Shown piece after piece: positions 1 to 43,920 of a stretch of DNA of 43,920 nucleotides. Position numbers and translations under genes: made by a program. The notes beneath the pieces were generated by a model. That model ran no database searches. It was given only the letters and a program-made list of their open reading frames with translations, and had not been told where the DNA came from. Origin of the DNA: Verrucomicrobiota bacterium (GTDB lineage Bacteria; Verrucomicrobiota; Verrucomicrobiia; Opitutales; Opitutaceae); NCBI GenBank assembly GCA_025352985.1, contig JANXRL010000052.1, forward strand, positions 1 to 43,920. The letters are read 5' to 3'. Within the stretch, counting starts at the first letter, position 1, and every line of letters begins with the position of its first letter.

Positions 1-32
1 CAAGCCCTGAGTCACCTTCCTCCTTTAATCCC

Positions 33-161
33 ATGCCCCTCCCGCTGCGCACTGCCGCTTTGCTGCTTCTCACGCTGTCGCCCACCGTCGTTTCCAGTGT
101 CGATCCGCTGGACCGGCTGTCCCGTTGGAAAGACTTTCCCGAAATGCTCTCTGCGCAATAA
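33..161 (+). CDS. Small secreted peptide or gene remnant (42 aa)
   Basis: A 42-codon frame opens at an ATG preceded by a pyrimidine-rich leader, as most genes here do. It starts with a short basic stretch (MPLPLR) and a hydrophobic core of about 15 residues, like a signal peptide, then a polar tail ending in LSAQ. It closes 15 bases before the GH43 gene. I do not recognise a family. It is either a genuine tiny exported peptide or the 5' stub of a secreted enzyme whose body was lost, and several other genes in this window are visibly truncated. A TGA at 8-10 may be the end of a preceding gene that lies outside the window. Confidence 0.3.
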   Translation: MPLPLRTAALLLLTLSPTVVSSVDPLDRLSRWKDFPEMLSAQ

Positions 162-176
162 CCTCGCCCTTTTCCC

Positions 177-1142
177 ATGCCATTCATCTACGCCAATCCC
201 CATCTCGACGTTGAGCCCGGTCTCGTCCGCGATTCGTTTATCATCAAGGTCGGTGACCTTTACTATCTCACCGGCACGTTGCGGCCCATCTGGGCCGGTC
301 CCAATCCGGGCGTGCCGCTCTGGTCGTCGCCGGATCTGCTCACGTGGAAAAACCACGGCTTGATCCTCTCACGTGAAAGCGTGCCGGCCACGGCCTGGTA
401 TCGCGACCGCTGGTGGGCGCCGGAAATCCACCAAGCTGGCGAATGGTTTTACCTGACCGTCGGCTGTCGCAACGAAACCACCCGCCACAAGCACGGCATC
501 GCGATCTGGCGCGCACGCGACATCACCGGCCCCTACGAACTACTCACCGTTGACGCGCCTTTCCCGCCGGCTGCGGAACAGTTTTATCCCGAGAATCCGC
601 AGGTCACGCAGAAATACATCTCGAACGACGCTTCGCTGTTCACCGACACCGACGGCCGGCACTTCATTTTCTGGGCCGACACGGTCGGCATTCTTCAAGC
701 CGAGATCGAGCTGCCTTCCTGCCGGCTGATCGGCGAGATCACCAAGTCCGTCCCCTGCGGAACGAACGGCTGGGACAAGCATGTCGAGGGCCCCGTCCTC
801 TTTCGCGAGGGCAAATGGATTTACCTTTTCTACTCCGGCTTCGGCCGCGACTACGACATTGGCGTAGCACGTGCCGAGAAGATTACCGGACCGTGGATAC
901 CACAGCCGAACAACCCGATCGTCAGCCCGCGTGCGCCGCTCACCCACGTCGGCCACAACGGCGTTTTCCCCGGCCCCGACGGACGCTGGTGGATCAGCTA
1001 CATCATGCAGTTTAACGGAAAAGATTCCCCTGAGCGCCTCGCCTATGACCCCGTTTGGATCAACGCCCAAGGCTGGGTCGAAACCCACGCGCCCACCCTG
1101 GGCACCCAGACCGTCCGCCTGCCCGGCGATAGCATCACCTGA
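177..1142 (+). CDS. Glycoside hydrolase family 43-like protein (321 aa)
   Basis: Five-bladed beta-propeller glycosidase of the GH43 type, probably removing terminal xylose or arabinose from oligosaccharides. The pattern is visible in order: RDSF with likely general base Asp19, a WAPE motif near 80-83, NDASLF with Asp151 as pKa modulator, and HVEGP with Glu204 as likely general acid. The length (321 aa) is that of a single-domain GH43 without an accessory beta-sandwich. No signal peptide is seen, so it should act in the cytoplasm on imported oligosaccharides. The start is the first ATG after a CT-rich leader and gives the expected N-terminus. It lies 5 bases upstream of the SGNH gene, so the two are probably co-transcribed. 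Subfamily and substrate cannot be fixed by eye. Confidence 0.85.
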   Translation: MPFIYANPHLDVEPGLVRDSFIIKVGDLYYLTGTLRPIWAGPNPGVPLWSSPDLLTWKNHGLILSRESVPATAWYRDRWWAPEIHQAGEWFYLTVGCRNETTRHKHGIAIWRARDITGPYELLTVDAPFPPAAEQFYPENPQVTQKYISNDASLFTDTDGRHFIFWADTVGILQAEIELPSCRLIGEITKSVPCGTNGWDKHVEGPVLFREGKWIYLFYSGFGRDYDIGVARAEKITGPWIPQPNNPIVSPRAPLTHVGHNGVFPGPDGRWWISYIMQFNGKDSPERLAYDPVWINAQGWVETHAPTLGTQTVRLPGDSIT

Positions 1143-1147
1143 CTTCC

Positions 1148-2206
1148 ATGCCGCTGATCCACGACAACATCGCTTTTCACAACGTCGCCGAACTCGAGCC
1201 TCTGCCCGGCTCCGGCGGTTTGCGACTGCAACGTTTCCCTTCCGCTGTGCGCGACTCGCTCGGGTTTAAACACCATTCTCGCGGGCGTTTCTTTTCCCAC
1301 CGTGCTGCCGGGTGCGAATTGCGCTTCGTGACCGCCGGACCGTTTGTTCGCGTCGCACTGTCGGCGCAGGAGAGCGACGCAACCGTGATCGTTTACAAAG
1401 GCGACCACGCCCACTCTCTCCTCCGCCTGCCGGCCGGCGTTGTCACCAGCCTGTTTCTCGAAGAGCCGGCGTTTTTTCCCCAGGTGGATGCCGCCATGCT
1501 GCGACCACGCCGCTTCGCACCGTGCGTATGGCGGCTGTTGTTCGATCAGGACGCCGTCGTGTGCTACCACCACCTTGATGCTTTCGGCCACGCCGTGCGG
1601 CCTCCTACGACCGGCGAGACGCCGACGCTCACGTGGCTCGCCTACGGCTCTTCGATCACTTTTGGCGGCAACGCGCTTCACGCCGCCAACACCTACGTGC
1701 AGACCGCCGCGCGCCGTCTCGGCGTCGATGTTCTCAATCTCGGCCTGCCCGGTTCCTGCCTCTGCGAGCCGGAGATCGCCGGGCACATTGCGCGTCTGCC
1801 CGGCTGGGATTTCGCCACGCTGGAGCTCGGCGTAAATCTGACCGAGCTCGCCACGCCCGCCGAGTTCGAGACTCGCGCTCGCAACCTGCTCGCCACCATC
1901 CACCGCGCCCGGCCCGACGCGCCCATTTTTGTAATCAACATTTTCCCCAACCGCGCCGACCACCTGCTTGATCGCGCCGCTTCGGCGGCGGTGAACACGC
2001 CGCTTTTCAACGCCATCGTTCCCCGCCTCGTCGCCGAACTCGGTTCGCCCAACGTCCGCTTCATCGACGGGCGCGTAATCCTCACCGATCTCGCCGGCCT
2101 TTGCAGTGATCTCGTCCATCCCTCCGATGAAGGTCACCTCCTGATGGGAGAAAATCTCGCCGCCCTTCTTGCGCCCGCCCCGGCTCTGTCGGGGAAAAGA
2201 TCATGA
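1148..2206 (+). CDS. SGNH/GDSL-family esterase with N-terminal beta domain (352 aa)
   Basis: Two-part protein: residues 1-155 look like a beta-sandwich, and residues 160-350 are an SGNH hydrolase. Block I reads GSSIT, with Ser169 as the likely nucleophile in place of GDS. A glycine block (LGLPG) follows near 200, then GVN near 240, and DLVHPS supplies Asp321 and His324. Proteins of this build are carbohydrate O-deacetylases or related acyl esterases. No signal peptide is visible, so it is probably cytoplasmic and would trim acetyl groups from imported oligosaccharides. Its stop overlaps the next start in an ATGA junction (2203-2206), so translation is probably coupled to the GH95-like gene. 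Family membership is firm; the substrate is inferred from neighbours. Confidence 0.85.
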   Translation: MPLIHDNIAFHNVAELEPLPGSGGLRLQRFPSAVRDSLGFKHHSRGRFFSHRAAGCELRFVTAGPFVRVALSAQESDATVIVYKGDHAHSLLRLPAGVVTSLFLEEPAFFPQVDAAMLRPRRFAPCVWRLLFDQDAVVCYHHLDAFGHAVRPPTTGETPTLTWLAYGSSITFGGNALHAANTYVQTAARRLGVDVLNLGLPGSCLCEPEIAGHIARLPGWDFATLELGVNLTELATPAEFETRARNLLATIHRARPDAPIFVINIFPNRADHLLDRAASAAVNTPLFNAIVPRLVAELGSPNVRFIDGRVILTDLAGLCSDLVHPSDEGHLLMGENLAALLAPAPALSGKRS

Positions 2207-4437
2207 AATCAATTCCGCGCGCACTGGTCGTCTGCCTCATGCTCAAGCTCGGCCTCCCCGCAGCATATGCCCAGGAGGTTCGCGTCAGCTGGACGGAATT
2301 CATGGCGAGAAACGACATGGTCTGGGACCGGATGCCGGCGGATTATTACGAGGGGCCGTTCGTGGGCAACGGGCTCCTCGGCACGATCATCTTCAAGGAC
2401 GACCAGCAGCCGAACACGCTGCGTTTCGAGATCGGCCGCGTAGATGTCTATGACCACCGGAACAAGGGTGCGAATGCCTTTGGCCGCCTGCCCATCGGAC
2501 AGTTGTTGCTCACGCCCGTCGGCACCATTCAAAAAACAAACCTTCGCACCGATCTCTGGAATGCGGAAGTTCGCGGCGAAATCACCACGAGCGCGGGCAC
2601 ACTCAAACTGCGTTGCTACGTGCCGTCCGGAGAGACATTGATCGTCTTGGATCTCGTCGGCACCGGTGAAGAGAAGAACGCGAAATGCGCTTTCCGGCCC
2701 GAGCAGGGCAATCACCCGCGCCCCACCGTGCAGCCCGGACGCGACAAGGGCGTCGTCTATGAACCTAACCCGCCTTTTGTCGTCGAGCATCGCGGGGACA
2801 TCGAAGTGGTGACGCAGCCCTTGTTGGTCGGCGACGATTACGCCTCCGCCTGGGGTGACCGGAAAAACGCCGACGGCACCCGCACCGTGTTCGTGACCGT
2901 TGCCAACCGCTGGGCGAAAAATCTCCAGTCCGCCACCGGCTCCGCCGACGACGCGGTGGCGACCATCAAGGCCGCGCAGACCTGCGACCTCGCCGCCCTT
3001 CAACAAAAGCATCGTGACTGGTGGCACCGGTTTTATCCCGCCAGTTTCGTGAGCGTCCCGGACGCACGCACCGAGAGCTTTTATTGGATCCAGCTGTATA
3101 AACTCGCCAGCGCCACCCGCGAGGATCGCCCCCCCGTCGATCTCATGGGCCCGTGGTTCCGCAAGAGCGTGTGGGCCGCCTATTGGACCAATCTCAACAT
3201 CCAGCTGGCCTACTACACCACAGGCATCACCAATCACCTCGAGCTGGCCGAGCCGCTTTATCAACTCATCGAACGCTCCAAGGATCAGCTCGCCGCCAAC
3301 GTCTCTCCCGTCGAATACCGCAACGACTGCTCGGCTCTGGGCAATCCGGTCGGCTTCGGCGTCCTCAACGCGGGCGTCGGCCTAAAGGTTGATCCCGCCA
3401 AGCCCACTTCGCGGCTTAAGCTCATCGCGCTGCCGTGGCTCGTGCAGCTTTTCTACATTCATAATCAGATGGCGATCGACGACACCCGGCTGCGCGAAAG
3501 CATCTACCCGCTGATGAAGCGCACGTTTCAGGTTTACGTGCGCACCCTCGTGCGCGGCACCGACGGCAAATACCGCGTCCCCAATTCCTATTCCGACGAA
3601 TATGGCGACGCCGAGGAAACCAGTCTGAACATCGCCATGGCGCGCTGGGGCTTCGAAACCCTTCTCGCCACCGCCACGCGCCTGAAAATCGACGATCCGC
3701 AACTCCCTCAGTGGCGCGACATCCTGGCCAACATGGCCGATTACAACATCGACGACACCGGCATCATGATCGGGAAAAACACGTCCTTCGCCAAACCGCA
3801 CCGTCACTACAGCCACCTCTTCGGCATCTTTCCCTTTTACAGTCTCAACATCGACCGGAACCCCGAACGGCTTCCGCTCATGGAGAAATCGCTCCGTCAC
3901 TTCACCGATCTTGATGGCGACAACTGCATGTTCAAATTCAATGGCGCGTCATCACTCTGGGCGTCGTTGGGCAACGGTGACGAAGCCCTGAAATGGCTCG
4001 ACCGGTCGCTGGAGGTGTTACTTCCGCGCAAGGTTCCAAGCGTCGGCCCCAACACGCTCTACAGTGAGAATGGCTGGCCCACCTTCGAGTCGCCCATTGC
4101 GTCTTCACGTTCCGTCCTCGACATGCTCATCCAGAGCTGGGGCGGCACGATCCGCATTTTCCCTGCCTGTCCCTCGACTTGGAAGGACGCCGTTTTCCAC
4201 AACCTGCGCGCCGAGGGCGGCTTCCTGGTCAGCGCCGAACGCAAGGACGGCAAAACCCGTTGGGTGCGCATCAAAAGCCTCGCGGGCGAGCCATGCCGCC
4301 TCCAGATCGACGGCAAAGTCCGCGCGCTGACCCTCGCCAAGGGCGAGGAGATCGTGCTCGGCGACGCCCACCCGGTAGTCGCCCCGTTACCCGTGGATCC
4401 CGCCGCCGCAAACGCCTGGGGCGCGCACGCAAGGTGA
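2203..4437 (+). CDS. Secreted GH95-like glycosidase (744 aa)
   Basis: Exported glycosidase of the GH95 type (alpha-L-fucosidase / alpha-L-galactosidase group), with an N-terminal beta-sandwich and an (alpha/alpha)6 barrel. The N-terminus has a Lys/Arg head, a hydrophobic core and an AYAQ cleavage site. An early GNGLLG motif and the barrel motif HRHYSH (His533-His538) followed by LFGIFP match the HRHxSHLxGLyP signature. The C-terminal part, with leucine-rich IQSWGG, FPACPSTW and LRAEGGF segments, matches the usual GH95 tail. The N-terminal region is more divergent than in typical GH95, so a sister family is possible and the specificity is uncertain. It is translationally coupled to the SGNH gene and followed 18 bases later by a CE20-type esterase. 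Confidence 0.78.
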   Translation: MKSIPRALVVCLMLKLGLPAAYAQEVRVSWTEFMARNDMVWDRMPADYYEGPFVGNGLLGTIIFKDDQQPNTLRFEIGRVDVYDHRNKGANAFGRLPIGQLLLTPVGTIQKTNLRTDLWNAEVRGEITTSAGTLKLRCYVPSGETLIVLDLVGTGEEKNAKCAFRPEQGNHPRPTVQPGRDKGVVYEPNPPFVVEHRGDIEVVTQPLLVGDDYASAWGDRKNADGTRTVFVTVANRWAKNLQSATGSADDAVATIKAAQTCDLAALQQKHRDWWHRFYPASFVSVPDARTESFYWIQLYKLASATREDRPPVDLMGPWFRKSVWAAYWTNLNIQLAYYTTGITNHLELAEPLYQLIERSKDQLAANVSPVEYRNDCSALGNPVGFGVLNAGVGLKVDPAKPTSRLKLIALPWLVQLFYIHNQMAIDDTRLRESIYPLMKRTFQVYVRTLVRGTDGKYRVPNSYSDEYGDAEETSLNIAMARWGFETLLATATRLKIDDPQLPQWRDILANMADYNIDDTGIMIGKNTSFAKPHRHYSHLFGIFPFYSLNIDRNPERLPLMEKSLRHFTDLDGDNCMFKFNGASSLWASLGNGDEALKWLDRSLEVLLPRKVPSVGPNTLYSENGWPTFESPIASSRSVLDMLIQSWGGTIRIFPACPSTWKDAVFHNLRAEGGFLVSAERKDGKTRWVRIKSLAGEPCRLQIDGKVRALTLAKGEEIVLGDAHPVVAPLPVDPAAANAWGAHAR

Positions 4438-4455
4438 CCCTTTCCTTTTTTCCCC

Positions 4456-6462
4456 ATGAAACTCACATCCTGCCTCCTTCTCGCCTTCGCATTCCTTTCT
4501 GCAACCGGCTCCGCGCTAGCCACGCCCAAGCTTAACGGATTCTTCGGGGATGGGATGTTGCTCCAACGCGACCAACCCGTCTCCGTCTGGGGCACCGCCG
4601 CTCCCGGGGAGAAGCTCACGGTGGCATTTGCCGGCCAGAATATCGTCACAACTACAGGCGAGGACGGCCGGTGGCGGGCCGCGCTCGCGCCGCTGAAAGC
4701 CTCCGCAGAATCGCGGGACCTCGTTGTGCAGGGTGATGGCACGGTCGCGATACATGACGTCGTGGTCGGCGATCTCTGGCTCTGTTCCGGACAGTCGAAC
4801 ATGGCGTTCGCCATGGAATCGTTGAAGACCCATCCGGTTTACGGCGCGGACCTTGCCAGCGCGAATTTTCCCGCCATCAGGCAGGGCCTCGTCAAACGGC
4901 AGGGCAGTCTTGAGCCGCTTCACGACGCCCAGGTGAGCTGGGCTCCCGCCACGGCCGCGCAGATCGCGTCGTTTACGGCGGTCGGCTATTACTTCGCCCG
5001 CGATCTGCACCGGGAACTCGGCGTGCCGATAGGTCTGGTGCTGGCGGCGTGGGGCGGAACCTCGATCAATCCGTGGATTTCCTATGACGCTCTCGCCGCC
5101 GATCCGGCATTAAAGGAAAGTGCCGACCGGCAAATCGCCGATTTCAAGGCCTTCGGCCCGCGCGCGGACGCCTTTCCCGCAGACCTTGCCGCTTGGGAAA
5201 AAAAGACCGGCCGCGAAGACGCTGGACCCGCCGACCTGACGCCCGCCCTGCCCGCCACCGACGCCTCTGCCAAACCGGTGGTCGAGCCCGGCGCGAAGTG
5301 GCGGCAGTCGGGATTGCCGAATGGCGGCATTGCCTGGCTGCGGAAGGACCTCGACGTTCCCGCAGACCTTGTTGGCAAGCCCGTGCGCCTCGACATGGGT
5401 GCAATCACGGAGCAGGACCTGCGCGTATATTTCAATGGCACGCAGGTTTTCGCCAACACGCGCAAGCCGCCCGGATTCTACTCCGGCTACATCAACTTCA
5501 CCGTCCCCGGCAAGCTGGTCTCCGCCGGCCATAACGTCATCGCGTTCCGCTATCGCACGAGCACCGGCGACAACTCGCCTTGCGGGAAAAGCGTTCGCGA
5601 CTCGGGTTTGTCCCGGTTTCAGCCTGCGGGCTTGAACGACGAGTGGCGCGTCTTCATCGAACGGGAATTCCCCCCACTTGCGGCGGAAGATCTCAGGACC
5701 ATGCCGAAAATTCCTCCGGGCGGCAGCCTTTCGGGAACATCCTCCGGCTTGTATGGCGCGATGATTCATCCGCTCACGCCGGCCACTTTGAAAGGCGTGC
5801 TCTGGTATCAGGGCGAGGCAGACGGCAGTCGCGGCATCGCCTACCGCGCACTGCTTCCCACGCTCATCAAGGATTGGCGCGCCCGCTGGGGTCGGCCGGA
5901 TCTGCCCTTCCTCATCCAGCAACTTCCCAACTGGGCTGCCGGCGGCGCGCAGACCACCGGTTGGGCTGAGCTCCGCGAAGCACAGGCCCTCACCGCCGCT
6001 CAGGTTCCCGGCGTTTATCTCTCGGTCGCCTACGATCTCGGCGAAAGCGGCAACGTGCATCCCGCAAACAAGCGCGACGTCGGCGCGCGACTCGCCCGCA
6101 TCGCTCTCGCGAACATCTACGGTCGTGACGTCGCTTGGCACGGCCCCGTGCTCACGAAATCCGAGCCTGCGGGGGGCTCTTATCGCGTGACGTTTAAAAG
6201 CACCGGTGCGCTGCGCACCCGCGATGGCGCCGCCCCCGGAGGCTTTCAGCTCGCCGGCGAAAATCAGACGTTTCACCCCGCCGAGGCTCGGATCGACGGG
6301 AATTCCCTCGTGCTCACCAGCAAGGATGTGACCGCTCCTGTCGCCGCCCGCTATGCGTTTATGAATGATCCCATCGACGCCAATCTGACCGACGACACCG
6401 GGCTTCCCGCCGCCCCGTTCCGCACCGACGACTGGCCGGTCTCCAGCAGCAACCGAAAGTAA
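4456..6462 (+). CDS. Secreted CE20/sialate O-acetylesterase-type esterase, long form (668 aa)
   Basis: Exported acetyl esterase of the SASA/CE20 group, expected to remove O-acetyl groups from glycans such as xylo-oligosaccharides or xyloglucan. A signal peptide ends near residue 22. A beta-sandwich holds LLQRDQPVSVWG and GEDGRWR. The SGNH core has GQSNM (nucleophile Ser114), the family hallmark WYQGEAD from Trp450, and NVHPANK with catalytic His535. Between the two halves of the catalytic domain, roughly residues 265-400, sits an inserted jelly-roll domain (WLRKDLDVP, LRVYFNGTQVF) like a galactose-binding module. The paralogue at 12664 lacks this insert, which explains the 130-residue size difference. 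The start follows a long CT tract, with no Shine-Dalgarno sequence. Confidence 0.9.
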   Translation: MKLTSCLLLAFAFLSATGSALATPKLNGFFGDGMLLQRDQPVSVWGTAAPGEKLTVAFAGQNIVTTTGEDGRWRAALAPLKASAESRDLVVQGDGTVAIHDVVVGDLWLCSGQSNMAFAMESLKTHPVYGADLASANFPAIRQGLVKRQGSLEPLHDAQVSWAPATAAQIASFTAVGYYFARDLHRELGVPIGLVLAAWGGTSINPWISYDALAADPALKESADRQIADFKAFGPRADAFPADLAAWEKKTGREDAGPADLTPALPATDASAKPVVEPGAKWRQSGLPNGGIAWLRKDLDVPADLVGKPVRLDMGAITEQDLRVYFNGTQVFANTRKPPGFYSGYINFTVPGKLVSAGHNVIAFRYRTSTGDNSPCGKSVRDSGLSRFQPAGLNDEWRVFIEREFPPLAAEDLRTMPKIPPGGSLSGTSSGLYGAMIHPLTPATLKGVLWYQGEADGSRGIAYRALLPTLIKDWRARWGRPDLPFLIQQLPNWAAGGAQTTGWAELREAQALTAAQVPGVYLSVAYDLGESGNVHPANKRDVGARLARIALANIYGRDVAWHGPVLTKSEPAGGSYRVTFKSTGALRTRDGAAPGGFQLAGENQTFHPAEARIDGNSLVLTSKDVTAPVAARYAFMNDPIDANLTDDTGLPAAPFRTDDWPVSSSNRK

Positions 6463-6507
6463 ACGATCAGCCCCGCCACCCAGCCTGTGTTCATCCCGCC
6501 TTCCATT

Positions 6508-8724
6508 ATGAAATCACTCCACATGCGGGTCCTCGCGGCGTTTTTTGCTCTCACGCTCTCCGTCGCCGCCGTTCCTGTTCAAGCAACCTACTACGCTTCC
6601 CCCGATGGCTCGGGTTCGCGGGGCACGCTCACGGCGCCGTGCTCCCTCGACGGTGCCCGTGACCTCGTCCGCAAGGTCAACCAACGCATGACCGGCGACA
6701 TCGTCGTCATTCTGCGCGGTGGCACTTACACGCTCACTGCTCCGTTTACACTCGAAGAAAACGCCACCCACCACGATTCCGGCACCAACGGTTTTAACAT
6801 CATTTATCAGGCCTATCCCGGGGAAACTCCCGTCCTCAGCGGCGGCCTCACGATCACCGGCTGGACCCTTTACGACCCCGCGAAAAACATCTACCGCGCC
6901 AAGGTCCCTGCCGGCGTGCAGTCGCGCCAGTTTTACGTCAACGACCGCCGCGCCGTTCGCGCCCGCAGCCCGATCAGCCCCGAAGGTTGGACCAAGACTC
7001 CCACGGGCTTTACGATCACCGACACCACCATGCAAAGCTGGGGCAACCCCGCCGACATCGAAGTGGTTTCGCGCAGCTCATGGAAGCATCTCCGCTGCGG
7101 CATCGCCTCCATCACGGGCACCGAGGTCACCATGAAGATGCCCGGCTGGGCCAACGCCTCAAAAACCCCGAAACCTGGCAACCCGTGGAATGGCGGTGGC
7201 ACCCAGCAAATCAACAAAGTCACCTGGCTCGAGAACGCCTACGAACTCCTGGATCAACCCGGCGAATGGTATCTCGATCGCAAGGCCGGCTATATCTACT
7301 ACTCGCCGCTGCCCGATGACGACATCCCACTCGTCGGCGTCCTTCCCGTGGTCGAGACGCTGCTCTCCGTGCAAGGCTCCGGCTTCGACCGGCGAATTCA
7401 CAACATCCAGTTTCGCGGTCTGACGTTCAAATACGCCACGTGGCTTCAACCCAGCGGTGACGAGGCCTATGCTGACAACCAGGCCGGCGTCGTCTGGGCC
7501 GAACTCCCGCCCGTCTCCCGCAAAACTCCCGGCAGCGTTTCCTTCCAATACGCCAGTGACATCCGCTTCGAGCGCAACGTCGTCGGCCACATGGGCGGTG
7601 CCGCCATTGATTTTGGCCACGGCCCGCAGAAAAACGCGATCATCGGCAACTGCATCTACGATGTCTCCGGCAACGGCATCTTCCTCGGCGAGGTCGATGA
7701 CTACAAAGCCACCGACCCCCGGGAATGGTGCGATGCCAACACGATTCAAAACAACTACATCACCCGCGTCGGCGCCGAGTTTGAGGATCAGGTCGGCGTC
7801 TGCACCGGTTACACCCGCCATCTCCTGCTCGATCACAACGAGATCTACGACACGCCCTACTCCGGCATCTCCGTCGGCTGGGGCTGGAGCAAACTTGGCT
7901 ACAGCCACCAAAACAAAATCACCAACAACCAGGTTCATAAATACATGCGCATCCTGGAAGATGGCGGCGGCATCTATACCCTCGGAAACCAAGGCACCGC
8001 CGAAGAAAAAACCGAGTGGAGCGGCAACTACATCCACCATTCCGGCCACGCCCAAGGCCTCTACGCCGACGAGGGCAGCGGCTTTATGGAGATCAAAAAC
8101 AACGTCATCCATAACGTGGGCGTTAACTGGATGAACATGTGGACACCCTCCATCCACGACATCTCCGTCCGCGATAATTTCGCCGACAAGACCAACGTGA
8201 ACAACAAGGGAACCCGCTGTGTCGTCACCGACAACGACATGACCCTCAAACTGGGTAATCTCCCCGAAGCCGCCCGCGCGATCATCCAAAATGCCGGACT
8301 CCAGCCCGAGTATGCCGCTATCACGGCACAAATCCCCCTGCCGCCCCGCCAGGTGGTAAACGACTCCGACAACGCCATTGTTTACCATGGCACTTGGACG
8401 GCTGCCGGCGGTCGTAAGTTGGGCGATTACGAAAACGACGTCCACCACACCGGCACCAATGGCGACACGGCCACCTTTTCCTTCCGTGGCTGCGGCATCG
8501 AATACATCACCGAGTTCAATAAAAACGAAGGCGACGTCGCGATCACCATCGACGGCACGCTCGTGAAAACCATAAGTTGCCAGACCCCCGATCTGATCCC
8601 TCAAAAAGTCGCCTACCGCCAGATCTGGCCCGAGGCCGCCTCCCACGTTATCAAAATCGAAAAGAAATCCGGCACTTTCATGCTCCTCGACGCGTTCCAG
8701 ATTTATAATCGCCCGCCCCGTTAA
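6508..8724 (+). CDS. Secreted right-handed parallel beta-helix protein, GH141-like (738 aa)
   Basis: Exported beta-helix protein probably acting on plant polysaccharide. The chosen ATG gives a clean signal peptide (basic start, hydrophobic core, VQA cleavage) followed at once by YYASPDGSGS, the usual first strand in this family. A GTG 21 bases upstream is in frame but adds nothing typical. Features include a LRGGTY turn, an inserted beta domain ending in WYLDRKAGYIYYSP, then Asn/His-rich helix coils from about 300 to 560 (NAIIGNCIYDVSGNGI, IHNVGVNWM). The last 115 residues form a separate beta-sandwich, perhaps a carbohydrate-binding module. The layout resembles GH141 (alpha-L-fucosidase/xylanase), but the catalytic residues cannot be assigned by eye. 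Confidence 0.82.
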   Translation: MKSLHMRVLAAFFALTLSVAAVPVQATYYASPDGSGSRGTLTAPCSLDGARDLVRKVNQRMTGDIVVILRGGTYTLTAPFTLEENATHHDSGTNGFNIIYQAYPGETPVLSGGLTITGWTLYDPAKNIYRAKVPAGVQSRQFYVNDRRAVRARSPISPEGWTKTPTGFTITDTTMQSWGNPADIEVVSRSSWKHLRCGIASITGTEVTMKMPGWANASKTPKPGNPWNGGGTQQINKVTWLENAYELLDQPGEWYLDRKAGYIYYSPLPDDDIPLVGVLPVVETLLSVQGSGFDRRIHNIQFRGLTFKYATWLQPSGDEAYADNQAGVVWAELPPVSRKTPGSVSFQYASDIRFERNVVGHMGGAAIDFGHGPQKNAIIGNCIYDVSGNGIFLGEVDDYKATDPREWCDANTIQNNYITRVGAEFEDQVGVCTGYTRHLLLDHNEIYDTPYSGISVGWGWSKLGYSHQNKITNNQVHKYMRILEDGGGIYTLGNQGTAEEKTEWSGNYIHHSGHAQGLYADEGSGFMEIKNNVIHNVGVNWMNMWTPSIHDISVRDNFADKTNVNNKGTRCVVTDNDMTLKLGNLPEAARAIIQNAGLQPEYAAITAQIPLPPRQVVNDSDNAIVYHGTWTAAGGRKLGDYENDVHHTGTNGDTATFSFRGCGIEYITEFNKNEGDVAITIDGTLVKTISCQTPDLIPQKVAYRQIWPEAASHVIKIEKKSGTFMLLDAFQIYNRPPR

Positions 8725-8752
8725 TCTTCTCCTCCGCTATCTTTCTTTCCCC

Positions 8753-10414
8753 ATGAAACGCACCGCCTACCTCATCCTCGCCCTGTTCGGCTCGCTTGCG
8801 CTATCCGCCCAGACGCCGCCTTCCGCCGCGCAACCCTCGCCCGTCAACCAAGTTTTCCAGTTCATGCAGAGCGGCACCTGCAACGCCTGGAGCGACGGAC
8901 AGCCCTCGAAAGCGACGTCCTACCTCTGGATTCCCGAAAACTGCAAACGAGTGCGCGGCCTCCTCATCCTTTGCGCCAACGTCCCCGAGCACCGCCTCGT
9001 CGGGCATGAACTCATCCGCCGCGTCTGCGCCGCCAACGATCTCGCCATCGTCTGGAGCACGCCCAGCTTCATGAACTTCAAGCACACCGAGCCCGGCAAA
9101 AAAAAGATGCAAGATGAGCTGGAGACCACCGTCGGCTTCCTCCAGCAGCAACTCGACGCCCTCGCAAAAACCTCCGGCTACGACGAGATCGCCACCGCGC
9201 CCTGGCTCCCCATCGGCGAATCAGGCCATCTCCTCATGGTTGACGCCCTGGTTGAAACCAAACCCGAGCACTGCATCGCCGGCATCTGGCTCAAAAACAA
9301 CCACCTTCCTCCCAAAAACCGCACCGTCCCCGCCCTCGTCGTTTACGGCAGCGCCCAGGAATGGTCCCAAGACAAGTCCGACATCCGCACGAAATGGAAC
9401 GACATCGGCAAAGCCTATGACGGCGTCCTCGCCCAGCGCGCCAAAGCACCCGACTGGCCCTTGACCTATGTCATCGACGGACACAGCGGCCACTTCGACT
9501 GCTCCGAACGCCTTACGACCTATCTCGCCCGTTACATCGACTCCGTTTCCAAAGCCCGTATCTCCGACGACGGCAGCGCCGCCCTCAAGCCGATCAAGCT
9601 CGCCTCCGGCTTTTTCGCCGATCTTCCCGTTCCCGGCCACGAGGGCAAACCTGTCACGCCCGCGACCGCGCCCGCCCCGCTTCCGTGGTATTTCGACCAG
9701 GCCGCCGCCAGCGAGGCCCAGTCCTACGCCTCCATCAACTGGAAGGCCGAGACGCAGCTTCCCGTTTACCTCGACGAACAGGGCCGGGTTCTTCCCCACG
9801 ATTTCAACGGCATCGTGAGCCTGAAGACGCTCCCGTTCGAGGCCGATGGCGTTACTTTCAATGTGCGCGGCGCGCTCGCCGACACCATTCCCGACGGCTT
9901 CGTCAGCGCCGGTGAAAAACTCGCCAAGGCTCCCGGGCTGCCGACGTTCGAGTGGCTGTGCGGCCCGATCGAGCCGCTCGGCGGCGGACGTTTCCGCATC
10001 GCGCTCGACCGCGTCTGGCTCGGTGGCGGCGCGACCTACGTCGCGCTTCGTCACCCCGGCAACGCCACCATTCGCGCAGTCATTCAGCCCGCCGGCGTCG
10101 ATATTCGCGGCATGCGCGCCGCCCCCGGCGCCCCCCAGAAAATAACTTTTCCTGCCATGCCCGATATGCGGGCCGGAACCCCTTCGATTCCGCTCGCTGC
10201 CACGTCCGATTCCCGCCTGCCCGTTTCGTTCTTCGTGGTCGCAGGTCCCGCCATCGTTCGCGATGGAAAACTGGTTTTCACTCCCGTCCCGCCGCGCACG
10301 AAATTTCCGGTCGCCGTCACCGTGGCCGCTTGGCAATGGGGCCGCCGCGCCGACCCCGCCGTAAAGATCGCCGAGGTCGTGCAGCAAACCTTCCGCATCC
10401 TTCCGCCCAACTGA
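8753..10414 (+). CDS. Secreted alpha/beta-hydrolase with C-terminal beta domain (553 aa)
   Basis: Exported hydrolase with a signal peptide (MKRT start, LALSAQ cleavage). Residues 60-270 read as an alpha/beta-hydrolase: RGLLILCANVPEHR near the first strand, a nucleophile elbow GESGHL with Ser157, and DGHSGHFDCSE (242-252), which probably supplies the catalytic histidine. The second half (about 300-553) is beta-rich with many prolines and may be a sandwich or binding domain. I cannot name the family; feruloyl or acetyl esterase activity is plausible given CE20, GH43 and beta-helix neighbours. It sits between the two beta-helix genes with spacers of 28 and 46 bases, so it is probably in the same transcript. 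Confidence 0.72.
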   Translation: MKRTAYLILALFGSLALSAQTPPSAAQPSPVNQVFQFMQSGTCNAWSDGQPSKATSYLWIPENCKRVRGLLILCANVPEHRLVGHELIRRVCAANDLAIVWSTPSFMNFKHTEPGKKKMQDELETTVGFLQQQLDALAKTSGYDEIATAPWLPIGESGHLLMVDALVETKPEHCIAGIWLKNNHLPPKNRTVPALVVYGSAQEWSQDKSDIRTKWNDIGKAYDGVLAQRAKAPDWPLTYVIDGHSGHFDCSERLTTYLARYIDSVSKARISDDGSAALKPIKLASGFFADLPVPGHEGKPVTPATAPAPLPWYFDQAAASEAQSYASINWKAETQLPVYLDEQGRVLPHDFNGIVSLKTLPFEADGVTFNVRGALADTIPDGFVSAGEKLAKAPGLPTFEWLCGPIEPLGGGRFRIALDRVWLGGGATYVALRHPGNATIRAVIQPAGVDIRGMRAAPGAPQKITFPAMPDMRAGTPSIPLAATSDSRLPVSFFVVAGPAIVRDGKLVFTPVPPRTKFPVAVTVAAWQWGRRADPAVKIAEVVQQTFRILPPN

Positions 10415-10460
10415 TCCCCTGTCGGCCGCTACGCGCATTTTTCTCCCCTTAATCCCCATT

Positions 10461-12644
10461 ATGTCCTCCTCACGCTTCCTTAGTTTGGCGCTTCTTGCCA
10501 TCGCGGTCATGCCGTTCGCGTCCGCCGCGACCGACACTTTTGCCGCCCACCTTTACGTTTCACCCTCAGGCAACGACCAGTCCAGCGGCAAGACGCCCGC
10601 CGGCGCCTTCGCCACTCTCGGCCGCGCGCGTGACGAAATTCGCCACCTCAAAGCCTCCGGTCCGCTCCCGCGCGGCGGCGTGGCCGTCGAGATCGCTGGC
10701 GGAACCTATTCCCTCTCCGAATCCTTCGCGCTCACCGAGGCCGACTCAGGCACAGCCGACGCGCCGGTCGTTTATCGTGCCTTCAATAGCGAAAAGGTTC
10801 AGTTGCTCGGAGGACGCATCCTGCCGCTCTCCGCCTTCAAGCCCGTGACCGACGACGCCATGCTCGCGCGTCTCGACCCGGCCGCGCGCGGCCATGTGGT
10901 CGCCGCTTCCATTGCCGCGCTCGGTCTCACCCACGCCGGCCCGTTTCCTCCCAGCTTCAGCGACAGTGGCGGCATCTTTGAACTCTTCTGGGACGGCCGC
11001 CGCCTCCCCCTCTCCCGCTGGCCCAACGAGGGCTGGACGACCATGAAACGAGTCGTCGTTAACGGCGACAAAACCACGCCCGGCGCCTTCGAATACCGCG
11101 ACGACCGCCCTTCCCGCTGGTTGAAAAACCCCAACATCTGGCTGAAGGGTCAATGGCGCGTCGGCTGGGAAGACCCCGCGATGCGCGTCGCCAAGATCGA
11201 CCCGGCTGCCGGCACGATCACTTTTGCCACCGGCCTCTCTGCCGGTATCGGCAACAAATACACCCGCGATAAAAAAACCGGCGTCGGCCCCGGCAACGGC
11301 AAGGAGCCATGGTGCGTGCTCAACCTGCCCGAGGAGATTGATATCCCCGGCGAGTGGGCGATTGATTTCACGAGCCAGACCTTGTTCTTCTGGCCGCCCG
11401 CCGCGAAGGGAGACCTCATGGTTTCGCAGCTCGACCAGCCGATGATCTCCGCCAACGGCGCAGCACATGTGCGCTTCGTCGGCCTTACGCTCGAGGCTTC
11501 GCTCGGCGACGGCATCGTGCTGCAAAACGTCGATTCGGTCCTCGTCGCCGGCTGCACGATCCGCAACCTTTCCAAGAATGCCGTTATCCTCGACGGCCGC
11601 CGTAGCGGCGTGCAGAGCTGCGACCTCTCGCTGCTCGGCGAAGGCGGCGTGATGGTTTCCGGCGGCGACAAAAAATCGCTCACGCCTTCGGAAAACTTCG
11701 TCCTCAACAACCATATTCACAACTACGGCGTGTTGAAGGCCATGTATTCCGCCGCCGTGAACACCGGCTTCGGCGGCATCAATGCCGGCGGCAAACGTGA
11801 TGCCGTCGGCATCCGCGTCGCCCATAACCTCATTCACGACGCACCGCGCGACGCCGTCCTCGTCTCCGGCCAGGACAATGTTTTTGAGTTCAACGAAATC
11901 TACAACTGCGGCTTCGCCTCCGCCGATGTCGGCGCGTTCTACTCCTGGCTCGATTGGACCATCCGCGCCACCATCCGCTACAACTACGTTCACGACACCG
12001 TCGGCGGCGTGAATCCCGACGACGGCGCCGCCGGCATGACCGTTTTTGGCAACGTCTTCGTCGGCCCGCGCACCGGCGTGTGGATCGCCTCCGGTCCGGA
12101 CCAAATCATCGACAACAACATCTTCGTGAAGGACGAAGGCCCGGTCTTCGGCATCGACGACCGCGGTGCCGGTCGCGGCTACGCGACCAATCCGAAATTG
12201 ATCAAGGGCGTCGAGGCCATCGCGCCGACCAAGGCTCCGTGGGCGAAGCGCTTCCCCGAGATGGTAACGCTGCTCGCCGACCATCCCGAGCTGCCACTGC
12301 GCAACCGTTTCGTCCGCAATCTCGTCGTGATTCCGAAGGGCGAACCCGTCGTCCTCAAGATGAGCAAGGCCAACCAGACCAACCCGAAGCTCTTCTTTCA
12401 GGCGGACAACTACGTGACGGCTGACGACCCCGGCTTCGTCAACGCCGCCAAGGGCAACTACGCGCTCAAACTGAGTTCGTCCGTTTTTCAAAAAATCCCC
12501 GGCTTCAAACCCATTCCCTTTGACCAGATCGGCCTTCAGCTCGACGCCTACCGCCGCACCTTGCCCGCGAACGCTTCGAGCGCGACGGCCCCCGGCGAGA
12601 CCGCGCCCCCTCAACCCGACCAGATCAAAAACTTCGGCACCTAA
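10461..12644 (+). CDS. Second secreted right-handed beta-helix protein, GH141-like (727 aa)
   Basis: Paralogue in architecture of the gene at 6508. It has a signal peptide to about residue 22, then LYVSPSGNDQSSG and GGTYSLSESF, followed by an inserted domain with PLSRWPNEGW near 195 and a segment around 280-310 (WAIDFTSQTLFFWPP) equivalent to the LDRKAGYIYY region of the other copy. Helix coils run from about 325 to 560 with stacked motifs such as FEFNEIYNCGF and RYNYVHDTVGG. It lacks the extra C-terminal sandwich and ends with a proline/alanine-rich tail. Two divergent copies in one locus suggest different linkages in the same polymer. GH141-type assignment is from the overall pattern, and catalytic residues are not identified. 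Confidence 0.82.
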   Translation: MSSSRFLSLALLAIAVMPFASAATDTFAAHLYVSPSGNDQSSGKTPAGAFATLGRARDEIRHLKASGPLPRGGVAVEIAGGTYSLSESFALTEADSGTADAPVVYRAFNSEKVQLLGGRILPLSAFKPVTDDAMLARLDPAARGHVVAASIAALGLTHAGPFPPSFSDSGGIFELFWDGRRLPLSRWPNEGWTTMKRVVVNGDKTTPGAFEYRDDRPSRWLKNPNIWLKGQWRVGWEDPAMRVAKIDPAAGTITFATGLSAGIGNKYTRDKKTGVGPGNGKEPWCVLNLPEEIDIPGEWAIDFTSQTLFFWPPAAKGDLMVSQLDQPMISANGAAHVRFVGLTLEASLGDGIVLQNVDSVLVAGCTIRNLSKNAVILDGRRSGVQSCDLSLLGEGGVMVSGGDKKSLTPSENFVLNNHIHNYGVLKAMYSAAVNTGFGGINAGGKRDAVGIRVAHNLIHDAPRDAVLVSGQDNVFEFNEIYNCGFASADVGAFYSWLDWTIRATIRYNYVHDTVGGVNPDDGAAGMTVFGNVFVGPRTGVWIASGPDQIIDNNIFVKDEGPVFGIDDRGAGRGYATNPKLIKGVEAIAPTKAPWAKRFPEMVTLLADHPELPLRNRFVRNLVVIPKGEPVVLKMSKANQTNPKLFFQADNYVTADDPGFVNAAKGNYALKLSSSVFQKIPGFKPIPFDQIGLQLDAYRRTLPANASSATAPGETAPPQPDQIKNFGT

Positions 12645-12663
12645 TCTTCCTTAAACCCACCTC

Positions 12664-14280
12664 ATGCACTCTCCAAAAATTATTCTCATCGGCCTGCTCT
12701 CGTGCTCGTGCCTGCACGCCGAGGTCAAGCTCCCTGCCTTTTTCACCGACCACATGGTCCTCCAGCGCGACATCCCCGCGCCCGTGTGGGGCACCGCCGC
12801 CCCCGGCGAAAAGGTCGCCGTTCAATTCGCCGGCCAGTCCGTCTCCGTCACCGCCGGCGCCGACGGCCGCTGGCTCGCCAAGTTCACCCCGCTCAAAGCC
12901 TCCGCCTCGCCTCAGGTTCTTACGGTGCGCGGCACCAACACCGTTGCGATCAACGACGTTGTCGTCGGCGATGTCTGGCTCGCCTCCGGCCAGTCCAACA
13001 TGGGTTCGTCCATGAACTCCGGCTCCGCCGCCAACGCCCTGCCCGAAGCCGGCGACCCGCTGCTGCGTTTCTTCAACGTCACCAAGACCGTGGCCGCCGA
13101 ACCGCAGGCCGATGTGAAGGGCAAGTGGGAACCGTCCACGCCCGAGGCTGCGAAAAACTTTTCCGCCGTCGCCTACTTCTTCGCCAAGGAAATCCGCAAG
13201 ACGCAGAATGTGCCCGTCGGCGTGTTCAACGGCCCCTGGGGTGGCACGCCCGTCCGCACGTGGATGAGCCTCCAAAGCCTGAGCGTCGACCCCGCCGTCG
13301 CCAAGACGCTCGCCGAATGGGAGTCCGCCCTCGCCAAACACGACGCCGTGAAGGACAAGCCCGAGCTCATGGTCGCCTACTACAAGGAAATGAAAGATTG
13401 GGAAACCAACGTGCAGCCCGGCATGAAAGCCGCCAAACTTGCCGGCCAGCCTGCGCCCGCCAACGCCCGGCCCGAGCCCGAGGTGCCCGATCCCATCGCG
13501 ATGCCGTCTTCTTCCAAGCGTCCGTCCACGCCGACGATTTCCTACAACGGCATGATCGCGCCCCTCGTGCCCTACGCGCTACGCGGCTTTATCTGGTATC
13601 AGGGCGAGGCCGACGCCAGCCACGGGCTAGACTATCGCGCGCTCTTCCCCGCGCTCATCCAAGGTTGGCGCGCCGCCTGGAAGCAGGGTGATCTGCCGTT
13701 TCTCTACGTGCAGCTACCCGCCAACGGCAAGGACACCGTGCCTGTCGCCACCTCGGCCAACACCGTCCCCTGGCTGCGCGAGGCGCAGGCGATGGCGTTG
13801 CGACTGCCTGCCACCGGCATGGCGGTGACTCTGGAAATCGGCGATCCCGTCAACGTCCATCCCGACAACAAGGTTCACGCCGGCCACCGCCTCGCCCTCG
13901 TTGCCCGCGAAAAAGTCTACGGCGAGAAAATCGCCGGCACGAGCCCGCTCTACCTCGACCACACCGTCGCAGGCAACGCGGTCCGCGTGCGCTTCGCCAA
14001 CACCGGCGGCGGCCTCGTCGTCGGCACGGCGCCGTGGCGCGCCGCCGGAGTTGAACCCTTGCCGACCGACCACCTCGTCGGCTTCTACATCGCCGGCGAA
14101 GACAAACAATGGGTCGAGGCCGCCGCCCGCATCGAGAAGGATTCCGTCGTCGTTTCCGCCCCGTCCGTGGCCAAGCCCGTCGCCGTGCGCTACGGCTGGG
14201 CCAGTTCGCCCGGCGTAAACCTCTACAACAAGGAGGGCCTGCCTGTGGGTCCCTTCCGCACCGACGACTGGGCCAAGTAA
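12664..14280 (+). CDS. Secreted CE20/sialate O-acetylesterase-type esterase, short form (538 aa)
   Basis: Exported acetyl esterase with the same core as the 668-aa paralogue. The signal peptide ends at LHAE near residue 19. A beta-sandwich with LQRDIPAPVWG and ADGRWLA leads into GQSNM (Ser111), WYQGEAD from Trp311, and NVHPDNK with His399. Between these it carries a Lys/Glu-rich helical segment (about 205-285) instead of the jelly-roll insert of the other copy. It is the last exported enzyme before the cytoplasmic GH43_11-type beta-xylosidase, which begins 27 bases downstream. Deacetylation by this protein would open acetylated xylo-oligosaccharides to that enzyme. Family is firm, exact substrate inferred. 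Confidence 0.9.
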   Translation: MHSPKIILIGLLSCSCLHAEVKLPAFFTDHMVLQRDIPAPVWGTAAPGEKVAVQFAGQSVSVTAGADGRWLAKFTPLKASASPQVLTVRGTNTVAINDVVVGDVWLASGQSNMGSSMNSGSAANALPEAGDPLLRFFNVTKTVAAEPQADVKGKWEPSTPEAAKNFSAVAYFFAKEIRKTQNVPVGVFNGPWGGTPVRTWMSLQSLSVDPAVAKTLAEWESALAKHDAVKDKPELMVAYYKEMKDWETNVQPGMKAAKLAGQPAPANARPEPEVPDPIAMPSSSKRPSTPTISYNGMIAPLVPYALRGFIWYQGEADASHGLDYRALFPALIQGWRAAWKQGDLPFLYVQLPANGKDTVPVATSANTVPWLREAQAMALRLPATGMAVTLEIGDPVNVHPDNKVHAGHRLALVAREKVYGEKIAGTSPLYLDHTVAGNAVRVRFANTGGGLVVGTAPWRAAGVEPLPTDHLVGFYIAGEDKQWVEAAARIEKDSVVVSAPSVAKPVAVRYGWASSPGVNLYNKEGLPVGPFRTDDWAK

Positions 14281-14307
14281 ACTCCCGCCGCCATGCCGCC
14301 CGCTCTT

Positions 14308-15915
14308 ATGATCAACAATCCTGTCCTCACCGGTTTTCATCCCGATCCCTCCATCTGCCGGGTCGGCGACGATTTCTACATCGCGACGTCCACTTTCGAG
14401 TGGTTTCCAGGCGTGCGCATCTATCACTCGCGCGATCTCGCCAACTGGCATCTGGTCGGCTCCGCACTGGATCGCGTTTCCCAGCTCGACATGCGCGGCT
14501 GCCAAAACTCCGGCGGCGTCTGGGCGCCGTGCCTCACCCATGCTGACGGACGCTTCTGGTTGCTTTACACCAACGTCCGCCACCACGCCGCCGGCGTCGT
14601 GATCGACACGCCCAACTACCTCGTGACCGCCGAGCGCATAGAGGGCCCGTGGAGCGAGCCGGTGTTTCTCAACTCAAACGGTTTTGATCCCAGCCTCTTT
14701 CACGACGACGACGGCCGGAAATACGTCGTCGAAATGCAAATGGGCGAGGCCGCCACGGCGCGGCGCTTCGATGGTATCCTCATTCAAGAATACGACGCCG
14801 CCGCAGGCCGCTTGCTCGGTGATCCGGTGAAAATCTGGGAGGGCAGTCCCATCGGCATCACCGAGGGTCCGCACATCCTCAAGAAGGACGGCTGGTATTA
14901 TCTCATCACCGCCGAGGGCGGCACGTCCGTGCGTCATGCCATCAGCGTTTGTCGCAGCCGTAGTCTCTACGGCCCATACGAGCTGCATCCGCAAAACCCA
15001 ATCCTCACCGCCTATCAAAAAGAACACCTGAAACTCTGGTCCACCGGGCACGGCTGCTTTGTCGATACTCCGCGTGGCGAGTGGTTCACCGTGCATCTCT
15101 GCCACCGTCCACTGCAACGTCCCGGCCGTATGGTCCTCGACCGCGAGGAAAACAAATCCGTCCCGCTCGGTCGCGAGACATGCATCCAAAAACTCCGCTG
15201 GGACGCCGACGGCTGGCCGCGCCTCGCTCACGGCGACAACTCGCCGCGCGACACTGTAGAAGTGGATCTGCCTGCGCATCCCCGGCCCGCCGAACCCGGT
15301 CGCGTCGAGTTCGTCGGCCCCGCCTTGCCGCCGGTTTTTCAAACTCTCCGCGAGCCGCCGGATGCGTCGTGGCTGAGTTTCACGCGCCGCCCGGGCTGGC
15401 TCAGCCTGCGCGGCCGCGACTCTCTTGCCTCGACGTTCGACCAAAGCCTTGTCGCGCGCCGCCTCCAGCACCACAACGCCTCCGCCGAGACACTGCTTAG
15501 TTTCTCGCCGCGTAACTTCAAGCAGGCCGCCGGCCTCATCGCCTACTACGACCGGTTCCACTACCACTATTTACGCGTCACCGGCGCGGGACCCGGGCGC
15601 GCCAAGCTCGGCGTGTATTCCTCGGAGAACACCAAGGTCTCCCGTCACGAAGTCGCCGAGTTCCCCGTCGAGGCTGCCGCCGCCGGCGTGCGCCTGCGCA
15701 TGGAAATGCTCGGCGTCGAGCTTCGCTTCGCCTACGCCCTCGGTGCGGCCGGCGCGTGGCAGTTAGTTGACCGCGTGTTTGAGTCCACCGTGTGTGGTGA
15801 CTGGGTTTCGCCGCACAGCAGTTTCACGGGCACGTTCTGGGGCGTGTGCTGCCAGGATATGGCCACGCGCGACGCCTGGGCGGAGTTTGGCTTCCTTGAT
15901 TATAAGGTCCTCTAG
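14308..15915 (+). CDS. xynB: Beta-xylosidase, GH43 subfamily 11 type (535 aa)
   Basis: Inverting exo-1,4-beta-xylosidase of the XynB/SXA type, releasing xylose from xylo-oligosaccharides in the cytoplasm (no signal peptide). With the start at 14308 the protein begins MINNPVLTGFHPDPS, the standard N-terminus, and the catalytic triad falls at Asp13 (HPDPS), Asp127 (GFDPSLF) and Glu186 (TEGPH), almost the spacing of characterised members. An in-frame ATG at 14293 would add five residues and cannot be excluded. The second half (about 320-535) is the usual C-terminal beta-sandwich, ending FTGTFWGVCCQDM. It closes the intact part of the CAZyme run; the next gene, which overlaps its end, is a broken esterase. 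Confidence 0.92.
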   Translation: MINNPVLTGFHPDPSICRVGDDFYIATSTFEWFPGVRIYHSRDLANWHLVGSALDRVSQLDMRGCQNSGGVWAPCLTHADGRFWLLYTNVRHHAAGVVIDTPNYLVTAERIEGPWSEPVFLNSNGFDPSLFHDDDGRKYVVEMQMGEAATARRFDGILIQEYDAAAGRLLGDPVKIWEGSPIGITEGPHILKKDGWYYLITAEGGTSVRHAISVCRSRSLYGPYELHPQNPILTAYQKEHLKLWSTGHGCFVDTPRGEWFTVHLCHRPLQRPGRMVLDREENKSVPLGRETCIQKLRWDADGWPRLAHGDNSPRDTVEVDLPAHPRPAEPGRVEFVGPALPPVFQTLREPPDASWLSFTRRPGWLSLRGRDSLASTFDQSLVARRLQHHNASAETLLSFSPRNFKQAAGLIAYYDRFHYHYLRVTGAGPGRAKLGVYSSENTKVSRHEVAEFPVEAAAAGVRLRMEMLGVELRFAYALGAAGAWQLVDRVFESTVCGDWVSPHSSFTGTFWGVCCQDMATRDAWAEFGFLDYKVL

Positions 15916-16295
15916 TTTCCGCTTTCTGTCGGTCGGCCTGCTGCTGGCGCTCGCGGCGTTCGTGCGGGCCGACGTCACGCCGAACGCCTTGTTCTGCGAC
16001 CATGCCGTGCTCCAGCGCGACAGGGCGATTCCCGTCTGGGGCAAGGCCGGTCCCGGTGAAAAGATCGCCGTGCGCCTCGGCGGGAAGATCGAGGCGACCA
16101 CCACCGCCGGGCCGGATGGCCGCTGGCGGGTGCGCCTTCCCGGGCAGCCGGCCGGCGGTCCGTTCAAACTGGTCATCGAGGGCTGAAACCGCATCGAGCT
16201 GGGCGACGTGTGGGTGGGTGAAGTCCGGCTCTGCGGCGGCCAATCCAACATGGAGCGCGAGCTTGGACTCCGCCGGGGACAGCAGCCGATTGATA
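15896..16295 (+). pseudogene. Truncated CE20/sialate O-acetylesterase remnant
   Basis: Only the first 130 or so codons of a third CE20-type esterase remain. A TTG at 15896 gives a signal-peptide-like start (SVGLLLALAAFVRAD), then ALFCDHAVLQRDRAIPVWG and GPDGRWR as in the two intact copies. A TGA at 16184-16186 interrupts the frame just before RIELGDVWVGEV, the catalytic block GGQSNME survives, and after it the expected LDSAGDSS continues only in the next frame (from 16263), which is a frameshift. Recognisable sequence stops near 16295, about 30 bases before the 3' end of the tRNA-Ile gene on the other strand, so some 450-500 codons are missing. It cannot make an active esterase. Confidence 0.85.
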
Positions 16296-16324
16296 ACTCT
16301 GCTCTTCGGTGGACGGGTCTTTGT

Positions 16325-16622
16325 TGGTGGGCCCTGCGGGATTCGAACCCGCAACCAAGGGATTATGCTTACCGCTTCGGCTTTCGCCGCCGATCCGCCG
16401 CCGGATCGTTCGTGGTCTGGACCATGCCTTCACCATGTCGCCCGTGCGATTTAGGTGGGTGATTATGGCCTCTACACCTTCGAGCGGTTGCGGACACCGC
16501 TCGCTTGGCTCGGCGTTGGGAGTTTAAACCGTTCACCGAAGTTACACCTGACTACCGTCGCGTTTCCGCGCCGGCGACCCGATTTCTCAAGTCCCCTGCT
16601 CTGACCATTGAGCTAAAGGCCC
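16325..16622 (-). tRNA. tRNA-Ile(CAU), split by an intron in the anticodon loop
   Basis: Exon 1 is 16622-16590 and exon 2 is 16367-16325; joined they make a 76-nt tRNA with CCA encoded. Acceptor GGGCCUU pairs with AGGGCCC, the D arm is GCUC/GAGC, the anticodon stem is GGGGA/UCCCU, the loop is CUCAUAA, and the T arm is GCGGG-UUCGAAU-CCCGC. The CAU anticodon with AGAGCA..GACUCAUAAUC..CUUGG matches the minor tRNA-Ile, whose C34 is changed to lysidine by TilS to read AUA, rather than Met or initiator tRNA. The gene is interrupted between U33 and C34 by the 222-nt group I intron listed separately, so splicing is required for function. It lies 82 bases downstream of the glycosyltransferase gene, same strand. 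Confidence 0.95.
16368..16589 (-). ncRNA. Group I intron (IC3-like), 222 nt, in tRNA-Ile
   Basis: Self-splicing intron without an ORF. Numbering from its first base (16589): the 5' exon end GACU plus intron 1-3 pairs with 8-14, placing the exon U in the required U.G wobble at G11 and closing P1 with a GAAA loop. P2 is 16-23/28-35, also GAAA-capped. P3 core GGUG 42-45/CACC 129-132. P4 50-55/76-81 (UUCGGU/GCCGAG). P6 87-93/103-109. P7 120-124/166-170 (GGCCA/UGGUC). P8 133-136/156-159 with an inner TCGC/GCGA stem. P9 182-188/193-199, then a GAAA-capped hairpin 201-212. It ends in the omega G (AAG). Blocks such as GCCGAGCCAAGC, GAAGGTGTAGAG and CACCCACCTAA match, from memory, the Azoarcus tRNA-Ile ribozyme. 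Confidence 0.95.
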
Positions 16623-16730
16623 GACACAACAAAGAACGCGGTTACCTTCGTCATCGGCGCGAGGAGCTGCAAGCTCAACGTGACGCCGGGCGCGCCGTCG
16701 GTCGTCAACCGTGTTGCCATTCAACCGTGA
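16623..16730 (+). pseudogene. Possible C-terminal remnant of a lost + strand gene
   Basis: An open frame without a start runs from the tRNA boundary to a TGA at 16728-16730 and reads like a normal protein end: ...NAVTFVIGARSCKLNVTP, then GAPSVVNRVAIQP. Codon third positions are mostly G/C as in the CAZyme genes. It overlaps the 3' end of the convergent glycosyltransferase gene by 26 bases. Together with the truncated esterase on the other side of the tRNA, it suggests that the tRNA-Ile region replaced or was juxtaposed into a stretch of + strand genes. I do not recognise the family, and a chance open frame of this length is possible. Confidence 0.3.
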
Positions 16731-19566
16731 CGCCGGCCTCCTGCAGGCTGGTGAGCAGCGCCGGTTCGCGGGCGTGGGCCTGCAGCCAGGCGACATCGCC
16801 GTGTTGGAGGTGGATGGCGGTCGCCATGCGGACGAAGCCGGTGGGCTCCGCGGCCGACCGGTGGCACGCGTGGAGGGTGGTGCCGTCCGTCTTGTGGTAA
16901 ACAGGCCAGGCATCGGTGCCAGCGGCGAGCAGGCGGGCGAGCATCGTTTGAACCCATTGGCAGCGGGTGGGCGAGAGATCGCCGAGGTCCAGGTAAGTGC
17001 GCGGCGGGCGCGGCACCACTTCGGAGCGGGCGAGGGACTTTAGCCAGGGCGTCAGCGCCTCCGCGGTCGCTCCCGCTTTCAAGGCCGTGCCGATGAAGCG
17101 CCGGTGGTTGCGGCCCCAGTCTTCCGCCATGAAGCGCTGGATCGTGTCGAAATAACGTCGGGCGAGAAGGCGGGGTTGATGGCGCCGGGAGACGTGGGCA
17201 TGGGCCGCGTGTCGCAGGCGTTTGCGTTCGTCCGGCGAGTCGGCGAGTCGCGCCAGGGCCGCGGCCAGCGGTTCCGCCTCGGGGATTTCCGGGATGAAGG
17301 CCGCGATTTCCGGCGGGTAGTCCTGAAACTCCGCATAGTGGTTCAAGACCAGCGGCAGGCCGCGGGCCATGCAATCGAGCACGGCACCGGACGTTTCCCC
17401 GCGTGAATCCGCGCGGAGTTGCACGGCGACATCGCCGGCGTCGAGCCAGTCACGATAGGCGTCGCGGTCAACATATCCAGTTATGCTGATAGCCGACCGC
17501 TGCGGGCTGGCGGCGATGCGGTCGCGCATGGCCAAGCCTGCGTCGGTCTCGCCATTGCCCACAAAGGCGAGACGGCTGGGGATGTCCGCGCGACGTTTCG
17601 CGAAGGCTTCGTAGGCGGACGCGAGGATGTCGGGGCGTTTGGTGTGTCCCATGTGGCCGAAGGAGCAGATCACGAACTCGTCGGCGGCGATGCCGAGTCT
17701 GGCCCGCGCCTCGGCGCGCGATGAGGACGGGCGGTCGAGCTCTGCGGCGTGGCGCAGGAGTGGAATCACCTCCACCGGGGCGGGCACGCCCTCGGGATAC
17801 TGCCGGTCGATCAACCGCGCGGCGAACGGCGAGTGCACGATAATCCCCGTCGCGTGTTCGAAGACATGGCGGTTGGCCGCATGGCGCATGATGGCGTTGA
17901 AACGCCCGTAGCCATCCAGCGGCTCCGCGAGTGCGGACGGGCCGTGGGTGGACAAGAGGGCGTGTTGCAGCGTCTCCGTCCCGATCCAGCCGAACATGCC
18001 GGAGAGATAGAAGTCGTGGAGTTCGACCACGCCCGGCCAGCGGCTCATCAAATCGATCATGTGCGCGTGAAACTCGCTGTTGCCCGCCTGGTAGAGGATC
18101 ACGTCAAACTCATCACCGCGTTCATCCAGTTTGGCGGCGGGATGGACGGCGTGGTTGGCGAGGAGCCACGGCTCGTCCACGCTTGCCGCCGTGGTAAACA
18201 GCTCGATCTCGTAGTGCAGCGCGAGTTCGCGCAGCAATTCCAGACTGAAGTCTGCGATGCCGGATCGTTCGGGCGGCAATGGGCTCACGTAGGCCATGCG
18301 CGGAAGCCGTTGACGCACCGGGAACGACACCCTGGCTTTCGCCGCGTCCGCGCGGGCAGCGAGGGCTTCTCTCCAGGCATTTCGGACCAGCCGGGCCGAA
18401 CGTTCCCACGTGAAGTCGGCGGCCCTCTTCAGGCCGGTTTCAATCAGCGAGCGGCGAAAAGCGTCGTCGGTGAGGACGGCGTTTATTTTTGCGGCCATTT
18501 CGTCCGCCGAGCCTGCGTTGAACCATGCGTCCGGCCGCGTGACGACCTCGGTGAGACTGGAATTGCCGGCCACGATCGTGGGTGCACCGCAGGAAATGGC
18601 TTCGAGGGGAGGCAGGCCGAAGCCCTCGTAGAGGGATGGGAAAACGAACGCGCGGCAGGTGCGATAGAGTCTGAGCAGATCCGCCTCCGAAACGAAGCCG
18701 GTGAAGACGACTTCGCCGGGGTGGAGGCCGTTCTGGGCGACCACCGCCTCAAGATGCCGGCGGGCTTCCGGCATGATGCGGCACACGATGGCGAAACAAT
18801 GGCGCGCGCGCGTGGCGGCCGGCAGCCGCGCATAGGCGTGGATCGCGCCCTCGATGTTCTTGCGCCAGTCAATGCCGCCGGTGAACAGCAGGAACGGCCG
18901 GGCCAATCCCAAGCGCGCATGCAGGGTGGCGACCTCGTCATCCGTATGCCGGTGCGGCGTAAAAGCCGGGCCGCACGCCCCCATGATCGTGACGACTCGC
19001 TCCGGGGCGACCCCGGTGAATGCGAGGGTGTCGCGGCGCGAAGATTCGGAGATGGCGAAGAGCAGGTCGTAGTTTTTCAGTTCGCCGAGCTTTGAGAGAT
19101 ACCAGCGCAGCACCAGCGGTTCGGAAAGATACCGCTCCCTGAAAACATATGGGATTAGATCGAAGACCGTGACGGATTTGATCCTCCCTGCGCAAAGCGA
19201 GGGATGGGGGAAGGCGATCTCCGGTTCAAATAGGCTGGAGACGTGCAGCACATCGGGATTCAGCCGCGCGTAGGCGCGGGCGAGCGTGGCCGCCTGCATT
19301 GCCGCGCAGCCCGGCTGCCGTGAAGCCGGGGATAGCAGGTCGATCGTCTTCACCCGGTGGGGTGGGACAACGCCGGCGAAGGATTGGACGATTTCGGCGA
19401 CGGAGGCGGGGTCGCGTTGGGCGACGATAAAAGTTTTGGCATCGTCACCGAGACGCGCGAGGGCGAGCGCGAGTCCGGTGGAGTAGTTGCCTATGCCGCG
19501 ATGACGGCTGTTGGCCGTCTGGCAGCCCAGCATGTCGAGGCAAACGCGGGCGGGGGAGGAAGCCAT
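16705..19566 (-). CDS. Double GT4-type glycosyltransferase (953 aa)
   Basis: Cytoplasmic sugar transferase with two GT-B modules in one chain. Module 1 (about 1-420) starts at RGIGNYSTGLALAL, has the acceptor-side LHVSSLFEPE, and the donor-site motif SLYEGFGLPPLEA near 320. Module 2 begins near 428 with RMAYVSPLPPERSGIADFS and has the equivalent site ETSGAVLDCMARGLPLV near 690-705. The last 100 or so residues are an extra tail. Such double proteins usually extend O-antigen, capsule or exopolysaccharide chains with two sugars. No polysaccharide genes accompany it here; upstream there is only a decayed ORF. The start at 19566 is preceded by a CT-rich leader (AACTCCCCT). Nucleotide sugars and product unknown. 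Confidence 0.85.
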   Translation of the reverse strand: MASSPARVCLDMLGCQTANSRHRGIGNYSTGLALALARLGDDAKTFIVAQRDPASVAEIVQSFAGVVPPHRVKTIDLLSPASRQPGCAAMQAATLARAYARLNPDVLHVSSLFEPEIAFPHPSLCAGRIKSVTVFDLIPYVFRERYLSEPLVLRWYLSKLGELKNYDLLFAISESSRRDTLAFTGVAPERVVTIMGACGPAFTPHRHTDDEVATLHARLGLARPFLLFTGGIDWRKNIEGAIHAYARLPAATRARHCFAIVCRIMPEARRHLEAVVAQNGLHPGEVVFTGFVSEADLLRLYRTCRAFVFPSLYEGFGLPPLEAISCGAPTIVAGNSSLTEVVTRPDAWFNAGSADEMAAKINAVLTDDAFRRSLIETGLKRAADFTWERSARLVRNAWREALAARADAAKARVSFPVRQRLPRMAYVSPLPPERSGIADFSLELLRELALHYEIELFTTAASVDEPWLLANHAVHPAAKLDERGDEFDVILYQAGNSEFHAHMIDLMSRWPGVVELHDFYLSGMFGWIGTETLQHALLSTHGPSALAEPLDGYGRFNAIMRHAANRHVFEHATGIIVHSPFAARLIDRQYPEGVPAPVEVIPLLRHAAELDRPSSSRAEARARLGIAADEFVICSFGHMGHTKRPDILASAYEAFAKRRADIPSRLAFVGNGETDAGLAMRDRIAASPQRSAISITGYVDRDAYRDWLDAGDVAVQLRADSRGETSGAVLDCMARGLPLVLNHYAEFQDYPPEIAAFIPEIPEAEPLAAALARLADSPDERKRLRHAAHAHVSRRHQPRLLARRYFDTIQRFMAEDWGRNHRRFIGTALKAGATAEALTPWLKSLARSEVVPRPPRTYLDLGDLSPTRCQWVQTMLARLLAAGTDAWPVYHKTDGTTLHACHRSAAEPTGFVRMATAIHLQHGDVAWLQAHAREPALLTSLQEAGVTVEWQHG

Positions 19567-19573
19567 AGGGGAG

Positions 19574-19909
19574 TTACACGCCTGCTTCGCGCCGGGCGTT
19601 TTGGAACACTTCGCCGAATTGCGTCGTTAGGGTCGCGGCGGGAAGTGCGGCGGTGGCGTGGTCGTGCATCGCGGGCCCGGAAAGGTAGCGCGGGTCGCCC
19701 CAAAAACTACGCCAAGCGCGATAGGCATAAGTGTGCCATGGCTGGTCGCTGCGGCAAAAAATCCCGAGGCCGGCGCGGTAAAGGTGGGTATGCCAAGGCA
19801 CCCTCAGATTATGGTAAGTCTTAATGTGAATTGGGTATGATGCCCGGGAGTTGGGAGACAAGCCGACTGGAGACATGGGTGATATTTTTTTGGATGTTCC
19901 TAAAAACAA
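19574..19909 (-). pseudogene. Unidentified ORF, probably the 3' end of a lost gene
   Basis: A 111-codon frame ends 7 bases before the glycosyltransferase start, a typical operon spacing, but its first third is low-complexity and AT-richer than its end. The last 80 residues look protein-like and contain a 14-residue duplication, PWHTHLYRAGLGIF and PWHTYAYRAWRSFW, separated by CRSDQ; the repeat is also visible at DNA level. I do not recognise a family. The likeliest reading is the C-terminal part of an upstream gene of the same operon that lost its 5' part next to the element at 20012-20160. A genuine small protein is the alternative. Confidence 0.35.
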
Positions 19910-20011
19910 CCCGCCTGAACGGAGCCTATCCCTCAGCAGTCAAAATGAGGGTTAAAGCTGGCACTTACAATTGTGCGGTCAGAAAATGATCAGAATACGA
20001 TAAATTGACAA

Positions 20012-20160
20012 AACTCGCCCTGACCCCTTTTGACGGGGCGACCCCTTTTGACGGGGCGCCGACAATACCACCAAGGCGACCTTCGCTTCTACTTACGGCA
20101 TCCTTCCCGCCCAGCTTGCCCTCGCTCCCAGCGAATTGGAAAATGGGGTCGGGGCGAGTT
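20012..20160. mobile_element. MITE-like inverted-repeat element (149 bp)
   Basis: The ends are AACTCGCCCTGACCCC (20012-20027) and its near-perfect inverse at 20145-20160 (15 of 16 positions), flanked outside by AT-rich sequence. Inside lie two tandem 18-mers and no ORF. The right end abuts the stop codon of the CorC/HlyC gene (20171). The size, terminal inverted repeats and lack of coding fit a non-autonomous element. GGGGTC-type ends are reminiscent of sequences mobilised by REP-associated Y1 transposases, but that link is from memory. No target duplication is obvious. Confidence 0.5.
20022..20057. repeat. Two exact tandem copies of an 18-mer
   Basis: GACCCCTTTTGACGGGGC occurs twice without a gap. 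Each copy contains GCCCC-type inverse partners (CCCC...GGGG), so each unit can fold on itself as a small hairpin. It sits within the left part of the inverted-repeat element. Confidence 0.9.
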
Positions 20161-20170
20161 ATATTAATTT

Positions 20171-21499
20171 TTAGGATATCTTTGCCGGTGCTGTTGTGGC
20201 GGGAGTTTTGCCTAATAAAATTTTGTCCACGCGGTGGCGGTCCATGTCCACCACCTCGAAGCGCCAGCCGCCGATGTCGAAGTGATCACCAGCCATGGGG
20301 ATGCGTCCGAAGTGCGTCATCACGAAGCCGCCTAGGGTTTGGAAATCGACCTTCCCCTCGTGCGGGAGCTCGGAGACTTTTATCATCTGCTTGAGGTCGG
20401 CGATGGAGAGCGTGGCGTCGATGAGCCAGGAGCCGTCTTCGCGCTGGCGGGCCTCGGGGGCGCTGCGCTGGCCACGTTGCGGGATGTCGCCTACGATCGC
20501 CTCAAGGACGTCCATGAGCGTGATGAGGCCCTGGATCGACCCGAACTCGTCGGACACGAGCGCGATGTGCTGGCCGGATTTCTTGAATTGTTCGAGGAGG
20601 GCGATGGCCATCATCGCCTCGGGAACGATGACCGGGGGGACGAGCAGGTTCTTGAGGTGGGTGGTGAGGCCGAAGGCGGAGTTGGCCCAGATAGATTTTA
20701 CGGAAACCATGCCGACAACTTGGTCGCGGTTGCCTTGGTAGACGGGGAAATGCGAGTGGCCGCTGGTGATGATCTTGCGCCAGTTGGTCTCCTCGGGGTC
20801 TTCGATGTTGAGGAAGACGATCTTCGGGCGGGGCGTCATGAGCGCGGTGATCTCCAGCTTGTCGAGCTCGAGCACGCCGGCGACCATCTCAGTCTCGGCT
20901 TGGTTAAACACGCCGGCGTGGAGGCCTTCGGCGATCATGATGTTGACTTCCTCGTCGGAGACGGGGGCGTCCTTGGCGCGCTCGGCGAGGCCGAAGGGCT
21001 TGAGCAAGAGGTTGGTGAGCCAGGTGAGGAGGTTGACGAGCGGGGAGACGAGGCGGGCGAGCCCGAGGATGGGGCCGGTGAGCAGAATGGAAATCCGCTC
21101 GGGCCAGTGAAGGCCGATGCGTTTCGGCACGAGTTCGCCGATCACGACCGAGGCCAGCGTGATGCCCAGCACGACGACGCCAAAGGCAAGTGGTTGGGCG
21201 TAGGCCGCGACCATCTCAAAACCACCCAGCGTGTCGGCAAGCGAACCGGCGATGTTGGCCCCGCCAAACGCGCCGGCAAGCACGCCCACCAACGTGATGC
21301 CCACCTGCACGGTCGAAAGAAAGCGGGCGGGTTCGTTGGCCGTATCCAAGGCGCGGCGGGCAGCGGTATTACCGTTGTCGGCCAATTGTTTGAGGCGGGC
21401 CTTGCGTGCGGAGATGACCGCGATTTCGGCCATGGCGAGCACGCCATTACCGAGCAAAAGGAGGAAAATGATGATCAGTTCGGACGACAGGACGGACAT
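20171..21499 (-). CDS. CNNM/CorC (HlyC)-family membrane protein with CBS pair (442 aa)
   Basis: Inner-membrane protein of the CNNM/CorC group, linked to Mg2+/divalent cation efflux or homeostasis and often mis-annotated as hemolysin. Residues 1-200 hold the transmembrane DUF21 domain, with several hydrophobic segments and the conserved start of the type AEIAVISARKARLKQL. A CBS pair follows (about 205-335), with LMTPRPKIVFL and LVSDEFGSIQGLITL. The C-terminal CorC_HlyC domain (about 350-435) includes a DGSWLIDATLSI segment. The length is typical for the family. It is a single gene, oriented away from the permease operon, with the MITE-like element at its 3' end. Confidence 0.9.
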   Translation of the reverse strand: MSVLSSELIIIFLLLLGNGVLAMAEIAVISARKARLKQLADNGNTAARRALDTANEPARFLSTVQVGITLVGVLAGAFGGANIAGSLADTLGGFEMVAAYAQPLAFGVVVLGITLASVVIGELVPKRIGLHWPERISILLTGPILGLARLVSPLVNLLTWLTNLLLKPFGLAERAKDAPVSDEEVNIMIAEGLHAGVFNQAETEMVAGVLELDKLEITALMTPRPKIVFLNIEDPEETNWRKIITSGHSHFPVYQGNRDQVVGMVSVKSIWANSAFGLTTHLKNLLVPPVIVPEAMMAIALLEQFKKSGQHIALVSDEFGSIQGLITLMDVLEAIVGDIPQRGQRSAPEARQREDGSWLIDATLSIADLKQMIKVSELPHEGKVDFQTLGGFVMTHFGRIPMAGDHFDIGGWRFEVVDMDRHRVDKILLGKTPATTAPAKIS

Positions 21500-22007
21500 G
21501 ACGAATGGGATTAAAAGCCTAGGCCGTGCCTAGGGCTACGCAACTCCATAGCCGAAGGGGTTTATGGGGCGATTCGCTTAACGCGCTGAAAATCGACGCG
21601 TCCCGCCTGATTGATAGAGTAGCTATAGTTTTTGGAGAGAACTCCGAAATTTTTTTACGCCGCCGATTCCTCAAGGATGCCGTGAATAATCCCGGGGACG
21701 ATTCTTGGTGATGAGTGTGGCCTACTCCGAGGGGGGCGTGAGTAACACCTTACCTCATCATACGCCTCGCCTCACCCCGCTGGTGTTTACAGCCAAACTT
21801 TGTTGATTATAGGACTGGCCTCCCAGCAAACCATCCGACTTGTCGATACAACAAGGATAAAGGAGTTCTTTGGCTTTTAAGTTGCTAGCTTACAAGGACC
21901 GTTAAACAGGCGGGCTATGAGCGAATAAAGTTTCCTTTGCAGACCTCCTGACCGGCCTATTAGCCACCTCCCTTCCAAGCCAACCACCACGACGCCTTTT
22001 CCCGTTC
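21500..22007. other. 508-bp gene-free gap before the permease operon
   Basis: No convincing gene. It is AT-richer than its surroundings. A short palindromic repeat lies at 21517-21535 (GCCTAGGC-CGT-GCCTAGGG). Around 21730-21770 self-complementary stretches (GAGGGGGGCGT with ACGCCTC, GTGAG with CTCAT) could fold. A possible promoter at 21786 leaves a leader of roughly 190 nt before the permease. I looked for a purine riboswitch because of the downstream gene and did not find one. Confidence 0.5.
21786..21813 (+). promoter_or_regulatory. Possible sigma70 promoter of the purine operon
   Basis: TTTACA, 16 bases, TATAGG. It matches the consensus in 5 of 6 and 4 of 6 positions and lies in the only long gap ahead of the seven-gene run. 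Weak by itself. Confidence 0.3.
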
Positions 22008-23411
22008 ATGCTCAATCGCATTTTCAAACTCACCGACCATCGCACGACGATGAGCCGGGAACTTCAGGCCGGACTGACGACGTTTGCGGCCATGGCATAT
22101 ATCCTCGTGGTTAATCCCAGTATTCTAATGAACGGTTTCGCCGCCGATCCCGCCATCGGGCATGATCCGACAACCCTGTCATTTCTGGCCACCAAAGGTG
22201 CTCTTGTCACCGTAACCGCTCTTACCGCCGCCATCGCCACGCTCCTCATGGCGTTTCTGGCCAACTATCCCATCGCGCTCGCGCCGGGCATGGGCATCAA
22301 CGCTTTTTTCGCATTCAGTATATGTCTGGGGGCCGGCATCCCCTGGCATGAGGCTCTGGGTATGGTGTTCTTCAACGGCTGCATATTTTTGCTGCTGTCG
22401 GTGACGGGCGTCCGCGAAAAAATCGTCAAGTGCATCCCCTATCCGCTGAAGATCGCCATCACCTGCGGCATCGGTATTTTCATCGCGTTCATCGGCTTGA
22501 AAAACTGCGGAGTCATCGTGGCCAATCCCGCGACGTTTGTGAGCCACGGTGATTTCACGAGCGGCCCGGTGGCGCTGGGACTCGCCGGCATCGCCCTGAC
22601 CTTCGTCCTGGCGGCCCGTCGCGTGCCCGCCGCGATCGTCATCGGTATCGCGGTTATCACGATAACCGGGTTTTTCGTGCCCAGCGGGCTCGTCGGACCC
22701 GACGGGCGGCCGCTTATGGTCACATCGCTTCCCTCGGGTATTTTTTCGTTACCTTCCTCGCCATCCCCGGTTTTCTTTAAACTCACGTTCGGGTTCATGC
22801 ACAGTGCGGACACCTTCGTGAAGGTGCTTCCGCTCATCCTGACGCTTCTGCTGGTCGATATGTTCGACAATATCGGCACCTTGATCGGCGTGACCAAACG
22901 CGCCGGTTTGCTCGACAATAGCGGCCACCTGCCGAGGGCGGGACGGGCGCTCATCGCCGATTCGATCGCGGCCATCCTGAGTTCGCTCATGGGCACATCC
23001 ACCGTCGTGAGCTATATCGAGAGTGCTTCCGGCGTCGAGGCGGGCGGGCGCACCGGACTGACCGCCGTGAGCACCGCGATGCTCATGGTGCTGGCACTGT
23101 TTTTGACTCCACTCATCCTCATCGTGCCCGCCGCCGCCACGGCTCCCGCGCTCGTGGTGGTGGGCGTGTTCATGCTGCAATCGGTCACGGAGATCGACAT
23201 GGGCGACTTCAAAATCGCCGCCCCCTGCGCCCTCACAATCATCGGCATCCCGCTGACTTTCAGCATCGCCGAGGGCATCGGTTTCGGGCTTATCTCTGCG
23301 TCGCTGCTAGCGCTCGCCACCGGCAAGCCCAAGGGGTTCACGCCCACTGGCTACGTGATCGCCGCGGTTTTCTTTTTGGAGTTCTTCCGCATATTCCCCT
23401 TCAGCGGCTGA
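22008..23411 (+). CDS. NCS2/AzgA-type purine permease (467 aa)
   Basis: Proton-coupled importer of hypoxanthine, guanine or adenine in the inner membrane. The N-terminal TTFAAMAYILVVNPSIL segment and APGMGINAFFAF are hallmarks of the AzgA (GhxP/AdeP-like) branch. About 12 hydrophobic segments run to the C-terminus, and the central MFDNIGTLIGVTKRAGLLD and GTSTVVSYIESASGVEAGGRT motifs form the substrate-binding core. Length is typical. It leads a run of seven genes with gaps of 31 bases or less, all of which fit purine or nucleoside handling, and so defines the likely theme of the operon. The exact base transported cannot be read by eye. Confidence 0.93.
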   Translation: MLNRIFKLTDHRTTMSRELQAGLTTFAAMAYILVVNPSILMNGFAADPAIGHDPTTLSFLATKGALVTVTALTAAIATLLMAFLANYPIALAPGMGINAFFAFSICLGAGIPWHEALGMVFFNGCIFLLLSVTGVREKIVKCIPYPLKIAITCGIGIFIAFIGLKNCGVIVANPATFVSHGDFTSGPVALGLAGIALTFVLAARRVPAAIVIGIAVITITGFFVPSGLVGPDGRPLMVTSLPSGIFSLPSSPSPVFFKLTFGFMHSADTFVKVLPLILTLLLVDMFDNIGTLIGVTKRAGLLDNSGHLPRAGRALIADSIAAILSSLMGTSTVVSYIESASGVEAGGRTGLTAVSTAMLMVLALFLTPLILIVPAAATAPALVVVGVFMLQSVTEIDMGDFKIAAPCALTIIGIPLTFSIAEGIGFGLISASLLALATGKPKGFTPTGYVIAAVFFLEFFRIFPFSG

Positions 23412-23428
23412 GCCGCGCCCGTCTTTTC

Positions 23429-25009
23429 ATGTCAACGCCTTCCCCCGCCTCCGCCAGCCCCGGTCCTGAACCGGATTTCACCAATCTGATCGCCGAGTTG
23501 CAGCACGCGACCGGCAGCGTGCTTTCTCCTCGTTCGCTGGATGAGCGTCCGATCTACGGCACCACCATTTACCTCGCGTCCTGCCCGCTGGACACGCGCT
23601 TCGGCCCGTTTCGCGCCTACATTTTTCAGGACCTAATCGACAAACACTACATCATCGCCCTTGCGCATGGCGACGTGGCTAAGGCCAAGACTCTTTATAC
23701 CCGCCTGCACTCGTCGTGCATCACCAGTGAGACGTTACGCGGCTGCGACTGCGACTGCGTGCAACAGCTTGAAGGCGCGTTCAAGGTTATCGCCGAAAAA
23801 GGCGACGGCATCCTCTTCTACCTTTTGCAGGAAGGCCGCGGCGTCGGCTACGTCGGCAAGGCGCGCGATCGCATGCTGGTCCAGGCCTCGCTCGACCAGT
23901 TGTCCACCTTCCAGGCTTACGCCGCCATCGGCCTCAAAAAAGACCATCGCAACTACGAAAACATTTCCCACATCTGCCATCTGCTCGGCATCACGGCCTC
24001 CTTCACCGTCCTCACCAACAATCCTGACAAAGTCGATGCGATGAAGTCGCAGGGGCTCGTCGTCGCGGGCACCGAGGCGTTGGAGTTCGAGCCCTCGCCG
24101 TTTAACCTCGCCTACCTCGCCTCGAAGGCGGCCGGCGGCCACATCCTTCGCCGCCCCGCCGAGACTTCGGTGAAACGCGCCCTCCCGCCCGAACCGGTCG
24201 TGCCGTTCAAACCCCATGCCCTGCCCGAGGCCAAGCGCTTTATCTACTCGGCCAGCTACTTCCTCCCGATGAAACCGGTGGATAACGAAATTCTGCTGAC
24301 GGATGTCCAGTTCAAGGAACTCTTCCAGCGGGACGCCATCGAGCACTACATGGTCGGCCCCAAACCCCTCGTGCTCGGCTATCAGGCCATTCGCGCCAAC
24401 CGGTTCTTCGTCAAGATAGACACCGACAACCTGACGTTCTTTAAAAACGAAAATCCCAGTGATCCCATCGTCGATCTGCTGACCACTCCCTACTGGTTCC
24501 GCGTGCATGTTTACTACGACATCGTCACCAGCCAGGATTTTGTCGTCCTCACCCACGGCAAACCGCACATCTACGATATCCCCGTCGTGCGGCTGCACAG
24601 CGAATCGCTTTTCAACCGCTTTCCGCTGCGCACCGTGGAAAACCGCGACAAGATGAAGTTCTCGGTCAAGCACATCGTCACCTACGGCGTAGGCGCCATG
24701 CTTCTGCTGCACAACGATGGTCGCGGCGCCGGCTTCGGCGCGCACGCCACCGATCGCATGATGACCGACTCCAGCCAAGCCCTCTCCTCCGACGAAGCCT
24801 ACCGCAAGATCGGCGTCGGCTACGACAGCCGCGACTACGACGCCTCGATGGTCCTGCTCCGCCACCACATCCCCAATGAAAAGATTCAGATGGTGATGAA
24901 CTCGCCCGCCAGCCTCGTCAAAAAGCCCGAATATGCCGAAGCCCTCAACCGGCATAAGATCGACGTGGAAAAATGGATCTTCCTCGAAGACGAATCCTCG
25001 CGCGAGTGA
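23429..25009 (+). CDS. Tandem GTP-cyclohydrolase-II-like protein (526 aa)
   Basis: Two GCH-II-like modules in one chain. Module 1 (about 40-240) keeps the zinc cysteines in the RibA spacing, Cys97-x10-Cys108-x-Cys110 (HSSCITSETLRGCDCDC), then LQEGRGVG and VLTNNPDKV, so it could open the imidazole ring of GTP or a related purine nucleotide. Module 2 (about 270-520) repeats the layout (RLHSES at 388-393, LLHNDGRGAGFGAHATDRMM near 430, VMNSPASLVKKPEY) but has no zinc cysteines and is probably structural or regulatory. No riboflavin genes are nearby; it sits 17 bases after a purine permease and before a SIS isomerase. That argues for purine or pyrimidine breakdown rather than riboflavin. Resemblance to the yeast Urc1 concept is only an analogy. 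Confidence 0.8.
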   Translation: MSTPSPASASPGPEPDFTNLIAELQHATGSVLSPRSLDERPIYGTTIYLASCPLDTRFGPFRAYIFQDLIDKHYIIALAHGDVAKAKTLYTRLHSSCITSETLRGCDCDCVQQLEGAFKVIAEKGDGILFYLLQEGRGVGYVGKARDRMLVQASLDQLSTFQAYAAIGLKKDHRNYENISHICHLLGITASFTVLTNNPDKVDAMKSQGLVVAGTEALEFEPSPFNLAYLASKAAGGHILRRPAETSVKRALPPEPVVPFKPHALPEAKRFIYSASYFLPMKPVDNEILLTDVQFKELFQRDAIEHYMVGPKPLVLGYQAIRANRFFVKIDTDNLTFFKNENPSDPIVDLLTTPYWFRVHVYYDIVTSQDFVVLTHGKPHIYDIPVVRLHSESLFNRFPLRTVENRDKMKFSVKHIVTYGVGAMLLLHNDGRGAGFGAHATDRMMTDSSQALSSDEAYRKIGVGYDSRDYDASMVLLRHHIPNEKIQMVMNSPASLVKKPEYAEALNRHKIDVEKWIFLEDESSRE

Positions 25010-25040
25010 GCGCGGTCTCAGACGACGACCCCGTCAACCC

Positions 25041-26105
25041 ATGGACCCTCTCGGCCATAAACTTCTTGAAGATCGACTCGCGAGCATCCCCGGTGTCCTG
25101 GCCGGCATGATCACGCGCGGCCCCGCGCCGCTCAAGACCGCCACGCTCTCCGCGCAACGCTTCATCATCACCGGCACCGGCAGTTCCGAGGCGCACGCGC
25201 GCTACCTCACGATGCTGCTGAACCTCTACTCGGACCGCGCCGCCGCCTACCTGCCGCTCTCCGGCTTTATTGACCGGCATCCCGCGGCTTTTGCCGGCAA
25301 GACGCTGGTCGTTTTCAGCCAGGGCGTGTCGCCCAACGCGCAGATTGCGCTCAATCGCCGCAGCGATTTCAGCCATTGCGTGGTGTTTACCGCCACGACG
25401 CCGGCCGCCGCGCAGGCTTCCGGCAAACCAGATCGCGCGCGCCTGCTGGAAGCTATCCTTGAGGCCGGCGGCGAACTCGTCGAATTTCCACTCGCCGAGG
25501 AATACACCACGCTCATCAGATTCGTCGGTCCGCTCGCCGGCTACCTTGCAGCCCTGCAATTCACCGCGCAGCTCGCCGGCTGCCGCTTCCCCGTGCCATC
25601 CGCCGGACTGATCCTCCCGCTGCTCCGTCAACCAGCCCCCGTCGATCTGCTCGACGCCATGATTCGCCTGCCCAGCGCCTTCTCTCAGGGCTTCAGCATC
25701 GTGACCGCCGCGCCCATCTCGGATTTCTCCCAAAACCTCGCGTGCAAGTTCATGGAAGGCGTCTTCTGGCCGTGTCCGCCCATCTCCGATTTTCTCCAGT
25801 TCGCCCACGGTCCGTTTCAACAGATGAACGCCCACCCGAAGCCCGTGATCATCCTTCAGGGCGACTCGTCGGCCGAAGCGGAGCTCGTCGGCCGCAGCGT
25901 GCGCATGCTCCGCGAAGTAGGTTTGAGCGCCTTCGTCGTGCGGGTTGAGGCGCCGCCGCTCTATTCGATTTTCGGATTTGAAGCCGCGCTCAACGCCCTC
26001 GTCTTCGCCGTGATGCGACACCAGCAAATCGACCAGATCAACTGGCCCGGCAAAGGCCGCGATGATCTTCTCTACGGCTTTTGCCCCGACCCAGCCTCTT
26101 TCTAA
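25041..26105 (+). CDS. SIS-domain phosphosugar isomerase-like protein (354 aa)
   Basis: Cytoplasmic protein with two SIS domains, like the isomerase half of GlmS without the glutaminase. The first domain (about 35-180) has FIITGTGSSEAHARY and VVFSQGVSPNAQ (the SQS..T phosphosugar loop in altered form). The second (about 200-345) has KFMEGVFWP..DFLQFAHGPFQ, equivalent to the ExxxHGP loop of GlmS. The ATG at 25041 is preferred; an open frame extends upstream into the previous gene but has no family character. It could isomerise or deaminate a phosphosugar or ribosylamine released from nucleotides by its neighbours. This role is an inference from the operon, with gaps of 31 and 6 bases on either side. 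Confidence 0.75.
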   Translation: MDPLGHKLLEDRLASIPGVLAGMITRGPAPLKTATLSAQRFIITGTGSSEAHARYLTMLLNLYSDRAAAYLPLSGFIDRHPAAFAGKTLVVFSQGVSPNAQIALNRRSDFSHCVVFTATTPAAAQASGKPDRARLLEAILEAGGELVEFPLAEEYTTLIRFVGPLAGYLAALQFTAQLAGCRFPVPSAGLILPLLRQPAPVDLLDAMIRLPSAFSQGFSIVTAAPISDFSQNLACKFMEGVFWPCPPISDFLQFAHGPFQQMNAHPKPVIILQGDSSAEAELVGRSVRMLREVGLSAFVVRVEAPPLYSIFGFEAALNALVFAVMRHQQIDQINWPGKGRDDLLYGFCPDPASF

Positions 26106-26111
26106 AATTCC

Positions 26112-27551
26112 ATGAACTCGCTGTTTTTTAAATCCGCCTTAACCGCCGTCATATTTTCCGCATCTGGCTTTGCCTCGACGCTCTATCGCGGCGCGACCGT
26201 CCTCACGCTCGCAGATGGCGACAACGCCGGTCACGCCAACGGCTACCTGCTCGTCTCCGACGACGGCACCATCGAGGCCGTCGGTCAAGGCGACCCGCTC
26301 TCGGATCCCGCCGTGCGCGCCGTCCACTTCACCGCCGACTGGAAGACGGTTGATCTCACCGGCAAAATCGTGATGCCCGGCTTCGTCTCCGGCCACGGCC
26401 ATCTCTGGCAAAGCGCCTTCCGCGGCATCGCTCCCGATGGCGAGCTCTGGCCCTGGCTCATGGCGCTCCACTGGACCTACGGAAAGTTTTTTGCGCCCGG
26501 AGATTTCGCCGCCTTCACCCGTCACGGCGCGCTCGACCAACTGCGCCACGGCATCACCACCACCCACAATCACAGCCAGTGGCTGCCCGGTCAGGACTAC
26601 GGCCTCTACCACGAACAATTCGATGCTGAATCGAAGATCCCCCAGCACTTCGTATTTTCCTGGGTCAGCCAATCGACCGCCACCGATGAGGAATGGCGCG
26701 CGCGCCTGAAACCGATGCTCGCCTTGCTCAAGCCCGCCCCGGCCACCCCTCTGCTCGGCTTCACCGTCAGCGCCAACGGCATGCCCGGCCGCAAAGGCCA
26801 AGCCCCCGACCTCCTCTCTCGCGAGATCAAGCTCGCCCGCGAATTCAACCTGCCCGTCCATCTCCACTACCTCGAACCGGCCGCCCAAGCCGAGGAAGAC
26901 CGCGCCAAATGGCCCAAGATAAAAGAAGCCGGCGCGGCTGCCCCCGGCGTTTCATACGCCCACTTCATCCAAGTGGATGAAACCATCCTCAAGGAAGCCG
27001 CCGCCGCCGGAGCCGCCATGATCTGGAACCCGCTTTCCAACGGCCGACTTGCCTCCGGCCTGGCCGACATCCCGCACTACCTTGCCGTCGGCCTCAAGGT
27101 CGGCATGGGCGAGGACGGCCAGGCCAGCGGCGACATTTCCGATCCCTTTGAAAACGTCCGCCTCGGCCTCTACGCCCTCCGCATGAAAGAGCGCAACGCC
27201 CGCGGCCTCCAGCCCATCGACATCCTCCGCCTCCACACCGTGCGCACCGCCGAGATCCTCGGCGTCTCCTCCTGCGTCGGCACCCTAGCGCCCGGCAAGT
27301 TCGCCGATTTCCTCGTGGTCGATCCCGACTCGCCCGCCACCGGCCCGGTCTTTGACGCCGCCGCTACGCTCGTCTTCGCCTGCAGCAGCCAGAATCTGGC
27401 CGCCGTTTACGTGGGCGGCCGCAAGGTCGTGAAGGACGGGCAACTCGTCGAGGACGACGTCGCGCTCGAAGCCGATGTCGCCACCCGTGTCGCCCGCGTG
27501 CGCCAGGCCGCCGCCGACATGAAAGCCCATCCCCCCGTCACGCATCCATGA
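26112..27551 (+). CDS. Exported amidohydrolase, guanine/ATZ-TRZ deaminase type (479 aa)
   Basis: Metal-dependent deaminase of the amidohydrolase superfamily (SsnA/AtzA/guanine deaminase branch). The metal site is visible: HGHLW with His95 and His97, VHLH at 250-252, His284 in YAHF and Asp335 in GMGEDGQAS. The C-terminal TRTAEILG..GTLAPGKFADFLVVD is the usual end of the beta-sandwich. The protein begins with a signal-like segment (SLFFKSALTAVIFSASGFAS), unusual for this family, and if real it places the enzyme in the periplasm. The expected substrate is a purine or other aminated heterocycle. Its stop overlaps the next start (ATGA at 27548-27551), so it is co-translated with the phosphoribosyltransferase. 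Confidence 0.85.
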   Translation: MNSLFFKSALTAVIFSASGFASTLYRGATVLTLADGDNAGHANGYLLVSDDGTIEAVGQGDPLSDPAVRAVHFTADWKTVDLTGKIVMPGFVSGHGHLWQSAFRGIAPDGELWPWLMALHWTYGKFFAPGDFAAFTRHGALDQLRHGITTTHNHSQWLPGQDYGLYHEQFDAESKIPQHFVFSWVSQSTATDEEWRARLKPMLALLKPAPATPLLGFTVSANGMPGRKGQAPDLLSREIKLAREFNLPVHLHYLEPAAQAEEDRAKWPKIKEAGAAAPGVSYAHFIQVDETILKEAAAAGAAMIWNPLSNGRLASGLADIPHYLAVGLKVGMGEDGQASGDISDPFENVRLGLYALRMKERNARGLQPIDILRLHTVRTAEILGVSSCVGTLAPGKFADFLVVDPDSPATGPVFDAAATLVFACSSQNLAAVYVGGRKVVKDGQLVEDDVALEADVATRVARVRQAAADMKAHPPVTHP

Positions 27552-28108
27552 GCCTGCCTGCTCACGTCACCTCCCTCTACTCCGAGGCCGACATCCAAAA
27601 ATCGCTCGGCGAACTCGCCCCCCGGCTTGATGCCTGGGCCGAGGAAGCCGAGGCCGAAACCGGCCGACTCCTAATGGTCGTGTGCATGTTGCGGGGTGGA
27701 GTTTTCTTTTTCGGGGACCTCCTCCTGCACATGAAAAAGTCCGTCGAGCCGGGTTTCTGCCGCGCGTGGAGTTACGCCAAAGGCCTGAACGGCCAGCCCG
27801 AAGACACCGTGCGCATGGACTGGCAAGACCTCATCGTGAAGGACCGCGACGTCGTCTTGGTGGATAACATCTGCGACAGCGGCCGCACCCTCGCCGTCGC
27901 CTCCGACTGGCTCGGCGTTTGGGGTGCTCGACAAGTCCGCACCGCCGTCATCGTGCATCGCCTCCGCGAGGATTCGCGCCACACGCCCACCCTTGCCGGC
28001 TTTGTTTATCCCGGCCCCGAATGGCTTGTCGGCTACGGCCTCCGCGACAGCGACTCCAAGCTTATGAACACCCGCATCATCGGCTTCATCCCCGGCACCC
28101 ATCACTGA
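27548..28108 (+). CDS. hpt: Phosphoribosyltransferase, hypoxanthine type (186 aa)
   Basis: Cytoplasmic type I phosphoribosyltransferase that would convert hypoxanthine/guanine plus PRPP to the nucleotide. The PRPP loop is DVVLVDNICDSGRT (101-114). The first loop, CMLRGGVFFFGDLL near 45-55, is the form found in Hpt proteins, and the C-terminal LVGYGLRDSD is the base-binding hood with the usual (V)GYGLD-like motif. Length is normal. It is coupled to the amidohydrolase by a 4-base overlap and followed 9 bases later by the nucleosidase gene, so freed bases can be recaptured as nucleotides. The gene symbol is by family resemblance; xanthine or another base is possible. Confidence 0.85.
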   Translation: MSLPAHVTSLYSEADIQKSLGELAPRLDAWAEEAEAETGRLLMVVCMLRGGVFFFGDLLLHMKKSVEPGFCRAWSYAKGLNGQPEDTVRMDWQDLIVKDRDVVLVDNICDSGRTLAVASDWLGVWGARQVRTAVIVHRLREDSRHTPTLAGFVYPGPEWLVGYGLRDSDSKLMNTRIIGFIPGTHH

Positions 28109-28117
28109 TCCCGTCCC

Positions 28118-29017
28118 ATGAAACACCTGCGCGTTCTCTTTGTCCTCCTCTTCGTTTGCCCGCTGGCCTACGCCGGCGATGGCGCCGCCAAGCCGCTGAT
28201 CGTCGTGCTCAACGCGTTTGAACCCGAGCTTCAGGCCACGCTGAAAAACCTCGGACTCGATCCCGTCAAGTCCGCCCTGCCTCGCATTCATGGCGTGCCC
28301 TTCTATCGCGGCGAGGTGGATGGCAAGGACGTGCTCGTGGTCGAAACCGGCATGAGCATGGTCAATGCCGCCCTCTCGCTCCAACTCACGCTGGACCGCT
28401 TCCCCGTCACCCAGGTGCTGTTCGCGGGCGTCGCTGGCGGGATTGACCCGGCTCTGGCCGTGGGTGATGTCGTCATCCCTGAACGCTGGGCCTACCACGG
28501 TGAAGCCGCCTACTTCAACCCCGACGGCAAAGGCGGCTACATCATCTCCGATTACTTCACGCCCAAATACTCCAACTTCGGCATGATCTTCCCCGGAAAC
28601 GTCCAGGCGACCACTGCCGCCACCGGTAAATTTCAAGACACCGCCACTTTCCCCTCCGACCCCGCGCTCCTCGCCGTGGCCCGCCGTGCCGTCGAAAAAG
28701 TAGGCCCGTTCAAAAGCGAACACACCGGTCGCGTGCTCAAGGTCGAGGTCGGCGGCACCGGCGTATCTGGCACCGTCTTCATGGACAACGCCGAGTATCG
28801 CAAATTCGTCTTCAAAGTCTGGCACGCCCGCTGCCTCGACATGGAAACAACCGCCTACGCCCATGTGTGTTATACCAACCACGTGCCGTTCCTCGCAGTG
28901 CGCTCGCTCAGCGACCTCGCCGGCGGCCAGGTCGGCAAAAACGTCGAGGAAGCCAACGACACCCCGTCCTCCACCAACGCCGCCCGCGTCCTCCGAGAGA
29001 TCATTCGCGAGATGTGA
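28118..29017 (+). CDS. Exported MTA/SAH-nucleosidase-type (phosphorylase superfamily) protein (299 aa)
   Basis: Nucleoside-cleaving enzyme of the PNP/MTAN superfamily with an N-terminal signal peptide (LRVLFVLLFVCPLAYA). Motifs: VLFAGVAGGIDPALAVGDVVIP near 105-127, the substrate loop CLDMETTAYAHVC near 245, and SLSDLAGG with catalytic-type Asp266. Classical Pfs/MTAN is cytosolic and about 230 aa; this one is longer because of the leader and a loop near 130-175. The export suggests release of bases from extracellular or periplasmic nucleosides, which the permease two kilobases and more upstream in the operon could then import. Whether it hydrolyses or phosphorolyses cannot be told. It lies within the operon, with spacers of 9 and 10 bases. 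Confidence 0.85.
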   Translation: MKHLRVLFVLLFVCPLAYAGDGAAKPLIVVLNAFEPELQATLKNLGLDPVKSALPRIHGVPFYRGEVDGKDVLVVETGMSMVNAALSLQLTLDRFPVTQVLFAGVAGGIDPALAVGDVVIPERWAYHGEAAYFNPDGKGGYIISDYFTPKYSNFGMIFPGNVQATTAATGKFQDTATFPSDPALLAVARRAVEKVGPFKSEHTGRVLKVEVGGTGVSGTVFMDNAEYRKFVFKVWHARCLDMETTAYAHVCYTNHVPFLAVRSLSDLAGGQVGKNVEEANDTPSSTNAARVLREIIREM

Positions 29018-29027
29018 TCCGCCGCCC

Positions 29028-30047
29028 GTGAAGACGCTTTTCCTTGCCGCCCTCTCGCTCTCGCTTTTTGGCCCGGCCGCCTTGCCTGCCGCCCCCGTCG
29101 GCACCGCCGCTCGTTTCGTCGAGCGGCTCGCGATGCAAAAAATCCCCGACGAGGGCTGCTGGTTCTCCGTTACCTACGTCAGCCCCGACCGCCTCGAAGT
29201 CGGCGGGCTGCCCCCGCGTTTCAAAACCGCCCGTGCCGCCGGCACCGCCATCTATGCCCTCGTCACCCGCGAGGATTTCTCGGCCCTTCATAAACTCTCC
29301 ACTGACGAGACGTGGCATTTCTATGCCGGTGATCCCATCGAGCTGCTCCTGCTCAAACCGGACGGCACCCACGAGATCGTCGTCATCGGTCCCGACCTCT
29401 TGAACGGCCAGCAACCTCAATTCACCGTTCCCGCCGGCACATGGATGGCCGCCCGCCCGCGGCGCGACGACCCCTCCGCCTACTCTCTCTTCGGCTGCAC
29501 CCTCTCCCCCGGCTTCGACTATGGCGACTACACCCCGGGCTATCGCGACGATCTCCAAAAACGTTACCCTGCCTGCGCCGAACTGATCGCCGCGTTCACC
29601 CGCGATGCGTTTCTCCACAAACCCACGGAAACCGCTCCTGTCCCGACTGTGAATCCCGCTCCGGCGACACTTCGACCCACGCTCCTCCATAACACCGACG
29701 GTCCCGCCATTCTGGTCTCCCCCGGCACCGAGCTGCACGACCTCGTCGGACGCACCGGTGCGCTGCGCAAAACCAGTCACAGCCTGGCCTACTTCGTCCT
29801 CGCCCCGGGCACCTGCAGTGGACCCGGTTATCTCAAAACCGGCGAAGAACTCATCGTGATTCTATCCGGCCAAGGCACCGCCCTGGTCGATGGGGAAACT
29901 AAACCCGTGCAAGCCGGCTCCATCCTCGTGTGCAAACCCGGCGTGCCCCACGGCCTCCAGGCCGCCTTCGATTCCCGCCTCGAGTTCTACGCATTTGTCA
30001 CCCCCGCCTTCGCCCCTGAAGACTACATACTCGTTCCGACCAAATAA
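29028..30047 (+). CDS. Exported double-cupin protein, DUF985 plus cupin_2 (339 aa)
   Basis: Starts at a GTG right after a CT-rich leader, giving a clean signal peptide (KTLFLAALSLSLFGPAALPA). Residues 22-165 are a cupin_5/DUF985 domain (YVSPDRLEVGG variant, DETWHFYAGDPIELLLL, FGCTLSPGFDY). After a proline-rich linker, residues 245-330 form a second cupin (YLKTGEELIVILSGQGTALVDG, CKPGVPHGLQ) with a metal-type Glu/His pattern. DUF985 proteins are little characterised, and the cupin_2 part would bind a metal or a small ligand. It ends the seven-gene purine run. A periplasmic fusion of the two is unusual; its role in nucleoside handling is only implied by position. Confidence 0.8.
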   Translation: MKTLFLAALSLSLFGPAALPAAPVGTAARFVERLAMQKIPDEGCWFSVTYVSPDRLEVGGLPPRFKTARAAGTAIYALVTREDFSALHKLSTDETWHFYAGDPIELLLLKPDGTHEIVVIGPDLLNGQQPQFTVPAGTWMAARPRRDDPSAYSLFGCTLSPGFDYGDYTPGYRDDLQKRYPACAELIAAFTRDAFLHKPTETAPVPTVNPAPATLRPTLLHNTDGPAILVSPGTELHDLVGRTGALRKTSHSLAYFVLAPGTCSGPGYLKTGEELIVILSGQGTALVDGETKPVQAGSILVCKPGVPHGLQAAFDSRLEFYAFVTPAFAPEDYILVPTK

Positions 30048-30057
30048 AAATCCCGGT

Positions 30058-31185
30058 TCAAGGCCCCCGGTTGAACAACCGCGCGCACAGCGACTCGAAC
30101 GCCGGCAGATCGATGTCGAACACCACGTTCGCATCGCGCTCCCCGAGCCCCGGTCCGTGACCCGACGGCCAACTGAGCGTGTTGCCGTAGCCCGCCCCGT
30201 GGTCGATGTCGGCGTCCACCGCGATGATTTCCTCGCGCGTCGCGAGTTTCGGCTCAAGTCACACCGCCACCGCCAGCTCGTCCCATAGAGGATAACCTTG
30301 CGCGTAGCGCTTGATGTAGCGCGTGACTGGCGTGTCGGCCTGCGTGCAACGGGCGATCAGCTCGGCGGTGAACAGCGTCTTGGTCGTGGGATCGATCGGC
30401 ACCAACGTTAGCTTCGGCCATGGGGAACGGAGCACGATGTGCGCGGCCTCGGGATCCCATCGAAAATTAAACTCCAACCTCGGTGTGTAGAGGTATTCCA
30501 GCGCGAAGGAGTTGTCGGCCGGCTTGGGGCTGAAACTGCCGCCCATGATAACGAGTTCCTTCACCAGCGCGACAAACTGCGGATCAAGCCGCGCCGCCAG
30601 CGCAAGATTGGAGGCGGGCCCCAGTTGCAGCAGCGTGACCTCGCCGGGAAACTCGCGGACTTTGCGAACGATGAAACCGGCGGCGCTCTCCGCGAGTGGC
30701 TTGGTCGTCGGCTCGCCCTCTTCGAGTGGCGGGATTTCGTAGGGTCCGTGTCCCGGCGCACGCTTCACGTTGGGCGTCTCGTGGTAAACTTCCATCCATG
30801 CGCCTTTGTAGAAGAGATTCCCATGGATTTTCTCCCAGCGAAGCGTCTCCTCCTTCGAATTGACCAGCGGGAAAATCGCCCCTGGCACGACGGGCACGTC
30901 GGTGCGCCCGATCAGCTCCAGAAGGCGCAGCGTATGCGTCACGTTTTCCCCGCACCAGCCGTCGCCACTGGTGATAGTGATGCCGAGCACGTCCACGTCG
31001 GGCGACTGGAGCGCCAGGACCAGCGCCTGCATGTTGCTCCCGCCCGGCCCGAGCGCGTCCTGGTCGATGATGACCTTGCGCCGCGGCGTCTCCGGCTCGG
31101 CCGCGAGGGCGGCGGACAATAAAACAACGGCCAGAAGACCGCCGCAGCCGAAATAATTCCGTTTAGAGAGAGTGGTTGTTTTCAT
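30058..31185 (-). pseudogene. Exported nucleoside hydrolase interrupted by TGA
   Basis: Inosine-uridine-type nucleoside hydrolase with a signal peptide to about residue 29. The metal loop reads DQDALGPGGSN (Asp41, Asp43) instead of the usual DxDPGxDD, a form that may belong to a secreted subfamily. Later motifs are VTLLQLGPASNLALAARL and VIMGGSF. Codon 309 is TGA (30259-30261), after PLWDELAVAV. Beyond it the same frame stays open for 66 family-like codons (LEPKLATREEIIAVDADIDH, GAGYGNTLSW) to the true stop at 30058-30060. Family members have a residue there, probably Trp, so a TGG to TGA change is likely. The truncated protein may be inactive. It is 12 bases downstream of the adenine deaminase gene. 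Confidence 0.8.
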
Positions 31186-31197
31186 TTTGAAAAATCA

Positions 31198-33027
31198 TCA
31201 TGCGACAGTCGCCGCGACCGGTGGCAAGGGCTCGAACAGCGGCACCTTTTGCATGCCTGGCACCGTCACCAATCCCTTGTCCGTGATCCGTATCGAGGGT
31301 ATCACCGCCAGCGGGATCAAGTTGAAGCCCATGTAAGGCAGGACGCACCCTGCGGCAGTCCAGGCTTTCTTCAATCGGGTGGTTTCCTTTGCCACGGCGG
31401 GTGCTCTCAGATCTGAAAGCAGTCCCGCCACTGGCAGGGCAACCTTGGCCATCACGCGCCCCCGGCGCACTACGCAGACCCCGCCCCGCATCGCCTTGAT
31501 CGTAGCCAGTGCAAGCCCCATGTCCGCCTCGTTCGTGCCGGCGATGATGATGTTGTGGGCGTCGTGCCCAACCGAACTCGCCACCGCTCCTTCGCACAGG
31601 CCGAAATCCTGCAACAACCCGTGCGCGACGTTCCCCGACTTCCCGTGGCGCTCGACGACCGTGACAAAACACAGCGCGTGCTTTTCAAAATGCTCGCTCC
31701 ACGCCGATGCGGGCTGGAGCGCCACCTTCTCGTGCAAAAGCACGATACCGGGCAGCGCGGTGCTAATCACGTTCGCCGTGACCGGTCCCTGCGGCAGCGC
31801 GGGCGCGAGCGGTTTCTTTTTCCCCAGCTTCACCGTCTGATAAGCGGCGCGAGGATAGCGGTAACGCTTGCTGAGTGCCTGGTCCAGCAGCGGAGTGACA
31901 CGCCGGTTTTTCACGACCAGCTCGCCGCCATACCACGTGCATTGCGGTTCCAGCGAGTCGTTGAGCAGCACCAAGTCGGCCCGCCGGGCGGGCGCGATGC
32001 CGCCGATCTCGCCGTCCATCGCGTAACGAATGGCCGGATGCAGCGAGCCCAGGCTCCACGCTGTCACGGGCTTCAATCCCGCCACCACCGCCTGCCGCGT
32101 CACCCAGTCCATGCCGAAGAGAAACAAGTCGTCCGCATCACGATCATCCGTGCACACGCAGACCCGCTTCGGATTCGCGCCCAGCTCGGTCACCGCCTTG
32201 ATCGCCTGCGGCAGCGAGTGCCACGGCGTGGTAGGCGGCCCGCCGCGCAGGAACACCCAGACGCCGTTTTCAAGAAAATCATCGCTGATCTCGCGGTCGA
32301 TCGCCTCATGCGTGTCGGTGATGCCGCTGGCCGCGCCCGCGGCCACAAACTCGCGCCCGTAGATGTGCCCGCAGATGGGACGTCCGCGTTTCAACGCCTC
32401 CGCCATGATCGCGTGGCTGCGGCGGTCACCTGCGGCCACCTGCACAAAATCCATCTTTTCCCCCAGCGCCACCGCCTCCGGCTAGCGGTCAAAGATGCGC
32501 CCGATCTTGGCCGGCGTAAGGTCCCCGCCGGCGGTCTCGAAATCGGGCGTGGTCGCCGGCACGGTGCTCGGCACGGTCAGATAGATCGAAAGCGGCGCGC
32601 GGCGCGCGTCCTCCAGCATCCATTCGATCCCGTCCGCGTCGCATACGTTGCCGATCTCATGGCTGTCGCAAAAAATGGTCGTTGTGCCGTTCAACAGCGC
32701 TCCTTCGGCATAGGCGCACGCCGTCATCATGCTGCTTTCGATGTGCACATGAGGGTCCACCAATCCCGGCGCGACGATCGCACCCTTGGCGTCGTGAATT
32801 TTCAGTCCACTGCCGAAAGTTTTTTTGGCCGAGCCTGCCAGTTTTACGGCGGCGATGCGCCCTCTCGTGATCCAGACTTCGCGCGCGTCGTGAATGCGTT
32901 CGGTGTAAGTTGATAGGATGCGCGCCCCCGTAATCACCAGATCGGGCGTTTCACGGCCCATAGCCACCGCGGCAAGCGTGCGGGTCAAGGTGTGCAACGG
33001 AGCGACGGAAAAACGGGTGAGCGACAT
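31198..33027 (-). pseudogene. ade: Adenine deaminase interrupted by TAG
   Basis: Full-length adenine deaminase reading (609 codons) converting adenine to hypoxanthine, broken only by a TAG at codon 182 (32482-32484). Before it: [10 protein letters not shown] metal motif and CDSHEIGNV. After it: [15 protein letters not shown], then [19 protein letters not shown], and the C-terminal [11 protein letters not shown] and [25 protein letters not shown]. The residue at the stop is probably Trp in relatives ([12 protein letters not shown]), so TGG to TAG fits. A GTG at 32472 could restart translation but would lack the HxH metal site. The start at 33027 is chosen over an in-frame ATG at 33066. It is upstream of, and probably co-transcribed with, the nucleoside hydrolase. 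Confidence 0.85.
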
Positions 33028-33085
33028 GCCCGTCTGGTTAGCAGCGCAAGTGCCATGCGCCGCCAATAATCAGCTGCGGCTGGCG

Positions 33086-33106
33086 TTCAACCTGCTCTTT
33101 GTTGAA
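33086..33106. promoter_or_regulatory. Candidate operator in a divergent promoter
   Basis: TTCAAC, 9 bases, GTTGAA: a perfect 6+6 inverted repeat ending 8 bases before the ATG at 33115. It lies in the 87-base gap between the divergent adenine deaminase and amidohydrolase genes, where a shared repressor site would be expected. No cognate regulator is in the window. Confidence 0.35.
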
Positions 33107-33114
33107 ATACCGCC

Positions 33115-34338
33115 ATGCCTGAAATCCGCGACTGCATCGTCCTGCACGGCCCCGATCTAGCTCCGCACCGTTGCACTCGCTTCGCGTGGGAACATGACAC
33201 GATTACCGCCATCGATTTGGCCGGCCCTTGCTTGCGAATCGACAACGGCGCGCTGGTCGTCATCCCCGGCCTCACCAACGGCCACACCCACATGGGAGAC
33301 AGTTTTTTGCCGGATGGAGCGACCGGCCTCACGCTCGAAGAGGGTTTTTTCCGTCCGCACGGATACAAATACCGCGAACTTGCCAAACTCACCAGAGAAG
33401 CGCACCTGCCGCACATCACCGCCCACCTTGCCTACATGGCGCGCACGGGCACGGTGAGGCATCTGGATTTTCGCGAGCAGGGCGCCTACGGCGCGGCACT
33501 TTTGCGCGAAGCTTCCGAACTCACGGGAGTGCAATCTGTCATCCTCGGACAGTTCGATGGCGTGCCGTTCACTGCGGAAGAATTGCGCGCCAACCAAGCG
33601 GACCTGCCGGCAGCCAATCGCGCCGAACTCGACGCCATGCTCTCGATCGCCGACGGATTTTCCGAAAGCACGATGAACGATCTCACCGACGGCGCCTGGC
33701 GCGAAATCCGCGAGGTGACAGAGCGGTGCGGGAAACTGCGCGCCATCCACTGCCTGGAGAACGCCGCCTATCGCGACACCTCGCTCGCCGTCACGGGACG
33801 GGGCGACCTCGTGCGCGCCATCGAGGTTTATGATGCGCACCTCATCGTTCACCTGACCGTGGCCACGTCCGATGAGATCGCGTTGCTCGTGCGCAGCGGC
33901 AAGACCGGCGTGATAAATCCCCGCGCCAACGCCAATCTCGGCCTGCCATTGCCCCCGGTGGCCGCACTCCTGCACGCGGGCGCGAAGCTTCTGCTCGGCA
34001 CCGACAACGGCCTGCTCAACTCTCCCTCGATGCTGGCCGAACTCGATTTCACCTACAAAATCGCCAAGTCGCAATTTGCCAACGCGCTCGATCCTGATCC
34101 TGCCGCCATCCTCAAGCTGGCAACCAGCAACGTGCGCGGTGTCTTGGGGGGCGATGTTTACGGCTGGCTGGAAACCGGGCTGCCCGCCGATTTTGTCGTG
34201 CTCGATTTTAACCGGCGGCACCTGCGCGCGAGCCGCCACGCCGTCGCAAGCGTGCTTACCCGCGTGACCCCGGATGATGTGCTCGCCACCTATCGTCAGG
34301 GTCGCGCCTTGTGGCGTGACCCTCGGTTTTTGTCGTGA
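33115..34338 (+). CDS. Cytoplasmic amidohydrolase-family deaminase (407 aa)
   Basis: Metal-dependent hydrolase of the ATZ/TRZ-like amidohydrolase group. The metal site is GHTHMGDS (His57, His59), then HLDFREQGAYG near 120, CLENAAY and VHLTVA in the middle, and LGTDNGLLNSP with Asp297. The C-terminal segment LETGLPADFVVLDFN is the usual closing beta-sandwich. There is no signal peptide. It is transcribed divergently from the adenine deaminase and lies in the purine block, so deamination of a purine or thio-nucleoside is plausible, but the substrate cannot be read. It converges on the DUF3891 gene with a 28-base gap. Confidence 0.85.
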   Translation: MPEIRDCIVLHGPDLAPHRCTRFAWEHDTITAIDLAGPCLRIDNGALVVIPGLTNGHTHMGDSFLPDGATGLTLEEGFFRPHGYKYRELAKLTREAHLPHITAHLAYMARTGTVRHLDFREQGAYGAALLREASELTGVQSVILGQFDGVPFTAEELRANQADLPAANRAELDAMLSIADGFSESTMNDLTDGAWREIREVTERCGKLRAIHCLENAAYRDTSLAVTGRGDLVRAIEVYDAHLIVHLTVATSDEIALLVRSGKTGVINPRANANLGLPLPPVAALLHAGAKLLLGTDNGLLNSPSMLAELDFTYKIAKSQFANALDPDPAAILKLATSNVRGVLGGDVYGWLETGLPADFVVLDFNRRHLRASRHAVASVLTRVTPDDVLATYRQGRALWRDPRFLS

Positions 34339-34366
34339 GCGCGCGCCGGGTCACGATCCCTCCGGC

Positions 34367-35167
34367 TCAACCGACGGCTGTCAAGACGATGGCGGACACG
34401 ATCACCGGCGCGTCGGCAAACGCCTTTGCAAAGGAGACTGCATCAACTGCGGCGGCCTTGGGGATTTCCCGATAACTGAGATGTAACTTTACTTCCGATA
34501 CGCCGAGCGGCCACGGGGAAAGCGCATAGGCTCCTGGTCCCGCCGGACGGCAGTTGATGGCATGGCGGCGCCCGTGTTTGTCCGGATGGGTGTGCCGCAG
34601 GTCTCTCGGCTGGTCGTAGCCGGAACATGCGATCAGGGAGAGATTGTCGCAGCACTGGAGAAACTCGAAACCGCGCCGCAAGGCGTCGGCCGACGCGCCC
34701 AGACTGGCGGCGGTTTCCCGCTGCCACGCCAGCTGTTCAGCTAGGAACGCCTCGTAAGCCGGACGATGTTCGGGGCGGATGGTGGATGCGTCTGCCTGCT
34801 CGGTGAGCAGGTTGTAGGTGTGCATGGATGTGAGTATGCCCGCGTAAACATCCTGCGCGGCGACGGCGGCCGTGGCATCCTTGCGCACGCGCAGGTAAGA
34901 GGGCAGGTCGATCTCTTCGAAGGCACTGTAGGCACCCACCAGCGCGCGGGTGAAAGCCTCCGGCTTTCCGTGTTTCGTTAGCGACGGGGAGGCATCGCGT
35001 GCCAGCCAGCCATCGTCGTGGTGATAAACCGCATGGCGCACCGAGGCGAATGGCTCGGGCCGTTCAAAATTTTCGTTGCCCCAAGCGTCGGCAAACTCTC
35101 CCGCAAGACGTGCGTGATCAGGATGGGTGACTAAAATCCAAGACGAATCGGTTTCGTTGCGAATCAT
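34367..35167 (-). CDS. DUF3891-family protein (266 aa)
   Basis: Cytoplasmic protein with the DUF3891 pattern: WILVTHPDHARLAGEFADAWG near the N-terminus, VYHHDDGW near 48, FLAEQLAWQ near 142, and FLQCCDNLSLIAC near 170. The histidine/aspartate-rich HPDH and HHDD clusters resemble HD-type metal sites, so an uncharacterised metallo-hydrolase is possible, but the function is unknown. Length is typical for the family. It has its own transcription unit, convergent with the amidohydrolase and divergent from the TonB receptor across a 237-base gap in which I see no convincing promoter. Confidence 0.8.
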   Translation of the reverse strand: MIRNETDSSWILVTHPDHARLAGEFADAWGNENFERPEPFASVRHAVYHHDDGWLARDASPSLTKHGKPEAFTRALVGAYSAFEEIDLPSYLRVRKDATAAVAAQDVYAGILTSMHTYNLLTEQADASTIRPEHRPAYEAFLAEQLAWQRETAASLGASADALRRGFEFLQCCDNLSLIACSGYDQPRDLRHTHPDKHGRRHAINCRPAGPGAYALSPWPLGVSEVKLHLSYREIPKAAAVDAVSFAKAFADAPVIVSAIVLTAVG

Positions 35168-35404
35168 AGAATTGAAATAACGTCCTATTCAGTCAGCGCG
35201 ATTGAGAATAGTCGCCGAGCCCCTGTTTTTAATCGGCCTAATCACGCCCACCGCGAGTGAATATCATCCGAATCCTACGCTTTCGCCAAAAATACCATGA
35301 ACACGCGGGAACCCTGGCACGGTAGGGTTGGGAAACTGCTATATCATTGAGCAAGCCAAGGCTCACACACCTTCGGTTGTAACCTACAAACAGAACCACA
35401 CCAC

Positions 35405-38161
35405 ATGAAAACCATAAGCACACTAACGCGGATCGGCGTCGGGGGCATCGCCCTCGTTGCGCTTGCGTCCGCTGGCTTCTCCCAAACTGCTACCAAGCCG
35501 GACGCTACCGTCACACCGACTCCCGCTGCGAAAACCACCAAAGACGCGGTTGTTTTGGACACATTCACCGTCAAAGAGGTGCCGGACGACGAGCAAATCA
35601 TGCCCACGACACGTCCTATTTCGAGCGTGCTGGGCGATGATCGCAATATCATCGACACGCCGCGCTCTGTCTCGTCCGTGAACAAGGATCTGATGCGCCA
35701 AGTCCGCATTAAATCCGTCACCGACTTCTCCCAATTCGCGCCCGGCGTTTATACCGCCGCCCGCTACGGTCTCGCCACCACTCCGATGGTGCGCGGCGAC
35801 TTGGCCGAACTTTACTTCAACGGCCAGCGCGCCAAGTATAGTCGCGACAGCGTGCAACCTAGCTTCAACGGCGTCGAGGCCATCGACATCGTCAAGGGTC
35901 CCGGTTCGGCCATCTACGGCCCGCAGAGCAACGGTGCCGCCGGTTACACCAATTTCGTGACCAAGCAGCCCTACTTCGACAAACAGCACACTGAGGTCTC
36001 GCTGAGCTACGGTGCCTTCAATCCTGATAAAAACTACTCCAACACCGAGTGGCAGATTGATAATGGTGGTCCCATCAGTAAGGACACCGCCTACCGCGTA
36101 AGCTATCTCGGCCGCGAAGGCTCGACCTACTACCAAAACACCAAGGACAACACCCAAGATTTCTTTGCGGCGTTATCTCACAGCTTCAGTTCGACTGCCA
36201 AGTTGGATGTTTGGGTCCAGTATTATAAACAAACCTATAGTGAAGTTTCCGGTATCAATCGCGTCACCCAAGACCTGATTGATCACGGCACCTACATCGC
36301 GGGTGTTGCAACTCCCTCCGGCTTTGGAGTGCCATCTACCATCGCGGCTCCCACGCTCGTCAAAATCAAGCCCTACCAATCGGTGGTCGGCACGGATGAC
36401 ATCGCCCACGCTGAGCGTTTCCAGACCCAGGCGATTTTTAAGACCGAGATCACTCCTGATACCTACCTTAAGAATTCTTCCTACTTTGAAAATAGGACAT
36501 CGGACAAGTATGAGCCTGCCATTCTTTACTCTGAATACGTTCCCACGGATTGGAATATCCAGAATCGCACCGAATACGGGGCAAAGTTTGACACCGGCAG
36601 CTTCGCTAACAGCACGATCAGTGGTCTTGATCTAAAGTATGAACGCCTGATCAGCTACCAGTCTTTTTTCGACGAACAATATAGCACCCAAGACCTTTCA
36701 AAGCCCTCAAGCACTTGGTCCAACGTAGGCGGTATTACCAATGGTGCTTTCAACGGTGCAGTGCCAGGCCATCTCCAATACGGTTCCGACTTGGGCTACA
36801 ACGGCAACTACGGTGGCAATCAAGATTCCAAGATCGTGGACATCGCTCTTTTCCACCAGCACGACATCAAGTGGACCAACAAGTTCAGTTCGTTGGCCGG
36901 TCTTCGGCTCGACCACCTGAAAGCGGATGACCAGAGCCCTGAATTTATATCGCGCCCAGGCACCGTTTATCATCCCGCAGGCTTTAGATATGATAATTCG
37001 GCGAGCTCCAATAACTTCTCCTACTTCCTAAGCTCCGCTTTCAAGCCAACGCCCACGAGTTCGTTTTACGCCACTTACAACGTGGCCAAGGCGACCACGG
37101 GAAGCTCCAACTTCGGAGGTATTAATTCAGGTGGAACGGATGCTAGCCTTCTTAAGTCACTCCGGGGTATCACTCACCTCACCGAGCTCGGCTACAAGTT
37201 TGTCGCTCTGGACAACAAGCTCTACTCCGCTATCGCTCTTTATAAGCAGGATCGCGTCGATGTTGGCTTTACGGGCGCTATTGGTAAGCGTTTGGCCAAA
37301 GGTATCGAGGCTGAATCTGTGTATCAGGTGAACAAAGACCTGAGCCTCATCGCCAATCTGACCTACCAGCAGGTTGACCGTGTGGAACCTAGCTTGTCAG
37401 TGTTTCAGCAAAATACCACTCCCTATACCTTACAGCCCGGCGGTTCGTATGTTGCCGGCGGCGGTGGCAACACCCCTGTTCCCTATAAACGTCAATACGC
37501 CGGCACGCCCGAATGGCTGGGCGGCTTGCGCGCCAGCTATAAGTTCACCAAGAGTTTCTCGATGTCGCTCGGTGGACAGTTTACTGGATCGCAGTTGGCC
37601 AATGCCGAAGGCACACTCAATATTCCCTTCCAGTATAAGATTAATTTGGTCGCAACCTACACCTATAACAAGGCTTGGGACTTTCAGGTCAATGTGGACA
37701 ACCTGACCAACGAGCGTAACTGGACCGTGGGCGATCCGGTGGCGGAGGAAAACAATAGACGCAGACTTAATCCGGCCGTTTGTGGTCCGAGGTTGAGCGG
37801 GTTGAAAGTGGCTTTGGTGGAAGACGAGGTGAAGGAGGGGGATTTGCTGCGCAACGCACTCATTCAAGAGGGCGCCCGGGTCTGCGCCTTCAACTCTGCG
37901 ACTGATTTCTCTCGCTGGTTGAATGGAGGGGAAGGCCCGGACGTATTGATTACGGATTGGGTCTTAGCCGACGGTGCGGGGGACGAACTTATCCGGCAAG
38001 TGCGCGCCAGCGATGCGGATGTGCCGGTGATTTTAATGAGCGGTCGTTTACAGGAGAATGAGCTTGCGGATGGCTTGCTAACCGGCCGTGCCCGCTTCCT
38101 CAACAAGCCGTTTATGATAGAGGAATTGATCGAGCTTGTGGCGGAATGGAATCAGTCCTGA
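35405..38161 (+). CDS. TonB-dependent receptor fused in frame to a response-regulator receiver domain (918 aa)
   Basis: Residues 1-780 are an outer-membrane TonB receptor: signal peptide to SAGFSQ, TonB-box-like VVLDTFTV, plug domain (SVNKDLMRQ..PMVRGDLAELYFNG, IDIVKGPGSAIYGPQ), then the beta-barrel to VNVDNLTNERNWTVGDP. There the normal end (last strands and terminal aromatic residue) is missing. The frame continues through an Arg/Asn-rich linker into a complete receiver domain (802-918): acidic pocket Glu806/Asp807, phospho-acceptor Asp851 (VLITDW), Ser879 and Lys901 (FLNKPF). A barrel and a cytoplasmic phospho-receiver cannot work together, so this is probably a deletion joining a receptor gene to the 3' end of a hybrid histidine kinase. 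Ligand unknown; the siderophore-receptor style is only a resemblance. Confidence 0.85.
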   Translation: MKTISTLTRIGVGGIALVALASAGFSQTATKPDATVTPTPAAKTTKDAVVLDTFTVKEVPDDEQIMPTTRPISSVLGDDRNIIDTPRSVSSVNKDLMRQVRIKSVTDFSQFAPGVYTAARYGLATTPMVRGDLAELYFNGQRAKYSRDSVQPSFNGVEAIDIVKGPGSAIYGPQSNGAAGYTNFVTKQPYFDKQHTEVSLSYGAFNPDKNYSNTEWQIDNGGPISKDTAYRVSYLGREGSTYYQNTKDNTQDFFAALSHSFSSTAKLDVWVQYYKQTYSEVSGINRVTQDLIDHGTYIAGVATPSGFGVPSTIAAPTLVKIKPYQSVVGTDDIAHAERFQTQAIFKTEITPDTYLKNSSYFENRTSDKYEPAILYSEYVPTDWNIQNRTEYGAKFDTGSFANSTISGLDLKYERLISYQSFFDEQYSTQDLSKPSSTWSNVGGITNGAFNGAVPGHLQYGSDLGYNGNYGGNQDSKIVDIALFHQHDIKWTNKFSSLAGLRLDHLKADDQSPEFISRPGTVYHPAGFRYDNSASSNNFSYFLSSAFKPTPTSSFYATYNVAKATTGSSNFGGINSGGTDASLLKSLRGITHLTELGYKFVALDNKLYSAIALYKQDRVDVGFTGAIGKRLAKGIEAESVYQVNKDLSLIANLTYQQVDRVEPSLSVFQQNTTPYTLQPGGSYVAGGGGNTPVPYKRQYAGTPEWLGGLRASYKFTKSFSMSLGGQFTGSQLANAEGTLNIPFQYKINLVATYTYNKAWDFQVNVDNLTNERNWTVGDPVAEENNRRRLNPAVCGPRLSGLKVALVEDEVKEGDLLRNALIQEGARVCAFNSATDFSRWLNGGEGPDVLITDWVLADGAGDELIRQVRASDADVPVILMSGRLQENELADGLLTGRARFLNKPFMIEELIELVAEWNQS

Positions 38162-38240
38162 CATTGGGACCGGCCTTCTTCCATTTGGCCGTAAATAAAT
38201 TTACTGCCTAGGTAGGTTATGATTCTTTAAGTTAAAACTA

Positions 38241-38272
38241 AAAGCCCGTATCTAATTAAAGATACGGGCTTT
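38241..38272 (-). terminator. Rho-independent terminator downstream of tRNA-Glu
   Basis: Perfect 13-bp stem (AAAGCCCGTATCT / AGATACGGGCTTT) with a 6-base loop; on the - strand it is followed by TTTTAG..TTTT. It lies 6 bases after the tRNA and may also stop transcription from the TonB-receptor side. Confidence 0.85.
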
Positions 38273-38278
38273 GCAAAG

Positions 38279-38355
38279 TGGCGTCCCCACGGGGATTCGA
38301 ACCCCGGTGCCCACCGTGAAAGGGTGGTGTCCTAACCGGGCTAGACGATGGGGAC
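38279..38355 (-). tRNA. tRNA-Glu(UUC)
   Basis: 77 nt with encoded CCA. Acceptor GUCCCCA/UGGGGAC, anticodon stem CCACC/GGTGG with loop CUUUCAC (anticodon UUC), T arm CGGGG-UUCGAAU-CCCCG. The sequence is close to standard bacterial tRNA-Glu, and it is uninterrupted, unlike the tRNA-Ile in this window. Confidence 0.97.
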
Positions 38356-38423
38356 GCAAAGAACGAAGGGGCGAGAACTTAGCCGCCCCCGGGGGTGGCG
38401 CAAGGATTTTCTACTGCGACCGC

Positions 38424-39380
38424 TCAAGAGGCTTTATTTGGGGTTTTGTCCGCTAGGATAAGCGACGCTCCCACGGAAACCGCCAACACCCCGCCGATCA
38501 CACCAAGCGATACGCCGATCGAGAGGGGAAAAACCTCATCGAGCAGCATTTTCAGGCCGATGAAGACGAGGATGGCCGCCAGTCCCAGCCCGAGGTAACG
38601 GAAGAGCCCCATCACCCCGTGAAGCGCGAAATAGAGTGAACGCAGGCCAAGAATCGCAAAAATGTTGGACGTAAAAACGATGAATGCGCTGCTGCTGATC
38701 GCCAGCACGGCCGGGATCGAGTCGAGCGCGAAGGCCACGTCGGTCGTTTCGATAACCAGCAGCACGATGAAAAGCGGCGTCGCCAGCCGGCGACCGTCCC
38801 GAGTCACGAAGAACTGGCCGCCTTCATAGGCCGACGCGACGGGGAAAAACTTCCGAAAGAGACGCACCGCGATATTTTTCTCGGGGTCGATCTCGTCCTT
38901 GTGGGGCAGGGCCATTTTGATGCCGGTGAAGACAAGAAACACGCCGAAGCCGTAGATGAGCCAGTGAAAGCGTTCCAGCAGCCCCACGCCGGCGATGATG
39001 AAAACGAAGCGCATGATCGCCGCGCCGAGGATACCCCAGAAAAGCACGCGGTGCTGGTGCTGCGGTGGCACCTTGAAATAGCTGAAAATCACGATGAACA
39101 CGAAGACGTTGTCCACGCTCAGGCAGATTTCCACAAGGTAGCCGGTGAACCATTGCAGGGCCAGCTCGCCGCCTTTGTCCGTCCCCAGCCCGTGGCTCCA
39201 CCAAAACCAAAGCGCGGCGTTGAAGACCATCGCCAGCGCGAGCCATACGCCGCACCACGAGACGGCTTCCTTCATGCCGATGACGCTGGATTTCTTGCGG
39301 AAGACGCCGAGGTCGAGCGCCAGCATCGCGGCGATGAAAACGAGGAAGGCCCCCCAGGCCCACAGTGGCACGGTCTGCAT
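38424..39380 (-). CDS. alx: TerC/Alx-family membrane protein (318 aa)
   Basis: Inner-membrane protein of the TerC/Alx family, associated with manganese export and metalation of exported proteins. About 8-9 hydrophobic segments are present, with the family's acidic motifs inside membranes: SVDNVFVFIVIF near 98 and ETTDVAFALDSIPAVLAIS near 215. The DEIDPEKN loop between is typical of Alx. The yybP-ykoY Mn riboswitch that often precedes such genes is not present in the 103-base gap shared with the divergent MscS gene. The start MQTVPLWAW gives the usual N-terminus. Confidence 0.9.
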   Translation of the reverse strand: MQTVPLWAWGAFLVFIAAMLALDLGVFRKKSSVIGMKEAVSWCGVWLALAMVFNAALWFWWSHGLGTDKGGELALQWFTGYLVEICLSVDNVFVFIVIFSYFKVPPQHQHRVLFWGILGAAIMRFVFIIAGVGLLERFHWLIYGFGVFLVFTGIKMALPHKDEIDPEKNIAVRLFRKFFPVASAYEGGQFFVTRDGRRLATPLFIVLLVIETTDVAFALDSIPAVLAISSSAFIVFTSNIFAILGLRSLYFALHGVMGLFRYLGLGLAAILVFIGLKMLLDEVFPLSIGVSLGVIGGVLAVSVGASLILADKTPNKAS

Positions 39381-39483
39381 GTTTGGTGCGCGGAGTGTGG
39401 ATGGGCCGATGTCGCGGGCAAGCCGGGTTTTTCAGCGCCCGCGGGATTGACAGAGCGGGCGCGGAGGAAAGCATCGCGCTTTT

Positions 39484-40812
39484 ATGAAACGCGTCTGCTA
39501 CTTCCTCCTTGTTGTTTTGCTGGGCTTCGCGCCGGTTTTTTCCCAGACCGCCGATAAAACTCCGCCGCCTGAAGCCCAATTCTCCCCGGAGTCGGGCCAG
39601 AAGCGTTTGAACGACGAAGCTTCTCTGGCGAAGGTTCGTAACGACCAGGCAAGGGACAAAAATAAGGACAAGGCTCTTGTGCCCGAGCCCCAGATACTCG
39701 AGCAGCTGGTGGACGGCATCCTGGAGATCTGCAACGTGAGCAGCAGCGGCAATACTTGGCAGCGTTATGGTATCGCCGCGTTCTTATTGGTGAGTTTCTA
39801 TCTTTTACGCCGGATCGTCACCACGATCTGTTTTTCGTTTCTGAAGAAGCTGGCGGCGCGCACGGAGACGACGCTCGACGACAAGCTGTTTCCCGCGTTG
39901 GAAACCCCGGTCGCCGCGTTCATCGCGCTGTTGGGCGTCTTTGCTTCGCTCAAGGTGCTCAAGCTCGCCGAGTCCACCGACCGGGTGATCGGCTATGCTT
40001 CCACCACGGCGTTTTCGCTGGCGTTTTTCTGGCTGTTATTGCGGGCGTTCAACGCCGTGCTCGACCATGCGCACGAGATTGCGCTGGAGAAGAAGCTCGG
40101 CGTGGCCGCTTTCATGCCGTGGATCAAGAAGGCGCTCGTCACGGTCTTCGTGGTCATCGGCGCGCTGATGACGGCGCAGAGTCTCGGGGCCGATGTGAAG
40201 GCGTTCCTCGCGGGCCTGGGCATCGGCGGCCTGGCGTTCGCCCTCGCGGCGCAGGACACGATCGCCAATCTCTTCGGTTCCGTGGTGGTCGCGATCGACC
40301 AGCCGTTCAAGCTGGGAGAGACGGTTAAAATCGGCGCGTTTACCGGCGTGGTCGAGGACATCGGTCTGCGCTCGACCAAGCTGCGCGCGTTGGACAAATC
40401 GCTCATCGTTATCCCCAACAAGACGGTGGCCGCCGAGGCCATCACCAATCTCGCGCGGTTCACCCAGCGCCGCGTTGAGCAGGTTATCGGCCTCACTTAC
40501 GACACGCCCCCCGAGCAGATGGACGCCATCGTGGAGGATTTCCGGAAGCTCATTCTGGCCGAGGCCGAGGTCGATCCGGCTTCGGTGATGGTGTTTTTCC
40601 GCGATTATAGCGCGTCGTCGCTCGACATCTGGGTCGTTTACGTCGCAAACGATGCGGATTTTCAAAGACACCTGCGGCTGCGTCAGCGGATCAATCTGGC
40701 GATCATGCGAGCGGTGCAGGCGCGGGGACTGGCGTTTGCCTTCCCGACTTCGGTGATGCACTTGGACGGGCCCATCGCCAAGCAGCTGGCGGGCGGCGGC
40801 GGCAAGGGCTGA
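39484..40812 (+). CDS. MscS-family mechanosensitive channel (442 aa)
   Basis: Small-conductance mechanosensitive channel that releases solutes on hypo-osmotic shock. It has a signal peptide to VFSQ, a charged periplasmic stretch (about 20-80) and five or so transmembrane segments. The pore helix, GLGIGGLAFALAAQDTIANLFGSV from about 247, carries the Gly/Ala-rich TM3 pattern, followed by the beta domain (LGETVKIGAFTGVVEDIGLRSTKLR, IPN motif). The C-terminus is Gly-rich. Its own transcription unit is probable; a TTGACA at 39447 may be its -35 box but the -10 is unclear. It converges on the broken ABC permease with a 6-base gap. Confidence 0.93.
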   Translation: MKRVCYFLLVVLLGFAPVFSQTADKTPPPEAQFSPESGQKRLNDEASLAKVRNDQARDKNKDKALVPEPQILEQLVDGILEICNVSSSGNTWQRYGIAAFLLVSFYLLRRIVTTICFSFLKKLAARTETTLDDKLFPALETPVAAFIALLGVFASLKVLKLAESTDRVIGYASTTAFSLAFFWLLLRAFNAVLDHAHEIALEKKLGVAAFMPWIKKALVTVFVVIGALMTAQSLGADVKAFLAGLGIGGLAFALAAQDTIANLFGSVVVAIDQPFKLGETVKIGAFTGVVEDIGLRSTKLRALDKSLIVIPNKTVAAEAITNLARFTQRRVEQVIGLTYDTPPEQMDAIVEDFRKLILAEAEVDPASVMVFFRDYSASSLDIWVVYVANDADFQRHLRLRQRINLAIMRAVQARGLAFAFPTSVMHLDGPIAKQLAGGGGKG

Positions 40813-40818
40813 GTCGGC

Positions 40819-41952
40819 TCAGTCCAAGGTCTGCCGGTAGCGTTTCACGCCTACGGTCATCGCCACGACGAGAAAGAGCAGCAGCGGCCAGAGTTCTGGC
40901 GTGATCTCGGCGAGGCCGTTGCCCTTGAGCATGATTTCCGCGGACGATGTGCAGGAAGTGGGTGTTGGGCAGGCATGAGCCGACCGCCTGCGCCCACTCC
41001 GGCATTCCGCGGAAGGGAAACATGAAGCCCGAGAGCAGGATCGACGGCAGGAAGAAGAACATCGCCATCTGCACGGCTTGGAGCTGGTTTTTCGCGAGTG
41101 TCGAGCAGGTGATGCCCATCGCAAGGTTGGCCGCGATGAAGAGCAGCGCCACCGCGTAGAGGAGGGGCAGGCTGCCGATCATCGGCACGTTGAAGATGAA
41201 CCGCGAGGCGAGCAGGATGAGCGTGACCTGGATGTAGCCGACGGTGATGTAGGGGAGGATTTTACCGACCATCACCTCGATGGGGCGCACAGGGGTGGAG
41301 AGGAGGTTTTCCATCGTGCCGCGCTCGCGTTCACGGGTGATGGCGAGCGCGGTGATGACGACTATTGTCATGGTGAGGACGACGCCCATGAGGCCGGGCA
41401 CGACGTTGTATGGGGTAATATTCTCGGGGTTGTAGTGCGCGTGGATGCGGAAATCCACGGGGCTGTCCCGGGCTTGCAGGCGGGCGAGCGGGCCGGGCTG
41501 GTCGCGGTTGAAGACGGTGTTCGCGAGCTTGCTCACGGTGGAAATCGCCGGGCCGGTGGCGGCGGGGTCGGCGGGGTCGGCCTCGATGAGCACGGTCGGG
41601 CGTTCGCCGCGCAAAAGTTTGCGGGTGAAATCAACGGGGATGTTCACCACGAACTGCACGTCGCCGAGCTGGAGCAGCCTCCGCGCCTCGTTCTTGGTGC
41701 CGGCTTTTCGCACGATCTGGAAGTAGTGCTGGTGCGCAGCGCCTGCACGAGGGTGCGCGCGAACGGACCCTGGTCGGCGGCAAGCACGGCGGTGGGCAGG
41801 TGGCGCGGATCGGAGTTGATGGCGTAGCCGAACAGCAATAGCTGCATGAGCGGGACGCCGACCATCATGCCGAAGGTCGCGCGGTCACGCTTCATCTGGA
41901 TAAACTCCTTGAGCACGACGGCCCAGAGGCGATGGAGGGCGAAGCGGCTCAT
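40819..41952 (-). pseudogene. ABC-2 type permease with two frameshifts
   Basis: Inner-membrane permease of the YhhJ/DrrB type from a drug/lipid export system. Three pieces in different frames together give a full-length protein: MSRFALHRLWAVVLKEFIQ to about 41740; then HQHYFQIVRKAGTKNEARRL through VVPGLMGVVLTMTIVVI, ERERGTMENLLSTP and FLPSILLSGFMFPFRGMP to about 40940; then MLKGNGLAEITPELWPLL..KRYRQTLD to the stop at 40819. Each break needs a single-base-type shift. The start overlaps the stop of the preceding ATPase remnant (ATGA-type overlap), so it was the last gene of an hlyD-ABC-permease operon. Not functional as written, unless the shifts are sequencing errors. Confidence 0.82.
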
Positions 41953-43130
41953 TTGAAGTTGTCGTGGGCCCCGTCCATGAGGCCGATGAACACATTCTCG
42001 AGGCTGGCGGGGATGCGCTTGAAGTCGTGTCGCTGGTCGCGCACGGCGGCGGCGATGGCGCGGAGGTCGGGGCCGGTGATGCTCCAGGTGGAGAGGTTGG
42101 CGGCGGAGAGCACCTCGTCGAGCGTGCCCCGGGCGAGGAGGTGGCCGTAGGCGAGGCAGTGGCAGCGCTCGGCTTCGTCCATGTAGTGCGTGGTGATGAG
42201 CACGTTGAGGCCGTCGGCGGCGGTGGAGGAGTCCATGAAGACGGCCTCGATCATGAAAACGAGTTTGGAGCGGTTGTCGCGATTGTAGAGGACGGGCGGG
42301 GTGTATTCCGGCTGGGGGGAAAGGTAGCTGATGCGGGCGTCGAGCGCGGAGCGTCCGTCGATGGCAACGCGTAAGGCAGTTCCGGCTTTGAGCGTGGCGA
42401 AGGCCGACTCGGGCACGAAGAAACGCACTTTGATGTTTTCCGGTGGCAGCAGGCTCACGACGGGATTGCCTGCGGGCACGAATTCGCCCTGGCGATAGAG
42501 GGTGTCGTAAACGAGCGCGGGGGCGGGCGCGCACGGGGGTTTTTGAGCGACGCTCCAATCGGCCCTGTCCTTGGCTTCGGCTTCGGCGGCGGCGGCCATG
42601 GCGCCCTGACGGCCGCCGAGGCGGGCGGTGGCGAGCTGGGCGGCGAGGTCGTCAGCCGCGCGGGCTGCTTGTTCAGAGGACAGGCGCGCGCGGTCGCAAT
42701 CGCTGGCCGCGATGGGGCCGTGTTTGAAAAGGGCTTCCTGGCGGGCGAATTTCAGGCGGGCGAGTTCGGGGTGGCAAGGGCTTGATTGAGGCGCGCTTCC
42801 ATGGCGGCGAGTTCGGTCGGTCGCAGCCCTTTCTTGAGATCGTCGAGATGGGCCTCGGTGGATGCGAGTTGCTCGGAGGTCTGTCGCCAAGCGGCGAGTT
42901 CGGCGGCGTGTTCGAGGGTGAAAAGCGGGTGACCGGCGCGGACGCCAGCGCCCTTGGCGACCGAGAGGTTCTCAAGTTGGCCGGCGAGCGGAGCGGCCAC
43001 ATAGATAAAGTCGCCTTCGAGGTAGTCTTGATAAGAAGGCTGGCCGTGACGACCGCAGCCATTAAGCGCGAAGCCAGAAAGCAAAGTCAGAATGGCCAAA
43101 AGAGGGGCTTAGCGCGGGATAGATTTTCAT
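41949..43130 (-). pseudogene. HlyD-family adaptor fused to the tail of an ABC ATPase by deletion
   Basis: The first part is a membrane-fusion lipoprotein: ATG at 43128-43130 (MKIYPAL), a one-base shift, then the lipobox LLSGFALNGC, LEGDFIYVAAPLAGQLENLSV and helical RxxAAxLEH hairpins. A second shift near 42768 leads into ELARLKFARQEALF and VVSLLPPENIKVRFFVPES. At about 42240, after SKLVFMIEAVF, the reading jumps without a stop into the C-terminal part of an ABC ATPase: DGLNVLITTHYMDEAERC, LLARGTLDEVL, ENVFIGLMDG. Walker A, the signature and Walker B are all absent, so most of the ATPase gene and the adaptor's end have been deleted. The operon resembles yhiI-rbbA-yhhJ. Confidence 0.85.
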
Positions 43131-43289
43131 GTTCTTGGCGGTGATATCGCGCGGGTGACCAGGACGGACAAACGACTGCTACCCTATTTTCATCGGCAAC
43201 GTTTGCGAGTGGGTTCTAGTTCACGGCGGGGCCATACTCGGAGCACTCAAAACGATGAATGGGTAACTTGCTCTGCGGCCCGGCGTCGC

Positions 43290-43318
43290 TTGACCTAGAG
43301 CGTCGCCCCTTTTATATT
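43290..43318 (+). promoter_or_regulatory. Strong sigma70-type promoter, near-leaderless
   Basis: TTGACC, exactly 17 bases, TATATT. The -10 box ends 9 bases before the ATG at 43328, so the expected transcript would start only about 2-4 nt ahead of the start codon. Confidence 0.7.
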
Positions 43319-43327
43319 TTTTTCCGG

Positions 43328-43897
43328 ATGTCCCTTTCCTTTCGCTTTTTATTTTTGGCCTGCCCGGTGCTTGTTGGAGTCCCGTCGTTCGGGGCCGTGG
43401 CGCTGGATGATTTGGTGAGGAGCTCGCCGTTTTTACCGGGTGGCCAGGAAAATGTCATAGCGGCTCCCTCAGAAAACGCGGCGGTGGAGTTTCGCGGGAT
43501 GATCACGACCAGGGACGGCACGCTTTTCGGCTTGTATGACCGCACGACCCAGACGGGGGCTTGGGTGCGCAAGCAGGACAAAGCCGCAGATTTTCTGGTG
43601 CAGTCCTACGATTCGGCCAATGACGTCGTCGTGGTCGATTATCACGGGCAGAAATTCAACCTGGCGCTTTCTTCGTCAAAAATAGTCAAGGCCGCTGCGT
43701 CGATGCCAGTGCCGGTCGCCGCAATGACAGATGTGCAGCCTCAAGGCGCGGGTTCTCCGGCGGTCGCGCGCGCAGACGACCAGCGGCGGCTTGAGTCGAT
43801 CTCGGCTGAAGTGAGGCGCCGGCGGGCGCTGCGCCAAGGCGCCGCCGCCGGCGCCGCGACCCCGCCCGCCGGCCGTCCAGCCGGGACCCGGCAGTGA
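43328..43897 (+). CDS. Short exported protein, possibly secretion/pilus-related (189 aa)
   Basis: Signal peptide MSLSFRFLFLACPVLVGVPSFGA, then a compact beta-type domain (about 35-125: VEFRGMITTRDGTLFGLYD, VVDYHGQKFNLALSSSK) and a charged Arg/Ala/Pro-rich tail. The central domain has the look of the small periplasmic domain of GspC/PilP-like proteins of type II secretion or pili, but I cannot confirm this. The ATG at 43328 is chosen because of the signal peptide and the promoter just upstream. A frame open from 43259 has no family character. A GTG overlapping the stop (43894) may begin the next gene, which runs out of the window. Confidence 0.7.
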   Translation: MSLSFRFLFLACPVLVGVPSFGAVALDDLVRSSPFLPGGQENVIAAPSENAAVEFRGMITTRDGTLFGLYDRTTQTGAWVRKQDKAADFLVQSYDSANDVVVVDYHGQKFNLALSSSKIVKAAASMPVPVAAMTDVQPQGAGSPAVARADDQRRLESISAEVRRRRALRQGAAAGAATPPAGRPAGTRQ

Positions 43898-43920
43898 ACG
43901 TGGCGTCCGGTTCGTCCGCC

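Follow-up and report, generated by a model that had tools for sequence, protein, structure and literature searches.

A tRNA-Ile(CAU) gene of a Verrucomicrobiota bacterium split by a group I intron, and its possible role as a mobile replacement copy

Group I introns with an IC3 core interrupt the anticodon loop of several bacterial tRNAs, among them tRNA-Leu(UAA) and tRNA-Arg(CCU), which differ from the case described here in both tRNA and insertion site. Two described systems come nearer: the Azoarcus-type intron of Betaproteobacteria, which shares the host, tRNA-Ile(CAU), and a small IC3 core but is inserted after U36 (site 36/37) rather than after U33; and the tRNA-fMet intron of cyanobacteria and others, which shares the U33/C34 site in a CAU tRNA but sits in another tRNA and stands apart in the tree, a placement to be read with long-branch caution. 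Introns of tRNA-Ile2 have been recorded in Acidovorax and Burkholderia, and tRNAscan-SE was not built for detecting such genes (PMC8450103). Our literature search found no paper on such an intron in Verrucomicrobiota, and the initial annotation of this DNA named no example from the phylum; the present case is not a solitary one, as the intron is present in 31 of the host family's 252 genomes.

The window (the whole 43,920-nt stretch of DNA that was analysed) belongs to a draft genome of 2.88 Mb, 92% complete and in 199 contigs. Judged by its sequence, the segment 16325–16622 is a tRNA-Ile(CAU) gene split by an IC3-like group I intron. Very probably it is a working gene, whose 222-nt ribozyme, lying between U33 and C34, would be excised by guanosine-driven splicing.

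The split gene and the fold of its intron

The gene runs from 16622 to 16325 on the minus strand; the initial annotation had the coordinates exactly right and left the strand unstated. Its parts are:

16590–16622, minus strand: tRNA-Ile(CAU) 5′ exon, nt 1–33, last base U33 (ARAGORN; intronless relatives)
16368–16589, minus strand: group I intron, IC3-like, 222 nt, with omega G at 16368 (boundaries, covariation, covariance model, MFE fold)
16325–16367, minus strand: tRNA-Ile(CAU) 3′ exon, nt 34–76, beginning with the anticodon CAU, CCA encoded (ARAGORN; intronless relatives)

Run on the joined exons, ARAGORN returned a CAU tRNA of 76 nt including CCA, with a cloverleaf that folds. In about 40 intronless genomes from the same taxonomic order, positions 1–33 and 256–297 of our query abut with zero bases between them; the intron is thus exactly query 34–255, and its site in the tRNA lies between U33 and C34. 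The proposal that two halves make up a 76-nt tRNA-Ile(CAU) around 222 nt is borne out by both. Without its intron option ARAGORN missed the gene, and with that option it shifted the junction and named the gene a tRNA-Ser; we placed the junction by the rule of U at position −1 and G as the last intron base. The exons are unbroken in intron-bearing genes across 16 genera. Identity as tRNA-Ile2 rather than tRNA-Met rests on the likeness of the joined exons to known tRNA-Ile(CAU) and on separate elongator Met and fMet genes located elsewhere in the draft genome.

The leader (16623–16637) and trailer (16316–16325) are complementary (UCUUUGUUG and CAACAAAGA) and could lengthen the acceptor stem of the pre-tRNA. 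Genes around the tRNA in the window concern sugar metabolism and transport; a truncated sialate O-acetylesterase-like frame with an in-frame stop (15767–16320, plus strand) runs into the tRNA, and its full paralogue lies at 12664–14280 of the window.

A group I core is present in the intron, comprising P3–P9 with the P4–P6 and P3–P7–P8 domains. The helices are:

16576–16593, minus strand: P1, GACU/UGA-GAAA-UCGGGUC, with the U33.G splice pair; the 5′ splice site (slash) lies between 16590 and 16589 (hand pairing, covariation)
16554–16575, minus strand: P2 hairpin with GAAA loop; both sides changed in 7 of 9 pairs among relatives (covariation)
16545–16548, minus strand: P3 5′ strand, GGUG, partner CACC at 16458–16461 (hand pairing, covariation)
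16458–16461, minus strand: P3 3′ strand, CACC (hand pairing, covariation)
16510–16539, minus strand: P4–P5, with P4 UCGGUG/CGCCGA and P5 GG/CC (hand pairing, covariation, MFE)
16476–16509, minus strand: P6–P6a (hand pairing, MFE)
16465–16472, minus strand: P7 5′ strand, including the guanosine-site G (hand pairing, covariation)
16419–16425, minus strand: P7 3′ strand, including the guanosine-site C (hand pairing, covariation)
16431–16457, minus strand: P8 and its extension (hand pairing, covariation, MFE)
16371–16416, minus strand: P9/P9a/P9b, with GAAA on P9b and a single A.C in P9 (hand pairing, MFE)

Folded by itself, the intron shows P2, P4, P5, P6, P6a, P7, P8, P9a and P9b in its MFE structure; P1 and P3 were paired by hand, P3 being a pseudoknot that such a fold cannot show. 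P3 is short, with four standard pairs, P10 has at most one pair, the window copy has mispairs in P2 (G.A) and P9 (A.C), and its folding energy, taken by itself, does not stand out (z −1.5). An alignment of 10 homologues speaks for the structure: 98.8% of cells are paired, falling to 31–43% when partners are slid by 1–3 columns; both-sided changes occur in 14 pairs; and 0 of 500 shuffles match the covariation score, with P3, P5 and P6 invariant and hence uninformative on this measure. The U33.G pair, the terminal omega G and the guanosine-site G-C of P7 (columns 199/262) are invariant in the same alignment. The U.G splice pair, the omega G and three GAAA loops (on P1, P2 and P9b) named at the outset are all there.

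The 37 other tRNAs of the draft genome include no Ile(CAU) and no Ile(UAU), those with a CAU anticodon being elongator Met and fMet only; a second intact tRNA-Ile(CAU), whose discovery together with no processing of this gene would have told against the original reading, was sought in the draft and not found, and an intronless copy may have been missed, the draft being 92% complete. As this is the sole such tRNA in the draft genome, the cell would depend on its splicing. In the mechanism that we propose, the intron would fold within the pre-tRNA and guanosine bound at the P7 G-C would attack after U33, at the P1 U.G pair; U33 would then attack after the omega G, so that the exons join into a normal tRNA; and TilS, present in the draft genome, would turn C34 into lysidine, allowing the tRNA to read AUA.

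Kinship to other tRNA group I introns

The initial annotation had named the lack of a significant match to the Rfam model RF00028 as a ground for refuting its reading, and neither the window nor the draft genome gave one. In a joint search RF00028 matched 0 of 10 verrucomicrobial 33/34 loci, the window's own included; Azoarcus-type, Leu and Arg introns scored 34–56 bits there, and a 36/37 intron of the host family (L193) scored 30. Several other tRNA group I introns likewise score under the RF00028 cut-off. A covariance model built from 33 tRNA group I introns, none from Verrucomicrobiota, gives the window a score of 73.5 bits (E 8.4e-17) and also recovers every relative tried. Since this independent model matches, we assign the intron to group I and regard RF00028 as no fair test for the lineage: its failure is a limit of the model, not a fault of the structure. 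The IC3-like fold claimed initially is upheld by this model as well as by the MFE helices, the hand-paired P1 and P3, and the covariation.

A pattern scan of named genomes recovered at least 117 loci from many phyla, hosted mostly by tRNA-Leu(UAA), tRNA-Arg(CCU), fMet (33/34) and tRNA-Ile(CAU) at 36/37 or 33/34. The tree unites the Ile 33/34 introns of Verrucomicrobiota in a single clade (100/99), which adjoins a separate clade (99/98) of the 36/37 introns; the remaining 33/34 cases (a Pirellula MAG, Accumulibacter, Pyrinomonadaceae) are placed elsewhere on long branches.

The likeness to Azoarcus drawn in the initial annotation stands for the core, of which 103 of 122 aligned bases are identical to a betaproteobacterial tRNA-Ile intron, with the P4, P6, P7 and J8/7 blocks near-identical. 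It does not extend to the site or the clade, nor to P3, which is one pair longer in the Azoarcus type: GGUGUC/GGCACC there has become GGUGU/UCACC in the window lineage, the last pair being U.U, so that one pair is lost on both strands. P5 also differs, being GG/CC in the window lineage and, for example, CC/GG in the Azoarcus type, and RF00028 finds the Azoarcus-type intron. The family's own 36/37 tRNA-Ile(CAU) intron (L193; genome G019, contig C11, 143215–143521) has an additional hairpin after P7, and its genome also holds an intact intronless tRNA-Ile(CAU).

Mobile elements in related genomes

Among the 31 intron-bearing genomes, an intact intronless copy is present in G007, G015 and G125 only. 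In these same three, and in no other genome of the family, the intron-bearing gene lies about 60–90 bp behind TniQ in a TnsB-TnsC-TniQ row. The G015 element spans 51 kb (contig C1, 1267325 to about 1318307; L202, L203, L212, L222), with 9-bp ends TGGTAAAGT/ACTTTACCA and a 5-bp duplication AATGA; here TnsB, TnsC, TniQ and terminal repeats surround the gene on one contig, and in G007 (C5, C135) and G125 (C9, C45) they do so in pieces spread over separate contigs, the far end of the G007 element, with the same duplication CGCGA, being on another contig. A transposon end lies upstream of the intronless tRNA-Ile by 13 bp in G015, 11 bp in G007 and 12 bp in G125. I-B2 and I-D CAST are Tn7-like transposons with tRNA attachment sites (PMC10293859, PMC11406308), and share with our elements TnsB/TnsC/TniQ and a tRNA gene as landing site. 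However, CyCAST homing places its element 30–33 nt downstream, whereas ours insert 11–13 bp upstream of the tRNA and, unlike CAST, bring along the target tRNA in an intron-bearing version.

Expression of the host's intronless gene may survive the arrival of such an element. In G012 the decayed end of a transposon lies about 12 bp upstream of the intronless tRNA-Ile(CAU) (C226, L301), and neither TniQ nor an intron-bearing copy was found in that genome, which weakens the view that the host tRNA is invariably inactivated when a Tn7-like element inserts. Some further elements were noted: a second pair of transposon ends in G007 (C2, 22895–53496; L224, L225; duplication CGAGA), next to which no tRNA was found; and a divergent Tn7-like element in G118 (C195, L272; TnsB 27% identical), with the start of its TnsB some 1.4 kb away from that genome's intron-bearing tRNA-Ile. 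Cargo of the G007 transposon includes Thoeris ThsA/ThsB-like genes (L197, 6654–8683) and, by reading alone, apparent type I restriction genes.

A second kind of element leaves a different trace. In G032 (L191/L192), G195 (L279/L280), G241 (L282) and G182 (L283/L284) integrase-type elements have split the intronless gene within its anticodon loop; its 5′ and 3′ parts overlap by 7–16 nt around CTCATAA, and no intact tRNA is left at the four loci. The two parts are 104.6 kb apart in G032 and 65 kb apart in G195, and in both, as in G241, they flank the intron-bearing gene, an arrangement with a chance of about 1–2% in each; G182 has its pieces on different contigs. Next to the 3′ part in G032, G195 and G182 are tyrosine integrases or, by tblastn, relatives of them. 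G032 and G195 are each assembled as a single contig, and since neither yielded an intact intronless copy, they have to rely on the intron-bearing gene; for these two genomes it is close to forced that the copy borne by the element stands in for the damaged one. Two kinds of match were set aside: short partial matches L188–L190 (G011, G015, G018), which yielded no tRNA and are missing the core of the intron, and a match in G133, whose tRNA is tRNA-Lys.

Origin and role of the intron-bearing gene

The leader of the gene in the window carries the following feature:

16630–16637, minus strand: leader motif GTTCTTTG, common to intron-bearing tRNA-Ile leaders and missing from intronless ones (26/27 vs 0/39)

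GTTCTTT occurs within 30 nt of the tRNA in 26 of 27 distinct intron-bearing leaders but in 0 of 39 distinct intronless ones (Fisher p 1.6e-17, to be read in the light that related sequences are not independent); we take the motif to resemble a boxA antitermination element. Because it is restricted to intron-bearing genes, the whole gene and its own leader appear to have spread together across the family. Gene neighbourhoods of the stand-alone loci are not conserved, and gain in place and replacement are indistinguishable from synteny.

With middling confidence we read the intron-bearing gene as a replacement part that is mobile: Tn7-like and tyrosine-integrase elements, unrelated to each other, would target tRNA-Ile(CAU), and both would carry an intron-split copy that is not targeted yet functions through self-splicing, with stand-alone copies such as that of the window being remnants after loss of the original gene. 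The window's gene would be tied to mobile elements by kinship and leader alone; no TnsB/TnsC/TniQ, terminal repeats, transposon or integrase genes were found near it. This solitary position would also fit entry of the intron into the resident tRNA-Ile in place, by reverse splicing or endonuclease homing, followed by inheritance with the host, mobile elements being irrelevant; the introns of genera g44 and g8 are monophyletic, as such a history would have it. We nevertheless consider gain in place rather unlikely, as the leader contrast suggests that the gene moved as a whole, and within genus g1 the intron of G007 stands apart from those of G000 and G011.

Much less probable still is a dead or silent relic, the intact tRNA-Ile(CAU) having been lost in assembly: the genome is a draft, and G007, G015 and G125 carry both forms, but the exons are perfect, the core is conserved with compensatory change, and single-contig genomes lack an intact intronless copy. 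Equally hard to credit is transfer of the Azoarcus tRNA-Ile intron from Betaproteobacteria, for which core identity and the neighbouring clades speak, and against which stand the different site, the shorter P3, the well-supported separation of the clades and the family's own 36/37 intron.

Returning to the replacement part, its intron site, between CU and CAUAA, lies inside all of the att cores described above. With the att core interrupted in this way, the carried copy would be no target, and the position of the intron suggests that the intron may make the spare copy immune to integration. Randau and Soll, as cited in PMC4390854 (also PMC3293823), saw disrupted tRNA genes of archaea as protection against integration. 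Both cases share the notion of a tRNA gene shielded from integration by its intron; archaeal introns are cut by proteins, whereas here the intron is bacterial, is predicted to be self-splicing and, in some genomes, is carried by the elements.

In conclusion, we describe a verrucomicrobial lineage of group I introns that is invisible to the standard Rfam model and adds a second insertion site to a host tRNA that was already known. For an essential tRNA, some genomes appear to rely on a copy that is predicted to splice itself. Should the replacement reading be true, it would offer a reason why such introns persist in bacterial tRNA genes, as a means for an element to bring a spare of its target that does not itself become a target, and it would make the old proposal on archaeal tRNA introns directly testable in bacteria.

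Follow-up and report, generated by a model that had tools for sequence, protein, structure and literature searches.

A tandem GTP cyclohydrolase II-like protein in a purine gene array of Verrucomicrobiota, a candidate for ring opening at the nucleotide level

The window analysed here, a 43,920-nt contig of an Opitutaceae genome (assembly GCA_025352985.1, contig JANXRL010000052.1), carries a compact array of seven genes on the + strand with intergenic distances of 17, 31, 6, −4, 9 and 4 bases. The array opens with an NCS2-family purine permease (22008..23411; Pfam Xan_ur_permease, E 8.7e-41; 44–45% identity to annotated NCS2 permeases). The gene under study (23429..25009) lies 17 bases 3′ of the permease and 31 bases 5′ of the next gene, and its reading frame encodes a protein of 526 amino acids with two Pfam GTP_cyclohydro2 (GCH-II) matches. 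It is followed by a protein resembling SIS-fold phosphosugar isomerases and deglycases (25041..26105) and by an amidohydrolase of the guanine/8-oxoguanine deaminase type (26112..27551; Pfam Amidohydro_1, E 9.5e-33), which has weak hits, under the cut-off, to the NCBIfam models of 8-oxoguanine deaminase and guanine deaminase and whose N-terminus resembles a signal peptide. The array continues with an HGPRT-like purine phosphoribosyltransferase (27548..28108; Pfam Pribosyltran; TIGR01203 HGPRTase E 3e-20, under the cut-off) and an MTAN-like nucleosidase with an apparent signal peptide (28118..29017; Pfam PNP_UDP_1, E 2e-41), and ends with a cupin protein of uncertain start codon (29022..30047; Pfam Cupin_5 and Cupin_2). 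The tandem gene is thus part of a purine permease operon, as the initial annotation had proposed, and this operon also holds salvage genes.

Further genes of purine metabolism flank the array. On the − strand lie an apparently secreted inosine-uridine nucleoside hydrolase (30259..31185; Pfam IU_nuc_hydro, E 1.6e-50) and an adenine deaminase reading frame (31198..33066; TIGR01178, E 1e-63) that is interrupted by one in-frame TAG near position 32482; its counterparts in relatives have longer, apparently intact frames. They are followed by a PRK07213-like amidohydrolase, here called amidoB (33115..34338, + strand), a DUF3891 protein (34367..35167, − strand; Pfam, E 2e-53) and a TonB-dependent receptor identified by Pfam (35405..38161, + strand), which probably provides uptake across the outer membrane for this set. 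The receptor frame continues into a response-regulator receiver domain (residues 802–912). No such fusion was seen in related loci, and it is likely a misassembly, a frameshift or a recent rearrangement. Rfam searches gave no riboswitch match near the gene, either in the window or in seven further loci.

Both halves of the tandem protein score above the curated Pfam cut-off, module 1 (23579..24070, + strand) with an E-value of 7.5e-38 and module 2 (24494..24913, + strand) with 9.2e-12, and the whole chain reaches 170.6 bits against the PF00925 cut-off of 23.3, placing it in the GCH-II superfamily. Module 1 carries the zinc cysteines C97, C108 and C110, which are unchanged in an alignment of 15 relatives, together with EGR at 135–137, the catalytic pair D172/R174 and K201. 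The corresponding HSSC..CDC motif was found at all 79 readable loci among 80 sampled. Module 2 retains a DGRG motif and a D-S-R-D-Y pattern, and in the alignment lacks all three zinc cysteines, indicating that the early description of two GCH-II modules in one chain, only one of them with Cys97/108/110, was correct. Module 2 may have no catalytic activity of its own or may play an accessory part beside module 1. In a side branch represented by loci L104 and L108, module 1 is intact and module 2 is degraded at its conserved motifs; amidase and RidA genes are neighbours there, and no SIS gene is found nearby. Apparent internal TGA codons in six orthologues suggested selenocysteine or other recoding, which we rejected, as they are ordinary stop codons near the C-terminus.

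The AlphaFold model of the tandem protein (pLDDT 76) has E. coli RibA as its best Foldseek match (2bz0, E 6e-12). VIA-align superposed residues 44–220 on 2bz0 with a Z-score of 17.1 over 168 residues, compared with a Z-score of 13.5 for the model against UTP cyclohydrolase. Aligned with 11 RibA proteins (E. coli, H. pylori, M. tuberculosis and eight others), module 1 keeps, in E. coli numbering, R49, H51, S52, C54, C65, C67, Q70, E92-G93-R94, T114, D126, R128, T149-N-N-P152 and K154. Among these are the residues that we take to contact GTP in RibA and the arginine that presumably attacks the α-phosphate. Two departures are fixed: Glu53 and Tyr105 of RibA are replaced by Ser and Arg (S96 and R148 in our protein) in every sampled member, by motif in all 79 readable of 80 loci. 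For comparison, Glu53 is missing in three and Tyr105 in one of the 11 RibA proteins. The tandem protein scores 138.1 bits with the RibA equivalog model TIGR00505, below its cut-off of 205.85. It therefore resembles RibA in the fold of module 1, the zinc cysteines, EGR, D126/R128 and the GTP-contact residues, and differs from it in the second, zinc-less module, in E53S and Y105R, in its purine-salvage neighbours and in its phylogenetic position.

In a tree of GCH-II domains, module 1 forms one clade (support 99/97) apart from 11 RibA, 8 RibBX and 2 Urc1 sequences, so that it belongs with neither RibA nor Urc1, the two families against which the initial annotation had asked for a phylogeny. The clade stands also when module 2 is omitted, and the joining of modules 1 and 2 in the tree may reflect long-branch attraction, so that descent of the pair from an internal duplication is no more than a possibility. 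Orthologues are widespread in Verrucomicrobiota: the tandem protein occurs in 23 of 56 near relatives (53–90% identity) and in 13 of 240 Verrucomicrobiota genomes. The best 80 loci from a scan of 84,980 species are all verrucomicrobial as far as their titles tell, one title reading only “bacterium” and one “PVC group bacterium”. No tandem form was found in plasmid records, where the matches listed were single-module proteins alone, and we rejected a spread of the gene on plasmids. A second copy of the gene, in pieces and apparently a pseudogene, is present in the congeneric genome G010 (C1:483104-484124).

The gene neighbourhoods of these best 80 loci were surveyed for recurrent partners. The SIS gene is the most frequent (41 loci, in 40 of them immediately downstream and in the same orientation), and the permease is present at 25, in 20 cases directly upstream of the tandem gene. 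Other recurrent neighbours are RidA (21 loci), TonB receptors related to that of the window (18), a purine nucleoside permease (NUP, 17), an adenosine-deaminase-like protein (ADA), an amidase and an Amidohydro_2 protein (16 each), a phosphoribosyltransferase (12), DUF3891 (9), adenine deaminase (7), amidoB (6) and MTAN (5). A creatininase-family protein is found at six and an FmdA-type formamidase at four of the loci. DUF3891, recurring beside the tandem gene, may catalyse another step of the same pathway. Purine genes thus recur across the surveyed loci. In G010, the genes for DUF3891, the tandem protein, the SIS protein, the phosphoribosyltransferase and amidoB face a divergent group of creatininase-family protein, FmdA, RidA and amidase. 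Nearly the same set is clustered in the Puniceicoccaceae locus L111, whose tandem protein is only 51% identical, together with the permease, NUP, the adenosine-deaminase-like protein and adenine deaminase. Common to both suites are the creatininase-family protein, FmdA formamidase, RidA, amidase, SIS protein, phosphoribosyltransferase and amidohydrolase, and in our view such a resemblance between distant genomes is more than chance.

The SIS-fold protein matches no Pfam family at 0.001 (two relatives match none even at 0.1) and no NCBIfam model, and profile-profile comparison with E. coli GlmS gave no sequence link, so that its kinship is visible in the fold alone. Its model (pLDDT 92) has the two lobes of a SIS fold along its entire length (326 residues at rmsd 2.9 against 2aml) and is closest to NagB-II 8fdb and to 2aml (Z 28.7), followed by GlmS (Z 28.4) and the deglycase FrlB (8glr; Z 21.8). 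Thus, it shares its whole-length fold with the SIS-fold deaminases and deglycases, to which FraB also belongs, and differs from them in lacking a detectable sequence match to them. By inspection, its GxGSS and HGP motifs and C-terminal Lys resemble those of the GlmS type. Because of the missing match to known SIS models, the substrate class is assigned from fold and motifs, and we expect a ribosylamine rather than a hexosamine to be the substrate.

Co-occurrence ties the two proteins together. Among the 240 Verrucomicrobiota genomes, the SIS protein is present in 12 of 13 that carry the tandem protein and in none of the other 227 (Fisher 2e-19, uncorrected for ancestry), and among the 56 near relatives in 17 of 23 carriers and none of 33 non-carriers (Fisher 1e-9, likewise uncorrected). 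In G002, G007 and G012 the two genes lie on different contigs or about 80 kb apart, indicating that their co-occurrence is not wholly explained by joint inheritance of an operon. The partnership is not obligatory, since the nearest relative, G003 (90% identity), has the tandem protein without the SIS protein, which is also absent from five other carriers.

A gene labelled GTP cyclohydrolase II could also be a relocated riboflavin gene: the RibBA protein would have lost its GCH-II half, and the tandem protein would supply the first riboflavin intermediate from another locus. The only other PF00925 protein of the genome is RibBA, whose GCH-II half is degenerate (RVHSENLLSDVFRQRGTDS) and has lost the zinc cysteines, and an archaeal-type GCH III, a conceivable riboflavin substitute, was not found. 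Our searches of the genome therefore gave no zinc-competent GCH-II besides module 1, which conserves the catalytic residues of RibA, and for this reason the riboflavin explanation needs serious weight. However, 51 of 56 relatives have RibH, irrespective of the tandem protein. Those non-carriers in which a PF00925 protein was read have only a degenerate RibBX and keep RibH, the exception being G038 from another family of the order. Since these non-carriers retain RibH with a degenerate copy and no GCH III, the riboflavin gap of Opitutales is wider than the tandem gene. Moreover, RibH and RibBX, the riboflavin genes sought in the survey, are absent from all 80 neighbourhoods, so that the claim of a location outside a riboflavin context holds for the locus. 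Module 1 falls outside the RibA clade and carries Y105R, and riboflavin synthesis has no step for a SIS enzyme. Grouping with RibA, in a genome with no other GCH-II, had been named as an outcome that would speak against the purine idea; the first part is contradicted by the separate clade, and as to the second the genome has another GCH-II only in the form of the degenerate RibBA half. On balance, we consider a riboflavin role unlikely, although it is the strongest of the alternatives.

The degenerate GCH-II half of RibBA was seen in nearly all Opitutales read. RibH and a RibBA without zinc cysteines are kept in this order (C144/C106 in the window's own genome, L139-L165 in relatives), and in most of the genomes read neither a further recognisable GCH-II nor a GCH III was seen.

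A parallel is offered by the URC pyrimidine pathway, in which the UTP cyclohydrolase Urc1 (7eev, 7ej3; Zhang 2021, as cited in PMC12507026) acts. In Gordonia and Azospirillum we observed urc1-urc4-upp clusters, in which the gene for a GCH-II-like enzyme stands next to one for a phosphoribosyltransferase acting on a base and to a dedicated gene further downstream. With a phosphoribosyltransferase in the set, our locus follows the same plan of making a nucleotide, opening its ring and removing the sugar; it has a purine instead of a uracil phosphoribosyltransferase and the SIS-fold protein in the place of Urc4, and the two cyclohydrolases are distant in the tree. The tandem protein scores 20.4 bits with the Urc1 model NF005536 (cut-off 403). 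This model matched none of the 240 Verrucomicrobiota genomes, and the control genomes gave no match either. The earlier comparison with Urc1 thus stands for the logic of the route; the protein itself is not Urc1, a membership that we rejected on score, tree and neighbours, the latter being the SIS-fold protein and the HGPRT-like phosphoribosyltransferase.

We therefore favour, with a probability of roughly 60%, the interpretation of the locus as a catabolic operon for purine ring opening. In the proposed order of steps, nucleosides would be cleaved outside the cytoplasm, and the bases would be imported by the NCS2 permease, deaminated and loaded onto PRPP by the phosphoribosyltransferase. Normal metabolism would raise the nucleotide to a purine triphosphate, most likely GTP, which is favoured because module 1 keeps the GTP-contact set of RibA and the arginine for attack on the α-phosphate; XTP or ITP are possible substrates instead. 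The zinc site of module 1 would then open the imidazole ring with release of pyrophosphate to give a ribosylaminopyrimidine 5′-phosphate, and the SIS-fold enzyme would cleave the exposed glycosylamine and return ribose 5-phosphate. Ring opener and deglycase make a coherent pair, since GCH-II chemistry leaves a ribosylamine and SIS-fold enzymes act on sugar-phosphate amines. Finally, the pyrimidine would be dismantled by amidases, a RidA protein and formamidase, whose genes are clustered in several relatives. The cost of spending GTP on catabolism speaks against this reading, although the URC pathway likewise spends UTP.

Ring opening and deformylation might be divided between two enzymes. Streptomyces GCH-II paralogues with Met at the position of RibA Tyr105 stop at the formamide, and with Arg at this position module 1 may do the same, leaving a separate formamidase to finish where a species has one. 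The change of Tyr105 to Arg together with creatininase-family and FmdA neighbours makes such a split plausible. A precedent exists in S. meliloti and Brucella, where the formamide intermediate AFRPP is deformylated by creatininase-like BrbF, once annotated as a creatinine amidohydrolase (PMC9478397). As in the BrbF/ArfB step, a creatininase-family protein adjoins the tandem gene in several relatives; unlike there, the similarity of the neighbouring proteins to ArfB is weak (E 5e-4, far under the cut-off), and riboflavin is not the evident product. Creatininase-family proteins occur in 22 of 23 carriers and in 10 of 33 other genomes (Fisher 1e-6), and only some of them adjoin the tandem gene. 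The only one in the window's genome is distant, on another contig (C128; L184). There it is clustered with NMT1-like transporters and with glutamine-synthetase-like and urea-carboxylase-associated-looking proteins (6490-14725), names that, creatininase apart, were given by inspection, and as a whole the cluster resembles one for scavenging nitrogen. The downstream amidase is common in non-carrying relatives too and did not turn up in the genome of the window, and we rejected it as an obligatory partner.

The distribution of xanthine dehydrogenase is in line with a route of this kind. Six Opitutaceae gave strong matches to XdhB (TIGR02965, above about 690 bits), and none of the six carries the tandem protein (Fisher 0.0015 within the family, uncorrected for ancestry). 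At 1e-30, XdhB has no match in the window's genome or in 21 of the other 22 carriers, and the remaining carrier, G025, shows a weak partial match only. The initial annotation had suggested a breakdown of purine nucleotides that does not pass through urate, and gene context, distribution, active-site residues and XdhB exclusion all favour this idea, in which the turnover of a purine nucleotide is a prediction. Carriers thus probably break the purine ring at the nucleotide stage and bypass uric acid.

Two other explanations would keep the enzyme and change its purpose. Rather doubtful, and somewhat more so than a riboflavin role, is a biosynthetic role, in which the opened purine nucleotide would be a precursor of a specialised metabolite or of a modified base. 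Other bacteria use GCH-II paralogues in specialised pathways, as GCH-II is used for toxoflavin and GCH-I for deazapurines. However, the neighbours here are genes for import, deamination and hydrolysis, no biosynthetic set recurs, and the set is conserved across 51–90% identity in many genera. Least probable of all is the salvage or detoxification of damaged purine nucleotides such as 8-oxo or formamidopyrimidine nucleotides, to which the weak similarity of the secreted amidohydrolase to 8-oxoguanine deaminase might point, as damage-control enzymes rarely have uptake genes of their own, a TonB receptor and a complete set for salvage around them, and it is simpler to assume that normal bases are preferred.

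The catabolic reading would imply a third way of degrading purines, independent of urate and of molybdenum, in which a nucleotide is made, the tandem GCH-II opens its imidazole ring, a new SIS family strips off ribose 5-phosphate, and formamidase, creatininase-family protein, amidase and RidA complete the breakdown; for this full scheme we see an even chance. In the purine breakdown described so far it is the ring of the free base that is opened, either once the base has been oxidised to xanthine or urate or along the reductive yanthine route (PMC12507026). These pathways do the same job, supplying purine as a nitrogen or carbon source, and differ in opening free-base rings after molybdenum hydroxylases have acted. 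A description of a nucleotide-level route or of such an operon was not found in open-access papers. Each of the enzymes belongs to a known superfamily and their arrangement is new; should assays agree, the entire pathway would be new as well. If true, it would be to purines what the URC pathway is to pyrimidines, would give functions to the SIS-fold, DUF3891 and tandem GCH-II families, and would correct the label “GTP cyclohydrolase II, riboflavin” that automatic annotation likely assigns. It would also explain how purines could be used by many Verrucomicrobiota of fresh water, soil and gut that lack xanthine dehydrogenase.
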